Source: Erwinia sp. ErVv1
GTDB taxonomy: Bacteria > Pseudomonadota > Gammaproteobacteria > Enterobacterales > Enterobacteriaceae
Assembly (NCBI RefSeq): GCF_900068895.1
Contig: NZ_CDPK01000001.1
Coordinates: forward strand, 187,976 to 251,975
DNA length: 64,000 bases
Reading direction: 5' to 3'
Position numbers and translations under genes: made by a program. A model generated the notes under the pieces. It was not told the DNA's origin, made no database searches, and saw nothing but the letters and a program-made list of their open reading frames with translations. This document shows, in pieces, positions 1 through 64,000 of this stretch (the first letter of the stretch is position 1; the number at the start of each line of letters is the position of its first letter).

Positions 1-2251
1 GCGCGTCCTGAGCCGGCGTATCGCGGGTCATCAGATAGTCATAAACCACGCCCGCTTCTTTGTTCATCTTGCCGGACTGATAAAGACGACCCATGGCAAA
101 CATCAGATCAACATTTTGCGGGTCGTGCTGTAGTGCACCAATCAGCTTGTCGTATGCGGCCGCGTACTGCCCCTGATTACGCAGGCGGTCGGCCTCGTTG
201 ATGAGATAGCCATTTTGAATACTGGCCAGCTGAGTAGGGGTACTGCGCGACTGGAGTTCCGGGCTGTTGAGAAACCGTCCGGCTTCTTCCGTCAGCCCCG
301 CCTGATTCAGCACCGCCACCTGGGCGGCGTAATCTCCCGCGTTGCCCTGCACGCCGCGCTGCATGTTGTTTCGCACCACGGCGATCGCCGTGGTCAGATC
401 CCCGGCAGCGGCCAGCCCCTGCGCCAGATTTCCGGCATCGACCGGGCTTTCCGGCGGGTTGACCGCCAGCGCTTTAAGCGTATTGGCGGCAGCGACACTG
501 GCCCCCTGTGCCAGATACTGCCGGGCAACCGCCATTTGCAGATTAAAGTTGACCCGGCGGGAAAGCAGACGGGTTTCGCGGGTCTGCGCCCGGGCGGGCA
601 GGCGCGCCAGCAGCGACTGGGCCTGCTGCCAGGCACCGTTTTCGCTGGCAAACAGCGCACCGGCATAGATATCGCTGTCGCTGGCGCCCGGGCGGAACGA
701 AGACTGCATCACGCCGGAGGCCAGCGCCGTATTGCCCTGCTGCTGGTAAATTCGCGCCAGGTCGAGGCGCAGCCAGGCGTCGGCCGGAAAGCGCGCCATC
801 CCCTGCTGGAGGAGGGTAATCGCCTGCTGAGGATTTCCCGCCGCCAGGGCCTGCTTCGCCTGCCGACGAACAGGATCGCTGGTTGCGCCGGAATGCGGCG
901 TCACGCTGGCACGAACGCTGTCCGGCAGCGACGCCAGCAGCGTACTGGCTTCCGCGCTGCGATTCTGTTGGCGCAGCACGTAAAACAGTCCCTCCTTCGC
1001 CGGGCGGTTATCCGCATCGCTTTGCAGCACCGCACGGTAGGTCTGCTCTGCCGCCGCAGGCTGGTTGCTGCGGCGCTGTACGTCGGCGCGGAACAGCTTA
1101 GCCGCGATGCCTTTCGCGCCTTCGGCCTGGGTCAGGGGTTCACTCAGGCTCAGCGCCCGATCGCTGTTACCGTCCTTCATCGCCTGCTGAGCCTGCGCCA
1201 GCTGACCGTAGAAACGGGCATCATCCGCCTGCTGCTGTCGCTGCTGGCTGCTTTCGCCCCCCTGCTTAGCCGCACGATCGAGGTAATCTGCCGCTGCCGC
1301 ATAGTTGCCGCTGCGCTGGGCAACATAGCCCAGCCCCGCCAGCGCATCGGCATCCTGCGGATTGGTTTGCAGGACGCGATTAAAATCACTCTGCGCCTCG
1401 GTGACGTTACCGCTGTTCAGGGCGGTAAAGCCCTCGCCTTTTTCGGCGCCTCCCACGCCATTACGGAAGCGATCGGCGACCGCGCGGTCCTGCGGATGAC
1501 GCTGCTGATAGTGCTGATAGAGCGCCGCATCCTCCGGCTGTGGGCCGAGCCACAGCAGCGCCTGACGCAGCGAACGATCCGCATCCGCATTGCCGTCAGC
1601 CATGCCTTCCAGCAGCTGAAGGCCTTCGCGCCGGGTTGATTCCTGGTAAGTCAGGGCCTTACCCAACGCCAGCTTCGCCCCGGTATCCTGAGGGTGCTGA
1701 GCCGCAAACTGGCGCAGGTGATCCACCGCCTGCGGCAGCAGCGTGCGGTCGCCCGCCATGGTCAGATAATACTCGGCAGCCACGCTGGCGGGGGGTTCGC
1801 TACCGCTAAAGGTGTTACGCCAGGTTTGTAACGACGCGGCGATGTTGCCGCTGCGCGCCTGCTGACGGGCCAGGGTAAGCTCCGCCGCCGGAATAGCACG
1901 CAGCTGGCGCGCGCTGTCGAGCTCGGCGAGCCGGGCGTCCTGTGGTGAAAGCTGGCTGAGACGCGCACGCCACCTCGCCGCGGCGGCTTCATCGCCGCTC
2001 TGCTGCGCCCAGAGCGCCATCAGATAGATCGCCTGGCTGTTAGATGCATCGACCATCAGGACTTTGTTCAGCGCATCGCGCGCCAGCTCGTCATGGGCTT
2101 TCTGATGCCAGTAGTTGGCCTGATCGAAAAGCGCCTGAATGGCCGGATTCGCCTCCGCGGCCAGCGCGGGAAAGACCAGCGCGGAGGCCGCCAGGGTCAG
2201 GCCAGGCACCCAGCGCTGGCACAGGGCGGAGAGCGTTTTTATTTTCATCAT
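1..2251 (-). CDS. bcsC: Cellulose synthase outer-membrane subunit BcsC (partial, N-terminal ~750 residues)
   Basis: The gene runs off the left edge, so only the N-terminal part is present. A start at 2251 (ATG ATG AAA ATA) lies 5 nt after the bcsB stop and gives a signal peptide ending near ALAAEA. The rest is a long series of tetratricopeptide-like helical repeats rich in Ala, Gln, Leu and Arg, as in the periplasmic scaffold of BcsC. The C-terminal beta-barrel that lets glucan cross the outer membrane would lie outside the window. BcsC works with BcsA and BcsB, encoded directly upstream in the same operon. In E. coli the endoglucanase gene bcsZ separates bcsB from bcsC; here it is absent. 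Confidence 0.93.
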   Translation of the reverse strand, partial: MMKIKTLSALCQRWVPGLTLAASALVFPALAAEANPAIQALFDQANYWHQKAHDELARDALNKVLMVDASNSQAIYLMALWAQQSGDEAAAARWRARLSQLSPQDARLAELDSARQLRAIPAAELTLARQQARSGNIAASLQTWRNTFSGSEPPASVAAEYYLTMAGDRTLLPQAVDHLRQFAAQHPQDTGAKLALGKALTYQESTRREGLQLLEGMADGNADADRSLRQALLWLGPQPEDAALYQHYQQRHPQDRAVADRFRNGVGGAEKGEGFTALNSGNVTEAQSDFNRVLQTNPQDADALAGLGYVAQRSGNYAAAADYLDRAAKQGGESSQQRQQQADDARFYGQLAQAQQAMKDGNSDRALSLSEPLTQAEGAKGIAAKLFRADVQRRSNQPAAAEQTYRAVLQSDADNRPAKEGLFYVLRQQNRSAEASTLLASLPDSVRASVTPHSGATSDPVRRQAKQALAAGNPQQAITLLQQGMARFPADAWLRLDLARIYQQQGNTALASGVMQSSFRPGASDSDIYAGALFASENGAWQQAQSLLARLPARAQTRETRLLSRRVNFNLQMAVARQYLAQGASVAAANTLKALAVNPPESPVDAGNLAQGLAAAGDLTTAIAVVRNNMQRGVQGNAGDYAAQVAVLNQAGLTEEAGRFLNSPELQSRSTPTQLASIQNGYLINEADRLRNQGQYAAAYDKLIGALQHDPQNVDLMFAMGRLYQSGKMNKEAGVVYDYLMTRDTPAQDA

Positions 2252-2256
2252 CGTCT

Positions 2257-5187
2257 TCACTTCTTCTCGCCAGAGGAGCGGGCGTCCTGCTGTGGGTTCA
2301 GGCGTTTCCAGGCGTGACGCCTGAGCAGTGCGCAGGTACTGAGTCCCACCGCCACACAGAGCAGCAGCGCCAGTACCGCCAGCACGACCGCGTGCTGGCT
2401 GGCATACCATACGACCATCATGTACCACGGCATCTGACCGCTCGGAAACTGTGCGCCAACGCGAAAGCTGCGGATGCCGTTTTCATCGGTGATGATTGCC
2501 GTATCGCCCCTTATACCGGCGTTAATGCGCGGCAGGGTCAGATCCTCGTGCAGCCGGGCAAGCTGGCTATCATTGGTTGCCATCGTCATCACCACCAGCC
2601 GCGTACTGTTCCAGGGTGAGCGATAGCTGATAAATCCGCGCCAGGCGTCGTTTGAAGAGAGATAGCGATCGGCATCAACCGCCTGACCAAACCAGTCACC
2701 GGTCAGCCAGCTGCGCAGGTTATCCAGCAGCCCAGGTTCTGCTACCCCCAGCTGGTGCCCGTTTATCCTGTAGCGCGTCCCTTCCAGCATGGACTGATTG
2801 AAGTCCGTTTGCGTCAGGGTCGATACCGCCAGCACGTCGCTGTTATGCAGCCGTTCATCACGCTGACCGTCCTTTGGCAAGCCGAACATCACCACATTAT
2901 TGCTCAGCGCCACGCCGGTGGCATTCCCCGAACGTCCGGCCATATCCAGCAGGGTGCTAATTTCAGCGTTGCCCGGTGCCGGAGGGAGCATCAGTACGGT
3001 CTGTGAATAGTCGGCAAACCGGCTAAACGGGAAGGATGCGCCGACAAAATAGGAGAGATTGGGCAGCAGGGCAAAGTGACGGGTATGGCTCAGATCGATA
3101 TAAGCGTCATCCTCGATATGGCTCTTAATGTTATTACTGGTCAACACGCTACAGGGCGCGGAGGCCTTTGGCGCGATGTTGAAGTAAAACTGCAGCTGGT
3201 TGTCGCCGTAAATCAGGTAGGGATCGAGTTTAAGGGTATATTCTTCCAGCCGCGCATCCCCGCCCAGGCGGTGCCAGATATTCTCCAGCAGGCCGACCTT
3301 ATTCACGGTCAGGCTGCGCAGAAAAGTGCCGTTCAGGCTGACGTTAAGCCAGGATTTATCCTCGTCAATCCAGCTTTCGGACGGGAAACGGTAGTTCACC
3401 TGGATCGGCAGCGTATCGCCATCCCAGAGGAACAGATCGGGCGCTGCCCGAAAGTTTACCCGCAGCGCATCGTGCCCAATGCCGGTGGTGGTCAGGCTTT
3501 GATCCTTACGCAGCAGCTCACCGAGGCGAACCGGCCGATCGGTTCTGATCCAGCGCGGGGCGTCCCAGGCTTTGCGCAGCGGCAGGTTCTGCACCCCGAC
3601 GGCCAGCGTCGAGGCGTCCATGTCCAGCGGCTGCGTCAGTCGCCAGGCGGCCTGGCGCAGCTCCTCGTCGCTGTTGCCGATCACCAGCATCAGCTTGTAA
3701 ACCGGGTTAAGCGGGTTGTCGACCATCTGTAGCGTGGGGCCTGAGACGCGGGGAACGACCAGGCCACCAATGACCTCGCCGGGGCTGGCGAAAACAAAGC
3801 CGTTTTTTTCCGGCAGATCGTTACGAACGACAGGAAAGTCGATGCCGCGATAGTCGGTTTGTATACCAAGCCAGGAGGCGACGGTGGCCGCCGCGCTGAC
3901 CTCCCCCGGGGTAATCTGCTGGCCGAAGATCATTGAAACGCTGGAGGGCGTCATACGCAGCGGATCGATAAACGGACGCGGGAAGTTGCTCAACCTGTTG
4001 CCGATATTCAACTGCTGCCCGTCCAGCGACAGCGTCGAATTTGGCAGGATAGTGAGCTGGTAAAGGCTGCCGCTGTCGCGTTCGCACAGCAGCTGGTCGG
4101 CCTCATTGATTTTGAAGCTCAGGTTATTGCTGGAAACCACCATCGCCGCAGGAATATCCAGCTGATAATCCTGGCTGGCGCTGTCTGAGGCGCTTAACGG
4201 CAGCGTGCCCAGCGGCTGGCCATTGAGCATCAGCTGGAGCGAGGTGTTGCGGGCGGCCAGCGCGGGCGAAACCCGAAGCGACAGATTCATTCGCGCATTC
4301 GTGACCACTTCATCCGCTGGCAGCGTGAAAACAATCCCGGACTGTAGCTGCCTGCCGGTCAGCAGCATTCCTCTGGGCTGGCCCATCTGTCCGACCGTCA
4401 CGGTGGTGGAGAGCGGCTGGTTGATAATCAGGCTGCTCGCGGGCGGCGCGGCGGAATCCACGGGCGGCAGCGGCGGCAAGCCAGCGGGTAGCGGGGAAGA
4501 GCTCGCCTGCGCGGAGGGCTGCGCGCTGTCAGTCGGTGCCGCGTCGGCTGGGGCGGACTGGTTTGCACTCTCGGTCGGTGTCATGCCCGCTGGCGCAGCC
4601 GGGGTTGCACTCTCAGTCGGTGTCATGCCCGCTGGCGCAGCCTGGGTTGCACTCTCGGTCGGTGGCATGCCCGCTGGCACAGCCTGGGTTGCACTCTCGG
4701 TCGGTGGCATGCCCGCTGGCACAGCCTGGGTTGCGCTACCGTTCGGTGTTGACTGCACAGGCTCGACTGCCTGCGGCTGCCCGGTATTCATCACGGGCGG
4801 CTGACTCTTTTGCATCGGCGTGGCGGCAGGCTGCATCCCCGCGTCTGTCGCGCTGCTCTGCGAGAGTGGCGCAGCAGCCACAGATGGAGCCGCGCTGCTC
4901 TGCGGGAGTGCCGCGGCATCCACAGATGGAGTCGCGCTGTTCTGCGAGAGTGGCGCAGTATCCACAGATGGAGTCGCGCTGCTCTGCGGCTGGCCGCCGT
5001 TCTGTACCGCGTTCGCACTGGGCTGCGCTGCGTCAGCACTGGACTGCGCTGCCGGGGTACTGACGTCGGCAGGCGGAGGAATGCTTGATAGCGCACCGCT
5101 ATCCTGCGTGACGCTGTCAGGCGCAGCCCATACGCTGTTCAGGGTCAACAGACCCCCAACGCAGAGTGCAGATATCAGTCGCTTCAT
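2257..5187 (-). CDS. bcsB: Cellulose synthase regulatory/periplasmic subunit BcsB with a repeat-rich N-terminal insert
   Basis: This is the periplasmic, membrane-anchored partner of BcsA. At 976 residues it is about 200 longer than the E. coli protein (about 779, from memory). A signal peptide (MKRLISALCVGGLLTLNSVWA) is followed by roughly 220 residues of Ala/Pro/Ser/Gln/Thr low complexity made of 14-residue tandem units, such as PTESATQAVPAGM and SSATPSVDTAPLSQ. The conserved BcsB region starts near PLSTTVTVGQMGQPRGM and contains the two carbohydrate-binding-like and flavodoxin-like modules. A C-terminal transmembrane helix sits near residues 930-955. Its ATG overlaps the bcsA stop by 4 nt, which suggests translational coupling. 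Confidence 0.95.
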   Translation of the reverse strand: MKRLISALCVGGLLTLNSVWAAPDSVTQDSGALSSIPPPADVSTPAAQSSADAAQPSANAVQNGGQPQSSATPSVDTAPLSQNSATPSVDAAALPQSSAAPSVAAAPLSQSSATDAGMQPAATPMQKSQPPVMNTGQPQAVEPVQSTPNGSATQAVPAGMPPTESATQAVPAGMPPTESATQAAPAGMTPTESATPAAPAGMTPTESANQSAPADAAPTDSAQPSAQASSSPLPAGLPPLPPVDSAAPPASSLIINQPLSTTVTVGQMGQPRGMLLTGRQLQSGIVFTLPADEVVTNARMNLSLRVSPALAARNTSLQLMLNGQPLGTLPLSASDSASQDYQLDIPAAMVVSSNNLSFKINEADQLLCERDSGSLYQLTILPNSTLSLDGQQLNIGNRLSNFPRPFIDPLRMTPSSVSMIFGQQITPGEVSAAATVASWLGIQTDYRGIDFPVVRNDLPEKNGFVFASPGEVIGGLVVPRVSGPTLQMVDNPLNPVYKLMLVIGNSDEELRQAAWRLTQPLDMDASTLAVGVQNLPLRKAWDAPRWIRTDRPVRLGELLRKDQSLTTTGIGHDALRVNFRAAPDLFLWDGDTLPIQVNYRFPSESWIDEDKSWLNVSLNGTFLRSLTVNKVGLLENIWHRLGGDARLEEYTLKLDPYLIYGDNQLQFYFNIAPKASAPCSVLTSNNIKSHIEDDAYIDLSHTRHFALLPNLSYFVGASFPFSRFADYSQTVLMLPPAPGNAEISTLLDMAGRSGNATGVALSNNVVMFGLPKDGQRDERLHNSDVLAVSTLTQTDFNQSMLEGTRYRINGHQLGVAEPGLLDNLRSWLTGDWFGQAVDADRYLSSNDAWRGFISYRSPWNSTRLVVMTMATNDSQLARLHEDLTLPRINAGIRGDTAIITDENGIRSFRVGAQFPSGQMPWYMMVVWYASQHAVVLAVLALLLCVAVGLSTCALLRRHAWKRLNPQQDARSSGEKK
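4521..4745 (-). repeat. 42-bp in-frame tandem repeats in bcsB
   Basis: Four close 42-bp copies start at 4563, 4605, 4647 and 4689, with degenerate copies on both sides. Each encodes 14 residues of the type PTESATQAVPAGM. The two central-right copies are nearly identical, suggesting recent expansion or slippage. Confidence 0.9.
4853..5000 (-). repeat. Second 42-bp tandem repeat block in bcsB
   Basis: About three diverged 42-bp units encode 14-residue segments such as SSATPSVDTAPLSQ, NSATPSVDAAALPQ and SSAAPSVAAAPLSQ. They lie in the same Pro/Ala/Ser linker as the neighbouring block but have a different unit sequence. Confidence 0.8.
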
Positions 5188-7286
5188 GCTACGCCATCCT
5201 CTTCAGCCTTAGCGGCCGGACGTTGATCTTTATTGCGTCGGTCTTTCCAGGTCAGCCAGAACAGTTCGAATACGGTACGAATGATGGTCAGCAGCGAACG
5301 CAGCGGTTTATCTTTTGGCCCCTCAGGCCGAATCCAGGCATCCGCGCGGGAGAGCACCACGCGTACCAGTTCACGGCGGCGTGAAAGGGGAATTTCATCA
5401 AACTGCAGGCGAATAACGTCCTTTTCTGCGCCGATAATCCCCACCGGGATAGAGATCGCCCCGGACTGTAGCATCAGATCTATCGCTTCAATAGCGTCAC
5501 TTTCATGACGGCTGTCCGGGGCGATAACCTGCGCCCCGCCCATCGACAGATTGACCGTCTTGCTGCGCGAGCTGATGCCGCTGGCGTAGTGGAGTATCAC
5601 CGGCAGCGTCACCGCGACGCGGATGGTTTTACGCGTTTGCTTCGTTTCACGGGCGACGGCAATGGCCGCCATCAGGATAATCAGGCTGAATATCGCCCAG
5701 CCGACGTTTAACGCGATAACCCAGGGATCGACGCCAAAATAGTCATGGGCCACGGCGCGCACAATGCCGTAGACCACGCCAATAAACAGCAGGGTGGCGC
5801 AGATAACGTGCGGACGCACAATATTAAAGTCGAAGAAGCCCACATCCAGCAGCCCGCCTTTATCCGTCACGTTAAACTTGCCATGCTTCGGTGAAATCAT
5901 CGTCAGCAGGGTGGGGATAATCAGGTGGAACGCCATTACCGTTTCGTAGATTTCACCCCAGAAGGTGGCGCGAAAGCGGCCATTCATGCGCGAGTTAACG
6001 TAGAGCGACATAAACAGGTGCGGCAATACGTAGGCAAAAATCAGGCTGGCCGAAGAGTGAATAATATTCAGGTTAAACAGCAGGTAAGCCAGCGGCGCGG
6101 TCAGGAAGATCACGCGCGGCAGGCCAAACTGAAAGTGCAGCATGGCATTGAGATAGCACAGCCGCTGCTGCCACTTCAGACCGCGCCCCAGCAGGGGATT
6201 ATCAACGCGAAAAATCTGCGTCATGCCGCGCGCCCAGCGGGTACGCTGCACCACATGCAGGCCGAGACGCTCGGTCGCCAGCCCTGCCGCCAGCGGCAGC
6301 GCAAGAAAGGCTGACTTCCAGCCACGGCGCTGCATTTTCAGCGCGGTATGCGCATCTTCGGTCACCGTCTCAGTCGCAAAGCCACCGATTTCTTCCAGCG
6401 CTGAACGGCGGATCACCGCGCAGGAGCCGCAGAAAAAGGTGGCATTCCAGTTATCATTCCCCTGCTGCACCGGGCCGTAAAAGAGCGCGCCTTCGTTAGG
6501 GATTTCACGCGCCGCTTTGAGATTGCGTTCAAAAGGATCGGGCGAATAGAAGTAGTGCGGCGTTTGCAGCAGCGCCAGTTTGGGATCTTTCAGAAAGGGC
6601 GCGACGGTCGCCTGCAGGAAAGCGCGGGTCGCCACGTGGTCGCAGTCAAAAACGGTGATCAGTTCGCCTTTGGTGATGTGCATCGCATGGTTAAGATTGC
6701 CTGCCTTGGCGTGGCGGTTATCATCGCGGGTGATATAACCGACGCCAGCATCGGCGGCAAAAACGGCGAATTCACTACGCTTGCCGTCATCCAGCAGGTA
6801 AATTTTGATTTTATCGCGCGGATAATCAATGCACTGCGCGGCCAGCACCGTATCACGCACCACGTCGAGACTTTCGTTATAGCTGGGGACATAGATATCT
6901 ACCGTCGGCCACAGGCGAATATCATCAGGCATTGGCTCAATGGTTCGCTTTAGCGGCCATGATGTTTGCAGGTAGCCCAGAATGAGGATTAACCAGACAT
7001 ACAGCTCGGCAATAAATAAACCAATACCCAGAATGGCTTCCACTTCCGAATTAAACGCCAGCGTCTGCGTCGCGCGCCAGTATATATAACGCGTTGACAT
7101 CAGGGCAGAAAGAAACACCATGACCATAGAGACGTTGCGGCTTTTGCTGAAGCCCAACATAAATAAAATCGCGATGCCGATCAGGCCAAAAATATACTGC
7201 TTCTGGCTGTCCATAGGCGTGATCACAATCACTGCGGCCAGCGGAAATAACACCAGTAGCAGAAGGTAGTACAGGCCTTTTTTCAT
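5184..7286 (-). CDS. bcsA: Cellulose synthase catalytic subunit BcsA
   Basis: This is a processive GT2 glycosyltransferase of the inner membrane that polymerises UDP-glucose into beta-1,4-glucan. Visible motifs are DDG (165-167), DCD (213-215), TED (308-310) and QRTRW (346-350), flanked by transmembrane helices. A C-terminal PilZ-like c-di-GMP segment shows RETKQTRKTIR followed by NLSMGG. At 700 residues it lacks the long N-terminal extension of E. coli BcsA (872 aa, from memory) and starts directly at MKKGLYYLLLL. The PilZ motif suggests activation by c-di-GMP. It is preceded by bcsQ after a 95-nt gap and overlaps bcsB by 4 nt. Confidence 0.96.
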   Translation of the reverse strand: MKKGLYYLLLLVLFPLAAVIVITPMDSQKQYIFGLIGIAILFMLGFSKSRNVSMVMVFLSALMSTRYIYWRATQTLAFNSEVEAILGIGLFIAELYVWLILILGYLQTSWPLKRTIEPMPDDIRLWPTVDIYVPSYNESLDVVRDTVLAAQCIDYPRDKIKIYLLDDGKRSEFAVFAADAGVGYITRDDNRHAKAGNLNHAMHITKGELITVFDCDHVATRAFLQATVAPFLKDPKLALLQTPHYFYSPDPFERNLKAAREIPNEGALFYGPVQQGNDNWNATFFCGSCAVIRRSALEEIGGFATETVTEDAHTALKMQRRGWKSAFLALPLAAGLATERLGLHVVQRTRWARGMTQIFRVDNPLLGRGLKWQQRLCYLNAMLHFQFGLPRVIFLTAPLAYLLFNLNIIHSSASLIFAYVLPHLFMSLYVNSRMNGRFRATFWGEIYETVMAFHLIIPTLLTMISPKHGKFNVTDKGGLLDVGFFDFNIVRPHVICATLLFIGVVYGIVRAVAHDYFGVDPWVIALNVGWAIFSLIILMAAIAVARETKQTRKTIRVAVTLPVILHYASGISSRSKTVNLSMGGAQVIAPDSRHESDAIEAIDLMLQSGAISIPVGIIGAEKDVIRLQFDEIPLSRRRELVRVVLSRADAWIRPEGPKDKPLRSLLTIIRTVFELFWLTWKDRRNKDQRPAAKAEEDGVA

Positions 7287-7381
7287 AAGTCATCCTGGAA
7301 ACGAAACTATTATTCTGTGTCGTAGCGCAGGCACGCCACGGGATGTCGGCTTTCCCTGCCTTTAGTGCCGTGCTGCGTGCG

Positions 7382-8173
7382 CTATCGTAGCGGAGCGTGC
7401 ATTTCACCGTCGCCGACGGTGATATTAAGCAGTGCGGCAATGCGTTTGCTGATAATTTCAATATCAAAGGCTGCGCTGGAAACCGGACTAAATTCAAAAA
7501 CAGACTGCTGTGAAGCATTGGCTTCCGCTACGCTTTCATCGCGGTTGATCACGCCTAATAACCTGTCGCCAAGCCGCTGCTGCATAAAAGCGGTGACGTC
7601 ACGGCTGATATTACGGCGGCTGTCGCTCTGGTTCAGGACAAAATAGTGCCCCGCACGATGGTTAAGCGCGCCGCCAATCATTTTGTCATTTTCGATTTGT
7701 GGCAGCAGTGACAGCGACGCGGTATCGGCCAGTAATACCACCAGATGCAGGTCGGCAAGCGCTGACATTGCCTTTAATGCAGGGCCAGGGCCGGGCGGAA
7801 AATCGGCCACAATCACCAGGCCAGGGTAGTTAAGCACGCTGTGCAGACCGCGGATAAGAAAGTTGGCGTCGTGGGTCAGGTTATGTTCAAAGGTGATACG
7901 CTGCTCTTCTGTCACTTCCCCATAGGGCATAACAAAAATATTGCCGCCGGTGGTGAGGATCGACTGGCTCCAGTCCGGCGCATCGGCCGATTTGGCCACA
8001 AAACCGCGCCCGTCAGACAGGGGCACACCAAAATGCAGGCGCAGGGCGTTTTGCACATCAAAATCTATGGCCAGCACTTTGCTGCCCGCACGGGCCAGCG
8101 TATAGGCCAGATTGGCAGCCAGGGTGGTTTTACCCACGCCGCCCTTAGGAGAACAAACACAAACTAACGGCAT
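7382..8173 (-). CDS. bcsQ: Cellulose biosynthesis ParA/MinD-like ATPase BcsQ
   Basis: This 263-residue P-loop ATPase of the SIMIBI class opens with the deviant Walker A CSPKGGVGKTTLAANLA and has a switch-type DFPPGPGPAL. In E. coli the BcsQ (YhjQ) protein is needed for cellulose secretion and for placing the synthase at the pole. The gene overlaps the end of bcsO by 10 nt and precedes bcsA, so it is probably co-transcribed. The small BcsR protein that accompanies BcsQ in E. coli was not seen next to it. Confidence 0.93.
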   Translation of the reverse strand: MPLVCVCSPKGGVGKTTLAANLAYTLARAGSKVLAIDFDVQNALRLHFGVPLSDGRGFVAKSADAPDWSQSILTTGGNIFVMPYGEVTEEQRITFEHNLTHDANFLIRGLHSVLNYPGLVIVADFPPGPGPALKAMSALADLHLVVLLADTASLSLLPQIENDKMIGGALNHRAGHYFVLNQSDSRRNISRDVTAFMQQRLGDRLLGVINRDESVAEANASQQSVFEFSPVSSAAFDIEIISKRIAALLNITVGDGEMHAPLR

Positions 8174-9012
8174 GAGGCGATTCTCTCCAGCAGGGGTTGT
8201 AGCAAGGTGTCTTTCGATAACAGTCCCGCCGATGCAGCAGGCGTAGCGCTGAATAACTGTTTAAAGCGCGCCTGCTCCGTCTGCGGAACGGCTGCGCTCT
8301 GAGGCTGAGTGCGAGAAAACGGCGTCTGCATAGCAGCGGCAAGAGTCTGCGCAGTAGAAAACGGAGGCTGCGTGCCAGCAGGCTGGGTCTGAGCGGTAGA
8401 AAACGGAGGCTGCGTGCCAGCGGGCTGGGTGTCAGCGGTAGAAAACGGAGGCTGCGTGCCAGCGGCCAGATCCTGTGTGTTGGGTGGCTGCAACGCCGGT
8501 TCAGCCGGACCGAGCAGGGCTGAAATATTGTCAAGCAGCGAACCTCCCGGCTGAGCGGCGGGCTTTGCGGCGGCAAATACTGCCACGCTCTGCTGCTGCG
8601 CGGGCGGCGGTGATAACTCCGGCTGCCCCGCCTGTGCTGGCGCGTTGAGCAGTTGAGACAGCACCGGCTGTCCAGCCTGTGCTGGCGCGTTGAGCAACGG
8701 TGACAGCCCCGACTGTCCAGCCCGCGCTGGCGCGTTTTGCGACGGTAATACGGGCTGGGCAGCCTGCACGGATAAAGTTTGCGGTGGTACGCTGGCCGGA
8801 CTAAACGCCCGTGCGTCGGCGGGCTGCGGCACAACAACGTCAATACGCTGACCGTTGCCCAGCGAGGACTCTGCGCTCCCGGACATTAACTGCCGGATGA
8901 TCGACCAGTTCGTATTATCGGCATGCCGCGTTTGGTCGGACATATCCTTGAATTCTATATGGTTAGTTTGCGTTTTTTCTTTAAAACGCTGCAGGTCATC
9001 ATAGCTTTTCAT
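8164..9012 (-). CDS. bcsO: Cellulose biosynthesis protein BcsO (Pro/Gln/Ala-rich)
   Basis: The N-terminus MKSYDDLQRFKEKTQ and the following NTNWSIIRQL match the BcsO family, a poorly characterised accessory protein found upstream of bcsQ in several enterobacterial cellulose operons. The remaining ~230 residues are low complexity, with 15-residue repeats like AGQPVLSQLLNAPAQ and 14-residue repeats like TQPAGTQPPFSTA. I chose the ATG at 9012 because family homology begins there; an in-frame ATG 48 nt upstream also exists. The Shine-Dalgarno sequence is weak. It is the first gene of the leftward bcs operon. Confidence 0.8.
   Translation of the reverse strand: MKSYDDLQRFKEKTQTNHIEFKDMSDQTRHADNTNWSIIRQLMSGSAESSLGNGQRIDVVVPQPADARAFSPASVPPQTLSVQAAQPVLPSQNAPARAGQSGLSPLLNAPAQAGQPVLSQLLNAPAQAGQPELSPPPAQQQSVAVFAAAKPAAQPGGSLLDNISALLGPAEPALQPPNTQDLAAGTQPPFSTADTQPAGTQPPFSTAQTQPAGTQPPFSTAQTLAAAMQTPFSRTQPQSAAVPQTEQARFKQLFSATPAASAGLLSKDTLLQPLLERIASCR
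8335..8475 (-). repeat. 42-bp tandem coding repeats in bcsO
   Basis: Three near-identical 42-bp units share the core GTAGAAAACGGAGGCTGCGT on the plus strand. They encode a 14-residue TQPAGTQPPFSTA-type unit. A separate 45-bp repeat lies at about 8630-8745. Confidence 0.85.
8630..8745 (-). repeat. 45-bp tandem coding repeats in bcsO
   Basis: Two to three 45-bp units carry the core TGTGCTGGCGCGTTGAGCA (plus strand). They encode the 15-residue AGQPVLSQLLNAPAQ-type repeat of BcsO. Confidence 0.8.
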
Positions 9013-9297
9013 AGGAATTGCCGCGCTGATTAGGAAATTTCGCGGCAATATAACATACAATTTTTATTTGCATCAGAATCTTCTTGCCGCCTGTATTACA
9101 TCAGTTTGCTGAATAATTAACTATATAGTAAAAATTGAAAACCGGATTATTCAGGCGGAAGAATGATCTTAAGATTATTTGGCTTAGCGCATTTATTTTA
9201 CCCAGGTAATTATTTACCTTAACCTTTCTGCCGCCGGGCCAGGATCAGGGCGAGTCGTCATCCCGCTTCGCGAATGCTTTATTTTTACTAATGAGAA
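9013..9297. other. Intergenic region upstream of bcsO, downstream of dppF
   Basis: AT-rich region expected to hold the bcs promoter. I see no clear sigma-70 hexamer pair or operator, and no convincing small gene. Confidence 0.5.
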
Positions 9298-9332
9298 CCG
9301 ACGCAGAACCTTTATCGTCTGCGCCGGTTTTT
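9298..9332. terminator. Bidirectional hairpin after dppF
   Basis: A 10-bp stem (CCGACGCAGA / TCTGCGCCGG, one G-U pair) with a 10-nt loop is followed on the plus strand by five T. It lies just past the leftward dppF stop and separates dpp from bcs. Confidence 0.75.
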
Positions 9333-9336
9333 CCTG

Positions 9337-10341
9337 TCAGCCGGGGATCGGCTGGCCTTCATCCCTGTCCACGGCGAAGCAGGCGATCTGCTGATCCCCG
9401 TACTGCTTCAGGCTGGGCTGAAACTGGGTGCAGGGACCAAACCGACGGTGGCAGCGGGCATTGAATGCGCAACCCGGCGGCGGATTCAGCGGGCTGGGCA
9501 GCTCGCCGGTCAGCTTGATACGTTCGCGGCGCTCGTCCGGGTTCAGACGCGGCGTAGCGGAAAGCAGGGCCTGTGTATAGGGGTGGCGCGGATTGGCAAA
9601 AATCGCGGCTTTACTGCCGCGCTCCACGCAGCGTCCCAGGTACATCACCATTACCTCATCCGCAATGTGCTCCACCACGGAGAGATCGTGGGAGATAAAT
9701 ACATAGGAGAGGCCAAGTTCCTGCTGCAAATCCATCATCAGGTTCAGCACCTGGGCGCGCACGGAGACATCCAGCGCCGATACCGGCTCATCGGCAATCA
9801 GCACGTCCGGATCCAGCATCAGCCCCCTGGCGATCGCGATACGCTGGCGCTGCCCGCCGGAGAACATATGCGGATAACGATCGTAATGCTCGGTTTTCAG
9901 CCCCACCTTCGCCATCATCGCCAGCACCTTGTCGCGGCGCTCAGCTTTGTTCAGGCCGGTGTTAATCAGCAGCGGCTCCTCCAGGATCTGGCTCACTTTC
10001 TTACGCGGGTTCAGCGATCCATAGGGATTCTGAAAAACGATCTGGATCTTCTGGCGACGCAGCTTTTGCGCGTGCGGATCGTGCCTGAGCAGATCCTGAC
10101 CCTGATAAAATAGCTGCCCTTCGGTCGGCGTTTCAATCATCGTCAGCAGGCGACCCAGCGTCGATTTTCCGCAGCCGGACTCACCGACGACCGCCAGCGT
10201 TTTACCGCGCTCCAGGTCAAAGGAGACGCCGTCCAGCGCTTTAACCAGCCGCTCCTGGCCAAACAGTCCCTTCTTCACCGGATAGTGTTTTTTCAGATCG
10301 ATCGCCTGCATCAGCAGCGTCGAATGTTGTTCAGGCTTCAT
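9337..10341 (-). CDS. dppF: Dipeptide ABC transporter ATP-binding protein DppF
   Basis: Second ATPase of the dipeptide/heme importer. Walker A is GESGCGKST, the signature is [15 protein letters not shown] and Walker B is DVLIADEP. An oligopeptide/dipeptide C-terminal domain has the cysteines that in this family can bind an Fe-S cluster ([15 protein letters not shown]). The start MKPEQHST at 10341 overlaps the end of dppD by 11 nt. Length and order match the E. coli dppABCDF operon. Confidence 0.95.
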
Positions 10342-11317
10342 AGGTGGGTCTCCCGGCATCGTCCAGCGGGTAATGACATTTGGACTGACGCCCCGCAATA
10401 TTACGTAGTTCAGGCTCTTCAACCCGGCAGCGGTCGTTAGCATAGGGGCAGCGTGGATTAAGCAGGCAGCCGTTTGGTCGGTCATATTTACCCGGTACCA
10501 CGCCCGGGAGCGAGGCCAGCCGCGCTTTGTCTGCCGCAAACTCCGGCAGCGCGCGCAGCAGCGCCTGGGTATAGGGATGACGGGGCGCCTTAAAAATATC
10601 CACTGCTTTACCGGTTTCCACCACCTGCCCGGCATACATCACGATGATATGCTGCGCGGCCTCGGCCACCAGCGCCAGATCGTGCGTGATCAGGATCAGC
10701 GCCATATTCTCCTGACGCTGAAGATCGAGCAGCAGCTCGATGATCTGCGCCTGAATGGTCACGTCGAGCGCCGTTGTCGGCTCATCAGCAATCAGCAGCT
10801 TCGGACGGCAGGCAATGGCCATGGCGATCATCACGCGCTGGCTCATACCGCCGGAGAGCTGGTGCGGATAGACGTCAAGGCGCGATGACGGGTCGGGAAT
10901 ACCCACCTGATTCAGCAGATCGATAGCGCGCTGGCGGCGGGTACTGCGGTTGCCCCCCTGATGCACCTTAATCGCTTCCATAATCTGGTAGCCGACGGTG
11001 TAGCACGGGTTCAGGCTGGTCATCGGATCCTGAAATATCATCGCCACTTCTGACCCCACCAGCTGGCGGCGCTCCTTTTCGGAGATGCGCATCAGATCGC
11101 GTTGGTTAAACTCCAGCTTTTCCGCCTTTACGGTGCCGGGGTAGTCAATCAGCCCCATGATCGCCAGTGAGCTAACCGATTTTCCGGAGCCGGATTCCCC
11201 GACGATACCCACCACCTGGCCCTGTTCAACCTGATAGCTGATGCGATCTACCGCGCGAAACGGCGTCTTAGCGTCGCCGAAGTGGACCGACAGTTGGTCT
11301 AAATTTAATAATGCCAT
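10331..11317 (-). CDS. dppD: Dipeptide ABC transporter ATP-binding protein DppD
   Basis: First ATPase of the dipeptide importer, 328 residues. It has Walker A GESGSGKS, signature [15 protein letters not shown] and Walker [13 protein letters not shown], plus the C-terminal Cys-containing oligopeptide domain ([15 protein letters not shown]). It pairs with DppF to power transport through DppB/DppC. It is 9 nt downstream of dppC and overlaps dppF. Confidence 0.95.
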
Positions 11318-11326
11318 CGGATGCCT

Positions 11327-12229
11327 CTACTGCTTGAGTTTCGGGTCGAGGGCGTCACGCAAGCCGTCGCCCATCAGGTTAAATGCCAGAACCGTCAGCA
11401 GGATCGCGACACCGGGAAAGGTGACCACCCACCAGGCACTTTGCGCGTACTGCAACACGTCGGAGAGCATGGTGCCCCACTCCGGCGTCGGCGGCTGCGC
11501 ACCCATTCCCAGAAAGCCCAGCGCGGCCATGTCGAGGATCGCGTTGGAGAAGCCCAGCGACGCCTGCACAATCAGCGGGGCGAGGCAGTTAGGCAGAATA
11601 TTGATAAACATCTGGCGTATCGCACCTGCGCCCGCCACGTTAGAGGCGGTAACGTAGTCGCGATTGACCTCCACCATCACCGCCGCGCGGGTCAGACGGA
11701 TATAGTGCGGCAGCGCCACAAACGTCAGCGCGATGGAGGCGTTGACGATCGACGGGCCAAAAATCGCCACCAGCACCAGCGCCAGAAGCAGGCTGGGCAG
11801 CGCGAGCATAATATCGACCAGGCGCATGATAATGGCATCGGTGACGCCACCGATATAGCCCGCAATCAGGCCAAAAATCACCCCGAAGATCAGCGACAGC
11901 ACCACCACCAGACAGCCCACCAGCAGCGACAGCCGTGCGCCGTACATCAGGCGGGAGAGCACGTCACGACCGACGTCGTCGGTGCCAAGAATATAGTGCC
12001 AGCTGCCGCCCGCCTGCCAGACCGGCGGATGCAGCAGCGCGTCGCGGAACTGCTCCGAGGGGGTATGGGGCGCAAGCACGCTGGCAAAAATGGCGATAAG
12101 AAACATGATAACCACGTAAACCAGGCCCACGACGGCACCTTTATTACGCTTAAAGTAGTGCCAGAACTCCTGCGGAGGAGTCATAGGCGTGGGTGCAGCG
12201 GGTACGCTGCCCGGATCGATAATTGACAT
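11327..12229 (-). CDS. dppC: Dipeptide ABC transporter permease DppC
   Basis: Inner-membrane permease of 300 residues, with an N-terminal cytoplasmic segment, about six transmembrane helices and the binding-protein-dependent transport signature (EAA loop) near residues 205-225. It forms the channel with DppB. The ATG follows the dppB stop by about 9 nt, in keeping with one operon. Confidence 0.95.
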   Translation of the reverse strand: MSIIDPGSVPAAPTPMTPPQEFWHYFKRNKGAVVGLVYVVIMFLIAIFASVLAPHTPSEQFRDALLHPPVWQAGGSWHYILGTDDVGRDVLSRLMYGARLSLLVGCLVVVLSLIFGVIFGLIAGYIGGVTDAIIMRLVDIMLALPSLLLALVLVAIFGPSIVNASIALTFVALPHYIRLTRAAVMVEVNRDYVTASNVAGAGAIRQMFINILPNCLAPLIVQASLGFSNAILDMAALGFLGMGAQPPTPEWGTMLSDVLQYAQSAWWVVTFPGVAILLTVLAFNLMGDGLRDALDPKLKQ

Positions 12230-12238
12230 CCTGGCCCC

Positions 12239-13258
12239 CTATTTCCTGTGACGAATGCGCGGGTTAACCACGCCGTAAAGCACATCAACCAGCAGGTTGA
12301 CCAGAATAATCAGCGTCGCCACCATCAGTACGCCCCCCTGTACAACCGGGTAGTCGCGGCGCTGGAGCGCATCGATCAGCCAGCGACCCAGCCCTGGCCA
12401 GGAGAAAATCGTTTCGGTCAGGATGGCGCCTGCCAGCAGCGTACCCACCTGCAGACCGATGACGGTGACCACGGGCAGCATCGCGTTGCGCAGGGCGTGT
12501 ACCACGATGACGCGCATCGGGGTCAGCCCCTTGGCACGTGCGGTACGAATATAGTCCTCCCCCAACACCTCCAGCATGGCCGAACGCGTCATGCGCACGA
12601 TGACCGCCAGCGGAATGGTGCCGAGCACAATGGCCGGCAGGATCATATGCATAACGGCGTCTTTGAAATCCCCGGCCTCGCCCCAGAAAAGGGTGTCGAT
12701 CAGCATAAAACCGGTAAGCGGTTTACTGTCGTCCAGGAAGACCGTGTCACCAATGCGCCCGGATACCGGCGTCAGGTTGAGCTGCACCGAGACCAGCATA
12801 ATCAGCATCATTCCCCACCAGAATATCGGCATGGAGTAGCCGGTCAGGGAGATGCCAACGGCGGTGTGATCGAAAATGGAGCCGCGTTTTACCGCCGCCA
12901 GCACGCCCACCGGGATGCCCACCGCCACGGCAAACAGCATGGCGCAGATGCCCAGCTCAAGGGTCGCCTTGAAGCGTGGAACGAATTCCTGCCAGACGGG
13001 GATACGACTTTTCAGGGAGATGCCCAGATCGCCATGGAGCACGCCATAGACGTAGGAGACATATTGCTGCCACAGCGGCTTATCCAGACCCATCTGGGCC
13101 ATAAGCTGCGCGTGACGTTCCGCAGACATTCCGCGCTCGCCTGCCATAATTAGCACCGGATCGCCGGGGATCATATGGACAAACGCGAAGGTTAACAGGG
13201 TGATGCCAATAAACGTTGGGATGACAAGTCCCAAACGTCGGAGTATGAACTGAAGCAT
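12239..13258 (-). CDS. dppB: Dipeptide ABC transporter permease DppB
   Basis: Permease of 339 residues, the same length as E. coli DppB when started at MLQFILRRLG (13258). An in-frame ATG 30 nt upstream is less likely because family similarity begins at MLQFILRRL. Six transmembrane helices and an EAA-type loop (EDYIRTARAKGL) are visible. A 200-nt gap separates it from dppA, and it is close-packed with dppC. Confidence 0.95.
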   Translation of the reverse strand: MLQFILRRLGLVIPTFIGITLLTFAFVHMIPGDPVLIMAGERGMSAERHAQLMAQMGLDKPLWQQYVSYVYGVLHGDLGISLKSRIPVWQEFVPRFKATLELGICAMLFAVAVGIPVGVLAAVKRGSIFDHTAVGISLTGYSMPIFWWGMMLIMLVSVQLNLTPVSGRIGDTVFLDDSKPLTGFMLIDTLFWGEAGDFKDAVMHMILPAIVLGTIPLAVIVRMTRSAMLEVLGEDYIRTARAKGLTPMRVIVVHALRNAMLPVVTVIGLQVGTLLAGAILTETIFSWPGLGRWLIDALQRRDYPVVQGGVLMVATLIILVNLLVDVLYGVVNPRIRHRK

Positions 13259-13433
13259 AATAACTCTCACCAGTTCCCACCGACTCATGACCGGAGGGAT
13301 TATATTTGCTCACATCCAGCGGCGGGGTAAACCTCACCGCAACGTCCCGCAGGACGCCTTTACCATTTTTGCTTCCGAGCGATACAGCAATGGAATTGGG
13401 CCGACAGGCGCGGCCCTTAAGCGTTCAGGAACC

Positions 13434-13451
13434 GGGCCGGCGGACCGGCCC
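13434..13451 (-). promoter_or_regulatory. GC-rich mRNA hairpin between dppA and dppB
   Basis: A perfect 7-bp stem GGGCCGG / CCGGCCC with a 4-nt loop sits 5 nt past the dppA stop, with no T tract. I infer an mRNA-stabilising or partial-termination element that keeps dppA above dppBCDF, as intergenic hairpins do in many binding-protein operons. Confidence 0.6.
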
Positions 13452-13456
13452 AACCT

Positions 13457-15067
13457 TTATTCCTGAATATCGACGTTCTCGAAGTGATGTTTACCGAGTG
13501 GATCGACCACGTAGCCGGAGACTTTTTTGCTGACCGGCTCGTACACCGTTGAGTGCGCGATAATCAGCGCCGGTGCCTGGTCATGCATCACAACCTGCGC
13601 CTGCTTGTAATACTCGATGCGCTTGTTGTGATCGGCCTCGGCACGGGCTGGCTGAATCTGGTCTTCAAAGGGTTTGTAGCACCAGCGGGAGTAGTTAGAA
13701 CCATCCTTCGCCGCCGCACAGCTGAACAGGGTGGCGAAGAAGTTATCCGGATCCCCATTATCCCCGGTCCAGCCCATCATCACGGTCTGGTGTTCACCGG
13801 CCTTGGCGCGCTTCAGATACTCGCCCCACTCGTAGGTGACGATTTTGGCCTTAACGCCAATTTTCGCCCAGTCGTTCTGAATCATCTCGGCCATACGGCG
13901 GGCGTTCGGGTTATACGGGCGCTGCACCGGCATCGCCCACAGGTCGATGGAGAAGCCATCTGGCATCCCGGCCTCTTTCAGCAGCGCTTTCGCTTTGGCC
14001 GGATCGTACGCGTAATCCTGCACCGCATCGTTATAGCTCCACATGGTAGGCGGGATCAGATTTTTAGCGGTCTGCCCTGCTCCCTGATACACCGCATCAA
14101 TAATCGCCTGCTTGTTGACGGCGGTAATCAGCGCCTGGCGCACCTTCAGGTTATCCAGCGGTTTTTTCTCGGTATTGAACGCCAGATAGCCGACGTTCAA
14201 CCCTGGCATCTGCATCAGGTTGATATTTTTATCTTCCTTCATGCGGGCGATATCCGCCGGATTAGGGTACGGCATGATCTGGCATTCACCCTTCTGCAGC
14301 TTGGCATAGCGCACCGACGCATCGGGGGTAATGGAGAACACCAGCCGGTCGATTTTTGGCTTAGTGCCCCAGTATTGATCGAAAGCCTTGTAGAGAATGC
14401 GGGAGTCTTTCTGATATTGCAGCAGCTGGAACGGGCCGGTGCCGACCGGGTTGAGGTCAATTTTTTCCGGGGTGCCCGCTTTCAGCATATTGTCCGCGTA
14501 CTCCGCTGACAAGATTGAGGCGAAGTCCATGCCCAGATCCGCAAGGAGCGGCGACTCAGCGCGGTTCAGGACGAAGCGTACGGTGTTGTCATCCACCTTC
14601 TCGACTTTGCTGATGAGTTTAGGCATGTCCATGCCGTCAAAATATTCGTAATTACCACCGGAGACGCCGTGATATTTGTTGTTTTTATCCAGCTGGCGCT
14701 CAAAGGAGAACACCACGTCGTCAGCGTTGAAGTCACGGGTGGGTTTAAAGTCTTTGGTGGTTTGCCACTTCACGCCTTTACGCAGATGGAAGGTATAGGT
14801 TTTTCCATCCTCGCTGATATCCCACTTTTCCGCCAGGCCCGGCACAAGTTCAGTCGTGCCGGTTTTGAATTCGACCAGGCGGTTATAGATTGGAACAGAA
14901 CTGGCGTCATAGGTCGTGCCGGAGGTAAACAGCTGCGGGTTGAAGCCTTCAGGAGACCCTTCTGAACAGTAAACCAGGGTCTTAGCCTGCACGCCAGCGG
15001 CAACGGTCAGAGCGATAAGACTCAGACCGACCTTCAGCATCCCTCTCTTAGACGGGGAATTACTCAT
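13457..15067 (-). CDS. dppA: Periplasmic dipeptide-binding protein DppA
   Basis: Solute-binding protein of SBP family 5, 536 residues. The signal peptide MSNSPSKRGMLKVGLSLIAL ends at VQA, and the mature part starts KTLVYCSEGSPEGFNPQ. In E. coli this protein binds dipeptides, and with DppBCDF also heme, and gives dipeptide chemotaxis via Tap. The start at 15067 has a GGAGC Shine-Dalgarno; the reading frame stays open 159 nt further upstream, but without family similarity. It is the first gene of the dpp operon. Confidence 0.96.
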   Translation of the reverse strand: MSNSPSKRGMLKVGLSLIALTVAAGVQAKTLVYCSEGSPEGFNPQLFTSGTTYDASSVPIYNRLVEFKTGTTELVPGLAEKWDISEDGKTYTFHLRKGVKWQTTKDFKPTRDFNADDVVFSFERQLDKNNKYHGVSGGNYEYFDGMDMPKLISKVEKVDDNTVRFVLNRAESPLLADLGMDFASILSAEYADNMLKAGTPEKIDLNPVGTGPFQLLQYQKDSRILYKAFDQYWGTKPKIDRLVFSITPDASVRYAKLQKGECQIMPYPNPADIARMKEDKNINLMQMPGLNVGYLAFNTEKKPLDNLKVRQALITAVNKQAIIDAVYQGAGQTAKNLIPPTMWSYNDAVQDYAYDPAKAKALLKEAGMPDGFSIDLWAMPVQRPYNPNARRMAEMIQNDWAKIGVKAKIVTYEWGEYLKRAKAGEHQTVMMGWTGDNGDPDNFFATLFSCAAAKDGSNYSRWCYKPFEDQIQPARAEADHNKRIEYYKQAQVVMHDQAPALIIAHSTVYEPVSKKVSGYVVDPLGKHHFENVDIQE

Positions 15068-15639
15068 GCTTTTGCTCCAGTAGTGATGTGGTGTTGTGTG
15101 CTTATCGCCTGCCTGTTTTTTATTGAATATGGCATGGCGCGGTGCCTGTCGGCCCAGATGAGATGAAACCGGATGGGGGACGCTGAAGCAGGAAACACTA
15201 TCAGACAAATCTGCATCCTTTTTCACTCAGGCTTCAATTTGTCAACAGTTACAGGGAACGTCAATACAACCCTCAGGTATTTACACAGAGTGTGAGTAAG
15301 TGCAAGCAAATATAAAAAAAAGCATTCTGATAGAAATGTAGCGGAATACCCTGGCTAACGGCGCTCAGACAGGCCAAAGTGGGGGAAGCCTGTCGCGGTG
15401 CCAGCACGTTTCACCGTAAAATAACCTTTAAAAAAAACCATGAATTGGCTCTTTTATGAACGATAACCTTTCCTTATGGCTCAGCGGGCAGCTAAATATG
15501 CTGCAACATCGGTTCAGGAAATGATCAACAATCCATTAACGCGGGTTCGGGCAACGCAGCGCAAATTAAGTGCGGGCAGGAGGCGAGTGGCTGATGCCCA
15601 CCCGCCCTGATGATACGGACGACGTTAATTAGCGCCCGC
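15068..15639. other. Long intergenic region between dppA and eptB
   Basis: This 572-bp stretch includes the dppA promoter and 5' leader and the 3' end of eptB. It is AT-rich near 15,290-15,330 and 15,420-15,470. The tRNA-Pro (proK) gene that I recall near this locus in E. coli is not present here. No ORF is convincing. Confidence 0.5.
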
Positions 15640-17358
15640 TTAGGATCCCGCAGTGGTCACCTGGGGCTTATTTTCAGCGGGTGCAGCTGTGCCAGGGGCA
15701 GCACACCAGTTATTGCTCTGTTTTATGCCACCATCCGGCGAGGTATAGCCCAGACAGCCCATAATGGTGTCGAATAGCTCAACCTGGCGGTGCGTTTTCC
15801 CGGCGCGCTGCTGGGCCTGGAGACGCTCAAAGGCACGCTGATTATTGCCATCGGCCAGATACTTATCCGACGCCCAGACAATCATCGGCACGCGAAACTG
15901 CTCCGGCGGCGCCATATTTCGCGGTGTGCCGTGCAGATGCATATTTTCACTGATGGATTCGCCGTGGTCGGCAGCATAGAAGATAATGGCTTTTTTGTCC
16001 CGTAGCCGGTCAATAACGCTATCCAGAACGGTATCCGTGTAGAGCACGGAGTTGTCGAAAGCGTTGATCAGCATCGCTTTACTACAGGTTTCATCCACGC
16101 CCATGCACTCAGGCTGATAACGGGCGAACTCACGCGGATAACGCTGGGAATAGAGGTAGTGTGAGCCTTTGGTGTGTAAAACCACCAGATGCTTACCCCG
16201 TGGATGGCGGTCAAGGGATTTTTGCAGCTCCGGCACCAGCAGCATATCGTCTACCGACTTGCCCTGGTTCTGCTTTTCAGAACCGATCTGCTCACGGAAT
16301 GCAAAGTTATCCGCATTGGTGTTGTTGTAAAACCACACTTCACTCTGCATGGCGAACAGTTCAGAGCTGAACCCCAGTTCCTTCAGCACGGCAAAAATGT
16401 TTTGTTCCTTCAGCGTCCTGCCCGGCCCCTCTTCCGTTCCCCCCTCACGCACAAACATACAGCGCAGGGAGAGCTTCGTTGCGGTATCGCAGGACTCGCC
16501 ACGGAAGGCAACGAGGTTTTTCTCCTTCGACAGCTTCGGCGTGGTGTCGCGATCGTAGCCCAGCATGCCCATATGATCCCAGCGGGTGGTTTCACCTATC
16601 ACAAAGACCACGTAGGTATCATCCAGTCCGGCGGGTGCCACCCAGGTGAATTTCTTCGCCGGGTCGAGCAGGTCCTTGCTATCCATTTTCTCATCAAAGC
16701 TGGTATAGGCAAACAGCCCCAGCGCGCTGAGCCAGTTTGACGGCAGATAAGAGTGCGCCACCACGCCGCCGTAGCTCGGCAGATCGATATTGGTCAGTTT
16801 TTCATTAATGTTTTGCTGCTTATCGAAATAGCGGATAGGCAGCCATACCAGCGCGACGGCCAGCAGCAGCGTAAGCAGCGGAACAAGTCGCCGCCCGCGC
16901 GTCTGGAGCTGTTCGAGCAGCGTAAAGCGCAGCGCGTTTCGCCAGATCATCAGCAGGGGCAGCGCGCTGACCAGCACCATCCACAGCATAAAGTGGTAGC
17001 CGATCACCTCTTTTGACAGGTCGGTATCGGTGGTCATGACCGATGCGACAATGCCATAGCCGATAACGATATTGAAGAAACTCATATAATAGCTGGACGC
17101 TACGGATATCAGCAGCAGCGCGCTGGCCGTAAGCCGCCAGAAGAGCCGGCCACCCAGCGAGAGCAGGCGCAGCAGAAAAAATGTCAGCAGGACGATCGCC
17201 GCGACTTCGGCGAGGGCCGACAGCCACTGGGAGGCTTTAAAATGGGCCAGAAACGGGTCAAATCGACGGTAAAACACCGATAGATTAAGAAATATACCGA
17301 TGTAAAAGGCCAGCAGAAGCGAGAGCTTTTGCTGCGTAAGTAACTTTATATAATTCAT
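15640..17358 (-). CDS. eptB: Kdo2-lipid A phosphoethanolamine 7''-transferase EptB
   Basis: Inner-membrane enzyme with a periplasmic sulfatase/alkaline-phosphatase-fold domain. Residues 1-170 hold five transmembrane helices. The catalytic domain starts near VVFVIGETTRWDHMGMLGYDR, where the Thr of the ET(T/S)R region is the phosphoenzyme nucleophile, and later shows the metal-binding segment YAADHGESISENMHLHG. EptB adds phosphoethanolamine to the outer Kdo of the LPS core, lowering surface charge. Its position downstream of dppA is the same as in E. coli. The C-terminal tail (GTAAPAENKPQVTTAGS) is a loose Ala/Pro-rich extension. Confidence 0.93.
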   Translation of the reverse strand: MNYIKLLTQQKLSLLLAFYIGIFLNLSVFYRRFDPFLAHFKASQWLSALAEVAAIVLLTFFLLRLLSLGGRLFWRLTASALLLISVASSYYMSFFNIVIGYGIVASVMTTDTDLSKEVIGYHFMLWMVLVSALPLLMIWRNALRFTLLEQLQTRGRRLVPLLTLLLAVALVWLPIRYFDKQQNINEKLTNIDLPSYGGVVAHSYLPSNWLSALGLFAYTSFDEKMDSKDLLDPAKKFTWVAPAGLDDTYVVFVIGETTRWDHMGMLGYDRDTTPKLSKEKNLVAFRGESCDTATKLSLRCMFVREGGTEEGPGRTLKEQNIFAVLKELGFSSELFAMQSEVWFYNNTNADNFAFREQIGSEKQNQGKSVDDMLLVPELQKSLDRHPRGKHLVVLHTKGSHYLYSQRYPREFARYQPECMGVDETCSKAMLINAFDNSVLYTDTVLDSVIDRLRDKKAIIFYAADHGESISENMHLHGTPRNMAPPEQFRVPMIVWASDKYLADGNNQRAFERLQAQQRAGKTHRQVELFDTIMGCLGYTSPDGGIKQSNNWCAAPGTAAPAENKPQVTTAGS

Positions 17359-17685
17359 TAAACTTTTTTTCCTGGCGTAACCTAAACAGTTCTTAAACGA
17401 TAATCAGACCAGCGCATTACAACAGAGTTCGACTGCCGGGTCGATAAACCTCTGGCCGCAGAGTAGTCTGCTGGCGCCGGGCAGGCACGCCGGGATCTTG
17501 TTAGAAACTACCAGGAAGAGATGAAGTATTTTGATGCAATGCTGCCGCAATAACGACAACAGACGCATCTTTTTGGTGATGGCGCTCTCCTGCTTCCGGC
17601 ACACTGCACCCTCGTATTAATGGCTTGCTCTATCTTAAAAGCGATCGGGAGATGACAGAGACTCACCCGGTTCCAGACCCGCCCT
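17359..17685. other. Gap between eptB and the molybdopterin oxidoreductase gene
   Basis: 327 bp. A possible short leftward ORF (MRLLSLLRQHCIKILHLFLV..., stop at 17404) has no recognisable family and no good Shine-Dalgarno, so I do not call it. It includes the eptB promoter region. Confidence 0.4.
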
Positions 17686-18441
17686 TTAAATGCCGCTAAA
17701 GCCGTTGTAGCCCTGGTCTTCCCAGTAGCCGCCGGGGTTATCGTTGGTGACAAAGATCGCCGCGATATGTTTGGCATTCTTGAAGCCGAGCTTGGTGGGT
17801 ACGCGCAGGCGCAGCGGATAGCCAAAATCGGGTGGCAGGGGTTTTTTATCAAAATCGAGCGCAAGGATGGTCTGCGGATGCAGCGCGGTCGCCATATCCA
17901 GACTGGAATAGTAGCGATCATCGCATTTAAAACCGACGTATTTTGCCGTCAAATCGGCACCGATGTGCTGCAGAAAGATTTTCAGCGGTACGCCGCTCCA
18001 CTGACCAATGGCGCTCCAGCCTTCAATACAGATCAGGCGGGTTATCTGCCCGGTTTGCGGCAGACGCTGCAACTGCTCCAGCGTCCAGGGCGCTTTCTTT
18101 TCAACTTTACCGGACACTTCCAGGCGATAGTCGGCAATATCAATGTCAGGTACGTTATATTCGGGATAATACGCGTTGAAGCGGAAAGGGCGGGTAATCT
18201 GGGATTCGCTGTAAGTTTGCGCCAGCCTGCTGCCGCTGAACAGCCAGGCCTGAACCCGGTCGTTCCAGCGTGACATCGCCCACAGCACCTTATCCACCTG
18301 GTCACCGTCCTGGAGATTACAGCCGGTCAGCATGGAAACGGCGCCCAGCGTCAGGCCGGAGCGGATCAGCAGACGGCGCTCGAGATTCACCAGCTTTTTG
18401 CGCTGGTCCGGCTCAAGAATTAATTTTGGTTTTTCACTCAT
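17686..18441 (-). CDS. Molybdopterin-dependent oxidoreductase, sulfite-oxidase/YedY-like fold
   Basis: 251 residues with the oxidoreductase molybdopterin-binding domain. The segment LICIEGWSAIGQWSGVPL contains the Cys that ligates molybdenum, and the protein ends with GGYWEDQGYNGFSGI. The N-terminus has a twin-arginine-like stretch (ERRLLIRSG) followed by a lipobox-like LTGC, so it is probably exported folded through Tat and may be anchored. It is shorter than E. coli MsrP/YedY (about 334 aa) and not clearly orthologous, so I give no symbol. It overlaps the upstream cytochrome gene by 8 nt and probably exchanges electrons with it. Confidence 0.85.
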   Translation of the reverse strand: MSEKPKLILEPDQRKKLVNLERRLLIRSGLTLGAVSMLTGCNLQDGDQVDKVLWAMSRWNDRVQAWLFSGSRLAQTYSESQITRPFRFNAYYPEYNVPDIDIADYRLEVSGKVEKKAPWTLEQLQRLPQTGQITRLICIEGWSAIGQWSGVPLKIFLQHIGADLTAKYVGFKCDDRYYSSLDMATALHPQTILALDFDKKPLPPDFGYPLRLRVPTKLGFKNAKHIAAIFVTNDNPGGYWEDQGYNGFSGI

Positions 18442-19054
18442 CGCCCGACTCCTCCCCGCGACCGCCGGTAATCATCGCCGGCAGCGTTTTCGGCACCAGC
18501 AGTACCATAACCACATGAACCACCACGAACAGCATCAGGCCGCTCATGGCAAAAAAATGGACGTAACGCGCAGTATCGAAGCCACCGAACAGCGCCACCA
18601 GCCAGCTTAGCTGCACAGGTTTCCATATCGACAGACCCGAGAGCACCAGCAGCGCGCCCAGCAGGATCACCGCGACATAGAGGAGCTTCTGCACGGCATT
18701 GTACTTACCCTGCTGATGCGGAAGTTTGAAACGCAGGGCCAGACCGATTTCACTCATCGCCAGGGTAAGAGAAAGCGGGAAAAAGCGCTTTTTGAAGTGA
18801 CCACTCACTACGCCCCAAATCAGGTAAAAAAGGGCGTTGGCAAACAGCAGCCACATGACGGCCAGATGCCAGGCAATGTTGCCGCCCAGCCAGCCGCCCA
18901 GGGTCATCACTTTTGGGAAGGTGAAGCTGAAAAGCGGTGAGGCGTTATAGATGCCCCACCCGCTCATTACCATACCGACCATCACCATCACGTTCAGCCA
19001 GTGACACAGGCGTACCGGCCAGGGATGAACGCGTTTTCTGGTTAATTTCGGCAT
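18434..19054 (-). CDS. Cytochrome b561-like membrane subunit
   Basis: 206 residues with four or five transmembrane helices and histidines suited to b-type heme ligation (RLCHWLNVMVM, NIAWHLAVMW, ARYVHFFAM, VVVHVVMV). It resembles the cytochrome b561/Ni-Fe hydrogenase cytochrome b family. The translational overlap with the molybdopterin enzyme implies that it exchanges electrons between that enzyme and the quinone pool. Substrate unknown. Confidence 0.85.
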   Translation of the reverse strand: MPKLTRKRVHPWPVRLCHWLNVMVMVGMVMSGWGIYNASPLFSFTFPKVMTLGGWLGGNIAWHLAVMWLLFANALFYLIWGVVSGHFKKRFFPLSLTLAMSEIGLALRFKLPHQQGKYNAVQKLLYVAVILLGALLVLSGLSIWKPVQLSWLVALFGGFDTARYVHFFAMSGLMLFVVVHVVMVLLVPKTLPAMITGGRGEESGDE

Positions 19055-19066
19055 AATCGCTCCGGG

Positions 19067-19684
19067 TTACATCGGTGGCGTCAGGCCATCTTTACCCACG
19101 GAGATGCCCCGTGCCACCAGGTTGCCCTGCGCGTCTTTGGTGCCAAACAGCACAACTTTGGTGCCCGCTTTCAGCAGGCTGCGGTTGCCCGGCTCAATCA
19201 GCACCACCGGTACATCGTCAGGCACGATGACCGTTTTTTCCTGGTCGTGAACCTTAACGGTCAGCGTACGGCCATTGCTGTTAACCAGCTTGCCGACGGT
19301 GCCGTTGGTCATGGTATTGATTTTGCCATCCGGGGATTCAAAGGGGTTAAATCCTTCGCCGCTGCCGCGCAGATCCGGGGCAAAAACGTGAACTTCCAGC
19401 GCTTTCAGCTCGCCGTTTGCCATAGGCACAGCGGCCGTACCGATATAGCTGTCGGCCTTGATATCACTCATCTGCGCTTTGCTGACGCTGTTGACTTTGG
19501 TTTGATCGGTAACTTTTACATCCAGCTTCTCGCCCTGGCGGGTGGTTATCTGCACGGCAGAGTTGCTGACGGAATCAATGGTGCCGCGAGTGGGTTTAAT
19601 GGTGGTGTCTGCCGCCAGCGTACTGCCGCTGACCAACAGAGAACCCAGCAGCAGAGCTGCAATACGAGACTTGATCATGTTCAT
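19067..19684 (-). CDS. DUF5666-type periplasmic protein
   Basis: 205 residues with a clear signal peptide (MNMIKSRIAALLLGSLLVSG, cut after LAA). The mature part is beta-rich with OB-like segments (GTIDSVSNSAVQITTRQGE, GTVGKLVNSNGRTLTVKVHD), as in DUF5666 proteins. It is the first gene of a three-gene leftward unit with the cytochrome b561 and molybdopterin genes, 12 nt from the former. It could help the redox pair, but its function is not known. Confidence 0.7.
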   Translation of the reverse strand: MNMIKSRIAALLLGSLLVSGSTLAADTTIKPTRGTIDSVSNSAVQITTRQGEKLDVKVTDQTKVNSVSKAQMSDIKADSYIGTAAVPMANGELKALEVHVFAPDLRGSGEGFNPFESPDGKINTMTNGTVGKLVNSNGRTLTVKVHDQEKTVIVPDDVPVVLIEPGNRSLLKAGTKVVLFGTKDAQGNLVARGISVGKDGLTPPM

Positions 19685-19797
19685 CTCCTGAACGAGTTGG
19701 AAACCGTGTTTTAACGCGTTTGCCCGTTAAGTCTGGTCGGGCTGAGTAAATAAACGAGGAGAAAAAGAAAAGAATTATGTTAAAGAAAGTAACGATA

Positions 19798-19819
19798 CAG
19801 GGCAGCAGACGCTGCCCTG
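19798..19819. terminator. Hairpin downstream of ohr
   Basis: A perfect 9-bp stem CAGGGCAGC / GCTGCCCTG with a 4-nt loop lies 15 nt past the leftward ohr stop. The T tract is poor, so termination may be partial. Confidence 0.55.
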
Positions 19820-19833
19820 GTAAGCACTAACTA

Positions 19834-20262
19834 TCAGTTGATGATATTCAGCGTCACGTCAATATTGCCGCGGGTGGCATTAGAGTAAGGGCAAACAATA
19901 TGCGCAGCGTCGACCAGTTTCTTCGCCTCTGCTGCATCCATCCCTTCCAGATGAATGTTCAGTTTTGCTTCAATACCGAAGCCGGTTGGGATAGGACCAA
20001 TACCGACTTCGCCCTCAATGAAGGCTTCTTTAGGCAGGGCAATTTTGTCGCGACCCGCAACAAATTTCATCGCGCCAAGGAAGCAGGCAGAGTAGCCCGC
20101 CGCGAACAGCTGCTCGGGGTTAGTGGCTTCTCCGCCCGCGCCGCCCATCTCTTTCGGCACACCCAGTTTTACATCCAGTACGTTGTCGGAAGAGGTAGCG
20201 CGGCCATCACGACCACCGGTGGCTTTTGCTTTTGCACGGTAAACGACTTTTTCTAAAGACAT
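19834..20262 (-). CDS. ohr: Organic hydroperoxide resistance protein Ohr
   Basis: Thiol peroxidase of the OsmC/Ohr family, 142 residues, with both redox cysteines: Cys60 (YSACFLGA) and Cys124 ([12 protein letters not shown]). It reduces lipid and other organic hydroperoxides in the cytoplasm. The regulator OhrR is encoded about 190 nt upstream on the same strand, with a separate promoter region between them. Confidence 0.94.
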
Positions 20263-20289
20263 GATAAAACTCCTGCGGGTTGGTATTTT

Positions 20290-20325
20290 ATATGTTGTGC
20301 GATTCTATCGCGCACGATTTATAAA
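20290..20325. promoter_or_regulatory. Candidate operator/promoter between ohrR and ohr
   Basis: The segment contains the near-palindromic ATCGCGCACGAT preceded by a related GTGCGAT copy, a plausible OhrR (MarR-family) site in front of ohr. The assignment is by position and symmetry only. Confidence 0.35.
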
Positions 20326-20455
20326 CCAGTTTTTACTATTATAGACCCGGATGGCGCATAACGCGCATCCCGTTGCCTCTCCTCCGTGGATCCGGGCCAG
20401 TACGTTAAACGCGTCATCTGGCCGACAGACTCAGGAGAGGGTTACACTTAGTACC

Positions 20456-20914
20456 TCACCCATTGAGGTTATCCCTCAGGGTTTCTAAATCCTGCTTCAG
20501 CGATTGTAGCGTCACGTCATCACAGGATGACGCAGAGAGCACCGATTCCGGGATCCCCGTCGCTTTATTGCGTAATGCCTTGCCCTGTTCGGTCAGGGTG
20601 ACCACCACCTGACGTTCATCCTTGCGCGAGCGCTGCCGGTTCAGCAGTCCGGCTGCTTCCAGCCTTTTCAGCAGCGGCGTCAGCGTGGCGGAGTCCAGGA
20701 ACAGCCGCTCGCCAATTTCCGATACGGTGACATCGTCCCGCTCCCACAGCACCAGCATCACCAGGTACTGCGGATAGGTAATATCAAGCCGGGTCAGGAG
20801 CTGGCGATAGAGTTTATGCAGCGCCAGATTGGCGGAATAAAGCGCAAAACAGAGCTGCTGATCGAGCAACAGTGGCGTGTCTTTCGCTTTTTTGTCATCT
20901 TGTTTGATATTCAT
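20456..20914 (-). CDS. ohrR: Organic hydroperoxide sensor/repressor OhrR (MarR family)
   Basis: 152-residue winged-helix regulator. The reactive cysteine is Cys22 in [13 protein letters not shown], the position that is oxidised in OhrR proteins. The DNA-binding region includes [33 protein letters not shown]. When its cysteine meets organic peroxides, OhrR releases the ohr promoter. A near-palindrome ATTGCAAGCAAAT lies upstream of its ATG and could serve autoregulation. Confidence 0.93.
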
Positions 20915-20979
20915 GGTAAAAATATAAATAGCACACTACATAATTGCAAGCAAATTTTAATCTCTGGGGGTAACTGGCG

Positions 20980-21594
20980 ATGCATTCACTGGAAGAGCGG
21001 GCAAGACGTTATGCCACTAAGGCCCATGCCGAGGCGGGGCAGCGACGAAAATACACCGATGAGCCTTACATTGTGCATCCGGCTGCGGTGGTTGAACGGG
21101 TGCGCAGCGTGACCGACAGCGAGGTCATGCTGGCCGCCGCCTGGCTGCATGACACGGTAGAGGATACGCCCAGCACGCTTGCCGATATCGAAAACCACTT
21201 TGGCCCCGAGGTTGCCAGTCTGGTTGAAATGCTCACAGACGCGCCGCAGCCTCAGGCAAAAAATCGCGCGGCGCGTAAGGTTGCACACTTTCGCCATACG
21301 GCAAAAGCATCAGCCGATGCGCAGACCATAAAACTTGCTGATATTATTGATAATACCCGGTCTATTATTCAATTTAACGCCCATTTTGCCCGCGTCTATC
21401 TGGTTGAGAAGCGCGTACAGATCACCCTGCTAACCGCCGGCGATCGTGATCTATGGCAGCAGGCGGCAACCATTATTGAACGCGGCATCGACCATCTGAC
21501 CCAGGCACCCTGGCACTTTCCGCCCTCCTGGTTTGTGCTCCAGCAAAATAAATACCCGCTGTCAGAGGACCCGCAGCCTTCCGGGCACGGCTAA
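20980..21594 (+). CDS. Small HD-domain phosphohydrolase, alarmone-hydrolase-like
   Basis: 204 residues forming a stand-alone SpoT/MESH1-type HD domain. Visible motifs are HPAAVV (His33), AAWLHDTVEDT (His57, Asp58, Glu61, Asp62) and IKLADIIDN (Asp121, Asn125). These are the metal and nucleotide-binding residues of (p)ppGpp 3'-pyrophosphohydrolases. No synthetase, TGS or ACT domain is attached. I infer (p)ppGpp or NADPH-type hydrolysis; the true substrate cannot be fixed from sequence. It diverges from ohrR across a 65-nt gap. Confidence 0.8.
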   Translation: MHSLEERARRYATKAHAEAGQRRKYTDEPYIVHPAAVVERVRSVTDSEVMLAAAWLHDTVEDTPSTLADIENHFGPEVASLVEMLTDAPQPQAKNRAARKVAHFRHTAKASADAQTIKLADIIDNTRSIIQFNAHFARVYLVEKRVQITLLTAGDRDLWQQAATIIERGIDHLTQAPWHFPPSWFVLQQNKYPLSEDPQPSGHG

Positions 21595-21595
21595 A

Positions 21596-21619
21596 GGCCC
21601 GCATTAACCGCAGCGGGCC
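21596..21619 (+). terminator. Hairpin after the HD-domain gene
   Basis: A 7-bp GC stem GGCCCGC / GCGGGCC with a 10-nt loop lies directly past the stop codon. No T tract follows, so it may act only as a 3' stabiliser. Confidence 0.4.
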
Positions 21620-21676
21620 AGGTTTCGCTAAGCGAAGAGTAAGGGAGAGGGGCGGCATCGCTTCCGCGTGGGGCGA

Positions 21677-22147
21677 TTACTGCTTGTAGAAAATGTCGCC
21701 CGACTCTGCTTTTACAATCTTGCCATCTTCTTTGGAAATCAAAACGTAGTTTCCGCCCATATAGGTCCAGCTGGTCCCTTCGTCCGGTGCCGGAAGGTGA
21801 CGGGTTTTCCAGTCGATAATCTCGTATTTTTTGGTACGGTACCGGTCCGGTACTACGCTGCCGAGTGTAAAGTGCTGGAAATCTGCAAAAAAGGACGTGA
21901 TTTCATAAGGGTGTGCAGGATCGGGCTGCGCCGTATTATCGCCGTCCTGGCTCTGCGCAGGCTTTTGCCCCTGCGGTGCCGGTGCGGGAATGGCCTGAAG
22001 ATCGGGGGACTGTGCGGCAGGCGCCTGTTGGTCCGGGGTCGCCTGAGGCTGCACAGGCTGCGCGTCTGCGGCAAAGGCCGTTGACATCAGCGGCACGGCA
22101 CCCAATAAGATGGCTGAAAACAACAATACGGACGTCGACTTACTCAT
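21677..22147 (-). CDS. RcnB-family periplasmic protein with Gln/Pro/Ala linker
   Basis: 156 residues. A signal peptide (MSKSTSVLLFSAILLGAVPL, cut near AFA) is followed by about 55 residues of Gln/Pro/Ala linker. The C-terminal RcnB-like domain contains VVPDRYRTKKYEIIDWKTRH, LPAPDEGTSW and GGNYVLISKEDGKIV. RcnB proteins are periplasmic and in E. coli influence nickel/cobalt homeostasis; many paralogs have no known role. The start at 22147 has the strong Shine-Dalgarno GGAGAT. Confidence 0.75.
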   Translation of the reverse strand: MSKSTSVLLFSAILLGAVPLMSTAFAADAQPVQPQATPDQQAPAAQSPDLQAIPAPAPQGQKPAQSQDGDNTAQPDPAHPYEITSFFADFQHFTLGSVVPDRYRTKKYEIIDWKTRHLPAPDEGTSWTYMGGNYVLISKEDGKIVKAESGDIFYKQ

Positions 22148-22469
22148 AGTATCTCCACATTTATTACTATCCTGTTGCCTGTCGGCGAGGGAGAGAGAGT
22201 CAACCCCTGTAGCCGCGCAGCGAAGCATTTTATGATACCTGCCTGCGCAAAGGAGGGAAGGTAAATCGTACGGCTCATGATGATTTTCTTCATCACCACA
22301 GGTAAACGATCTGCGAGGGTCGTGGGCTGAAATCATCAGGAACAGGTAACGGAGCCAAACTGTTGCAGTGCTTTTTATCAAAAAAAATTAATCAGTGAAT
22401 TTCACGGCTAAGCGTTTGAACTTTAAGAAAATGCATGAGATTGGCTATCGGGATGGCACGCCATACGGT
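22148..22469. other. Intergenic region between the RcnB-like gene and the small RNA
   Basis: Leader of the RcnB-like gene plus AT-rich DNA. No ORF with a ribosome site was seen. Confidence 0.4.
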
Positions 22470-22498
22470 TTGAAAGGACAAATTGGGGGTGTTAAATT
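22470..22498 (+). promoter_or_regulatory. Sigma-70-like promoter for the ArcZ-like RNA
   Basis: TTGAAA (22470-22475), a 17-bp spacer, and TAAATT (22493-22498) form a good -35/-10 pair. It would start transcription near 22505, about 105 nt before the terminator. Confidence 0.55.
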
Positions 22499-22504
22499 GG
22501 TAAG

Positions 22505-22609
22505 AATTTCCGGACAGCGAGTGCTTTTTTTATGCCCCGTCTGCCCGGAAAGGTTTTTCCCTGGTGTCGGCTAAATTAGCTACCTGACTGTTGAAGTCAG
22601 GTTTTTTTT
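22505..22609 (+). ncRNA. Probable trans-acting small RNA, ArcZ-like
   Basis: The segment has the build of an Hfq-dependent sRNA. A 5' hairpin pairs 22508-22517 with 22541-22550 (TTCCGG-a-CAG with CTG-c-CCGGAA). An unpaired region follows, and the RNA ends in an intrinsic terminator with eight T. The unpaired part contains TTTCCCTGGTGTCGGC (22556-22571), which from memory differs at one base from the conserved seed of E. coli ArcZ (TTTCCCTGGTGTTGGC). The usual arcZ locus is next to arcB, which is not here, so this may be an ArcZ paralog or a relocated gene. No coding potential is evident. Confidence 0.6.
22583..22609 (+). terminator. Strong intrinsic terminator of the small RNA
   Basis: The stem CCTGACT / AGTCAGG with a GTTGA loop is followed by TTTTTTTT. 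It lies between two genes that would not need it, which is the main evidence for a separate transcript. Confidence 0.9.
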
Positions 22610-22660
22610 GCCTCTAGCTTACGGAGTCCATTATAGGTAATCAGCCTGATTCCGTAAGTT

Positions 22661-22695
22661 GTACTTAAGTACTGCATCACCCTGTACTTAAGTAC
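22661..22695 (+). promoter_or_regulatory. Two identical palindromic EsaR boxes upstream of esaR
   Basis: The perfect 12-bp palindrome GTACTTAAGTAC occurs at 22661-22672 and again at 22684-22695, 23 bp apart centre to centre. The second has the context CCTGTACTTAAGTACACC, close to the lux-box-like EsaR site of the P. stewartii esaR promoter. Autorepression of esaR by ligand-free EsaR is inferred. Confidence 0.8.
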
Positions 22696-22740
22696 ACCAC
22701 CATGCTGAAACAGGGAAGCTCAGACCTTCAGGGAGTCCAC

Positions 22741-23481
22741 ATGTTTTCAATATTTCAGGAAAATCAGATAATAACGGAGACGCTCCGTAATTATATCGAC
22801 AGGAAACTTTTACACCTGGGCAGCCCGGAGTATGCATACACCGTCGTCAGCAAGAAAAATCCATCAAATCTTCTTATTATTTCCAGTTATCCTGACGAAT
22901 GGGTAAACCTTTACCGTACCAATAACCTCCAGCATACCGACCCGGTGATACTGACTGCGTTCAGACGGACCTCTCCCTTTGCCTGGGACGAAAATATCAC
23001 CCTGATGTCCGACCTGAAGTTTACGAAAATATTCTCTCTGTCCAAGCAGTACAACATCCTTAACGGCTTTACCTTTGTCCTGCATGACCACTTTAACAAC
23101 CTTGCGCTGTTATCGATCATTATTGACCGCAACGTGCAGGACCATCTGGAAGGGCTTCTTTCAACCGACCGCGCCACCATGCAGATGCATCTGATAGAGA
23201 TTAACGAGCAGATGTACCGGCTGGTGCACTCCGTCTCGTCGGGCCGGGGACATGCGGACGCGAGCAACAATAAAGCTATTTTTACCGCACGTGAGAATGA
23301 GGTGTTGTACTGGGCAAGTATGGGAAAAACCTATGCGGAAATCGCCACCATTACCGGTATTTCGGTACGGACGGTCAAATTTCATATGGGTAATGTGGTC
23401 AGTAAACTGGGGGTGAGTAACGCCCGCCAGGCAATCCGGCTGGGCGTTGAGCTGGAGCTGATTACGCCGACGCAGTCGTAG
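22741..23481 (+). CDS. esaR: Quorum-sensing LuxR-type repressor EsaR
   Basis: 246 residues, very close to EsaR/EanR of Pantoea. The N-terminal autoinducer-binding domain contains SYPDEWVNLYRTNN, TDPVILTAFRRTSPFAWDEN and FTKIFSLSKQYNI. The C-terminal LuxR helix-turn-helix reads ARENEVLYWASMGKTYAEIA and ends VSNARQAIRLGVELELI. In this subgroup the protein binds DNA without acyl-homoserine lactone and is released by it. I place the start at 22741 because the family begins MFS and GGGAG precedes it; an ATG 39 nt upstream is in frame. Its 3' end overlaps the convergent esaI by 20 nt. Confidence 0.95.
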   Translation: MFSIFQENQIITETLRNYIDRKLLHLGSPEYAYTVVSKKNPSNLLIISSYPDEWVNLYRTNNLQHTDPVILTAFRRTSPFAWDENITLMSDLKFTKIFSLSKQYNILNGFTFVLHDHFNNLALLSIIIDRNVQDHLEGLLSTDRATMQMHLIEINEQMYRLVHSVSSGRGHADASNNKAIFTARENEVLYWASMGKTYAEIATITGISVRTVKFHMGNVVSKLGVSNARQAIRLGVELELITPTQS

Positions 23482-24109
23482 ACGTGAGTGACATCGGCCA
23501 GCTGACAAGTGACGGCTCAGAAGCGTGGATCGTGGCATTAATTTTCGCGGCCATCTGCGCCTGGCTCTCCCTGTCTGTCGGCAAAAAGAGCAGATAAATA
23601 CGCTCTTTCTCACTGAGCCAGGCCTCTTTTAACGGCTTTATCTGCCAGCCGGAACGCTTCAGGATGGTCAGCATCGCCCGGCTGACAATCGTGTAAATTC
23701 CATTATAGCTATAGTGGCGGGCATAGTTGATCATCGCCAGGAACAGCATCTGGCTAATGGGATAACGTTCGCCCAGTAGCTGACGCGCACGCGCCTTATC
23801 AACAAAGAAACGGCTCGACTCCCTTTCACCCGGCGGCAGCGGTACATCTTCAAAACAGGCCTTAAAGGTATGGGTTATCATATTAGGCTGGTCGAGAGGG
23901 GTAAAACGTACGCTACAGATCAGCTGGCCTTCATACAAACCCAGAAGATAGCGCGTTCCCGGGGCATCAAACTCATCGAATTCCATATCTCTGTTGCACA
24001 CAACGTCCCAGCCCAGCCGGTCGCTAAAGGTTTTCTTGCGCAGGCGGTAAAGCTCATCCGACTGTACGCCTTTAAGTTCATCGTAACTGACGTCAAAAAA
24101 TTCAAGCAT
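23462..24109 (-). CDS. esaI: Acyl-homoserine-lactone synthase EsaI
   Basis: 215-residue LuxI-family enzyme that makes an AHL from S-adenosylmethionine and acyl-ACP. Conserved stretches are LYRLRKKTFSDRLGW, DEFDAPGTRYLLG, RFTPLDQPNMITHTF and ESSRFFVDKARAR. EsaI of Pantoea makes mainly 3-oxo-C6-HSL; the chain length here is inferred from that similarity. Convergent, tail-overlapping esaI/esaR is the standard arrangement in Pantoea. The last ~25 residues are less conserved. Confidence 0.95.
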   Translation of the reverse strand: MLEFFDVSYDELKGVQSDELYRLRKKTFSDRLGWDVVCNRDMEFDEFDAPGTRYLLGLYEGQLICSVRFTPLDQPNMITHTFKACFEDVPLPPGERESSRFFVDKARARQLLGERYPISQMLFLAMINYARHYSYNGIYTIVSRAMLTILKRSGWQIKPLKEAWLSEKERIYLLFLPTDRESQAQMAAKINATIHASEPSLVSWPMSLTSTTASA

Positions 24110-24705
24110 TCCATCACCCTGATTACGTTAAATTTACTAAACAAAAATTCCACGACTGACAGAAGTCGGTAACCACTATTGTACAGGGGTTTTTAATGAG
24201 ATGGTTAAAACTGTCTTATACAAAGGTGCAGTAATTGATGAAGTTAATTGATGCGACGGGGTAAATGTGAAGGGATACCTGCGAATTAAGTGACGGTATC
24301 CGGGGTGTTACGGGGCCTACTGACCGACCAGCCCCTAATGTCTCCGATCGCATCCGTGAGAAAGTCGTCTCAGCGCGGGCGTGAAAATTCGATTTTTTAC
24401 TAACGTAAACCGAGCATAATCAGCCAATAACCTTTTTTCTAAAGGATGCGCCCCGGCAAGGGTTAAAATTCACCCGGCCAAAGTAAAGGTGAGTACCTTC
24501 GCGATTTGCCCACTGCGGCCATGCTGCAACGAGCCACGCAACGGCCCCCTGCCAGAGACGGACATAAGGTAGCCAATCTGAGACCCTGACAGGAAACTTA
24601 ACCCACCCTGAAGCAATAAAACCCACCTTTGATGTCACCTGCCCCTTCGCCGCCGGCTTTGTTATGTGCCGCGGGCCTTCCCGGAGGGCGATCCCGATCG
24701 TGGGG
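24110..24705. other. Intergenic region between esaI and emrY
   Basis: 596 bp. The right part holds the esaI promoter region, including a hairpin-forming CGACTGACAGAAGTCG at about 24154-24169 and TTGTACAGGG near 24179. From 24420 leftward, an open frame with unusual Trp/Arg-rich content (stop at 24420, start inside emrY) shows no family or ribosome site that I recognise. See findings. Confidence 0.4.
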
Positions 24706-26241
24706 TTAATGTCTTTCCCTCTCCAGGGTGGGTTTTGCGAACCACACCAGCAGGGTAAGAAACAAAAATACCGCGGCGGAGAGGGCAAAAATCTCATTGG
24801 CAGAGAGGATAAGCGCCTGCTGGGTGATCTGCTGGTCTACCCAGGCCAGCGTCTGCGCCGGGCTAAGCCCCATACCGTGTAAAACCTGCTCTGTCTGCTG
24901 CCAGGCAGGATTACCCGGCCGGACAAACTCGCTCAGTTCGCTGTGATGCAGCGTTTCACGCCGGCTCCAGAGCGTAATGGTTAATGAGGTGCCGATGGAT
25001 CCGGAGAGCGTACGCAAAAAATTACTCATGCTGGTCGCGCTGGCAAACCTGTCTGACGGGAGTCCGGCAAGCGAAATGGTGGTCAGCGGCAGAAAGAAGC
25101 AGGCGATGGCGAACCCCTGGATAAACTGCGGTAACACAATGGCGGAAAAGGTGATGTCAGGGGAAAAGATGATCGCCCGCCAGTAGTAACATATGCTGTA
25201 GACGATGAAGCTGAAGGTGACCAGCAGGCGCATATCCACCCTGTTACCGTAGCGGCCGATTAGCGGCGCCAGAATCAGCGGGATAAAACCAATTGGCGCA
25301 TAGGCGAGTCCGGCCCATAAGGAGGTGTAACCCATGGCCTCCTGGAGCAGCTGCGGCATAAGAACGATCGCACCGGAGTAAATGAGATAGGCGCAGACGA
25401 TGCAAAGTACGCCAATCGAAAAATTGCGCGACCTGAACAGGGTAAAATCCACTATCGGATTCGCGCTGCGCGTTTCGTGAATAATCAGTGAGGTCAGGGT
25501 AATGACCGAAACGGCAGCCAGAACAACAATCGCCGGTGAGCTAAACCAGTCCAGATCTTTGCCCTTACTGAGCATAATTTGCAGGCTTCCGACCCCCAGC
25601 ACCAGCAGGCTCAACCCGGTAAGATTCAGCTTAACCGGGTGAGTGACCGTCTCGCGTCCCTTAAGCAGAAACACGCTCATTCCCACGACAAGGATACCCA
25701 TCGGTACGTTGATGAAAAAAATCCATCCCCAGTGATAATTCTCACAGATGTAACCGCCAAATATCGGACCTAAGATCGGCGCGATAATCACCGTCATCGA
25801 CCAGGTCGCCAGCGCCAGCGTGCGCTTTTCAGGGGGGTAGTTTCGCAATAGCAGGCTTTGCGAGAGCGGGATTAACGGTCCGGCCACCAGTCCCTGTATC
25901 ACGCGAAAAGCGATCAGCAGATCGAGGCTGTTTGCCAGACCACAGCAGAGTGAAGCGATCGCAAACAGCGCCACCGAAAGTGTAAAAAGCCGGACTTCCC
26001 CGAGCCGCTGCGCCAGCCGCGCGGTTACCGGCAGCGAAATGGCGTTCGCCACGCCAAAGGAGGTGATCACCCAGGTTCCTTCATCCGTTGACGCGCCAAG
26101 GAAGCCGGAAATGGTCGGGATGGCCACGTTGGAGATCGTCGAGTCAAGCATCTGCATAAAGGTTGCCAGCGCTAATCCGACGGTGACCATGATTAGCATT
26201 CCCCCCTTCAGGGGGGCCGGAGCCTCAGCAGCGGCGGCCAT
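24706..26241 (-). CDS. emrY: DHA2-family multidrug efflux transporter, EmrY/EmrB type
   Basis: 511-residue major facilitator protein with 14 predicted transmembrane helices. The family motifs are FMQMLDSTISNVAIPTI in helix 1 and WVITSFGVANAISLPVTARL. It forms a tripartite pump with the adaptor EmrK and an outer-membrane channel (TolC, not in the window). Its ATG overlaps the emrK stop as TAATG. Placement next to evgAS, as in E. coli emrKY-evgAS, favours EmrY over EmrB and suggests EvgA control. Confidence 0.9.
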   Translation of the reverse strand: MAAAAEAPAPLKGGMLIMVTVGLALATFMQMLDSTISNVAIPTISGFLGASTDEGTWVITSFGVANAISLPVTARLAQRLGEVRLFTLSVALFAIASLCCGLANSLDLLIAFRVIQGLVAGPLIPLSQSLLLRNYPPEKRTLALATWSMTVIIAPILGPIFGGYICENYHWGWIFFINVPMGILVVGMSVFLLKGRETVTHPVKLNLTGLSLLVLGVGSLQIMLSKGKDLDWFSSPAIVVLAAVSVITLTSLIIHETRSANPIVDFTLFRSRNFSIGVLCIVCAYLIYSGAIVLMPQLLQEAMGYTSLWAGLAYAPIGFIPLILAPLIGRYGNRVDMRLLVTFSFIVYSICYYWRAIIFSPDITFSAIVLPQFIQGFAIACFFLPLTTISLAGLPSDRFASATSMSNFLRTLSGSIGTSLTITLWSRRETLHHSELSEFVRPGNPAWQQTEQVLHGMGLSPAQTLAWVDQQITQQALILSANEIFALSAAVFLFLTLLVWFAKPTLERERH

Positions 26242-27404
26242 TACAGCCCTCCATTCTGAGCAATGATCTGCTCAATCTGACGGTCGATGTCGGCGGTATC
26301 CAGCACCAGAGCCATACTGCGCCACGCCGGAATCGGCGATACCTTCTGCGCCAGCGCCTGGTCCGCCGTTGAGATACCGCCCGCGGTGAAAATGGTCGCC
26401 GTCGCTGAAAGTCCAATGCGTAACGGGTATTGTTGAATTTGCCGGGGATCGAGCGCCACACGAACCGGCACGCGCTGGATCACTTTGATCCAGTTCCCTG
26501 ACGCATTTTGTGCCGGCAGCAGTGAAAATGCGCTGCCGGTCCCCATGCCGACCCCCTCCACTGCCCCCTCAAATACCAGGCTGCTGCCATAGAGATCAAT
26601 AACCACATTGACCTTCTGACCGATTTTTACCGTATTCAGCTGCGTCTCTTTGAAGTTGGCATTGATCCACATCTGATCCTGCGGAACGACCGAAAGCAGC
26701 GTTTGTCCGGCGGTCACCGTTTGTCCGACCTGTACGCTGCGCCCGGCGATATAACCGGTAACCGGACTACGGATTTTGGTTCGCTGTAGGGCAAGCCAGG
26801 CTTCACGCAGGGTATCCGCCGCCTGGAGAACCTGCGGATTGTGTCGCAGCGTGGTGTTGAGCAGAAGCGCCTTGTTCGCCTGGTAAAGCTGTACCGCTGC
26901 CGCCAGCGACGCTTTATCGCTGGCCACGGCATCGCCTGCATGTTCCAGGGTTTCACGGGCGATCAGGCCTTTCTGGTAGAGCTGCTGCTGGCGTCTGAAA
27001 TCGGTTTGCGTCTGATTCAGCGCGATGGCGGCCCGGTCGGCATCAGCAGAATACTGCCCATCCTGCAGGGCCAGCTGATGAATCTGGCGTACCGTCCAGG
27101 CAAGCGCGCTTTGTGCTTTTCTGAAGGCTATCTTCGCATCCGTGTCATCCAGTACTACCAGCACATCGCCTTTCATCACCCTCTGGGTGTCAGCATAATT
27201 GATGGTCACCACATTGCCCGCCACCTGGGAGGAAACGGGATTAATATTGCCCGCGACATTGGCATCATCGGTACTTTGCCGATCTTTGATGATAAACAGC
27301 CAATAGACCGCGGCGGCAACGCCTAAGAGCAGCACAACGAGCAGCAGGGCAATAACGCCCTTTTTATCCTTCGACAGAACTTTTTCAATGCCAGAATCTT
27401 TCAC
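26241..27404 (-). CDS. emrK: Multidrug efflux membrane-fusion adaptor, EmrK/EmrA type
   Basis: 387-residue HlyD-family protein with one N-terminal transmembrane helix (about 18-38). A biotinyl-lipoyl-like domain is split around a long coiled-coil hairpin (about 85-200), closing at VTGYIAGRSVQVGQTVTAG. It links EmrY to the outer-membrane channel. It is transcribed away from evgA, with 451 bp between the two starts. Confidence 0.9.
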   Translation of the reverse strand: MKDSGIEKVLSKDKKGVIALLLVVLLLGVAAAVYWLFIIKDRQSTDDANVAGNINPVSSQVAGNVVTINYADTQRVMKGDVLVVLDDTDAKIAFRKAQSALAWTVRQIHQLALQDGQYSADADRAAIALNQTQTDFRRQQQLYQKGLIARETLEHAGDAVASDKASLAAAVQLYQANKALLLNTTLRHNPQVLQAADTLREAWLALQRTKIRSPVTGYIAGRSVQVGQTVTAGQTLLSVVPQDQMWINANFKETQLNTVKIGQKVNVVIDLYGSSLVFEGAVEGVGMGTGSAFSLLPAQNASGNWIKVIQRVPVRVALDPRQIQQYPLRIGLSATATIFTAGGISTADQALAQKVSPIPAWRSMALVLDTADIDRQIEQIIAQNGGL

Positions 27405-27855
27405 ACAACGCTCTCTTTCGCCGTAGTAAAGGGCAACGGCGGTAAAATGACAGGATTAGTACGCTTTGAACCGCTGTGTAGACTAAGGGATGCGTTTTTT
27501 TTTGGTAGCAGACAATACTGTATGCGCCGTATTCTTTTTCTTACGTCCCGCGGAAAAATCTGGTTTTTAACAGGTGAATAAAAATATCAATAAATCGTTA
27601 ACGGTTTCTGTTAACGATAAACCCACGCCGGGAAATACGTTAGGTGATACTGATAATCATCCAGGCGAATTGATTTCGCCCCATTTAGTTTTCATTGAGC
27701 CAGCGGATTTACCGTTTGTGATATAGTAACCTTCTGAGTTTGAATGACCGCTTTCATTTAGCATCTCTTCAGCTTTACCTATCACTCTTCTTAATTAAGA
27801 CGGAATATCCCCGTGAGGGTTCTGTCATGCTTATTTTTTAGAAGGAAATTGTGTT
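27405..27855. other. Divergent regulatory region between emrK and evgA
   Basis: 451 bp of AT-rich DNA feeding emrKY leftward and evgAS rightward. I found no full EvgA box. The weakly symmetric CATACAGTATTG (minus strand, near 27,515) is only a partial match. Confidence 0.45.
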
Positions 27856-28470
27856 TTGAAAGCCATCGTTGTTGACGATCATCCTCTTGCCCGGATTGCT
27901 ATTCGCAATCTGCTTGATACCCAGGGTATCAACGTAATTTCTGAACTGGATGATGGTGCGAAGGTCGTGAAGACCGTGGAGATAACCCAGCCCGATTTGG
28001 TTATTATTGATGTGGACTTACCTTCGCTCAGTGGAATAGAAGTGCTTGAGCAGCTGCGGAAAAGGCGCTATGCCGGGGCTATTATCGTTATCTCCGCCAA
28101 GAATGAACTCTTCTACGGCAAGCGCAGCGCGGCACTGGGCGCGAATGGCTTTATCAGCAAAAAAGAGGGGATGAACAGTATCATTGCCGCCGTCGAAGCG
28201 GCCAGTAATGGGTATAGCTACTTCCCCTTTTCTCTCGATCACTTTTCAGGTGAGGCCACGTCAGAGCAGAAAAAACTGGACTCCCTCTCCACTCAGGAAA
28301 TTAATGTACTGCGCTATATTCTGAACGGTACCAGCTACGCCGACATCGCCAGTAAAATGTTTATCAGTAATAAAACCGTCAGCAGCTATAAAATACGATT
28401 AATGGAAAAGCTGGATTGTTCATCTCTGATCGAACTGTATGATTTCGCGCAGCGGAATAAAATTTGGTGA
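27856..28470 (+). CDS. evgA: Response regulator EvgA (NarL/LuxR type)
   Basis: 204 residues. The receiver domain has the acidic pocket DDH (7-9), phospho-acceptor Asp52 (IIDVDLPS) and conserved Lys in ISKKEG. The C-terminal LuxR-type helix-turn-helix (LSTQEINVLRYILNGTSYADIASKMFISNKTVSSYK) spans about 137-195. It is very similar to E. coli EvgA, which drives acid and drug resistance genes. Initiation appears to be at TTG, 8 nt after AAGGA; no ATG suits the frame. evgS follows after 3 nt. Confidence 0.94.
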   Translation: MKAIVVDDHPLARIAIRNLLDTQGINVISELDDGAKVVKTVEITQPDLVIIDVDLPSLSGIEVLEQLRKRRYAGAIIVISAKNELFYGKRSAALGANGFISKKEGMNSIIAAVEAASNGYSYFPFSLDHFSGEATSEQKKLDSLSTQEINVLRYILNGTSYADIASKMFISNKTVSSYKIRLMEKLDCSSLIELYDFAQRNKIW

Positions 28471-28473
28471 ATA

Positions 28474-31400
28474 ATGCAGAAGCTCCATCTTTTCCTGATA
28501 ACATTATTCTTTTTGATGTGTTCGTCGTTTGCGGCAGAATCACCCTATAACGTTGAAATAAAAGGGCACTACATCACCCCGGTGAAAGAAATCCGCTTAA
28601 ACCGGGATCAGGCTCGCTGGCTGGAAAAAAAGGATCGCCTGCTTATTGGCATCGCGATGCCCGATGTCTTGCCGCTTCTCTTTCATTATCCCGACGACGA
28701 TTATCAGGGCGTGCTGGCCGATTATCTGTTTCTGCTGCGCTCCAGCCTGCGCATAAACGTGGTGATTAAAAAATATGGCTCACAGGCGCTGGCCTCCGCT
28801 GCATTGCAGAATAACGAGGTGGATGCGCTGCTTATTCTTCCCGACAGCAACGTTACGCCAGGGAAGCAGTTTCAACGCACCCATGCGCTGATGACTTTTC
28901 ATCCTACGTTAGTCGCCGCGCAAAATCGTGCACTTCCGCTACCGCTTTCGCAGAGCCGGGAGCGGGTCACCGTCGCCGTTCACCGCAGCTATCCCGCCGC
29001 CCGGGCGGTTGCGCAAAACTTTCCAAAGGCCATACTCCGATTTTACGACAATGAACATCAGGCGCTACTCTCCGTCGCTACCGGTGAGAGCGACTATTTT
29101 CTCGGCTATAACGTCACCGCGAGCTATAACATCGAGAAGTATTTCCCGCAGTCCCTGACGATTGTTCGCTATCTTAACAGGCAGCAACGCGGAGTCGTTT
29201 TTCTTACCCGGACTAATCAGCCGCAACTGCACGAGGTACTTAACCGGTTTATTTCCGCTATTTCAAATGAACAGCACGATCAGCTGGCGCAGTACTGGCT
29301 GGAACGGGGCAACCTCTCATTTCTGAATAATCCCTTATCCTTAACGGCGCGGGAAAAGAGCTGGATCAAAGCCCATCCCAGGCTTCGCGTCCTGATTAAC
29401 CGCTATTACCCGCCGCTCTCCATGGTGGATCAAAACAACACGCTGCGTGGGGTAAGTGCCGATTTACTGAATATCATTTCTCTGCAAACAGGCCTGCAAT
29501 TTGAACCCGTCGCCGTCAATTCTAACGAGGAGATGCGGCAAAAAATGCTTAATCATGAAGGGGATTTAATCGCGGCCGCGACCCTGAGTGAGGCGAGACA
29601 GACGCAAATAAACTTTAGCCTCCCCTGGATCCGCCAGCATTATGTGGTCGTCTCCCCGCTCAGTGTCAGCCCGGGGGCCCGGCTGGAACAGCTTGAGCGG
29701 ATTGCGATACCCCTCCACTTCGCCATCAGCGAGCAGCTTAAGGCGCGCTATCCGCACGCAAAATGGATCCTGGCCGATAACTCTTCCATGGCGCTGTCGA
29801 TGGTGGTGGAGGGGAGCGCGGATGCCGCGGTGACCACGGAAATTACCGCTAACTATCTGGTGTCGCGATATTATCCCCAGAACCTGCACTATGCCCCACT
29901 TTCCGATATTCCCTCTGCGCTGGTGGGGATCGCCACCTCCCGCCAGGAGCCGGAACTGCAATCGATCCTTAATAAGGCGCTACAGGTCATCCCCCCGCGT
30001 GAAATACTGCAAATGGTGGGGAAATGGTCAAAGATGCCCAATGTCGAAATTGAGACATGGAATTTATACAGTAAGCCCTTTTATCTGATGCTGACGGTGG
30101 CCGCCTTTATTTTTCTGCTGATTGTGTTTTGGGGCTACTTTCTGCTGCACAAATTTCACAAGCGCGGGCAAAGTGAACGGGAGTTACAGCAGCGGCTGGC
30201 AAACCGGGAAGCCTTTTCGCAGTGTCTGGAAGCCGAGAAAAACAGAGCAATACACGCCACCCAGGCCAAAAGCCAGTTTCTGGCCAGTATGAGCCACGAA
30301 ATACGCACCCCGGTCAGCTCGATTGTCGGCTTTCTGGAGCTGCTTTCCCGACAGCACCTGACGCCGCAGCAGAGTCAGGAGGCTATTGAGCTGGCCACCG
30401 CTACCGCGCAGTCTCTGCTTGGGCTGATTGGCAACATCCTTGACGTTGATAAAATTGAGACCGGAAATTATCAGTGCGAGGCGCAGTGGACGGATGTGGC
30501 GGCGCTGATCGGTGAGATTTGTCGTACGTTTGATATTAAAGCTGCCGACAAAGATATTGCCCTGACGTGCAGCATGCAGCTGCTGCCGGGCATTCAGCTG
30601 CTTCTCGATCCTCATGCTCTGCGGAGAATAGTCACCAATCTGGTGTGCAACGCCCTGAAATTTACCGCTCAGGGCTGCGTAGCGGTGTCGGCAAAACTTA
30701 TTTCGGCTAAGGGGACCTCGGGACGCCTGGCGCTGGTTATCCGTGATACTGGCTGTGGGATCGATGAGGAGGAGCAGAAACGCCTCTTCCACCGCTACGT
30801 TCAGGGTGAAGAGGGACGGCAGCAGATCGGTTCGGGTTTGGGTCTGGTTATTTGTCGGGAATTAGTCAGCCTGATGGCGGGTACGCTGGAGATGGAGAGT
30901 ACGCCCGGTCAGGGAACGACCTTGACGATAATTCTGCCCGTTGAGATCGCCGAGGCGGCGCCCGTGAGTGCCCGCTGTGACCGCCCGATGATGGCGCCGC
31001 TGCCGGCCCTGTCGATTTTGATCGCGGATGATAATCCGGTGAACCGCCTGCTGCTCAAAAGGCAGCTGAACGCGCTCGGCTATGAGGTTGATGAAGCGCG
31101 GGACGGCGAGGAGGCGGAGCAGCTGTGTCTTAAAAAGCGTTATCACCTGCTTATCACCGACCTTAATATGCCGAAGCGAGATGGTCTCATGCTGACCCAG
31201 GCGCTGCGCGGTCAGCAGGCCGATCTGGTCATCTGGGGGTTAACGGCCAGCGCCCTGCCGCAGGTACGGGAAGCCTGTTTACAGAGCGGTATGAATGAAT
31301 GCCTGTTTAAACCGCTCTCACTGGAAAACCTCGCGCAGGCGCTGTGTAAGCTGCCCTCTGAGCAGCCTCTGGTGCCCGACACTCAACATGTAAAGATCTC

Positions 31401-31725
31401 ACTGCTGAATGCGAATACGCAGGGCAACCGCGCCCTGACGGACGAGATCCTGACCACCTTTCGCAGGGAGGCGGCGAAAGACCTGGTGGCGGCAAAACGT
31501 GCGGCTGAGCAGGACGATCGGGCTGGCTTTAAGCGGGCGATTCATCGCCTGCACGGCTCGGCTCAGATCCTGGAAATTGACGCGCTGCAACGCTGCTGTC
31601 GCGATGTGGAGGAGAAATCTCCTTCCCAGCTTACCCGCCCTGTTCGCAACGCGATAATTGCAGAGGTCTCACGTATTGTGCAGGAGCTGGAGGCCGAGCT
31701 GGCGAGGCGATTCAAAATTGCGTAA
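28474..31725 (+). CDS. evgS: Hybrid sensor kinase EvgS, PAS-less form
   Basis: 1083 residues. After a signal peptide come two periplasmic SBP_bac_3-type domains (about 55-275 and 290-520) and a transmembrane helix (about 533-556). The HisKA domain has His608 in MSHEIRTPVSS, followed by the HATPase domain, a receiver with Asp896 (LLITDLNMP), and an HPt domain with His1027 (HRLHGSAQ). The phosphorelay to EvgA is therefore intact. E. coli EvgS (1197 aa) has a cytoplasmic PAS domain between the membrane and HisKA. Here only about 45 residues join them, and the 114-residue shortfall equals that missing domain. Confidence 0.93.
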   Translation: MQKLHLFLITLFFLMCSSFAAESPYNVEIKGHYITPVKEIRLNRDQARWLEKKDRLLIGIAMPDVLPLLFHYPDDDYQGVLADYLFLLRSSLRINVVIKKYGSQALASAALQNNEVDALLILPDSNVTPGKQFQRTHALMTFHPTLVAAQNRALPLPLSQSRERVTVAVHRSYPAARAVAQNFPKAILRFYDNEHQALLSVATGESDYFLGYNVTASYNIEKYFPQSLTIVRYLNRQQRGVVFLTRTNQPQLHEVLNRFISAISNEQHDQLAQYWLERGNLSFLNNPLSLTAREKSWIKAHPRLRVLINRYYPPLSMVDQNNTLRGVSADLLNIISLQTGLQFEPVAVNSNEEMRQKMLNHEGDLIAAATLSEARQTQINFSLPWIRQHYVVVSPLSVSPGARLEQLERIAIPLHFAISEQLKARYPHAKWILADNSSMALSMVVEGSADAAVTTEITANYLVSRYYPQNLHYAPLSDIPSALVGIATSRQEPELQSILNKALQVIPPREILQMVGKWSKMPNVEIETWNLYSKPFYLMLTVAAFIFLLIVFWGYFLLHKFHKRGQSERELQQRLANREAFSQCLEAEKNRAIHATQAKSQFLASMSHEIRTPVSSIVGFLELLSRQHLTPQQSQEAIELATATAQSLLGLIGNILDVDKIETGNYQCEAQWTDVAALIGEICRTFDIKAADKDIALTCSMQLLPGIQLLLDPHALRRIVTNLVCNALKFTAQGCVAVSAKLISAKGTSGRLALVIRDTGCGIDEEEQKRLFHRYVQGEEGRQQIGSGLGLVICRELVSLMAGTLEMESTPGQGTTLTIILPVEIAEAAPVSARCDRPMMAPLPALSILIADDNPVNRLLLKRQLNALGYEVDEARDGEEAEQLCLKKRYHLLITDLNMPKRDGLMLTQALRGQQADLVIWGLTASALPQVREACLQSGMNECLFKPLSLENLAQALCKLPSEQPLVPDTQHVKISLLNANTQGNRALTDEILTTFRREAAKDLVAAKRAAEQDDRAGFKRAIHRLHGSAQILEIDALQRCCRDVEEKSPSQLTRPVRNAIIAEVSRIVQELEAELARRFKIA

Positions 31726-31747
31726 ATGCACGGATACGTCCCGGGCA

Positions 31748-31769
31748 GAAAAAACGTCCCTGTTTTTTC
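31748..31769. terminator. A/T-stem hairpin between evgS and yfdX
   Basis: GAAAAAAC / GTTTTTTC with a 6-nt loop is symmetric, so it can end both converging transcripts. Weak stem, but with T runs on each strand. Confidence 0.5.
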
Positions 31770-31847
31770 ATCAGACACATCGTGTAATAAAACCGGGGGA
31801 TGCAGTAAGACGCGCAGCGAGTTAGCGGTCTTAGTTAGCGATCTTGG

Positions 31848-32477
31848 TTAGCGGTCAACAACCACATCGCTTTCCACCACGATGGCATCTTCCGCGTTTT
31901 TGAGCATCAGATTGGCTTCGTAATATTTACCGTCATTCAGCATGCGCTGGGCCTCAGTCACATCATGACGCGTATGATTCAGCGGCATCAGCTCCTGATT
32001 TTCCATAATACCGATACCGGTCTCACGCAGCGTCTCCACTGCACCTTTCTTGTCACCTTTTGCCAGCTTAGCATTGGCCTTTTTAATGGCTGCTTCTTTC
32101 TCTGGCGTTGCAATATAGTTTTCTGACACGGCGATGGCGGCATTAATGATCACATACTTATCATCGATCATTCTGGCTTTATGGTCGGTCTTCTCAAATC
32201 GGGTCCAGTCGATGCTGTCATCGGCCAGCATTTTTTGCGCGTCAGCGGTCAGCTTTTTGGCCATATCAGGCTGTCCCTGAAAGATAGCGACCCGCGCCAG
32301 GCGGATATCACGCATGGCGATCATACCCTGGGTGGCGATATTCTGTGCATCGGTGACTTCTTTCTGCAGTGACGCTGAAGCGGCGGCGCTGGATGAGGCC
32401 GTTTCGGTGGATGCAGCCCATACCGGAGAGGCGGCCAGCATGGAGGTCAGTACGCCAGCAATAATGATTTTTTTCAT
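31848..32477 (-). CDS. yfdX: YfdX-family periplasmic acid-stress protein
   Basis: 209 residues with a signal peptide (MKKIIIAGVLTSMLAASPVW, cut near WAA), then an all-alpha YfdX domain (TDAQNIATQGMIAMRDIRLAR and LMPLNHTRHDVTEAQRML). In E. coli yfdX is one of the genes most strongly raised by EvgA. Here it lies directly downstream of evgAS in convergent orientation and shares an EvgA-box region with hdeD. Confidence 0.9.
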   Translation of the reverse strand: MKKIIIAGVLTSMLAASPVWAASTETASSSAAASASLQKEVTDAQNIATQGMIAMRDIRLARVAIFQGQPDMAKKLTADAQKMLADDSIDWTRFEKTDHKARMIDDKYVIINAAIAVSENYIATPEKEAAIKKANAKLAKGDKKGAVETLRETGIGIMENQELMPLNHTRHDVTEAQRMLNDGKYYEANLMLKNAEDAIVVESDVVVDR

Positions 32478-32574
32478 TTGTTTATCCTTCTGAATATTTA
32501 AACTGTGGGAGTAAAATACTAATTAATAACCTCGACTGACGTAATCAGAGCCGGACGTAGATAATCAGTGATTA

Positions 32575-32592
32575 CGCCTACAGCTGTAGGAC
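32575..32592. promoter_or_regulatory. EvgA-type operator between yfdX and hdeD
   Basis: CGCCTACAGCTGTAGGAC contains the perfect palindrome CCTACAGCTGTAGG. It matches 15 of 18 positions of the E. coli EvgA box as I recall it (TTCYTACANNTGTARGAA). Lying about 100-130 bp from both starts, it could control both genes. Confidence 0.75.
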
Positions 32593-32716
32593 AGAACTGA
32601 AACCCCCCACCCTTCTCTCTTATTTATCCCTGTTAGCGCGTGCATTACCCTACCAAGGTTCGTCAATACGCCCCCCTGGAACAGGTAGAAAATGATTAAT
32701 AAAAAAAGGAAGGATA

Positions 32717-33289
32717 ATGATAATTATCAGTAATGAGAAACTGAATCAGCTAAGCACTAAAGCATTCGAGCACTATCGACGTTCAGCAACCGTCATGGCT
32801 GTTCTGCTGCTTATTTGTGGCATGTGCTGCCTGGTTTATCCCTTTATTATGGGGGTATATATCAGCTATCTGGTCGGCTTTTTATTCGCCCTGTGCGGCC
32901 TTTATGCCCTGGGAAGCTGCTTTATCTTTCGCCACCGGGGAAAGAAAGCGCTTCTGCTGACGGTTATATTTGGTCTGGTATGGCTGATTATGGGTTATTC
33001 ACTGCTGATCAATCCCGTCTACGGTATGATTTCGCTGACTACCCTAATCTGCTTTCTGTTTATTTTCGGAGGCATTTCGCGTATCGCCGCCGGGATCAGC
33101 ATGCGTAAAAGCAGCGGTGCGGGCTGGCAAATTTTGATTGGTCTTCTGGATCTCATTATCGCCGTCCTCTGGCTTTCCAGCAGTGAAACCCAGACCTTCA
33201 TTATCACCACCCTCTTTATTGGTCTTGAGATGCTCTTTACCGCCTGGGGCATTCTGATGATGCGTCAGGCGCTGCCTGCAAGAATTTAA
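32717..33289 (+). CDS. hdeD: Acid-resistance membrane protein HdeD
   Basis: 190 residues with six transmembrane helices arranged as three hairpins, typical of the HdeD/DUF308 family (GFLFALCGLYALGSCF, LIMGYSLLINPVYGM). It belongs to the acid fitness gene set with the periplasmic chaperone encoded 27 nt downstream. The ATG follows AAGGAAGG. Confidence 0.9.
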   Translation: MIIISNEKLNQLSTKAFEHYRRSATVMAVLLLICGMCCLVYPFIMGVYISYLVGFLFALCGLYALGSCFIFRHRGKKALLLTVIFGLVWLIMGYSLLINPVYGMISLTTLICFLFIFGGISRIAAGISMRKSSGAGWQILIGLLDLIIAVLWLSSSETQTFIITTLFIGLEMLFTAWGILMMRQALPARI

Positions 33290-33316
33290 CCCTGAGTAAT
33301 TAATCCGGAGATCGTT

Positions 33317-33616
33317 ATGAACGTAAAAACCACCCTTTCTGCTTTCATCCTCTGCGCAGCAATTTCAGCCCCATTTTGCAGCGCCTGGGCTGAGTCATCT
33401 GCGCCGACGGAGATGAGCTGTAAAGAATTTATTAACCTCAACCCGAAAGCGATGTCGCCCGTCGCCTTCTGGGCGCTGAATAAGGATATTGATTTCAAGG
33501 GCGGAGATTTTGTGGATATGAATCAGGTCAACACCCTTTATATTCCTAAATTAACCCGGCAGTGTAAAACGAATCCGAATATGAAAGTCGTCGATGCGGT
33601 GAAAAACGCCGATTAG
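33317..33616 (+). CDS. hdeB: Periplasmic acid-stress chaperone HdeB/HdeA
   Basis: 99 residues. A signal peptide ends near SAWA. The mature part has MSCKEFINLNPKAMSPVAFWAL, matching the HdeB signature, and two cysteines (Cys35 and Cys83) that form the family disulfide. It prevents periplasmic protein aggregation at low pH. Co-transcribed with hdeD; Shine-Dalgarno GGAG. I favour HdeB over HdeA because of the NLNPKAMSPVA motif. Confidence 0.88.
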   Translation: MNVKTTLSAFILCAAISAPFCSAWAESSAPTEMSCKEFINLNPKAMSPVAFWALNKDIDFKGGDFVDMNQVNTLYIPKLTRQCKTNPNMKVVDAVKNAD

Positions 33617-33701
33617 CCTGCACAGGCTGGTTGTGGCTGGATTTTATTTCGGATCGCTCAGCGTAATAAATCCTCCTGCTGAGTATTTCGCACCTTCTCA
33701 G

Positions 33702-33728
33702 GCCAGTCTTTAAGACTGGCATTTTTTA
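33702..33728 (+). terminator. Intrinsic terminator of hdeD-hdeB
   Basis: The perfect palindrome GCCAGTCTTTAAGACTGGC is followed by ATTTTTT, about 85 nt after the hdeB stop. Confidence 0.9.
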
Positions 33729-33746
33729 TTAATGGACATAGTTAAC

Positions 33747-33989
33747 ATGAAAAAACGCAGTGTCGCCGTCGCTCTGTTATTTATCTTTCTCTTCTATACC
33801 TGGTTCTCTACCGACCCGGAGGAACTTCCTCTTACCCCGGTAAAACCGGAAATCAATATGATTAACGAGCCGGAATCCGCAGAGGAAAGCCCGTCAGACC
33901 ATGTCGTACATATCGTGAGAGACGCAGCGGAAAAGGGCCTGCGCGTGATTAATTTTTCCTGGTCGGACCTGAGGGAACAGGCATGGTAA
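33747..33989 (+). CDS. Small membrane-anchored protein of unknown function
   Basis: The reading frame MKKRSVAVALLFIFLFYTW... encodes 80 residues with one N-terminal hydrophobic helix and an acidic Pro/Glu-rich exported part. An in-frame ATG 15 nt upstream is possible. No family is recognised and no strong ribosome site is seen. It begins right after the hdeB terminator, so it would need read-through or its own promoter. The stop codon lies inside the first unit of a 22-bp tandem repeat. The membrane signature makes it plausible but unproven. Confidence 0.45.
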   Translation: MKKRSVAVALLFIFLFYTWFSTDPEELPLTPVKPEINMINEPESAEESPSDHVVHIVRDAAEKGLRVINFSWSDLREQAW

Positions 33990-34107
33990 GTAGAGGTTGA
34001 AGACGACGAGAGAAAACATTGAAGGCATCGTAAGTAAACGTTGAAGGCGTCGTGAATTAATATTGAAGGGATCGTAAGTAAACGTTGAAGGGGTTGGGAG
34101 TAAAAAT
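33986..34107. repeat. 22-bp tandem repeat array, five and a half copies
   Basis: Units start at 33986, 34008, 34030, 34052, 34074 and (partial) 34096. The consensus begins GTAAGTAAACGTTGAAGG and ends with CATC-like bases. Copies 3 and 5 are nearly identical; the others have 4-8 changes. There are no spacers and the length is not a multiple of three, so it is neither CRISPR nor coding. Confidence 0.9.
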
Positions 34108-34142
34108 CCGCCACGGTTTCCCGTCGCGGATTGGTTTTTTTC
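34105..34142 (+). terminator. Terminator after the 22-bp repeat array
   Basis: The stem AATCCGC / GCGGATT with a 14-nt interior is followed by GGTTTTTTT on the plus strand. It precedes the convergent slp stop by a few bases. Confidence 0.7.
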
Positions 34143-34143
34143 G

Positions 34144-34731
34144 TTACCTGACCAGATACGACCCATCGGCAACCGGATAGACGCCGTTAAGGCCGTCGCC
34201 CGGCAGTGGATAGCCCCACTCGGGCGACCAGGCATAGCTCATACCGTCAAAGGGGATAAAGTTCTCCTCCTGCTGCCATACCTGATAACCGGCGACATTT
34301 AGCCTGAGGAATCGGTAAGGTGTCTGCCCGATTTTTAGCGGCTCCGTACCCTCAATCTGACCGAGGACCGTAATATAACGATGGAGCACATTCACCGGAT
34401 CGATAAAGTTTTTACTGTACGCCAGAATACGCCCCTGATAGCTATCTCCCAGGACAGGTTTCGCCGAACGATTGAGCGGCAGGATGGCAATTTCCATAAT
34501 GGTCTTTTCAGGCAGATTAATGACGTTTATTACCTTACCGCCCAGCCGCACCTCACGGCCCTGATATAACGAAGGCGCCTGCGAAATTTTCTCGAATGAT
34601 GCCGGACTGATCGCCCCCGGCTCGCCGCGTATGCTCTGCGGCACGGAGGCACAGCCGCTCAGAAAAAGAATAACGGACGACAGCACAACGCCCTTGAAGG
34701 TATGCCTGGCAGCGAAATGAGATTTTTTCAT
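34144..34731 (-). CDS. slp: Slp-family outer-membrane lipoprotein
   Basis: 195 residues with a lipoprotein signal peptide and lipobox LSGC (Cys27). The Slp domain follows (FEKISQAPSLYQGREVRLGGKVI, GRILAYSKNFIDP). Slp is starvation- and acid-inducible and in E. coli sits in the acid fitness island beside hdeBAD. Here it converges on the hdeDB side, keeping that association. Confidence 0.9.
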   Translation of the reverse strand: MKKSHFAARHTFKGVVLSSVILFLSGCASVPQSIRGEPGAISPASFEKISQAPSLYQGREVRLGGKVINVINLPEKTIMEIAILPLNRSAKPVLGDSYQGRILAYSKNFIDPVNVLHRYITVLGQIEGTEPLKIGQTPYRFLRLNVAGYQVWQQEENFIPFDGMSYAWSPEWGYPLPGDGLNGVYPVADGSYLVR

Positions 34732-34790
34732 AAAGAACTCGTATGCATTGGGAAGAAAATGCCGGAGAGGATGCTCCCCGGCCGTTGAAA

Positions 34791-36062
34791 TTAGCGGCTG
34801 ATAATGCGAGCCAGAGCGCTGTTGACGGGGATATTGCTGCTATCCAGGCCCGGGGTCTGCCCCCTGAGGTCAAACTCAATGTTCACCTTAGGTCCGAAAA
34901 ACAGGCAGTGCGTGGAGCCGCCAAAGTGAAACATGCCGAGCTGATCGCCCTTACGGACGGTCTGGCCTTCATAGACGGTCACTTCACAGGTCGACACTTC
35001 GGCCATGCCCACCGCCATAAAGCACATCAGCCCGATGTCAGGATGATCCGCTTCGATGAAGATCAGCGCCCGACTCGCCAGTTCGGTGATGTAGCCCTGG
35101 GAAGCATTCGGCCCGGCCGTATCTTCCCCTTCGCTCAGCGTTTCGGAGTAGTAAGTGCCGTCGATGATGCGGGTTTTAACGACGCGGCCCGAGACGGGCG
35201 CATGCCAGCGGTGATAGCTCAGGGCGCTTAAAAACGCCTGATAAATTGTCCCACCCACAAAATGTGATGCCAGCGGATCGTTGTTCATCATAAATTGCAG
35301 CGCGTAAGGCTGTGATTTAATCCAGAATTTATCCTTCAGCTGAACCTCCTTCGCCAGCCGATAGGGGGCAGATTCACAGGCGTTAACCACCACATCATCA
35401 TTTTCCGGCGCGGCTATCGGCCTGACCCCCTCACGAAAACGGCGGGTAAAGAAGTCGTCCCAGGAGGTAAAACCGTGATGGGGAAGCGAAGGATCGCAGA
35501 TAAAGTCATCCACAAACGTCGGCATCGCCCGGCGCGCATCTTCGCCAAACCAGCCCGAGCGCGGGTCTTCACTGAGTACGGCGGCGCTCTCTTTCGAGCG
35601 CAGAAAGACCGCCCACTCATTGAGTATCGCTTTGATATGCTGATTAATGCGCTCGTCGAGGAAGCCACTCCAGCCGCCCTGCGTCGCCATTGACCAGTTG
35701 AGGATGGCATTGAAAGGGAAACCGACCAGGCCCGTTTCATCGAACTCCGGGGCATGCGTCATGATGACGTTAATCAGTGCGAGCATATGCTGATAATCGC
35801 GCACCTGCGGCAGCCCGGCTGGCGAAAGCCGGTGGGCTTCATCCTCGCTCACTTCATCAAACATTTGCGTAAACAGCATCCAGGCCCTGGGATCGGTCTC
35901 GATAAAGGTTTTGAACGCATCGACCACCGGCAGCAGCGGCTCGCTGCTTTCATCCGCTTTACGCATGATTTTCAGCATCCAGTCATGCAGGGTCTGCCGA
36001 TCCGCGGGCATCCATTTCCCCACGGTATAGGTTTTATTACAGGGCTTTATGTCAGTTTTCAT
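34791..36062 (-). CDS. Pyruvoyl-dependent decarboxylase of the phosphatidylserine decarboxylase family (PsiD/PSD-like)
   Basis: 423 residues with an extra N-terminal helical domain (about 1-160), then the catalytic PSD domain. Visible features are SWDDFFTRRFREGVRPI, YHRWHAPVSGRVV and the self-cleavage motif GGST at 381-384. Cleavage before Ser383 would give a 382-residue beta chain and a 41-residue pyruvoyl-bearing alpha chain. No membrane helix is seen. Bacterial membrane PSDs are shorter and use LGST. The N-terminal extension plus GGST resembles the branch that includes fungal tryptophan decarboxylase. An amino-acid transporter lies 40 nt upstream, so I infer an amino-acid rather than a phospholipid substrate. 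Confidence 0.8.
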   Translation of the reverse strand: MKTDIKPCNKTYTVGKWMPADRQTLHDWMLKIMRKADESSEPLLPVVDAFKTFIETDPRAWMLFTQMFDEVSEDEAHRLSPAGLPQVRDYQHMLALINVIMTHAPEFDETGLVGFPFNAILNWSMATQGGWSGFLDERINQHIKAILNEWAVFLRSKESAAVLSEDPRSGWFGEDARRAMPTFVDDFICDPSLPHHGFTSWDDFFTRRFREGVRPIAAPENDDVVVNACESAPYRLAKEVQLKDKFWIKSQPYALQFMMNNDPLASHFVGGTIYQAFLSALSYHRWHAPVSGRVVKTRIIDGTYYSETLSEGEDTAGPNASQGYITELASRALIFIEADHPDIGLMCFMAVGMAEVSTCEVTVYEGQTVRKGDQLGMFHFGGSTHCLFFGPKVNIEFDLRGQTPGLDSSNIPVNSALARIISR

Positions 36063-36102
36063 TGGAACTCCACTTATAAACGAGCGATGAAATTAAGGTT
36101 GA

Positions 36103-37602
36103 TTACGATGGCTGGTAGACCTGGGGCAGATGGCCGGTAAAGAGCATCCACAAACCGACCAGCGCGGCGATGACGATAAGCAGTGCCAGCAGGCCTTCGT
36201 TGCGGGTAAACACCGGCTGGTCGGGCGACTGCTCTTTACGGGCGCGGATGAAGACCAGCAGTCCGATGGCGTAAATGGCACATCCCACCAGAATGAAAGA
36301 GAGCCCGGCGGCATAGACCAGCCAGATGCCGTAAAGCGTGGCCAGAACGCTGGTGACAAGCGCGCCGATGCGGCTGAACCGGGCCTTTTGCGGGTAACCC
36401 CCCGTTGCCAGCACCTTCCATAAGAAGGCCGCGGAGCCGATATAGGCAGGCAGGATCACCACGCCGGTGATCGACAGCATGACGTTCCAGGCATTGTGGG
36501 AGAAAAAGACCAGCAGCATCGCCGCCTGCATCACCAGGGTGGACACCCACAGCGAGTGCGAGGCGACGCCGTTAGCATTGGTTTTGGCGAAAAATTTTGG
36601 AAAGGTGCCGTCTTTGGCGCAGGCCCACGGCAGTTCGGCCACCAGCAGCGTCCATACCAGCCAGGAGGAGAGCAGCGCGATAATCACGCCAACATTGATA
36701 AAAATACCGCCCCAGGGTCCGACCAGCGCTTTAAGGATCGAGGCCGTGGAGGGCGCCGCCATGGCAGCCAGCTCACCCTGCGAGAAGACGCCAAACGGAA
36801 TAATACTGACCAGCACAAACAGGACGGTGGCAATGATAAAGCCGAGAAAGGTGGCGCGACCGACGGTACGTCCATCGGCCTTATCGGACATCACGACCGC
36901 CCCTTCAATGCCGATATACATCCACAGCGTTACCAGCATGGTGCTTTTGACCTGATCAAAAATATCGCCCAGCGGTTTGTCCTGTAGCGCATTATCGCGA
37001 AGGTGGCCCCAGAAATCCGATCCCATCAGGTGGTGGTTGAAAGCGAAGAACGCCAGCACGACGATAAACACCACAACGGGAATAAACTTCGCGACGGTGC
37101 CGATGCTATTGAGCACCGAAGTGCCTTTCACGCCGCGCATCACAAAAATACTCAGCGCCCAGATAATGACCGACGCCACGGTGATGGCCTGCCAGCTGTT
37201 ACCGCCTTTGAAGTAGGGTGGGAAAAAGAAGTTCAGCGCATCCATCAACAGAACGGCGTAGCCGACGTTGCCAAAGGCCGCTGACATCCAGTATCCCCAC
37301 GCAATCAGGAAGCCGGTCAGCTTGCCGAAGCCCGTGCGGGAGTACATATAGATCCCGGAGGTCATTTCGGGATGCACATCGGCAAGGATCTGAAAGGTTC
37401 TCGCCAGGAAGAAGATCCCCAGCCCGGTAATCACCCATGCGATAAGAATGGCGCCCAACGCCGCCGACTGCGCCATGTTTTGCGGGATATTAAAGACCCC
37501 GCCGCCAAACATGGCGCTGATGACAAGTAACGTCATGGCAAGAACGCCAAACTGCTTTGTGGCCTGAGCTTTTGTCGCTTTGGCCTGCTTTTTTACCGCC
37601 AT
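36103..37602 (-). CDS. APC-superfamily amino-acid/polyamine antiporter
   Basis: 499 residues with about 12-13 transmembrane helices. The N-terminal SAMFGGGVFNIPQNMA motif fits the basic amino acid/polyamine antiporter (APA) group, which includes arginine/agmatine, lysine/cadaverine and ornithine exchangers. It leads a two-gene leftward unit with the pyruvoyl decarboxylase. This suggests exchange of an external amino acid for its decarboxylated amine, a proton-consuming cycle. The substrate cannot be fixed from sequence. Confidence 0.85.
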   Translation of the reverse strand: MAVKKQAKATKAQATKQFGVLAMTLLVISAMFGGGVFNIPQNMAQSAALGAILIAWVITGLGIFFLARTFQILADVHPEMTSGIYMYSRTGFGKLTGFLIAWGYWMSAAFGNVGYAVLLMDALNFFFPPYFKGGNSWQAITVASVIIWALSIFVMRGVKGTSVLNSIGTVAKFIPVVVFIVVLAFFAFNHHLMGSDFWGHLRDNALQDKPLGDIFDQVKSTMLVTLWMYIGIEGAVVMSDKADGRTVGRATFLGFIIATVLFVLVSIIPFGVFSQGELAAMAAPSTASILKALVGPWGGIFINVGVIIALLSSWLVWTLLVAELPWACAKDGTFPKFFAKTNANGVASHSLWVSTLVMQAAMLLVFFSHNAWNVMLSITGVVILPAYIGSAAFLWKVLATGGYPQKARFSRIGALVTSVLATLYGIWLVYAAGLSFILVGCAIYAIGLLVFIRARKEQSPDQPVFTRNEGLLALLIVIAALVGLWMLFTGHLPQVYQPS

Positions 37603-37870
37603 TAACTGCTCCTGATAGGGACGAAAATCGTTGTCGGCTATCTTGAGCGCAAGCGCGGAAAGTAAATATCAGAGCGCAGTTAGGGGTCTGTCGAATTTGT
37701 CCGTGGCCTGTAGGACTGGGCTGATATCAGCGCGGCGGTGAGGGTGATTCACCTGTCGATTTTCCTCTCTTGCAGGCAATTGTGTTCAGGCTATTTTTTA
37801 TCCAGTGCTCATTTTGTGCTATTGTTACTGGTAACATTGGCACAATCCGCAAGGGGTTTAAGGAGAAAGT
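37603..37870. promoter_or_regulatory. Divergent promoter region, possible EvgA half-site
   Basis: On the minus strand TCCTACAGG at about 37707-37715 matches one arm of the EvgA box before the antiporter gene; the other arm is degenerate. The polyol dehydrogenase gene is transcribed the other way. Confidence 0.4.
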
Positions 37871-39277
37871 TTGAGTATTGATCCTCAAAAAAAATCGATA
37901 TGGTTGCATCTGGGTTCAGGCGCTTTTCACCGCGCGCATCAAAGCTGGTATCTTAATCAGCTCAAAGAAAAGGGCGATGACCGCTGGTCTCTTTCTCTCG
38001 CGAATATCCGCAACAGCGCCACGCAAAAAACCCTGCAACAGCTTGCCCGCCAGCAGGGTCGCTACACGCTGGAAATCATTTCGCCCGAGGGGCAAAAGCA
38101 GTATCAGACGCTGCGAGCCATTGAAAACGTCATTCTCTGGGATGCGGGACTGCGTACGCTGGTTGATGAAGCCGCGCGCGCTGAGACAAAAATTATCTCC
38201 TTTACCGTCACCGAGGGCGGCTATTTCCTCGATGATGAGGGGCATCTCGATCTGACCGACAACGCTATCGCCTCGGATTTACAAGAACAGGCGGAAACCA
38301 TCACGCTGTACGGGGCGCTGGTAAAGATACTGCGTGCAAGAATGGCGCACGACAGCGGACCGATCACCCTGTTGAGCTGCGATAACCTGCGCAATAATGG
38401 CGATAGCTTTTATCGCGGATTGATGGCGTTTCTCACGGCAAAACAGGATCCGGCGCTGCTGGCGTGGGCCAGCCAAAACACCTGTGCGCCAAACAGCATG
38501 GTTGATCGTATTACGCCCAAATTCGACGCAGAGATTTACACGCGCCTGGCGCAGAATGGCATTCATGATGATGAAGCGCCGCTCTCCTGTGAATCGTTTT
38601 CCCAGTGGGTGATGGAAGATAACTTTATCGCCGGTCGTCCTTCACTGGAAAAAGTGGGCGTGGAATTTGCCGAAAACGTGACTCCCTATGAGGAGGCGAA
38701 GATCCGCGTGTTAAACGCCAGCCACAGCGGCGTGGCCTGGATGGGTTCCCTGCTGGGTAAACGCTATATAGATGAGAGCCTGCTGCCACAGGTCAGGCAG
38801 TGGATGACTGACTATGTTATGCAGGACGTCAGCGCGGCGCTGCCTCCGACCAACATTGATTTAGCGGAGTACTGCGCGACCACGCTGCACAGGTTCAGCA
38901 ACCCGTGGGTGCGTGATACTAACCAGCGCGTCTCTTCCGACAGCATCGCCAAGCTGCATGAATTTATCGTGCCGACCCTCAAAGCCTGCTATCAGCAGGG
39001 AGCGACACCCCGCGCGACGCTGATCCTCCCCGCCCTTTATTTCCGCTTTATGCAGCAGCGGGATCGGGAGACGCTGGGCTTTGAATATGAGGATCGCGCG
39101 CTGGAAAGCGTAGACTTTGCGGCGATATTCCGCGCCGGGGATCCGCTGGCCGCATTTGCAAAAACAAAAAAACTGTTCGGTTCGCTAAGTGAACAGCCTG
39201 AACTGCTGGCCGATTTACGGGATGCCGTGCAGCGGGTGGATACGCAATTGCAAATTATGGGGAGAGAACAGGCGTGA
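37871..39277 (+). CDS. Mannitol/arabinitol dehydrogenase-family oxidoreductase
   Basis: 468-residue NAD-dependent polyol dehydrogenase. It has the N-terminal Rossmann segment (WLHLGSGAFHRAHQSWYLNQL), then SCDNLRNNG, and the catalytic KIRVLNASHSGVAWMG, which carries the family K-x4-N-x2-H pattern. It is closest in general to D-arabinitol 4-dehydrogenases, but the substrate is not certain. The start is TTG, 4-5 nt after AGGAGA. The stop overlaps the next gene's GTG start as GTGA. Confidence 0.85.
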   Translation: MSIDPQKKSIWLHLGSGAFHRAHQSWYLNQLKEKGDDRWSLSLANIRNSATQKTLQQLARQQGRYTLEIISPEGQKQYQTLRAIENVILWDAGLRTLVDEAARAETKIISFTVTEGGYFLDDEGHLDLTDNAIASDLQEQAETITLYGALVKILRARMAHDSGPITLLSCDNLRNNGDSFYRGLMAFLTAKQDPALLAWASQNTCAPNSMVDRITPKFDAEIYTRLAQNGIHDDEAPLSCESFSQWVMEDNFIAGRPSLEKVGVEFAENVTPYEEAKIRVLNASHSGVAWMGSLLGKRYIDESLLPQVRQWMTDYVMQDVSAALPPTNIDLAEYCATTLHRFSNPWVRDTNQRVSSDSIAKLHEFIVPTLKACYQQGATPRATLILPALYFRFMQQRDRETLGFEYEDRALESVDFAAIFRAGDPLAAFAKTKKLFGSLSEQPELLADLRDAVQRVDTQLQIMGREQA

Positions 39278-39804
39278 AAAATATCCTGATTGTCGCCGCA
39301 ACGGTGATTCTGGCACTGCTGTCGATCGTTTTCCTCTCGCCGTGGCCGGTTGCCCTTGGCACGCTGGCCGCATGGGTGACCACCGGCTCGTTTTTCCTCC
39401 AGGTGCTGCACATCATCAGGAATAAAGATACCAGCGGGCTGTCGCTCGGCATGTGGGCTTCGCTGTTCTTCGGCGTTTCATGCTGGACGTGGTATGGCTT
39501 TCGCATGGGCGATATCCCGGTGATGTCGGCCAATGGGCTGACGGCGCTGCTGGCGCTGGCGGTGATCCTGCTCAAGCTTTATCACGAAAGGCCGGGGAAA
39601 AACCGTATACGCCGCAGGCTGGTTGCCATGCCAGGCGTGATCCTGCGGCCACGCATCAGTAGCCTGCGCCCGCTTAAGACCCGGACGGCGGCGAATCACC
39701 GTAAAAATAAAGCGTCGCCGCCGCGCGTCAGCTCACCAGACGCCGCTTATCAATCCGGTGCAGAAAAACGCCCAGCAGCAGGCTCCCCATCAGGGCGACC
39801 GTAA
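39274..39804 (+). CDS. SemiSWEET/PQ-loop membrane protein with a basic tail
   Basis: 176 residues. The first ~105 hold three transmembrane helices with SFFLQVLHIIRNKDTSGLSLGMW, the PQ-loop-like repeat of SemiSWEET sugar transporters. A further ~70 residues are basic and Pro/Ser-rich, and overlap the convergent wecH 3' end by 77 nt. Typical SemiSWEETs are about 90 residues, so the tail may be a stop-codon loss. The GTG start is coupled to the polyol dehydrogenase stop, suggesting linked sugar/polyol use. Confidence 0.75.
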   Translation: MKNILIVAATVILALLSIVFLSPWPVALGTLAAWVTTGSFFLQVLHIIRNKDTSGLSLGMWASLFFGVSCWTWYGFRMGDIPVMSANGLTALLALAVILLKLYHERPGKNRIRRRLVAMPGVILRPRISSLRPLKTRTAANHRKNKASPPRVSSPDAAYQSGAEKRPAAGSPSGRP

Positions 39805-40723
39805 ATACCAGCGGAATGTCGAGTAGCGGATGGCGGGTATTATCCAGGCCGTGAGTGCGCATAAAGTGAATAAACAGCGCATGGAAGCCATAAATGGGCA
39901 GGGAATAGCGCGAAATCGCGGCGAGGATCGGTAAAGGGCGCTGATTCAGGCCGTTCTTAAACAGGATCAGCAGGCTGACGGCGGCAATAAACACCACCGG
40001 CCCGCAGTAAAGATACCAGGTATCGGCAAATGCGCCGTTAATCGCCATCTGCTTTTTCGTTCCCATCGCAATGCCGGCAACGCTGGCGATAAACACCAGC
40101 CCGGCGAGCCAGTTCACGCCGCGCCGGTGGGTGTCCATCATGCCAATGGCGCGGCCAAACAGCGCATAAAGCACGTAATAGAAGCTGTCTCCGCTGATAT
40201 AGAGATTCAGCGGCAGCCAGTGCACCCGCCCAACCGACTGGTCAACGGTATTTGGATTTGCCAGCACCGCCAGCACCAGGGTGACCATCGCCAGATACCC
40301 CGCGGTTACCGGCTTGACCTGAATCAGCGGCGACAGCAGATAGATGCCGATAATGGCAAAGAAAAACCACAGGTGGTAAAACACCGGCTTTTGAAACACA
40401 TATTTAAGGGATAACCCTTCGCTAATCGGCGTCAGCCAGGTGATATAGGCCAGCGCGACCGCGCTGTAGAACGCCAGACAGAGGGCAATGCGCAGAAAAT
40501 GTCGTCCCTGCGCGCTACGCTCGCCGAAAAACAGATAGCCGGAGAGCATAAAAAAGATCGGTACGCAGACGCGCGAGGCGGAGTTAAGCAGGTTGGAGAG
40601 GTCCCATGTTCGCTCGCCGACCACCGGAGCATGCGTGACATACCAGGTGGTGGTGTGGATCATTATCACCATCAGACAGGCCACCGCGCGCAAATTATCT
40701 ATCCAGCCGATCTTATCCTTCAT
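39728..40723 (-). CDS. wecH: Enterobacterial common antigen O-acetyltransferase WecH
   Basis: 331-residue acyltransferase-3 membrane protein with about ten helices. The N-terminal IGWIDNLRAVACLMVIMIHTT includes the catalytic His of this family. KPVFYHLWFFFAIIGIYLLSPLIQV and FADTWYLYCGP are near-identical to E. coli WecH (YiaH). It O-acetylates GlcNAc residues in common antigen. Start chosen at 40723 (MKDKIGWIDNL) by family length. It diverges from glyQ, as in E. coli. Confidence 0.93.
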   Translation of the reverse strand: MKDKIGWIDNLRAVACLMVIMIHTTTWYVTHAPVVGERTWDLSNLLNSASRVCVPIFFMLSGYLFFGERSAQGRHFLRIALCLAFYSAVALAYITWLTPISEGLSLKYVFQKPVFYHLWFFFAIIGIYLLSPLIQVKPVTAGYLAMVTLVLAVLANPNTVDQSVGRVHWLPLNLYISGDSFYYVLYALFGRAIGMMDTHRRGVNWLAGLVFIASVAGIAMGTKKQMAINGAFADTWYLYCGPVVFIAAVSLLILFKNGLNQRPLPILAAISRYSLPIYGFHALFIHFMRTHGLDNTRHPLLDIPLVFTVALMGSLLLGVFLHRIDKRRLVS

Positions 40724-40944
40724 TTCTGTTCTCATCTGTCCTGCTTGTTGCGTCAGTGCGTAAAAGAGGGTAGCCGGGCGGCGATCGTTCAACAAGCCTC
40801 AAATCATAGAATTCAGACTGGGATGATGCCGCGCCAGAGTCCGATCTGAATAAGGTTGTCCGCGACTGCGGGCTGACTAACGCCCGGTCAAAGGGTATAC
40901 TGACGCCCACTTTTATCACCTCTCGTATCGCGTGCGAATTCAAA

Positions 40945-41856
40945 ATGCAAAAGTTTGATACCAAGACCTTTCAGGGACTGATCCTGACCTTACAGGATTA
41001 CTGGGCGCGCCAGGGCTGCACCATCGTTCAGCCGCTGGACATGGAAGTGGGTGCTGGCACCTCTCATCCAATGACCTGCCTGCGTGCGTTAGGGCCAGAG
41101 CCGATTGCGGCGGCCTACGTTCAGCCTTCACGTCGTCCTACCGATGGCCGCTACGGCGAGAACCCCAACCGCCTGCAACATTATTATCAGTTTCAGGTGA
41201 TCATTAAGCCCTCCCCGGACAACATTCAGGAGCTTTATCTCGGCTCGCTGAAAGAGCTGGGGATGGACCCCACCATCCACGATATTCGCTTCGTGGAAGA
41301 TAACTGGGAAAACCCCACGCTGGGTGCCTGGGGTCTGGGCTGGGAAGTGTGGCTGAACGGGATGGAAGTCACCCAGTTTACCTACTTCCAGCAGGTCGGC
41401 GGCATGGAGTGTAAGCCAGTGACCGGTGAAATCACCTACGGCCTGGAGCGCCTGGCGATGTATATCCAGGGCGTGGACAGCGTGTACGATCTGGTCTGGA
41501 GCGACGGCCCGCTGGGCACGACCACCTACGGCGACGTGTTCCACCAGAACGAGGTCGAGCAGTCCACCTATAACTTTGAATATGCCGATGTCGACTTCCT
41601 CTTTACCTGCTTCGAGCAGTATGAGAAAGAGGCGCAGAGCCTGCTGGCGCTGGAGAAACCGCTGCCGCTGCCGGCCTACGAACGCATTCTGAAAGCGGGT
41701 CATACCTTTAACCTGCTGGACGCGCGTAAAGCGATCTCCGTAACCGAGCGTCAACGCTATATCCTGCGCATTCGCACCCTGACTAAAGCCGTGGCTGAAG
41801 CCTACTATGCGTCGCGTGAGGCGCTTGGCTTCCCGATGTGCAATAAGAAGAAATAA
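40945..41856 (+). CDS. glyQ: Glycyl-tRNA synthetase alpha subunit
   Basis: 303 residues, full length, class II synthetase core. It starts [20 protein letters not shown] and contains [18 protein letters not shown]. Together with GlyS it forms the alpha2beta2 enzyme that charges tRNA-Gly. glyS follows after 9 nt. Confidence 0.98.
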
Positions 41857-41865
41857 GAGGCCGCC

Positions 41866-43935
41866 ATGACTGAGAAAACTTTTCTGGTGGAGATCGGCAC
41901 TGAAGAACTCCCACCAAAGGCCCTGCGCAGCCTTGCCGAATCCTTTGCCGCAAACTTTACCGCTGAACTGGACGCCGCTGGCCTGACCCACGGCGATGTG
42001 AGCTGGTACGCCGCGCCGCGTCGCCTGGCGCTGAAAGTGGCTAACCTGAGCGCCGCCCAGCCGGATCGTGAAGTGGAAAAACGGGGTCCGGCCATCGCGG
42101 CCGCGTTTGATGCTAATGGCACGGCCACCAAAGCCGCCGAAGGCTGGGCCCGCGGCTGCGGCATCACCGTCGATCAGGCCGAGCGCCTGAGCACCGACAA
42201 AGGTGAATGGCTGCTCTATCGCGCCCACGTGAAGGGCGAAAGCGCCCAGTCGCTATTGCCTGCGATGGTCAGCACGTCCCTTGCTAAACTGCCCATCCCC
42301 AAGCTGATGCGCTGGGGCGACTCCGACGTGCAGTTCGTCCGTCCGGTGCATACCGTGACGCTGCTGCTGGACGATGAGATTGTTCCCGCTACCATTCTGG
42401 GCGTCACGGCGGCGCGCACCCTTCGCGGCCATCGCTTTATGGGCGAGCCTGAATTCACCCTTGACCGGGCCGACCAGTATCCGCAACTCCTGCTGGAGCG
42501 CGGCAAAGTTCTGGCCGATTACGAGGCGCGTAAAGCGCAGATTAAAGCCGGTGTGGAAGCCGCCGCGCGTGAGATTGGCGGCATCGCCGATCTGAGCGAA
42601 AGCCTGCTGGAAGAGGTCACCTCGCTGGTTGAGTGGCCGGTGGTGCTGACGGCGAAGTTTGAAGAGAAATTCCTGGCGGTTCCGGCCGAAGCGCTGGTTT
42701 ACACCATGAAGGGTGACCAGAAGTACTTCCCGGTCTACAACAGCGCGGGCGAGCTGCTGCCTCACTTTATCTTCGTCACCAATATCGAGTCGAAGGATCC
42801 CCAGCAGATTATCTCCGGCAATGAAAAGGTGGTGCGACCGCGCCTGGCCGATGCCGAATTCTTCTTCAACGCTGACCGCAAAAAGCGTCTGGAAGATAAT
42901 CTGCCGCGTCTGGAAACCGTGCTGTTCCAGAAAGAGCTGGGTACGCTGCGTGATAAAACCGACCGTATTCAGGCGCTGGCGGGCTGGATAGCCGGGCAAA
43001 CGGGTGCCGACGTCAACCACGCCACGCGCGCCGGTTTGCTGTCCAAATGCGACCTGATGACCAATATGGTGTTTGAATTCACCGACACCCAGGGCGTGAT
43101 GGGCATGCACTATGCGCGCCACGACGGTGAAGCAGAAGACGTTGCCGTTGCGCTTAACGAGCAGTATCAGCCGCGCTTCGCCGGTGATGCGCTGCCGTCT
43201 AACCCGGTGGCCTGTGCGCTGGCTATTGCCGACAAGATGGACACCCTGGCCGGGATCTTCGGCATCGGGCAGCATCCGAAAGGCGATAAAGACCCCTTCG
43301 CCCTGCGCCGCGCCGCGCTTGGCGTGCTGCGTATTATCGTCGAGAAGAAACTGCCGCTGGATCTGCAAACGCTGACCGAAGAAGCGGTGCGCCTCTACGG
43401 TAGCAAGCTGAGCAATGCAAAGGTGGTCGACGAGGTGATCGACTTTATGCTGGGTCGCTTCCGCACCTGGTATCAGGAAGAGGGCCACAGCGTGGATACC
43501 ATCCAGGCCGTACTGGCGCGACGTCCCACGCGTCCGGCTGATTTCAACGCCCGTATGCAGGCCGTCTCACACTTCCGAACCCTTGATGAAGCCGCCACGC
43601 TGGCCGCCGCCAACAAGCGCGTGTCCAACATTCTGGCGAAGGCGACCGAGCCGCTGAACGACAGCGTGCAGGCCTCGCTGCTGAAAGAGAACGAAGAGAT
43701 TAAGCTGGCGACCTATGTTTCTGCCCTGAGCAGCAAGCTGGCGCCGTGGTTCGCTGAAGGTCGCTATCAGGATGCGCTGGTCGAGCTGGCACAGCTGCGT
43801 ACCGCCGTCGATAACTTCTTCGAGAAGGTGATGGTGAATGCGGAAGATCGTGACGTGCGGATCAACCGCCTGACGCTGCTGGCGAAGCTGCGCGAGTTGT
43901 TCCTGCAGGTTGCGGATATCTCGCTGCTGCAATAG
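41866..43935 (+). CDS. glyS: Glycyl-tRNA synthetase beta subunit
   Basis: 689 residues, full length. It opens with [23 protein letters not shown], contains the HD-like region and ends with the anticodon-binding domain ([21 protein letters not shown]). Co-transcribed with glyQ. No disruption seen. Confidence 0.98.
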
Positions 43936-43942
43936 GCCCTAA

Positions 43943-44018
43943 AGGCTTAGCGTGATGACGTAAACATAAACGGGCGGATTTTTATCCGCCCGTTTATGTT
44001 CAGCATGACGCTAAGCCT
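43943..44018. terminator. Large nested inverted repeat/bidirectional terminator after glyS
   Basis: An inner perfect 17-bp stem pairs 43963-43979 with 43984-44000 around TTTT. An outer perfect 11-bp stem, AGGCTTAGCGT (43943-43953) / ACGCTAAGCCT (44008-44018), encloses it. It lies 8 nt past the glyS stop. Confidence 0.85.
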
Positions 44019-44151
44019 CACCCTGTAAGGGTACATACCCTGCCTGTGGCAGCCTGTCACTGCAATACGTCACCTCCGCTTACAACTCCTCCTTGCCCCC
44101 ATGGATACAATTCTTTACCCTACGCCGCTTTACCTTTCCGGGAGCTTTAAC

Positions 44152-45201
44152 ATGCAGGTAACAGGTCTGGCAGCAAAATCTGCCACTACGCCACTCGAAC
44201 CTTTCGAATTTCAACGTCGCGAACTTCAGTCCGGCGATGTGCATATTGATATCCACTACTGCGGCGTTTGCCACTCCGACCTGCATATGGCGCGCAATGA
44301 GTGGGGCGTCAGCCAGTTTCCACTGGTGCCGGGACATGAAATCGTTGGTCGCGTCATCAGCACCGGCAGCGACGTAACCGCGTTTAAAGCAGGCGATCTG
44401 GTTGGCGTTGGCGTGATGGTAGACTCCTGCGGTCACTGCTCACAGTGTAACCAGGGCGAAGAGCAGTACTGCGAAGCGGGCTACACGGCCACCTATAACG
44501 GCGACGAGAAGGTTATCGGCGGCAAAACCTTTGGCGGCTACGCAGACAGCATCGTTGTGGACAGCAAATTTGTGGTTACCGTTCCGGAAAGCCTTGAGCT
44601 GAGCGCAGTTGCGCCGCTGCTGTGCGCGGGCGTGACCACCTGGTCCCCGCTGAAGCACTGGAACGTGCAGCCTGGCCAGAAGGTCGGCGTGATTGGCCTG
44701 GGTGGACTGGGTCATATGGCGGTGAAGCTGGCCCATGCCATGGGCGCGGAAGTGGTGCTGTTTACCACGTCGCCGTCAAAAGGCAGCGATGCGCTCCGCC
44801 TGGGGGCCAGTAAAGTGGTTGTCTCTAAAGATGCCGCGCAAATGGCAGCAGAGGTCAGCAGCCTTGATATCATTCTGGACTGCGTCGCGGCTCCGCACGA
44901 TCTGGACCCGTACCTCAACACGCTGAAGGCGAACGGTCATCTGGTGCTGGTGGGCATTCCCGATGCACCCCATACCTCACCGGACGTGGCGCCGATTGTC
45001 TTTCGCCGCCTGAGCATTTCCGGCACATCCATCGGCAGCATCCGTGAAACGCAGGAGATGCTGCATTTTTGTGGTCAGCACAATATCGTTTCGGATGTGG
45101 AAGTGATTCGTCTGGATGAGGTGGAAACCGCGTTTGAACGGATGCTGAAAGGCGACGTGAAGTACCGCTTTGTGATCGATATGAAGGCTTCGCGCTCGTA
45201 A
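44152..45201 (+). CDS. Zinc-dependent NAD(P) alcohol/aldehyde dehydrogenase (YahK/CAD-like)
   Basis: 349 residues, medium-chain dehydrogenase. Catalytic zinc ligands lie in CGVCHSDLH and GHE, structural zinc cysteines in DSCGHCSQCNQGEEQYC, and the nucleotide fold is GVIGLGGLGHMAVKLA. It fits the cinnamyl-alcohol-dehydrogenase/YahK aldehyde reductase group. I start it at MQVTGLAAKS, preceded by GGGAG; the frame is open 51 nt further upstream. Confidence 0.88.
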   Translation: MQVTGLAAKSATTPLEPFEFQRRELQSGDVHIDIHYCGVCHSDLHMARNEWGVSQFPLVPGHEIVGRVISTGSDVTAFKAGDLVGVGVMVDSCGHCSQCNQGEEQYCEAGYTATYNGDEKVIGGKTFGGYADSIVVDSKFVVTVPESLELSAVAPLLCAGVTTWSPLKHWNVQPGQKVGVIGLGGLGHMAVKLAHAMGAEVVLFTTSPSKGSDALRLGASKVVVSKDAAQMAAEVSSLDIILDCVAAPHDLDPYLNTLKANGHLVLVGIPDAPHTSPDVAPIVFRRLSISGTSIGSIRETQEMLHFCGQHNIVSDVEVIRLDEVETAFERMLKGDVKYRFVIDMKASRS

Positions 45202-45210
45202 AACACAAAA

Positions 45211-45231
45211 CCCGCCAGCGGCGGGTTTTTC
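45211..45231. terminator. Intrinsic terminator after the alcohol dehydrogenase gene
   Basis: CCCGCC-AGC-GGCGGG followed by TTTTTC, 10 nt past the stop; it can also end the convergent yiaG transcript. Confidence 0.9.
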
Positions 45232-45233
45232 TT

Positions 45234-45527
45234 TTATGCCAGCAGCTCGCGGCTGAGGCACGGATTAGACTGAATCAACTGCATTAACTTCTGTGCGCTG
45301 CGCGAAGGCCTGGTGCGCTTCGCTTCCCAGCTTTTCACCGATGAAACGCTAACGCCCATGGCCAGGGCAAACTCATCAATTTCCAGACCGGTAATTTCCC
45401 TGATACGTTTTGGTTCGGGCATCAATACTTCACCCTTTAATGGGGGAGCGGACTGGATCACTTCACGGGTCAATACAATATGCTCAAGGCTGGATAACAG
45501 CTCGGACATAGGATCTTTAATTTCCAT
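45234..45527 (-). CDS. yiaG: YiaG-like helix-turn-helix regulator
   Basis: 97 residues. The N-terminus MEIKDPMSELLSSLEHIVL and C-terminal LMQLIQSNPCLSRELL match E. coli YiaG. The XRE-type helix-turn-helix is TGLEIDEFALAMGVSVSSVKSWEAKRTRPS. It resembles HigA-type antitoxins, but no toxin ORF lies next to it, so a stand-alone regulator is more likely. It is near yiaF, as in E. coli. Confidence 0.82.
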   Translation of the reverse strand: MEIKDPMSELLSSLEHIVLTREVIQSAPPLKGEVLMPEPKRIREITGLEIDEFALAMGVSVSSVKSWEAKRTRPSRSAQKLMQLIQSNPCLSRELLA

Positions 45528-45918
45528 AGAGCACTCCTCATTAAAATCACAATAGTGAACGGCCAGAGGGTTAGAACCTGAGTCTCAGGCTCATAATGCT
45601 GGCGGCCAGTTGCCACGGAGATGCTCTCGTCGTATACATAAAGAGTACAGCGCGGGGGTACGCCAGGATCATAAGTATTAGATCAGATTTGGCGATTTGC
45701 GTCGTAATTTGAGACTATTTTTCAACCTTGCTTTTAGCAAATGTTTCCATATCCGACCAACAGCCTTATACCGCGGCCCGCTGGCGGTTGAAGCGTAATG
45801 CTTAAGAGTAAGTTTAAGCCCTATCCCCGGCCTCCGAGTTGGACTATTCTTTAGGCGCGGCGTCTGCCGCCCTCATGCTTGCTTAAAACAGCCTTATTAT
45901 TTACAGGAGTTACTTCCC
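45528..45918. other. Divergent intergenic region between yiaG and yiaF
   Basis: 391 bp containing both promoters. No further ORF or symmetric operator stands out. Confidence 0.45.
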
Positions 45919-46635
45919 ATGACGACAGGAATCTCGCGTGCGTGGACGCGTCTGCTGGTGCCTTTCGCGGCACTGTTTCTGGTCTTGCAACTGACCGGCT
46001 GCGGCGATAAAGAAGCCGATCAGCGCAAAGCATTTATCGATTTCCTGCAAAACACCGTCCAGCGCAGCGGCGAACATTTACCGGCGCTGAGCGCGGATCA
46101 AAAGCAGAAGTTTGGTCCTTACGTTAATGATTACGCTATTATTTACGGCTTTTCCCAGCAGGTTAATCATGCGGTCGATTCCGGTATCAAGCCCGTCGTG
46201 GATGAGCTGTCGGCCATTCGTATGCCACAGGATTACCTGACCCGCCGTGATTCTCTGCGCCAGGCAAGCGGCTCGCTCGGCGTGCTGACGCAGCAGATTC
46301 AGGCGGCCAGAACGCAGGCGGATAGCGGTAAGGCTGGCCTGAAACAGCCGTCCGATCTGAAAGCGGTTTACGATAACGTTTATAACAAAGTGGTGACGCA
46401 GCCCGTCAGCGTACTGATGCCGCTGCTGCCCGCCCTGCAAACGCTTAGCCAGAATGCGGTGCAGACCGGTGATTTCCTGCAACAGCAGGGTACTCAGGTG
46501 ACCTTTAATGGCCCGGCCATTCAGTTTCCTACCCAGCAGCAGGCTACGCAGTACAACCAGATGATGACTAACCTGTCGGCCAATTCACAGGCGCTGGCCC
46601 AGGCGCAGAGCGCGTTACAGACTACCTTCCAGTAA
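45919..46635 (+). CDS. yiaF: DUF3053 lipoprotein YiaF
   Basis: 238 residues with a lipoprotein signal peptide and lipobox LTGC (Cys28). The DUF3053 domain follows (KEADQRKAFIDFLQNTVQRSG, GPYVNDYAIIYGFSQQVN) with a Gln-rich helical C-terminus. It is probably anchored in the envelope. Function unknown in the family. Confidence 0.88.
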   Translation: MTTGISRAWTRLLVPFAALFLVLQLTGCGDKEADQRKAFIDFLQNTVQRSGEHLPALSADQKQKFGPYVNDYAIIYGFSQQVNHAVDSGIKPVVDELSAIRMPQDYLTRRDSLRQASGSLGVLTQQIQAARTQADSGKAGLKQPSDLKAVYDNVYNKVVTQPVSVLMPLLPALQTLSQNAVQTGDFLQQQGTQVTFNGPAIQFPTQQQATQYNQMMTNLSANSQALAQAQSALQTTFQ

Positions 46636-46753
46636 CGCCCTGATACGGCAAGGATGCCGTTTTATCCCCCCTGCTCCGTTAGTAACTTATTTACATCCCC
46701 CTGCACCGCCCTTTAATTAACCCCCCTTTCGGCCTGCCAGGCAGAAAATAAAA

Positions 46754-46930
46754 TTTGAATGAGATCACAATTTCAAAACAAACAGCCAAATATATAATGT
46801 GATACTCATCACATTTATTCCCGATTAAGGTGAAAGATTCCGCCTGCGTATTTTATTTACAGCGTTTTATTGTGATCATTATCACTAAAATCCCCCCATA
46901 CCCCACCCGAATCTAGTGATGTGGATCACA
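46754..46930 (+). promoter_or_regulatory. mtlA control region with four CRP-like sites
   Basis: TGTGA-N6-TCACA-type sites occur at 46754-46769 (TTTGA/TCACA), 46798-46813 (perfect TGTGA/TCACA), 46871-46886 (TGTGA/TCACT) and 46915-46930 (AGTGA/TCACA). Multiple CRP sites before mtlA are known in E. coli, so cAMP-CRP activation is inferred. The whole 443-bp yiaF-mtlA gap has no gene. Confidence 0.8.
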
Positions 46931-47078
46931 CTTTCTCTGCTCACTACGCAGGCAGAAAGTCACGTGATAGAGTCCGGCTGCATACAGTGATACCGACGGT
47001 GCCACCGCGACTTCCTCAACTAAAAAATCTCTCGCGCGCGCTTTTTTGTTAGCGCGGAACAATAAGGGGTGTGTTTTT

Positions 47079-49019
47079 ATGTCCTCATCAGATATCAAGA
47101 TCAAAGTACAAAACTTTGGTCGCTTTCTGAGCAACATGGTAATGCCGAATATTGGCGCGTTTATCGCCTGGGGTATTATCACCGCGCTGTTTATTCCGAC
47201 CGGCTGGCTGCCGAATGAAACCATGGCCAAACTGGTCGCACCGATGATCACCTATCTGCTGCCGTTGCTGATTGGTTACACCGGGGGTCGACTGGTGGGC
47301 GGCGATCGCGGCGGCGTGGTCGGTGCAATTACCACCATGGGCGTGATTGTTGGTGCGGATATGCCAATGTTTCTCGGATCGATGATTGCCGGACCGCTGG
47401 GCGGCTGGGCCATCAAAAGATTCGACCGTCTGGTCGACGGCAAAATCAAAAGCGGCTTCGAGATGCTGGTTAACAACTTCTCTGCCGGGATTATCGGCAT
47501 GCTGTTGGCTATCCTCGCGTTTCTGGCGATCGGTCCGCTGGTAGAGGGGCTATCGCATATCCTCGCCGCGGGCGTAAACCTGATGGTGCAGAACAATCTG
47601 CTGCCGCTGACTTCAATTTTTGTTGAACCGGCAAAAATTCTGTTCCTGAATAATGCCATCAACCACGGTATTTTCTCCCCGTTAGGGATTCAGCAGGCGA
47701 GTGAAGCCGGTAAGTCGATCTTCTTCCTGATCGAAGCTAACCCCGGTCCGGGCCTGGGCGTGCTGATGGCCTATATGTTCTTTGGCCGGGGCAATGCCAA
47801 ACAGTCTGCTGGCGGTGCGGCGATCATCCATTTCCTGGGCGGTATCCACGAAATCTACTTCCCCTATGTGCTGATGAACCCGCGGCTGATTCTGGCCGTT
47901 ATCCTCGGCGGTATGACCGGCGTCTTTACCCTGACGCTGCTTCACGGCGGTCTGGTTTCTCCTGCCTCGCCTGGCTCAATCCTCGCCGTACTGGCGATGA
48001 CGCCAAAAGGTGCCTACTTCGCTAATATCGCGGCGATTGTGGCCGCATTTGCCGTCTCTTTCGTGGTTTCCGCTATCTTACTGAAGACCAGCAAGGTGAA
48101 GGAAGAAGAGGATATCGACGCGGCCGCGCGTCGCGTTAGCGATATGAAAGCGCAGTCTAAAGGCCAGGTCGGGACGTCGTCTGCCGCCGCGAATGGCGCT
48201 AACGGTCTGAACAGTGATTTGAGCCTGGTGCGCAAAATCATCGTTGCCTGCGATGCCGGAATGGGTTCCAGCGCAATGGGCGCGGGCGTTCTGCGTAAAA
48301 AGGTTAACGATGCCGGTCTGACGAATATTTCCGTGACCAATACCGCCATCAATAATCTGCCAGGCGATGTGGATCTGGTCATTACCCACCGCGACCTCAC
48401 CGAGCGCGCCCTGCGTCAGGCTCCTCATGCCCAGCACATTTCGCTGACTAACTTTCTCGACAGCGGACTCTATACCGACCTGACATCGCGTCTGGTGGAG
48501 GCGAATCGCAGCGCGGGCCATCGTGATAAAGTGAGTGCCGCCCTGAGTGATAGCTATGACGACAGCCAGGAGCATCTGTTCCGGCTGAGCGCCAGCAACG
48601 TTTTCCTCGGCAACCACGCCAGCAACAAAGAGCAGGCCATCCGCTTTGCCGGTGAACAGCTGGTGAAAGGGGGCTACGTTGAGCCAGAATATGTTGAAGC
48701 CATGCTCGACCGTGAAAAGCTCACGCCGACCTACCTGGGCGAATCCATCGCCGTGCCGCACGGCACCATTGAAGCCAAAGACCGCGTGCTGAAAACCGGC
48801 GTGGTGTTCTGCCAGTATCCTGACGGCGTGCAGTTTGGCGAGGAGGAAGAGGATATTGCCCGGCTGGTTATTGGTATCGCCGCCCGCAATAATGAACACA
48901 TTCAGGTGATCACCAGCCTGACGAATGCGCTGGATGATGAGAGCGTGATCGCTAAGCTGACCACCACCTCCAGTGTGCAGGAAGTGCTGGATCTGCTGTC
49001 AGGTAAAAAAACAGCGTAG
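47079..49019 (+). CDS. mtlA: Mannitol-specific PTS enzyme IICBA
   Basis: 646 residues. The membrane IIC domain spans about 1-345, IIB has phospho-Cys391 ([15 protein letters not shown]), and IIA has phospho-His561 ([15 protein letters not shown]). It imports and phosphorylates mannitol to mannitol-1-phosphate. The frame is open 33 nt upstream, but the family starts at [16 protein letters not shown]. It is the first gene of mtlADR. Confidence 0.97.
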
Positions 49020-49048
49020 CGCATCAGGCTGACAGAATTGACCTCCCT

Positions 49049-49068
49049 GGGCCGGGCATGCCCGGCCC
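49049..49068. promoter_or_regulatory. Perfect 20-bp palindrome between mtlA and mtlD
   Basis: GGGCCGGGCATGCCCGGCCC lies 30 nt past the mtlA stop. It probably forms an mRNA hairpin that protects mtlA or tunes mtlD; no T tract follows. Confidence 0.65.
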
Positions 49069-49120
49069 ATTTTCCGGGTCGGGTTTGTCCGGCCCTCGAT
49101 CGTTAATACGGGAAAAAGTT

Positions 49121-50269
49121 ATGAAAGCATTACATTTTGGTGCCGGTAACATCGGCCGTGGGTTTATTGGTAAGTTACTGGCAGACGCCGGTATTCAGCT
49201 GACCTTCGCTGACGTCAACCAGGTGGTACTGGACGCGCTCAATGCGCGCCACGAATACCCGGTTCGCGTCGTCGGCGAAGAAGCCCAGCTGGAGATCGTG
49301 AAGGGTGTGAATGCGGTCAGCAGCGCCAGCGATGACATTATCCCTCTGATTGCGGAGGTGGATATCGTGACCACCGCAGTGGGCCCGCAGATCCTCGAAC
49401 GTATCGCAGGCGGCATCGCCAAAGGGCTGATCGCGCGCAGCGACAGCGGCAATAGCCGTCCGTTAAATATCATTGCCTGTGAAAATATGGTGCGCGGCAC
49501 CACCCAGCTTAAGGGGCACGTGCTCAAGGCGCTGCCGGAGCAGTATCACGCCTGGGTCGATGCCAGCGTTGGCTTTGTCGATTCTGCCGTGGACCGCATT
49601 GTGCCACCTTCCGAGGCGGGTACGGCTGACCCCCTTGAAGTCACCGTTGAGACATTCAGCGAGTGGATCGTCGATAAGACACAGTTTAAAGGCCCCCTTC
49701 CGGCGATCCCCGGCATGGAGCTGACCGATAACCTGATGGCGTTTGTCGAGCGCAAGCTGTTTACGCTCAATACCGGACACGCTATTACCGCCTATCTCGG
49801 CCAGCTGGCCGGACACCAGACCATCCGTGATGCCATTCTGGATGAGCACGTACGTAAGGTGGTTAAAGGGGCGATGGAGGAGAGCGGCGCGGTGCTGGTG
49901 CGGCGCTATGGCTTTGATGCTGATAAACATGCGGCCTACATTCAAAAAATTCTTGGCCGTTTTGAAAACCCCTGGCTTAAGGATGATGTCGAACGCGTGG
50001 GACGTCAGCCGCTGCGCAAGCTGAGTGCAGGCGACCGCCTGATCAAACCCACGCTGGGTACGCTGGAATATGGCCTGCCGCACGATAACCTGGTGACGGG
50101 CATTGCCGCTGCAATGCATTATCGCAGCGACCAGGACCCCCAGGCGCTGGAGCTGACAACGATGCTGTCAACGCTGGGGGTGCAGGCTACTCTGGTGGAG
50201 ATTTCCGGGCTTGATGCCGACAGCGAAGTGGTCACCGCCGTAGTTAAAGCCTGGAACGCTATGGCATAA
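49121..50269 (+). CDS. mtlD: Mannitol-1-phosphate 5-dehydrogenase
   Basis: 382 residues starting [20 protein letters not shown] (Rossmann GxGxxG), with [16 protein letters not shown] carrying the family K-x4-N-x2-H motif. It oxidises mannitol-1-phosphate to fructose-6-phosphate. Start at 49121 by family; the frame extends 63 nt further upstream without similarity. Confidence 0.97.
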
Positions 50270-50304
50270 TGCCCGCACTTCCGATTTCAACGGATGAACG
50301 GACA

Positions 50305-50326
50305 GGGTACGGCAAACGCCGTACCC
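50305..50326. promoter_or_regulatory. Perfect hairpin between mtlD and mtlR
   Basis: GGGTACGGC / GCCGTACCC with a 4-nt loop, 36 nt after mtlD. Likely mRNA stability or partial termination, giving low mtlR levels. Confidence 0.6.
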
Positions 50327-50360
50327 GTTAAGGCGGCACCCCGCAGGGTCAGAGATTGAT

Positions 50361-50897
50361 ATGCAGGCTCTTATGGAAAAACCACAGGCTTTTGAGAATC
50401 GGGTGCTGGAACGCCTGAATGCAGGACGTTCGGTAAGAAGTTTTCTGATTGCAGCCGTTGAGCTGCTGGCCGAAGCCGTTAACCTGCTGGTGATTCAGGT
50501 TTTCCGCAAGGATGATTATGCGGTGAAATATGCGGTCGAGCCTCTGCTGCTGGGCAACGGGCCGCTGGGTGAACTGTCGGTGCGCCTGAAGCTGATTTAT
50601 GGCCTTGGCGTAATCAACCGCAGCGAGTACGAAGATGCAGAACTGCTGATGGCGCTGCGCGAGGCGCTTAACGACGATGGCACCGATTACCGCTTTACCG
50701 ATGATGAGCTGCTGGGACCCTTTGGCGAGCTGCACTGCGTGACCGCTTTACCCCCCCGCCCCGATTTTTCCATCGCCGATCCGGAGATGGTCGCCATGCT
50801 CCGGCAGCGCTACCAGCAGGTCGTCCGTTCCACCCTGGTCCTGTCGCTGACCGAACTGATTTCCCGCATCAGCCTCAAGCAGGCTTTCAAAAAGTAG
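50361..50897 (+). CDS. mtlR: Mannitol operon repressor MtlR
   Basis: 178 residues (E. coli 195, from memory). It contains VLERLNAGRSVRSFLIAAVELLAEAVNLLV and GNGPLGELSVRLKLIYGLGVI, the MtlR/FumE family signature. In E. coli it lowers mtl expression without an obvious DNA-binding motif of its own. Last gene of mtlADR. Confidence 0.93.
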   Translation: MQALMEKPQAFENRVLERLNAGRSVRSFLIAAVELLAEAVNLLVIQVFRKDDYAVKYAVEPLLLGNGPLGELSVRLKLIYGLGVINRSEYEDAELLMALREALNDDGTDYRFTDDELLGPFGELHCVTALPPRPDFSIADPEMVAMLRQRYQQVVRSTLVLSLTELISRISLKQAFKK

Positions 50898-50969
50898 CCG
50901 GCTGCTTTTCCCACTTCCTGCCGCTTTCGTGTATCCTTGCAGCAATGAATCACACTACGGTTAATGATA

Positions 50970-51332
50970 ATGAAAGAACACGTTCAGGAAGAGATAAAGG
51001 TCCTCAGCGATAAGCTGGACGCCCTTACGCATAAAGAGCCACTGCTGCTGGAATCCGGCGATGCAGAGAAGCTTGGCGAGTTACAGGAAGCCAAAGACAA
51101 GCTGATTGCTGAGATTGAGCGCCTGCGTGAAGTGCGCGATGAGAACCTGAGCAAAGAAGCGCAGAAGCTGAAGCAGCTGCCGTTCAGCCGGGCGATCACT
51201 AAAAAAGAGCAGGCCAATATGGGCGCCCTGAAGAAAAGCGTGCGCGGTATTGTCGTGGTACACCCCATGACCGCGCTGGGCCGCGAAATGGGCCTGAAGG
51301 AAATGACCGGCTTCGCTAAAACGGCTTTTTAA
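50970..51332 (+). CDS. yibL: YibL, ribosome-associated small protein
   Basis: About 120 residues. An N-terminal coiled coil is followed by the highly conserved [34 protein letters not shown]. YibL is associated with ribosomes in E. coli; its precise role is unclear. Starts at [10 protein letters not shown] (50970) or the ATG two codons earlier. Confidence 0.9.
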
Positions 51333-51347
51333 TCCTTACCTCCCTGC

Positions 51348-51376
51348 TGCGGGTATAAGGCTCCCTTATCCCCGCA
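51348..51376 (+). terminator. Hairpin after yibL
   Basis: TGCGGGTATAAGG pairs with CCTTATCCCCGCA (one mismatch) around a 3-nt loop. A second small hairpin (ACACAG / CTGTGT) follows at 51382-51400. T tracts are lacking. Confidence 0.5.
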
Positions 51377-51536
51377 CGCCAACACAGTGTCACCCTGTGT
51401 AATCATTATTGCTGATTTTATCACCAGGATCGTCAGACGTTTTTTTAATGGTGTAAACATAAATGAGTCTTTTTTTATATTATTTTTCATAAAAAATAAA
51501 TAGAGTTGAGGAGTTTATTTAAAGGATGAAAATAAA

Positions 51537-52202
51537 ATGCCTATTACAAACATTATAAAAGCTTACATATTCAGAAAAACAGATGCAGTTTATGAACTCG
51601 CACAAAAAGACGAAAAACACATCGACCTCGCTAAGAGGTTGCTCGAAAAAAAAATAAAGAACATTGTTAACAGACCCAGAATGTTTGATGTGAAAAAATA
51701 TGGTGAAAATATTGAAAAATTAGCGAAATTATCTGGAATAACCAGATTATCGAATGTATCTAACCACCCTGTTGATTCAAATAAAGATAAATTAAATATA
51801 AATCCGTTCGTTGCCTCTAATTCCACTAAGGAAAAAACCGATGAACATATGAAGATTACTGCATTTATGAATAGCGATGAATTTATATTCACAATGCTCA
51901 AAATGACCATTGACCATTGTAATAAGATACTAGATGAAACAACCGAAAATGCTAAATCGGATATGCGTAGTATTGTTACCAACCTGAGTGCGTTTTCAAT
52001 GACTGAAAGAAAGGAGATGGCTGAGGCTGCAACAGCACTTTCAAATAAAAAAATCACCAGCGAACGCTCTTTCATCACTTATGGTAACTCCGCCCTCCCC
52101 CCGCAGAATGAATCAGAAGAACGGAGAGTTCTGCAAGCCCATGTGAAAGAAGTAAAAGCATGGTGTGACTCCATGTTAGACCCTAAGACAGCTTCTAAAT
52201 AA
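51537..52202 (+). CDS. AT-rich orphan gene of unknown function
   Basis: 221 residues, Lys/Asn/Glu/Ser-rich, mostly helical, with no signal peptide or transmembrane helix. Base composition is far more AT-rich than its neighbours and codon use favours A/T third positions. This points to horizontal acquisition between yibL and the sugar transporter. No motif or family is recognised. Start MPITNIIKAYIF at 51537 is preceded by AAAGGATG. Hypothetical roles such as effector or phage remnant are only guesses. Confidence 0.7.
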   Translation: MPITNIIKAYIFRKTDAVYELAQKDEKHIDLAKRLLEKKIKNIVNRPRMFDVKKYGENIEKLAKLSGITRLSNVSNHPVDSNKDKLNINPFVASNSTKEKTDEHMKITAFMNSDEFIFTMLKMTIDHCNKILDETTENAKSDMRSIVTNLSAFSMTERKEMAEAATALSNKKITSERSFITYGNSALPPQNESEERRVLQAHVKEVKAWCDSMLDPKTASK

Positions 52203-52235
52203 ACGGAGAGAACAATTATCATAAATTTAATGCCC

Positions 52236-52255
52236 TCTCCCGGGGAGAATATTTT
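52236..52255. terminator. Weak terminator after the orphan gene
   Basis: TCTCC-CGG-GGAGA followed by ATATTTT on the plus strand. Confidence 0.4.
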
Positions 52256-52290
52256 GGGAAATGTTATTACCCGAATCGCACAAAAAACGC

Positions 52291-53361
52291 TTATTTTTTC
52301 GCGTACTTAGCCTGCAGCGTGGCAAACCACGGCGCGACAAAATCGGATGACTCCCCCCAGCCCGGCAGGATTTTATTCAGGCTGGCGACGTTAACCGCAC
52401 CCGGCTGGCTGGCAAGCTGCGCCTGAGAAATGGCTGCCGCCTTAAACTGCCAGCTGGCCGGGGTCTTTTCCCCCCCGATTTTATTCGCCACCAGACGCAT
52501 ATTGATCGCGCCGATAAGCTTGCTGTCCACCGCCACGGTCTGTTTCCACGGGCTGTTCTTCTGGTGCATCAGCTGCAAATCCTGATTGGATACGTCGATG
52601 CTGTAGAGCTTGATCTCCGTGCGGCCATTCTCCTGCAGAGCCTTGTAGGCCCCCTGGGCAAAGGCATCCCAGGATCCCCAGATAGCATCGATCTTCCCTT
52701 TCGGGTATTTGGCCAGAATCGCCCCGATTTTATTGGCGGTGTCGCCCTGCACGTCAGAGGATACTGCGCCGATCGACTCCAGCTGGTGAATGCCCGGATT
52801 GGCCTTCAGCACTTTCTCATACACCACCTGACGGCGATCCATCGCCGGGAAGCCCGCGACCCACAGCTTGACGATATTCGCCTTGCCGTTGGTGTCTTTG
52901 ATCAGCTGATCGAGCGACAGCTGCGCCAGGGAAGCATCATCCTGCGCGGTGACGGTCACGCCCTCCACCGGCTGGTTAACCGGCGTATCGAACACGGAGA
53001 CTTTTATACCCGCATCGGCAATGCGCTTCACCAGCCCGGTCGAATAGGGGTCTTTGCCGTGAGAGAGGATAATGCCGTCATATTTCTGGCTGATCGCCTG
53101 ATTAACGAAGTCCTGAAAACGCGCGTCATCACCGTTGCTCAAAAAGGTGCTGACCTTAAAACCCAGACTGCGGCCTTCCTGAATGGCACCGGCAACAAAC
53201 TGGGTGGTGTTGTCATCCGATCCCAGATTACGGATAACCGCAATGCGTACCGGGCCGGCGTGGTTGGCAATGGCGGCCGGAACGGCAGCGCCGGTCTCGG
53301 CAAAGGTCGGGGCGGTGGAGAGCAGGCTGATAGCAAGCAGTGCCAGTGGGAGCTTTTTCAT
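52291..53361 (-). CDS. Sugar ABC transporter periplasmic binding protein (RbsB type)
   Basis: 356 residues with signal peptide MKKLPLALLAISLLSTAPTF. The mature part is a periplasmic-binding-protein fold (VRIAVIRNLGSDDNTTQFVAGA, YDGIILSHGKDP, VSVFDTPVNQP). It is the last gene of a leftward three-gene importer. Substrate not assignable; a pentose, hexose or polyol is likely from the family. Confidence 0.88.
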   Translation of the reverse strand: MKKLPLALLAISLLSTAPTFAETGAAVPAAIANHAGPVRIAVIRNLGSDDNTTQFVAGAIQEGRSLGFKVSTFLSNGDDARFQDFVNQAISQKYDGIILSHGKDPYSTGLVKRIADAGIKVSVFDTPVNQPVEGVTVTAQDDASLAQLSLDQLIKDTNGKANIVKLWVAGFPAMDRRQVVYEKVLKANPGIHQLESIGAVSSDVQGDTANKIGAILAKYPKGKIDAIWGSWDAFAQGAYKALQENGRTEIKLYSIDVSNQDLQLMHQKNSPWKQTVAVDSKLIGAINMRLVANKIGGEKTPASWQFKAAAISQAQLASQPGAVNVASLNKILPGWGESSDFVAPWFATLQAKYAKK

Positions 53362-53389
53362 TATTATTACTATCCTCTTAGACAGTCAG

Positions 53390-53440
53390 GGCGTCAGAGA
53401 CGCCGGATTCAGCACAGGTTCGGGCGCCTTTCGGCACCCG
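53390..53440 (-). promoter_or_regulatory. Paired hairpins between permease and binding-protein genes
   Basis: GGCGTC-AGA-GACGCC (53390-53404) and GGGTGCC-GAAA-GGCGCCC on the transcribed strand (53422-53439). I infer an mRNA element that sets differential expression of the binding protein. Confidence 0.55.
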
Positions 53441-53457
53441 GGGAACATTAACGGTGA

Positions 53458-54453
53458 CTAACGCCGCTGGATATAGGTGATAGCCAGCGCGACGGCCAGT
53501 ACCAGACCTTTGATAATATCCATGGCGTAATAGGGCACGGAGAGCATCACCAGCCCGTTTTGCAGCACGCCGAGGATCACCGCCCCCACCAGCGTGCCCA
53601 GCGCATTCGGCTTTCCGGAACCCGCCAGCGAGAATCCAATCCAGGCGGCGGCGACCGCGTCCATCAGATACCCACCACCGGCATTGACCTGCGATGAGCC
53701 GATGCGCGATGCCAGCAGAATGCCGCCCAGCCCCGCCAGCAGTGAGGCAATAACGTAGGCCAGCACGCGATAACGATTCGTACGAATACCCGACAGGCGC
53801 GCCGCCTCTGGATTACCGCCAATGGCATACATCCGACGGCCATGTTTGGTCAGCGACAGCCCAAGCTGGGCCACCAGGGTGACCACCAGCATAATAATGA
53901 CGATGGTCGGCACCTGGCCGAGCAGGGAGAAGTTGGCCGGGATGGTCCCTTCGGCCATATCGCCACTCGGCATTACCATATTTTCCGTAATGGAGCCGCC
54001 AAAGCTCCAGGTCATTGCCACCCCCTGCACAATAAACAGGCTGGCCAGCGTGGCTAACATGTCGGGAATTTTCAGCACAACGATCAGAAAGGCGTTAAAC
54101 AGCCCGACCAGGGTGCAGAGCAGCAGCGTAAGCGCTATTGCCTCGGCGCTGCCGTAGCCGTACCAGACGAACAGGGAGATAACCAGCGAGTTTGCCAGCG
54201 ACGCGGTAGACCCCACGGAGAGGTCAAAGCCGCCGATGGTCAGCGAAACCGAGACGCCTACGGCGATCACCGTAACGATGGCGATTGAGCGCAGGATATT
54301 AATGATGTTGGTCGGCTCCAGAAAACTGTCCGAGGCCAGGCCAAATGCGGCGATGAGCGCCACGCAGGTTAACAACATTCCCCACTTATAGAGAAATTCA
54401 AACAGCTGGTGACGCACGGGCGTCCGCTTCAGGGAAAGTTCATTGCTGCTCAC
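53458..54453 (-). CDS. Sugar ABC transporter permease (RbsC type)
   Basis: 331 residues, about ten transmembrane helices. Family motifs include GGFDLSVGSTASLANSLV and GGNPEAARLSGIRTNRYRVLAYV. It overlaps the end of the ATPase gene by 4 nt and works with the binding protein encoded downstream. Confidence 0.9.
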   Translation of the reverse strand: MSSNELSLKRTPVRHQLFEFLYKWGMLLTCVALIAAFGLASDSFLEPTNIINILRSIAIVTVIAVGVSVSLTIGGFDLSVGSTASLANSLVISLFVWYGYGSAEAIALTLLLCTLVGLFNAFLIVVLKIPDMLATLASLFIVQGVAMTWSFGGSITENMVMPSGDMAEGTIPANFSLLGQVPTIVIIMLVVTLVAQLGLSLTKHGRRMYAIGGNPEAARLSGIRTNRYRVLAYVIASLLAGLGGILLASRIGSSQVNAGGGYLMDAVAAAWIGFSLAGSGKPNALGTLVGAVILGVLQNGLVMLSVPYYAMDIIKGLVLAVALAITYIQRR

Positions 54454-55955
54454 GCAGGCGTTCCTCCGGTGGAATAAAGTAAAAGTGTTTCTTCATCAAC
54501 GTCCTGGGCAGCCATTTCAGCCACAATGCGTCCGTCCCAGAGGACGCAGATCCTGTCGCACAGGCCAACCAGCTCGGAGAATTCACCCGACGCGTAGATG
54601 ACCCCTTTCCCCTGCCGTGCCAGCCCGTCAATTAGCGTAAACAGGTCGGTTTTGGCTTTTATATCGACGCCCTTCGTCGGCTCATCGAGAATGAGGACGT
54701 CAGCGTTATTGCGCAGCCATTTGCCGATCGCGACCTTCTGCTGATTACCGCCCGACAGGCGCCTGAGCGTCTGCTGCGGCCCGGTGGTGCGCACCCCGAG
54801 CTTTTGAATAATCTCTTCTGCCCAGCGCCAGGCCTGACGGTGCCCGAACAGGCCCCAGCGGGAAAAGCTGTTATCGTCCGTAACGCTGAGGTTCATCGCG
54901 ACCGATTCGTCGATAAAAATGCCCTCTTTCCGCCGCTCCTCGGGGATCAGCGCCATCCTGTTTTTCACCGCCGCATGAGGCGAGGTGGGTTTCCAGGGCC
55001 TTCCGTGCAGTTCGCCCCGCGTAATCCGGCTGCGACTGACACCAAACAGCGCCTTGCACAGCTCGGTTTTCCCCGCGCCGGCCAGCCCGGCAATGCCCAG
55101 GATTTCGCCTTTGCGCAGCGTCAGCGAAATATCGCGCAAAAGGTGCTCATCGTGCAGCCCCTGCACCGCCATCAGCGTCTCCCTGCCGAAGGGTGGGCGT
55201 CGGGGCGGATAGATGTCGTCCAGCTGATGGCCCAGCATCTTCTCAACGATCTGCTCGCCGCTAAGCTGCGCCATCGGGCCCGTTTCAACCAGCTGGCCGT
55301 CGCGCAGCACCGTCAGCCGATCGCAGATTTCCCGCAGCTCATGAATGCGGTGAGAGATAAAGACCACGCCGATCCCGCTGCTTTGCAGGCGGCGTACCAC
55401 GGCGAACAGCCGCTCGCTCTCATGCTGATCCAGCGGCGCAGTGGGTTCGTCCAGAATCAGAAAGCGACAGTGATGGGAGAGCGCGCGGGCCAGCAAAATC
55501 TGCTGCTTTTCCGCCAGCGAACACTGATCGATGCGGCGACGCACGTCCAGTGAGACGTCCAGCTGTTGCAGCAGTGCCCTGGCCTGCTGGCGAATCTCGC
55601 CCCAGTGATAAACCTGTCCACCTTCGGCCAGCCTGTCGAGCATGATGTTTTCTGCCACGCTCAGGGTCGGTACGAGGGCGACATCAACCTCCTGCTGCAC
55701 CAGATGGATCCCCAGCTGTCGGGCATCGCGCGGTGTGCGGATGGATACCGGCTTACCATCAAGCAGGATCTCCCCGCTGTAATGATCGTACGCCCCGGAT
55801 AATACGGCCATCAGCGTCGATTTCCCCGCACCATTAGCGCCGGTCAGGGCATGAACCGAATGACCTTCAAGGCTGAAATCAACGCCGTTGAGTGCGGAAA
55901 AACCGCCAAAGGCAATGGCTACCTGACGCATTTCTAAGCGATTTACCCCGTTCAT
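54450..55955 (-). CDS. Sugar ABC transporter ATP-binding protein (RbsA type, two ATPase domains)
   Basis: 501 residues with tandem ABC domains. The first has Walker A GANGAGKST and a degenerate signature CSLAEKQQILLARAL. The second has GLAGAGKTE and LSGGNQQKVAIGKWL. The unequal sites are normal for RbsA/MglA proteins. Start at MNGVNRLEMRQVAIAFGG (55955). First gene of the operon. Confidence 0.92.
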   Translation of the reverse strand: MNGVNRLEMRQVAIAFGGFSALNGVDFSLEGHSVHALTGANGAGKSTLMAVLSGAYDHYSGEILLDGKPVSIRTPRDARQLGIHLVQQEVDVALVPTLSVAENIMLDRLAEGGQVYHWGEIRQQARALLQQLDVSLDVRRRIDQCSLAEKQQILLARALSHHCRFLILDEPTAPLDQHESERLFAVVRRLQSSGIGVVFISHRIHELREICDRLTVLRDGQLVETGPMAQLSGEQIVEKMLGHQLDDIYPPRRPPFGRETLMAVQGLHDEHLLRDISLTLRKGEILGIAGLAGAGKTELCKALFGVSRSRITRGELHGRPWKPTSPHAAVKNRMALIPEERRKEGIFIDESVAMNLSVTDDNSFSRWGLFGHRQAWRWAEEIIQKLGVRTTGPQQTLRRLSGGNQQKVAIGKWLRNNADVLILDEPTKGVDIKAKTDLFTLIDGLARQGKGVIYASGEFSELVGLCDRICVLWDGRIVAEMAAQDVDEETLLLYSTGGTPA

Positions 55956-56191
55956 AAGCGAAATTCTCTGGCGAATACAAAAACGTCTGGCCGCATTTTT
56001 TAATGGTTTGTCACGGCTGACAACGAACGAAAGCGCATAAGCTAACACAAAATGATATTAGCCATCCAGACATCTGGACACTTAAGCGGTTAACGCCGGA
56101 TTGCGGGGGATAATCAGCATAAACGGGGGGAAGAAGCCGATCGGGCAGGATTACACGCGATTTTACGCAGATGATGGCCGGAGACAGACGT

Positions 56192-56222
56192 AAAAAAACC
56201 GGCGAAGCCCTCTCGCCGGTTT
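56192..56222 (-). terminator. Intrinsic terminator of sodA
   Basis: AAACCGGCGA pairs with TCGCCGGTTT around a 7-nt loop, and seven T follow in the leftward direction. Confidence 0.92.
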
Positions 56223-56248
56223 GTCTTCACGCATCAGCGTGGAGGGAT

Positions 56249-56866
56249 TTATTTTGCTGCGGAGAAACGGGCTGCCGCTTCGTCCCAGTTAACCACTTCC
56301 CAGAACGCCTTAATGTAGTCAGGACGTTTGTTCTGGTACTTCAGGTAGTAGGCGTGTTCCCACACGTCCAGGCCAACAATCGGCGTACCGGAAGCGCCAG
56401 AGATAGCTTCACCCATCAGCGGGCTGTCCTGGTTAGCCGTAGAGACGACGGCCAGTTTGTCACCCTTCTTAACCAGCCACGCCCAGCCTGAACCAAAACG
56501 GGTTGCGGCCGCTTTCTCAAATTCAGCTTTGAATGCGTCCACGCTGCCGAAGTCTTTTTCGATAGCGGCTTTAAGGTCGCCACTCAGGGTGGTGCCGGTT
56601 TTCAGGCCCTTCCAGAAGAAGCTGTGGTTAGAGTGGCCGCCCGCGTTGTTGCGCAGTACGGTTTTCTTGTCCGCAGGAACCTGATCCAGTTTAGCGATCA
56701 GCTCATCTACCGGCAGGCTGGCAAATTCGGTGCCTTCCAGCGCGGCATTGGCGTTGTTGACATAGGTCTGGTGGTGTTTAGTGTGATGGATTTCCATCGT
56801 CTGCTTATCGAAATGTGGCTCTAACGCGTCATAGGCGTAAGGCAGGGATGGTAGTGAATAACTCAT
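56249..56866 (-). CDS. sodA: Manganese superoxide dismutase
   Basis: 205 residues, very close to E. coli Sod[21 protein letters not shown] and the metal ligands in [20 protein letters not shown] and [13 protein letters not shown]. Converts superoxide to peroxide in the cytoplasm. Start at 56866 with a GGAGATGA Shine-Dalgarno; monocistronic. Confidence 0.97.
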
Positions 56867-57072
56867 GTTCATCATCTCCATAAAAGTTGGCGGTAGCTGT
56901 GTTGCTCCGCGTAAGCAGTCGGATCATTATAGTTAAATAAACGGTGGGTAAAAGGGTTATCAATGCCTTACTCTTACCGGGGTTTATTATTGAGGTGTTA
57001 CCGCACAGTTTCTCTACTTATCCCTGGCTTCTGCTACGCTAATGAAGAACTTTTATCGAAGGGAAGAGGCTT

Positions 57073-57783
57073 ATGGAGTACTACGGATTTATTCTGCTCA
57101 AATTTTTTATTGGCTTTGCCATCGTCATTACCCACCTGAATTTTTCCGGAAAAACTCAGCTTTCACAAATGACGCCCGTCGACTTTATCGGCAACTTTGT
57201 GCTGGGCGGCATTATTGGCGGCGTGATTTACAGCGACAGTATTCCTCTGTACCAGTATGTGGTGCTACTGCTGATCGGCGTGGCCTTTATCACCTCACTT
57301 AACGCCATCAGTAAGCACTTTTCGCTATTTCGCTCCATCACCATTGGCGACCCCATTCCGATCATCAAAAATGGCCAGTTCCTGATGGACAATATTCTCG
57401 CCCGACGGAACAAGATCGACATTCTGAGCGTCGCCTCGCAGATCCATACTCAGGGCATCCTCTCCTTTCAGGAAGTGCGCTACGCGCAGATTGAGCCGGG
57501 CGGCCAGGTCACGGTCATTGCCGAGGGTAGCCTGATGCCCTCGGTGATCGTCATGAAAAACGGCAAGGCGCGGCCCGGCGATCTGGCATTGATTGATAAA
57601 GACGAAGCCTGGCTACTGAAGGAAGTCGAGCGGTGTCAGCTGAAACGTGAGGATATCTTTCTCACCGAGTTCTGGGAGGGGAAGCTGATGTTCATTATGA
57701 ATAACGGCGATATCGTCCGTCAGAGCGAAGAGGCCGAGCTGGGATCGGCGGGATTAAAAGTGGGCGAGCGGCAGGACCGGTAA
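57073..57783 (+). CDS. DUF421 (YetF-type) membrane protein
   Basis: 236 residues with three N-terminal transmembrane helices (about 5-90), then a cytoplasmic DUF421 domain (FSLFRSITIGDPIPIIKNGQFLMDN, ARRNKIDILSVASQIHTQGI). Family function is not established, although some members affect membrane or spore physiology. No DUF3290 partner adjoins it. The Shine-Dalgarno is AAGAGG. Confidence 0.88.
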   Translation: MEYYGFILLKFFIGFAIVITHLNFSGKTQLSQMTPVDFIGNFVLGGIIGGVIYSDSIPLYQYVVLLLIGVAFITSLNAISKHFSLFRSITIGDPIPIIKNGQFLMDNILARRNKIDILSVASQIHTQGILSFQEVRYAQIEPGGQVTVIAEGSLMPSVIVMKNGKARPGDLALIDKDEAWLLKEVERCQLKREDIFLTEFWEGKLMFIMNNGDIVRQSEEAELGSAGLKVGERQDR

Positions 57784-57822
57784 GGGGCCAGCAGGCGGTC
57801 AGTTTCTAACAACATAAGGCAG

Positions 57823-58020
57823 TCACTCACTCCAGTCTTCCAGTTTAAGGTCCGGTACCCGCACAAATTCACGCGTATTATTCGTTACCAGAATGGCGCC
57901 CACGGCTACGGCATGGCCGGCGATAGCGGTGTCGTTAGGACCGATCGGCGTGCCGGCTGCGGCCAGGATGGCTTTGATCTGCGTGGTAGCGTCTACTGCT
58001 GCACGATCCCAGGGAAGGAG
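57823..58020 (-). pseudogene. Truncated vapC toxin (C-terminal half)
   Basis: The leftward frame reads LPWDRAAVDATTQ, then GTPIGPNDTAIAGHAVAVGA and LVTNNTREFVRVPDLKLEDW. This is the C-terminal half of a PIN-domain VapC ribonuclease, with the conserved Asp and TNNxREF motif. The N-terminal half is missing: an in-frame TGA stands just upstream and the microcin exporter gene ends at 58082. No vapB is present. It looks like the broken edge of an insertion. Confidence 0.85.
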
Positions 58021-58081
58021 ATAAGATCAACGTTAACATCAATATCAGCGTGATTATCTCCTGTAGCGCAATAGGTTCCTT

Positions 58082-60196
58082 TTATAGCGGCCGGAGACCG
58101 AGGTCTACCGTCCGATCAGCTGAGGCTATCGTCGACCAACGGTGGGCTATGATGATACGGGTTACGCTCAGCCCGCGTATGGCGTCGTTTATTAGTGCCT
58201 CGTTATATTCGTCCAAGTGGCTGGTCGCCTCGTCCATAAACAGAATACCTGGCCGACGGTAGAGGGCGCGGGCGATAAAAATACGCTGGCGCTGCCCGCC
58301 CGACAAGCCTTCGCCTAACTCTCCGGTCAGGGTATCATAGCCCATCGGCAGGGCCATGATGTCTTCGTGGATATGGCTAAGGTGTGCACATTCGTGAAGC
58401 CACGCCTCGTCGGGAGCCTCATGAAAGCCGGTGATGTTTTCGCGCAGGGAACCCGCAAACAGTCTGTCCTCTTGCAGAATACAGGCCACCGTGCGGCGAT
58501 AGTTATCCACGCCAGCGGCGTGAATGTCGCGTCCGCTGGCCAGCACACAGCCTCCCCCGGGTGGTATGAGACCGCATAACACCTTCATCAGCGTGGTTTT
58601 CCCGCACCCTGACGGGCCGATTATGGCCACGCTCTCACCAGCGGTCACTATGAGGTCAAGCCCGCGAAAAACTGTCGGCGACTGTTTATCATGCTGGAAT
58701 GTTAGCCCCTTCGCCTCCAGCCTCATGGCGGTTCCTGCGGGCCAGAGGTCAGCGGTCGGCTCTGCAGGCTCGGGCTGTGCGTGAGCGATGTCCGCAATCC
58801 GCTCCCCGTGCAGAGAAAGCATTCCCAGCCGCAGGAACATATTGGTCAGCGACAGGGCCCTGGCGGTGAATATCTCGCGGAATACCCCGAATGCCACAAA
58901 CGCTCCGAGCGAGAGATGATGGGTCATGACAGCCCCGACGCCAAGCCAGAGGACAACCACATTGTCCAACGCACCCGTAAGACCGCTGACGGTACTAAAA
59001 AGGATATCAAAGCGCCGGCGGCTCACAGCGGCGTTGGCGGCATCCACTTCCAGTGTCAGCCAGTTACGCCTGCGCTGCGCTGCCAGCCCCTGCGCGCGGA
59101 TGGTGGCAATGCCCCACAGCGACTCGGTAAAGTGGGAGCCAGCCGCAGCATTTTTTATCATTTGCTCCTCCGTCAGCTGGCGATACCGGGGAAAGGAAAT
59201 CAGACGCATCAGGATAGCAAGTAGCACGAACCCCGCTACCACGCTACATAGCAAAGCCCCGCCGTAGGCGCCCAGCAAAGCCAGTGACCCGAGTAGCATA
59301 ATGCCGTCAATGACGCAGCCGGTGATGTCGTGCACGAACGTGTCGCGCAGTACATCCAGCGAGCCGAAGCGGGACTGAATGTCGCCCGTGCGACGCCGGG
59401 AAAACCATGGCAGAGGTAGCCCCAGAAGGTGTCCGAGCAGGCCATCCTTCCACTGCACATCAGTCAGGGTATCAGTCACCATCACCGTCCACGCCCGGAT
59501 GAGATTCAGCCCGGTTTGCAGCAGGATAAGTGCGCCCAGCGACAGACAGACCAGCTCCAGCAGCCCGTGGTCGGAGGCAGGTACCACATGATCGAGAGCC
59601 ACCTGAGTTCCCACTGGCAGCATCAGACTGATGCTTTCGGTCATCGCCGACAGGCAGAATATTTTGAACAGCGCTGCGCCGAAGCCGCGAATGCTTTGCA
59701 TTAATTCCGTCGGCCGGACGCGGGCCTGCCTTTTCTGGGGGCGGAAGTCGCGGGCGGGCCACAGCTCCAACGCCGCCCCGGTAAAGCTCTCCGACAGTAC
59801 CTGTCGGCTTACGACTCGTCTGCCGCAGGCGGGGTCGTGTACGATGGCCCGATCGCCACAGAGGCCGACCAATACAACAAAATGGCTGAAATTCCAGTGC
59901 AGAACACATGGGAGGCGAAGGGCGGATAGCTCATCCAGCTCCAGTGCAAGCGCCCTGCCCGCAAGACCCGCGTTACCTGCAAGAGTGTGCAACGTGCCCA
60001 GCGTGGCCCCGCGCGACGAGAAACTGCCCTGGCAGCGCATGGCTGACAGATCCACGTAATGGCCGTGCCAACCTGCCACCATTGCGACGCAGGCCAAGCC
60101 GCATTCGGCGGCTTCCGTCTGCAGGATGAGTGGTACGCGCGGGCGCATAGAAAAGTTGAGTCGGCGCAGCAGCCAGTTCAGGCCGTTACCTTCCAT
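58082..60196 (-). CDS. Peptidase-containing bacteriocin/microcin ABC exporter (CvaB type)
   Basis: 704 residues with three parts. A C39 leader peptidase (1-140) has Cys32 in ECGLAC, His105 in NFSHFVVLV and Asp121 in DPA, the same positions I recall for CvaB. Transmembrane helices follow (about 165-430). The ATPase has Walker A GPSGCGKTT, signature [15 protein letters not shown] and Walker B LFMDEATSHLD. It would cut a double-glycine leader and export the core peptide with the HlyD partner and TolC. The start at 60196 overlaps the HlyD gene by 11 nt and fits the family length. Confidence 0.93.
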   Translation of the reverse strand: MEGNGLNWLLRRLNFSMRPRVPLILQTEAAECGLACVAMVAGWHGHYVDLSAMRCQGSFSSRGATLGTLHTLAGNAGLAGRALALELDELSALRLPCVLHWNFSHFVVLVGLCGDRAIVHDPACGRRVVSRQVLSESFTGAALELWPARDFRPQKRQARVRPTELMQSIRGFGAALFKIFCLSAMTESISLMLPVGTQVALDHVVPASDHGLLELVCLSLGALILLQTGLNLIRAWTVMVTDTLTDVQWKDGLLGHLLGLPLPWFSRRRTGDIQSRFGSLDVLRDTFVHDITGCVIDGIMLLGSLALLGAYGGALLCSVVAGFVLLAILMRLISFPRYRQLTEEQMIKNAAAGSHFTESLWGIATIRAQGLAAQRRRNWLTLEVDAANAAVSRRRFDILFSTVSGLTGALDNVVVLWLGVGAVMTHHLSLGAFVAFGVFREIFTARALSLTNMFLRLGMLSLHGERIADIAHAQPEPAEPTADLWPAGTAMRLEAKGLTFQHDKQSPTVFRGLDLIVTAGESVAIIGPSGCGKTTLMKVLCGLIPPGGGCVLASGRDIHAAGVDNYRRTVACILQEDRLFAGSLRENITGFHEAPDEAWLHECAHLSHIHEDIMALPMGYDTLTGELGEGLSGGQRQRIFIARALYRRPGILFMDEATSHLDEYNEALINDAIRGLSVTRIIIAHRWSTIASADRTVDLGLRPL

Positions 60197-61466
60197 GTGC
60201 TGCCCCCCGAGTGCTGTCACGCATCTCATAGAGCGGCGCCAGCGCCCACTGCCACAGCTTGCGCTTTTCCATAAATAATGTACATTCCGCCCGCAGCCCG
60301 TTTCCGGGACGCAGGTGCCGTCCTTGCCAGTCAAAGTGCGTCACGTCGGGTGTAACGGTGAGCCTGTACCAGGTTCCGGCAACGCCGGCTGACGGCGCTG
60401 CGGACCAGGCCATCCTTTCCTGCAGAGTAGCCGGGGCGGTAGCTATCTGTGCAATGCGCCCTGGAAATTGGCCAAACTTCTCTGCCGGGAAGGCGTTGTA
60501 GCGGATGCTTACCGGGGCATCCATCCTTATGAAGGGCACTACGCCGTCGGGTACCCACATGACCAGTTGCCAGCGCACCATACCGCCGGGGATAACCTGT
60601 ACCAGCGCGTCTCCAACGCTGACAGCCTGCCCGGGCGATGGCCCGGCGGTATCCACCCGGCCGTCCACCGGCGAGGTAACGACCAGCGTGCCGGCGGCGT
60701 CGTCCTCAGCATCCTGACGAACTAGCTCGCTGCGCTGCATCTCCATGCGAAAAATATCGTTATCAAAGTCTGCAGCACGGGTGCGGATATCGCCCTCCAG
60801 TACCAGTACCTGTAGGGCGTTCTGTTCACGCTGGCTACTGAGCGTCAGCAGATCGCTCTGTTGCTGATAATAGAGAGACGCTTGCTGCGAAAGCTGATCC
60901 CGATTTATCAGCCCCGCTCGCTGATAGCGGCGGTAGCTGTCCATGTTCTGCTTCATTTCCCGCAATCCCTCCGAGGCCTGATTCAGAACATCAGCCGAAT
61001 GCATCAGCGCAGCCGTATAGCTGGCTTTCTCCTGTGCAAGCGTCGCCAAGGTAACGCGCCGGTTGTCCTGCAGGCGGCTAATAATGCCGTCCACGCTTTT
61101 TATCTGTGCCTGCGTATTCAGCCGCTGCTGAAGGCTAACCACGCCGGAGCGAGCAGTATGGCTGACGTCAATTTCGTAAAGCGGCTGTCCCTTTCTAACA
61201 CGGTCCCCCGGGCCGACCAGCCTGCTGAGGATAACCCCCTGACCAGGCGCAACGATTCTGACCGGGCCGGGCAATGAGGCCAGCTCACCACTTACGGTAA
61301 CACGACGGGTGTAACTGCCGGCGCAGAGAAACGAGGCAAGCAGGGTAAAAAACAGGATGGTAAAGGCGAGGTACGCCCATAGGGGAAGACCACGGACCAT
61401 CAGCGCCCTGCCTTTCCAGGCATATGACCGATGATCAAGCGCCGCCTGACGATAAAAGGATTTCAT
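60186..61466 (-). CDS. Microcin secretion adaptor (CvaA/HlyD family)
   Basis: 426 residues. One N-terminal transmembrane helix (about 30-50, LPLWAYLAFTILFFTLL) leads to a periplasmic barrel-lipoyl-coiled-coil protein (VTVSGELASLPGPVRIVAPG, VTSPVDGRVDTAGPSPGQAV). It connects the CvaB-type exporter to an outer-membrane channel. The order precursor, adaptor, exporter on one strand forms a complete secretion module. The 84-nt gap before it contains a hairpin. Confidence 0.92.
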   Translation of the reverse strand: MKSFYRQAALDHRSYAWKGRALMVRGLPLWAYLAFTILFFTLLASFLCAGSYTRRVTVSGELASLPGPVRIVAPGQGVILSRLVGPGDRVRKGQPLYEIDVSHTARSGVVSLQQRLNTQAQIKSVDGIISRLQDNRRVTLATLAQEKASYTAALMHSADVLNQASEGLREMKQNMDSYRRYQRAGLINRDQLSQQASLYYQQQSDLLTLSSQREQNALQVLVLEGDIRTRAADFDNDIFRMEMQRSELVRQDAEDDAAGTLVVTSPVDGRVDTAGPSPGQAVSVGDALVQVIPGGMVRWQLVMWVPDGVVPFIRMDAPVSIRYNAFPAEKFGQFPGRIAQIATAPATLQERMAWSAAPSAGVAGTWYRLTVTPDVTHFDWQGRHLRPGNGLRAECTLFMEKRKLWQWALAPLYEMRDSTRGAAHGR

Positions 61467-61509
61467 TATTAACCTGACAGGAAGGCTGGTAAAGCCGAAG
61501 CCGTAAATA

Positions 61510-61530
61510 AGGCGACCTTACCGGCCGCCT
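61510..61530 (-). terminator. Attenuator-like hairpin between precursor and adaptor genes
   Basis: On the transcribed strand AGGCGGCC pairs with GGTCGCCT (one G-U) around GGTAA, followed by TATTT. It may give more precursor than exporter mRNA. Confidence 0.5.
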
Positions 61531-61549
61531 GAAAGTGTCAAACTTTAAA

Positions 61550-61802
61550 TTAGTGTTTGCCACCCCGGTCGTCGCTGCGCCTGCTGCTGCTCGATGTACC
61601 AGATTGACTGCTACCGCCCTTAGCTGTACTGGAACGGCCCACATCAGGAGCGTTTATACCACACTCGGCATGTATGCTCATCGAGTTAGACGAACCACCA
61701 TGACCGTCACGGGATGAGGAATAAGATGCCCCCCACTGAACAGCTGCCAATTGAAAAACCACCCGCCACAACATTCATTTCATTTACCGAAAGTTCACGC
61801 AT
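61550..61802 (-). pseudogene. Double-glycine-leader microcin precursor, frameshifted at a G6 run
   Basis: After AATAGGAGC, the ATG at 61802 opens MRELSVNEMNVVAGG, a textbook class II microcin leader ending in Gly-Gly. As written, the frame stops at 61707 after 31 codons. Removing one G from the run of six (C6 at 61729-61734 on the plus strand) joins it to the long open frame ending at 61550. The result is an 83-residue precursor with a 68-residue core beginning FSIGSCSVGASYSSS. That core has about 21 Ser, 12 Gly and two Cys (core positions 6 and 32). A sequencing error, a true mutation or phase variation would all fit. The exporter genes lie directly downstream. Confidence 0.85.
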
Positions 61803-61813
61803 TGTTTTAGCTC

Positions 61814-62518
61814 CTATTTACAGTAACTGGCAAAAATAACGTGCTTATTTCTCATTGAGATAACCCACTGAGAAGCTGAATTGACATAAAAAATATTTCT
61901 TATGCCAAATTTCCTCATATCTTCTGGAGTGTATGAAAACCATTTTTCCGGAAACTTCACCGAATAATTATCCTGAAGCTGCGGACAGAAAGGGAGTTTA
62001 TAATTAACCTTCAGAAGACTGTAAAAGTTTTTTTCGCGTTTTTTTATTCTTACAAACTCAGGCATTTTGACTAAATCACCTGGGGATAAGGTCTTACTGT
62101 CGGTGGTTATCCGTAACTGTTCTGCAGGACTACCGGCGCTGCCATGCCACAGAAGATAGGAATTGTTTCCGATTATTTTTTCCTGACCTGCTGGAAAAAG
62201 GTAGTTGGCACATGCTGAAGCGCATACTGTACGGACGGCAATATTTATTTTCCTGGTATAAAGAATATTTGCAATATCAAGTGCTGATTGGACATCCCCG
62301 CCCATGCTATTAACTGAAAGGGTTTTAATGTCATTATGAGTTAATAGCTTAATCACTTCCTTCTGAGATGCTCTGGTTATAAGACCGTCAAAAAAAAGAG
62401 TCTCTCCATCGATTTTAAGGGTAGGGTTGATCTGGAAAGGTCTTGCATCAGGAATATCAATTTCTTGCTGAGCAGTACAGAAATTCGGTATTAATAAAAA
62501 ACAAAAGATAACAAACAT
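61814..62518 (-). CDS. Secreted ClpP-fold (COG3904-like) protein in the microcin cluster
   Basis: 234 residues. A signal peptide (MFVIFCFLLIPNFCTAQ) precedes a crotonase/ClpP-like core: LSVNSMGGDVQSALDIANIL, then VRTVCASACANYLFPAG with the candidate nucleophile Ser in CASAC, then SYLLWHGS. The C-terminal part has extra cysteines. It ends 11 nt before the microcin ATG on the same strand, so it is probably in the same transcript. Its low GC content suggests transfer. It may process, protect against, or regulate the microcin; no classical small immunity protein is seen. The Shine-Dalgarno is weak. Confidence 0.75.
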   Translation of the reverse strand: MFVIFCFLLIPNFCTAQQEIDIPDARPFQINPTLKIDGETLFFDGLITRASQKEVIKLLTHNDIKTLSVNSMGGDVQSALDIANILYTRKINIAVRTVCASACANYLFPAGQEKIIGNNSYLLWHGSAGSPAEQLRITTDSKTLSPGDLVKMPEFVRIKKREKNFYSLLKVNYKLPFCPQLQDNYSVKFPEKWFSYTPEDMRKFGIRNIFYVNSASQWVISMRNKHVIFASYCK

Positions 62519-62560
62519 CCTGTCATGAGCTTTCTTTTTTTATAAAAATCAGGGGGAGTT

Positions 62561-62626
62561 ATGAAATCTGGCATAGTCATGGGAATTCCATTTACAATTA
62601 TTATAATTAGCTTACCAGGGATTTAA
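62561..62626 (+). CDS. Possible 21-residue hydrophobic microprotein
   Basis: AGGGGGAG at 62551-62558 sits a few bases before ATG. The frame MKSGIVMGIPFTIIIISLPG ends one residue later. It would be a single membrane helix, divergent from the ClpP-like gene. Such a strong ribosome site is notable, but the ORF is too short to be sure. Confidence 0.3.
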   Translation: MKSGIVMGIPFTIIIISLPGI

Positions 62627-63130
62627 TTAGACATTACTTTACGGGTGACTCGGAGTCTGCCCGCTTATGTAAGCTACTATTAATTCAAGGTTATTTTAAG
62701 TCAAGAGCTGTAACAAAATATTTATTTTGCATGATTTTCTATCAGTTTTTTTGAACTATATCGCATAGTAAACCCCTTTTTTTATTATATATTTGGCTAC
62801 TTCACCGAGTGATTAAAGGGGGGAGAATAAGTATTGTTCCGTCAACACGAAGAAAAATCCTGAATAATAAATGGAATAGGTATGACTGAAATGGTGGCTT
62901 TAGCGAAGGTATTTGCAGACCACTCCCAAACGCTGAGTTAGTGATGGCCATGATGCCTCACCTATGGCACCGTCGGAAACTTGCGACCTTAAATGCCCAA
63001 ATTTAGCAGCTCTTATCGACACTTAAACAGGCTTTAGTGGACTGTTACTGCGAAGGTGTAATGTTAAGTTGACCAGCGTCAGGCCTGACTGGGTCCGAAA
63101 TGTCGTCTGTTATGTCTGCAAGCATTGTTA

Positions 63131-63164
63131 CCGGAACAGAGGCGATAAGTGGCCTCTGTTTCGG
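63131..63164. repeat. 13-bp inverted repeat
   Basis: CCGGAACAGAGGC pairs with GCCTCTGTTTCGG (one G-U) around an 8-nt loop. No T tract; origin unknown, possibly a remnant of a mobile element end. Confidence 0.5.
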
Positions 63165-63199
63165 CGGCCAGATTAACTCTGCCACTACCATTCAGCTCC

Positions 63200-63220
63200 A
63201 AACCGTCCCGCCGACGGTTT
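63200..63220. terminator. Hairpin downstream of the aminotransferase gene
   Basis: AAACCGTC / GACGGTTT with a 5-nt loop lies about 64 nt beyond the leftward stop; the T tract is short. Confidence 0.45.
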
Positions 63221-63283
63221 CTTAACAGCATCATGGTCAACATTAATGCTTAAGGAACAATAATCCACCTCTACGCCAGCCCA

Positions 63284-64000
63284 TTACCGACCGCAGGCGG
63301 CCAGCGACTTATCCAGCGCGCCCACCAGCCAGTCGATGTCGCTCTCCTGGAAGGCTAACGGCGGGCGCAGCTTCAGCACGTTGCCATAAGGCCCGGCAAC
63401 CGAGGTAAGGACATGGTTTTCACGCAGCCTCTCGGTGACGTCCAGTGCCAGCTGTTTGTCCGGCGTCTTACTGCGCTTATCCGTCACCAGCTCAAAGCCA
63501 ATAAACAGGCCCGCTCCACGCACGTCGCCCACGCACTCATATTTATCCTTGAGCGTTAACAGCGCAGCCAGCAGCTTCTCGCCCACCTTGCGGCTGTGTT
63601 CCTGTAGGCCTTCATCCTTGATCACCGTTAGCACCGCCTGCGCCGCTGCCATCGCGACCGGATTGCCGCCAAACGTGTTGAAATAGGGGATATCGTCGCT
63701 GAATGCTGCCAGAACGTCGCTTTTTGCCAGCAGAGCAGAAACCGGGATGCCATTGCCCATGGGCTTACCGGTGGTCACCACATCCGGCACCACGCCATGG
63801 CGGGCAAAGCCCCAGAACGCCTCGCCGGTGCGGGCAAAGCCGGGCTGCACTTCGTCGGCAATAAAAATACCGCCATTTTTATGCACCACCTCCACCGCTT
63901 TTTGCAGAAAACCTTTCGGCCCCGGCAGTACGCCGTCAGAGGAGAAAATCGAGTCGGCAAGGAAACCGGCAAATTTGATGCCGTGGGCCGCCATATCGTC
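63284..64000 (-). CDS. Class III aminotransferase, C-terminal part (5' end outside the window)
   Basis: Open to the right edge, about 238 residues seen. PLP-enzyme motifs are GGIFIADEVQPGFARTGEAFWGF (the Asp that binds the pyridine nitrogen) and VVTTGKPMGNGIPVSALL (the Schiff-base Lys). NTFGGNPVAMAAAQAVL follows. It fits the alanine-glyoxylate/4-aminobutyrate-type class III group; the substrate cannot be assigned. Confidence 0.9.
   Translation of the reverse strand, partial: DDMAAHGIKFAGFLADSIFSSDGVLPGPKGFLQKAVEVVHKNGGIFIADEVQPGFARTGEAFWGFARHGVVPDVVTTGKPMGNGIPVSALLAKSDVLAAFSDDIPYFNTFGGNPVAMAAAQAVLTVIKDEGLQEHSRKVGEKLLAALLTLKDKYECVGDVRGAGLFIGFELVTDKRSKTPDKQLALDVTERLRENHVLTSVAGPYGNVLKLRPPLAFQESDIDWLVGALDKSLAACGR

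Follow-up and report, generated by a model that had tools for sequence, protein, structure and literature searches.

What does a gene labelled as lipid metabolism in public records do beside an antiporter gene, inside a cluster of acid-resistance genes? This question is raised by a pair of genes in Erwinia sp. ErVv1, which we call DEC (decarboxylase) and ANT (antiporter). We analyzed them within a 64,000-nucleotide stretch of the genome, the window. The gene so labelled probably belongs to an arginine-dependent acid-survival system in enterobacteria.

The acid island and the gene pair

The ANT-DEC pair sits inside an EmrKY-EvgAS-YfdX-HdeD-HdeB-Slp island (bits are given with model cut-offs, percentages are to the E. 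coli K-12 proteins):

24706-27404, minus strand: EmrY and EmrK efflux pump genes (68% and 55%)
27856-28470, plus strand: EvgA response regulator (NF007419, 348.6 bits, cut-off 251; 66%)
28474-31725, plus strand: EvgS-like sensor kinase, 1083 aa (NF007420, 906.4 bits, cut-off 1995; 36-50%)
31848-32477, minus strand: YfdX (NF007645, 286 bits, cut-off 256; 50%)
32717-33289, plus strand: HdeD-like acid-resistance membrane protein (NF007577, 168.3 bits, cut-off 189; 26%)
33317-33616, plus strand: HdeB-like periplasmic acid chaperone (PF06411; NF008599, 105.6 bits, cut-off 124; 43%)
34144-34731, minus strand: Slp outer-membrane lipoprotein (TIGR00752, 163.9 bits, cut-off 88.45; 39%)
34791-36062, minus strand: DEC, 423 aa, intact, proposed L-arginine decarboxylase
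36103-37602, minus strand: ANT, 499 aa, APC-family basic amino acid/polyamine antiporter, proposed arginine/agmatine exchanger

A first-pass annotation of the sequence had placed a PSD-family decarboxylase and an antiporter in an acid island, and this setting is borne out. EvgA, YfdX and Slp exceed their model cut-offs; HdeD, HdeB and EvgS fall under theirs but are clear relatives. The order emrY-emrK-evgA-evgS is the same as in E. coli, and the island together with the pair recurs in a related locus (L105) and on the plasmid pUPC1. Slp lies on the same strand as DEC, 59 bp after it, and is a possible read-through partner. The gap between them contains a weak terminator-like hairpin (34761-34782, minus strand; 9-pair stem, T-rich tail), of a type found 8 times in the stretch against 5.3 expected.

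DEC contains a PF12588 domain (residues 45-180, E-value 5.3e-45) followed by PF02666 (residues 202-399, 6e-37), and these are the only Pfam families that match it at E 0.001. This order, PSDC then PS_Dcarbxylase, defines the PSDC two-domain group of the PSD superfamily, which includes PsiD and the Aspergillus oryzae arginine decarboxylase. The GGS cleavage site and the invariant histidine that mark the group are also recognizable in the DEC sequence. The expected GGST motif of a decarboxylase with an N-terminal extension is found at residues 381-384. In an alignment of 42 family sequences including the window, G381, G382 and S383 are invariant and T384 is present in at least 90%. The features of interest are:

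34911-34922, minus strand: predicted self-cleavage site G381-G382-S383-T384
34914-34916, minus strand: S383, predicted pyruvoyl residue
34911-34913, minus strand: T384, last residue of GGST
35211-35213, minus strand: H284, invariant histidine of a YHRWH motif
35373-35375, minus strand: E230 of a NACES motif, in the place of the acidic residue of the PSD family, whose role we presume for it by analogy

No PLP-dependent family is matched by DEC in Pfam or the equivalog models. Neither the HdcA family (PF02329) nor, at E 0.001, the PvlArgDC/AaxB domain, which we take to be a separate Pfam domain, matches it.

It is extremely improbable that DEC is a second phosphatidylserine decarboxylase serving membrane lipid synthesis. 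The PF02666 match and the annotation of such proteins as 'phosphatidylserine decarboxylase family protein' in public plasmid records would fit that role, but every PSD equivalog model that matches DEC scores below its cut-off (best 102.4 of 371 bits) and an ordinary Psd is encoded separately in the genome (C4:214865-215530). E. coli Psd is also remote in the profile search described below. We therefore dropped the lipid enzyme as a candidate.

The DEC start codon lies 40 bp from the ANT stop codon on the same strand, and ANT exceeds the cut-off of TIGR00905 for basic amino acid/polyamine antiporters (503.9 bits, cut-off 409.05). Its best match among PDB structures is AdiC, at about 26-29% identity, and it falls below the AdiC equivalog (NF007929, 140.1 of 574 bits) as well as the arginine-ornithine (483 of 591) and histidine-histamine (450.9 of 725) models. 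The AdiC pocket residues Y93, N101, W202, E208, S289, W293 and Y365 are all retained in ANT. However, CadB also has all seven, so they do not discriminate between arginine and lysine.

The candidate substrate

The best sequence match of DEC among PDB structures is 9jer, which, like 9jf5, is titled an arginine decarboxylase of A. oryzae; 9jf5 contains arginine. A profile of 39 DEC relatives scores 9jer at 380.8 bits, PsiD at 346.1 and E. coli Psd at 65.8. 9jer and PsiD can be told apart at 185 sites; DEC agrees with 9jer at 61 of these and with PsiD at 40. The same lean is seen in all 91 core rows and six remote rows, the weakest by one site, so it is not specific to DEC. Of the positions conserved in the bacterial family, 21 are common to 9jer only and 14 to PsiD only. 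A tree of the family was built by a quick search; PsiD, 9jer and the remote rows lie on long branches, and their placement is not relied on.

The AlphaFold model of DEC (pLDDT 82.5) has the fold of the PSDC two-domain group. By this model PsiD is slightly closer than the arginine decarboxylase, by a small margin: PsiD 8zia aligns with Z 31.4 over 321 residues and 9jf5 with Z 29.2 over 329, and the Foldseek values are 3e-31 for PsiD vs 5.7e-27 for 9jf5/9jer. VIA-align rows at Z of 11 or below include EIIA-Glc and M23 peptidases. The closeness of the modelled fold to PsiD would suit an aromatic, tryptophan-type decarboxylase working with an aromatic amine exporter. We consider this very unlikely, given that 9jer outscores PsiD by sequence, that the antiporter is of a basic amino acid family, and that neighboring genes in relatives encode enzymes of agmatine breakdown.

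These neighbors are AguA, the agmatine deiminase, and AguB, the N-carbamoylputrescine amidase, whose substrates are agmatine and its product. The order AguB-AguA-PotE-type antiporter-DEC is found in L006/L106 of Klebsiella sp. BIGb0407 and in L108, from a species of the window's genus. Pseudomonas psychrophila (L009) has AguB-antiporter-DEC, a Veillonellaceae metagenome-assembled genome (L057) has antiporter-AguA-AguB-DEC, and in L078 AguB-AguA lies between a DEC fragment and ANT. Equivalog cut-offs are exceeded by both AguA and AguB in L006, L057 and L078, and by AguB in L009. A second gene of the PAD_porph family, different from AguA, adjoins DEC in four loci (L043, L056, L080, L051). L080 was a seed of the PAD-family profile and so matches it by construction; the link of its gene to agmatine deiminase is 31.2 bits.

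In 8 of 92 loci an AguA or PAD gene lies no more than 3.5 kb from DEC, and in none does one lie only farther off. This count does not include the window, and it omits 23 loci (same-genome copies and short flanks) and L001, which has no DEC; eight of the 23, L091-L098, belong to the remote 30-34% group, four of whose genomes were kept as L112-L115. An antiporter, AguA or AguB neighbor is absent from 74 of 92 loci, a count that includes the window and many loci with short flanks, and likewise from 7 of the 19 rows in the window's clade of the tree.

The AguA/AguB/PAD-family context and 9jer/9jf5 together point to L-arginine as the substrate of DEC, so that of the aromatic or basic substrates first envisaged the basic class gains support and the aromatic loses it. 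As no AguA was found in the window genome, arginine is argued from the relatives. The same contextual logic has precedent: in PMC10407285, an arginine decarboxylase among SpeD homologues is predicted from AguA/AguB context and then tested on purified proteins.

An unlikely variant has the same mechanism with another basic amino acid, DEC acting on lysine, ornithine or histidine and ANT exchanging the corresponding amine. The assignment of ANT goes no further than the general class of basic amino acid/polyamine antiporters. Additionally, in L016 a PLP-type AdiA-like gene lies between the antiporter and DEC, which may point to a difference in substrate; in Lactobacillus loci a single antiporter is surrounded by two or three DECs, as if their substrates differ too. 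Three-component histidine/arginine systems are described in PMC8465708. However, an operon that joined AguA and AguB to such an enzyme would be hard to make sense of, and the solved structure closest in sequence is that of an arginine decarboxylase.

Putative EvgA control and distribution

The anticipated EvgA half-site before the unit is present, and comparison with relatives strengthens it. We take TTCYTACANNTGTARGAA to be the EvgA consensus; it is matched at 14-16 of 16 positions in five E. coli K-12 EvgA target regions. The relevant elements are:

37707-37715, minus strand: EvgA-type half-site TCCTACAGG, position -113 relative to the start codon of ANT
37665-37694, minus strand: weak sigma-70-like promoter TCGACA-18-GATATT (consensus scan 9/12), just downstream of the half-site
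32575-32592, minus strand: EvgA-like palindrome GTCCTACAGCTGTAGGCG between yfdX and hdeD (13/16, shuffle p = 0.003)

The element upstream of ANT is a half-site only, with no full palindrome overlapping it; a half-site would turn up somewhere in this 270-bp region by chance with a probability of 0.048. The 64 kb contain two copies of TCCTACA (37709 and 32585), both in upstream regions of island genes. No EvgA site was identified upstream of emrK, slp or hdeB in the window. Sites like the sigma-70-like promoter number 5 in the stretch against 3.3 expected.

A half-site also occurs at -107 to -139 in L105, L100, L109 and L108, with a T variant in the same-species locus L111. Counted by species, it precedes ANT in 5 of 5 loci with EvgA and 0 of 4 without, similar EvgA patterns having been inspected before the formal motif test. 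Two relatives have a fuller motif upstream of ANT (14 and 15 of 16).

DEC could instead be an arginine decarboxylase for polyamine, signalling or nitrogen metabolism, with agmatine or putrescine made and exported for reasons other than acid. The AguA/AguB operons would make putrescine, and the EvgA half-site is found in 0 of 3 of them; two genomes (G348, G1156) have more distant EvgA-like matches (48-52% and 37%), and the half-site is absent from their AguB operons. However, in genomes that have EvgA, the ANT-type pairs are located in EvgAS/Slp islands or are preceded by EvgA half-sites, and we regard the non-acid role as quite unlikely for the pair.

Among 37 genomes of the window's genus, 4 have EvgA and 3 have DEC, and all three with DEC have EvgA. 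DEC-type genes occur in 1 of 369 genomes of a class-wide sample, the window's own, and in 4 of 398 of a phylum-wide sample. Positions 34144-37700 had no match in the E. coli collection (distant mode), nor 24700-37700 in the plasmid collection (near mode). The window genome yielded no match to GadA/B and none above cut-off to AdiA or AdiC. GAD is present in two further genomes that have both EvgA and the pair (G119, G056); hence the pair is not simply a substitute for GAD.

Proposed mechanism and comparison with known systems

From the sequence evidence, we consider it likely that ANT-DEC is an EvgA-controlled arginine-dependent acid-resistance module resembling AdiA/AdiC, with a pyruvoyl-type enzyme of the PSD superfamily. 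At low pH, EvgS/EvgA would turn on the unit. DEC would cleave itself at GGS, converting S383 to a pyruvoyl cofactor that replaces PLP, as suggested by the motif and by the way the 9jer chains are split. Gene context and 9jer in turn suggest that it would convert L-arginine to agmatine, consuming one cytoplasmic proton per turn, and ANT would export agmatine in exchange for arginine.

A broader proposal is more tentative, and we hold it at somewhat less than even confidence. Bacterial PSDC proteins may be widespread pyruvoyl-type arginine decarboxylases. One branch, wired to EvgA, would provide an additional form of amino-acid acid resistance without PLP where both GAD and AdiA are missing, and would travel on a conjugative plasmid (pUPC1); a second, with Sec/Tat signal peptides and without antiporters, would decarboxylate outside the cytoplasm, which is not easily done by a PLP enzyme. 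The signal peptides were assigned by a simple hydrophobic rule with mechanically chosen starts, among related rows, so that the Fisher value calculated from them serves as no more than a guide.

If correct, the module would add a PLP-free fold to the short list of acid-resistance amino-acid decarboxylases and assign a substrate to one family of PSD-like proteins in bacteria. It would also place a decarboxylase directly under EvgS/EvgA, in this case in a genome that lacks GAD. A copy of the island is on the conjugative plasmid. In a limited search of open-licence PubMed Central that did not extend to the paper on 9jer, none of the papers listed describes, judging from titles, abstract openings and passages, an arginine decarboxylase of the PSD superfamily or an acid pair of this kind in bacteria, and within that literature the role seems unreported. 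The original suggestion that PLP independence would in itself be novel is too broad, as pyruvoyl decarboxylase/antiporter pairs of other enzyme families are known (AaxB/AaxC and HdcA/HdcP, below).

The A. oryzae arginine decarboxylase shares the PSD/PsiD-type fold and is the best sequence match; the 9jer chain is split at the GGS site that DEC also has, and the two enzymes presumably catalyze the same reaction. However, it is fungal and about 40-42% identical, and we know of no antiporter or acid island associated with it. PsiD (8x4q, 8zia), which decarboxylates tryptophan in psilocybin mushrooms, has the same fold and domain order. It is described in PMC12603985 as a PLP-independent, self-cleaving PSD-family enzyme, and its motif is GGSS (PMC6121855) rather than GGST; its substrate is tryptophan instead of the arginine proposed for DEC. 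The chemistry and exchange proposed here are those of AdiA/AdiC of E. coli, and ANT is a distant relative of AdiC, but AdiA depends on PLP and has a different fold. In Chlamydia, the arginine decarboxylase AaxB, which is pyruvoyl-dependent, is coupled to AaxC, an antiporter for arginine and agmatine (PMC2720952); unlike DEC, AaxB has 195 residues and belongs to a different family. HdcA/HdcP likewise couples a pyruvoyl decarboxylase to an antiporter and is discussed in acid-resistance terms in PMC8465708, but HdcA acts on histidine and belongs to PF02329. The SpeD-derived arginine/ornithine decarboxylases are, like the enzyme proposed here, pyruvoyl enzymes recognized by their AguA/AguB context; they derive from AdoMet decarboxylase and are biosynthetic, in contrast to what is proposed for DEC.

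The decarboxylase-antiporter pair and its island

We identified the following features for DEC, the proposed pyruvoyl-type arginine decarboxylase of the PSD superfamily, and its partner antiporter ANT:

34791-36062, minus strand: DEC, 423 residues, intact; PSDC domain (PF12588) at residues 45-180, then PS_Dcarbxylase (PF02666) at 202-399
34914-34916, minus strand: S383 of the GGST motif near the C-terminus of DEC, seen in the sequence
34761-34782: terminator-like hairpin 3' of DEC
36103-37602, minus strand: ANT, basic amino acid/polyamine antiporter whose TIGR00905 score exceeds the cut-off
starting 59 bp past DEC, same strand: Slp gene

The end of ANT is 40 bp from DEC, and at lower window coordinates are genes for EmrY, EmrK, EvgA, EvgS, YfdX, and HdeD-like and HdeB-like proteins. 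The PSD-family decarboxylase with a GGST motif, its amino-acid/polyamine antiporter partner and the EvgA/Hde/Slp setting described in the first-pass annotation are thus all borne out. E. coli K-12 has the same emrY-emrK-evgA-evgS order, again with yfdX farther along. The EvgS-like kinase (28474-31725) has 1083 aa compared with 1197 in K-12, and matches in two blocks with 36% and 50% identity. An 85-aa ORF without an NCBIfam match lies between the HdeB and Slp genes (33732-33989).

An ANT-type antiporter (68–84% identity to ANT) adjoins DEC in ten places, the window and nine others:

L003: Edwardsiella piscicida
L004: Pantoea ananatis plasmid
L005: Ignatzschineria
L007, L008: Hyphomicrobiales MAGs, genes convergent
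L100: Enterobacter cancerogenus plasmid
L102: Photobacterium damselae plasmid
L105, L108: enterobacteria

Relatives were gathered by a genome-collection scan (93 relatives, best 80 kept), from a family sample (392 genomes, 16 with a PSDC domain) and from a plasmid collection (36 matching records, 21 covering most of the query, five of these opened). The L102 antiporter has 72% identity, whereas the DEC beside it has only 47% and is on a different tree branch. The L105 island runs EvgS-EvgA-EmrK-EmrY-Slp-SDR-ANT-DEC, and that of the conjugative plasmid pUPC1 contains EvgA, HdeD-like, YfdX, EmrK, EmrY, antiporter and DEC genes; the acid island is scattered and mobile. pUPC1 (L100, NZ_LR881937.1), from E. 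cancerogenus of activated sludge, is typed as conjugative, IncFIB and IncFII, and carries a cadB-annotated gene approximately 9 kb from the island.

Three Lactobacillus loci (L058, L059, L061) have the arrangement DEC-antiporter-DEC, with a third DEC in L061, so that one antiporter apparently serves at least two DEC paralogues. Near the L061 DECs is a gene for a POT-family peptide transporter, and a similar ORF is found in L058. L113–L115 encode a DEC relative (30–33% identity) without an antiporter; a C69-family peptidase gene (Pfam) adjoins it in L113, with a similar-looking neighbor in L114 and L115.

Enzyme family and probable substrate of DEC

DEC was rejected as an ordinary phosphatidylserine decarboxylase (Psd), as the matching PSD equivalog models reach at best 102.4 of 371 bits. 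An ordinary Psd gene occurs elsewhere in the genome. The closest solved structure is 9jer, both in a single-sequence search with DEC (257.7 bits, compared with 238.9 for the mushroom tryptophan decarboxylase PsiD and 29.7 for E. coli Psd) and with a profile of 39 DEC relatives (380.8, 346.1 and 65.8 bits, respectively). The PDB titles of 9jer and 9jf5 name an Aspergillus oryzae arginine decarboxylase, the first without ligand and the second with arginine. An AlphaFold model of DEC (mean pLDDT 82.5) matches PsiD with a Z of 31.4 (321 residues), 9jf5 with 29.2 (329 residues) and Psd with 16.1. Since PsiD and 9jf5 both score far above Psd, fold alone cannot decide between tryptophan and arginine. 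9jer and PsiD differ at 185 aligned sites; DEC agrees with 9jer at 61 of them and with PsiD at 40. The lean to 9jer is seen in every one of the 91 core rows, by a single site in the weakest, but also in six remote rows, and 21 conserved positions are common to 9jer only compared with 14 to PsiD only. This residue lean mildly favors arginine.

A quick maximum-likelihood tree with 99 rows places DEC in a 19-row clade (SH-aLRT 100) of nine ANT pairs, three operons with AguB (N-carbamoylputrescine amidase) and a PotE-type antiporter, and seven rows with neither. Within it, the window's subgroup and the AguB/PotE group are sisters (SH-aLRT 87). Given the short distances inside the clade, its members likely have one common substrate.

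The operon AguB-AguA-PotE-type antiporter-DEC, where AguA is agmatine deiminase, occurs in Klebsiella sp. BIGb0407 (L006/L106) and in L108, from a species of the window's genus. Pseudomonas psychrophila (L009) has AguB-antiporter-DEC, the Veillonellaceae MAG L057 has antiporter-AguA-AguB-DEC, and L078 combines a DEC fragment with AguB, AguA, another, distant DEC and ANT. Equivalog cut-offs are passed by AguA and AguB in L006, L057 and L078 and by AguB in L009. In L108 (4481-12394) AguB-AguA-antiporter-DEC and DEC-ANT lie side by side and convergent. Beside the L057 genes is a remnant of a gene for an AdiA-type PLP decarboxylase (3581-4384), of which only the C-terminal third is left, as though DEC had replaced an AdiA-type enzyme, although an assembly fault is possible. 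In L043 and L056 the gene after DEC is a different one of the PAD_porph family, which includes AguA (Pfam), and its relatives come after DEC in L080 and L051:

L043, 2525-3928: PAD_porph-type gene adjoining DEC
L056, 9300-10745: the same
L080, 7441-8826: the same
L051, 8399-10606: the same, ORF start uncertain

The proteins of L043, L056 and L080 have 461–481 aa. This subfamily scores only 23–28 bits to the AguA equivalog, neighbors DEC in four distant lineages and is probably a guanidino-group deiminase partner. Eight of 92 loci have an AguA or PAD gene no more than 3.5 kb from DEC, and none has one farther away (0.57 and 0.60 Mb of DNA covered, respectively).

AguA acts on agmatine, and AguB on what AguA makes from it, so these neighbors are most simply explained if DEC makes agmatine from arginine. 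This argument was also used for SpeD homologues, where bench tests followed (PMC10407285). It is weakened by a second set of 92 loci, the window included and many with short flanks, in which 74 lack an antiporter, AguA or AguB neighbor, and by L016, where a gene resembling AdiA (706 of 1167 bits) sits between antiporter and DEC. DEC is predicted to form a pyruvoyl group and to use arginine; the agmatine would be exported and the pair would serve acid survival.

A Sec- or Tat-like signal peptide (simple rule) starts DEC in 22 of 87 DEC-bearing loci (L020, L022, L024, L025, L027, L028, L030, L032, L033, L038, L041, L046, L054, L060, L064 and others). Antiporter or AguA/AguB neighbors occur with none of these 22, compared with 18 of the 65 others (Fisher p 0.005, rows not independent). 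An exported PLP-free amino-acid decarboxylase would be unusual.

Candidate EvgA sites and the genome's acid defenses

The EvgA consensus, which we take to be TTCYTACANNTGTARGAA, was checked on K-12: the ydeP, safA, emrK, yfdX and frc upstream regions match it at 14–16 of 16 positions, with 0 of 1000 shuffles as good. According to PMC8174306 and PMC3720670, EvgA controls emrKY and ydeP, and inverted repeats bound by EvgA exist for yfdX and yfdWUVE. The half-site that the first-pass annotation placed before the unit is present (p = 0.048 taken alone). At -107 to -139 upstream of ANT, such half-sites occur in the loci of five species (window, L105, L100, L109, L108). L105 and L109 score 14 and 15 of 16 (0/1000 shuffles), and the window, L100 and L108 score 10–12 (p 0.08 at best). 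The genomes of these loci encode EvgA with 55–100% identity to the window's, in L100 on the same plasmid (56%). EvgA was not found at 1e-40 in the Edwardsiella, Ignatzschineria and two Hyphomicrobiales genomes, and the half-site is in none of the four. The half-site is thus present in 5/5 loci with EvgA and 0/4 without (Fisher p 0.008; product of the five chance values 9e-7). It was also not found upstream of the L102 pair or in three AguB operons. In the L108 genome EvgAS, with EmrKY and Slp, is 2.3 Mb from DEC-ANT, which means that EvgA would have to reach the site in trans. Against EvgA control, the window itself has only the half-site before ANT, and no EvgA site was found upstream of emrK, slp or hdeB; the yfdX upstream region scores 13 of 16 (p = 0.003). 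Among 37 genomes of the genus, EvgA occurs in four and DEC in three, all three with EvgA and two of one species.

The window genome has no GadA/B or AguA that we could find, and no AdiA or AdiC above cut-off (two AdiA matches, 539 and 415 bits compared with 1167). The pair-bearing Pantoea G146 is without glutamate decarboxylase (GAD), which is present in the pair-bearing genomes G119, G056 and G360; the pair can therefore stand alone or alongside GAD. Established features are the structure and families of the genes, their recurrent pairing, the AguA/AguB and PAD neighbors in some relatives, the EvgA-site pattern, and the lack of GadA/B and of AdiA or AdiC above cut-off. Our confidence is slightly tempered by the unspecific lean to 9jer and by the presence of GAD in two genomes that have EvgA and the pair.

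Comparison with known systems

Contrary to what the first-pass annotation supposed, a PLP-independent decarboxylase/antiporter pair is not new: like the proposed DEC/ANT, AaxB/AaxC is a pyruvoyl decarboxylase/antiporter pair, and HdcA is a pyruvoyl decarboxylase with an antiporter. AdiA/AdiC was also known beforehand, as was, from PDB titles, an arginine decarboxylase of the PSD superfamily in a fungus. Within the open-licence literature searched, what is apparently new is the assignment of bacterial PSD-superfamily enzymes as putative arginine decarboxylases, paired with an antiporter and under EvgA.
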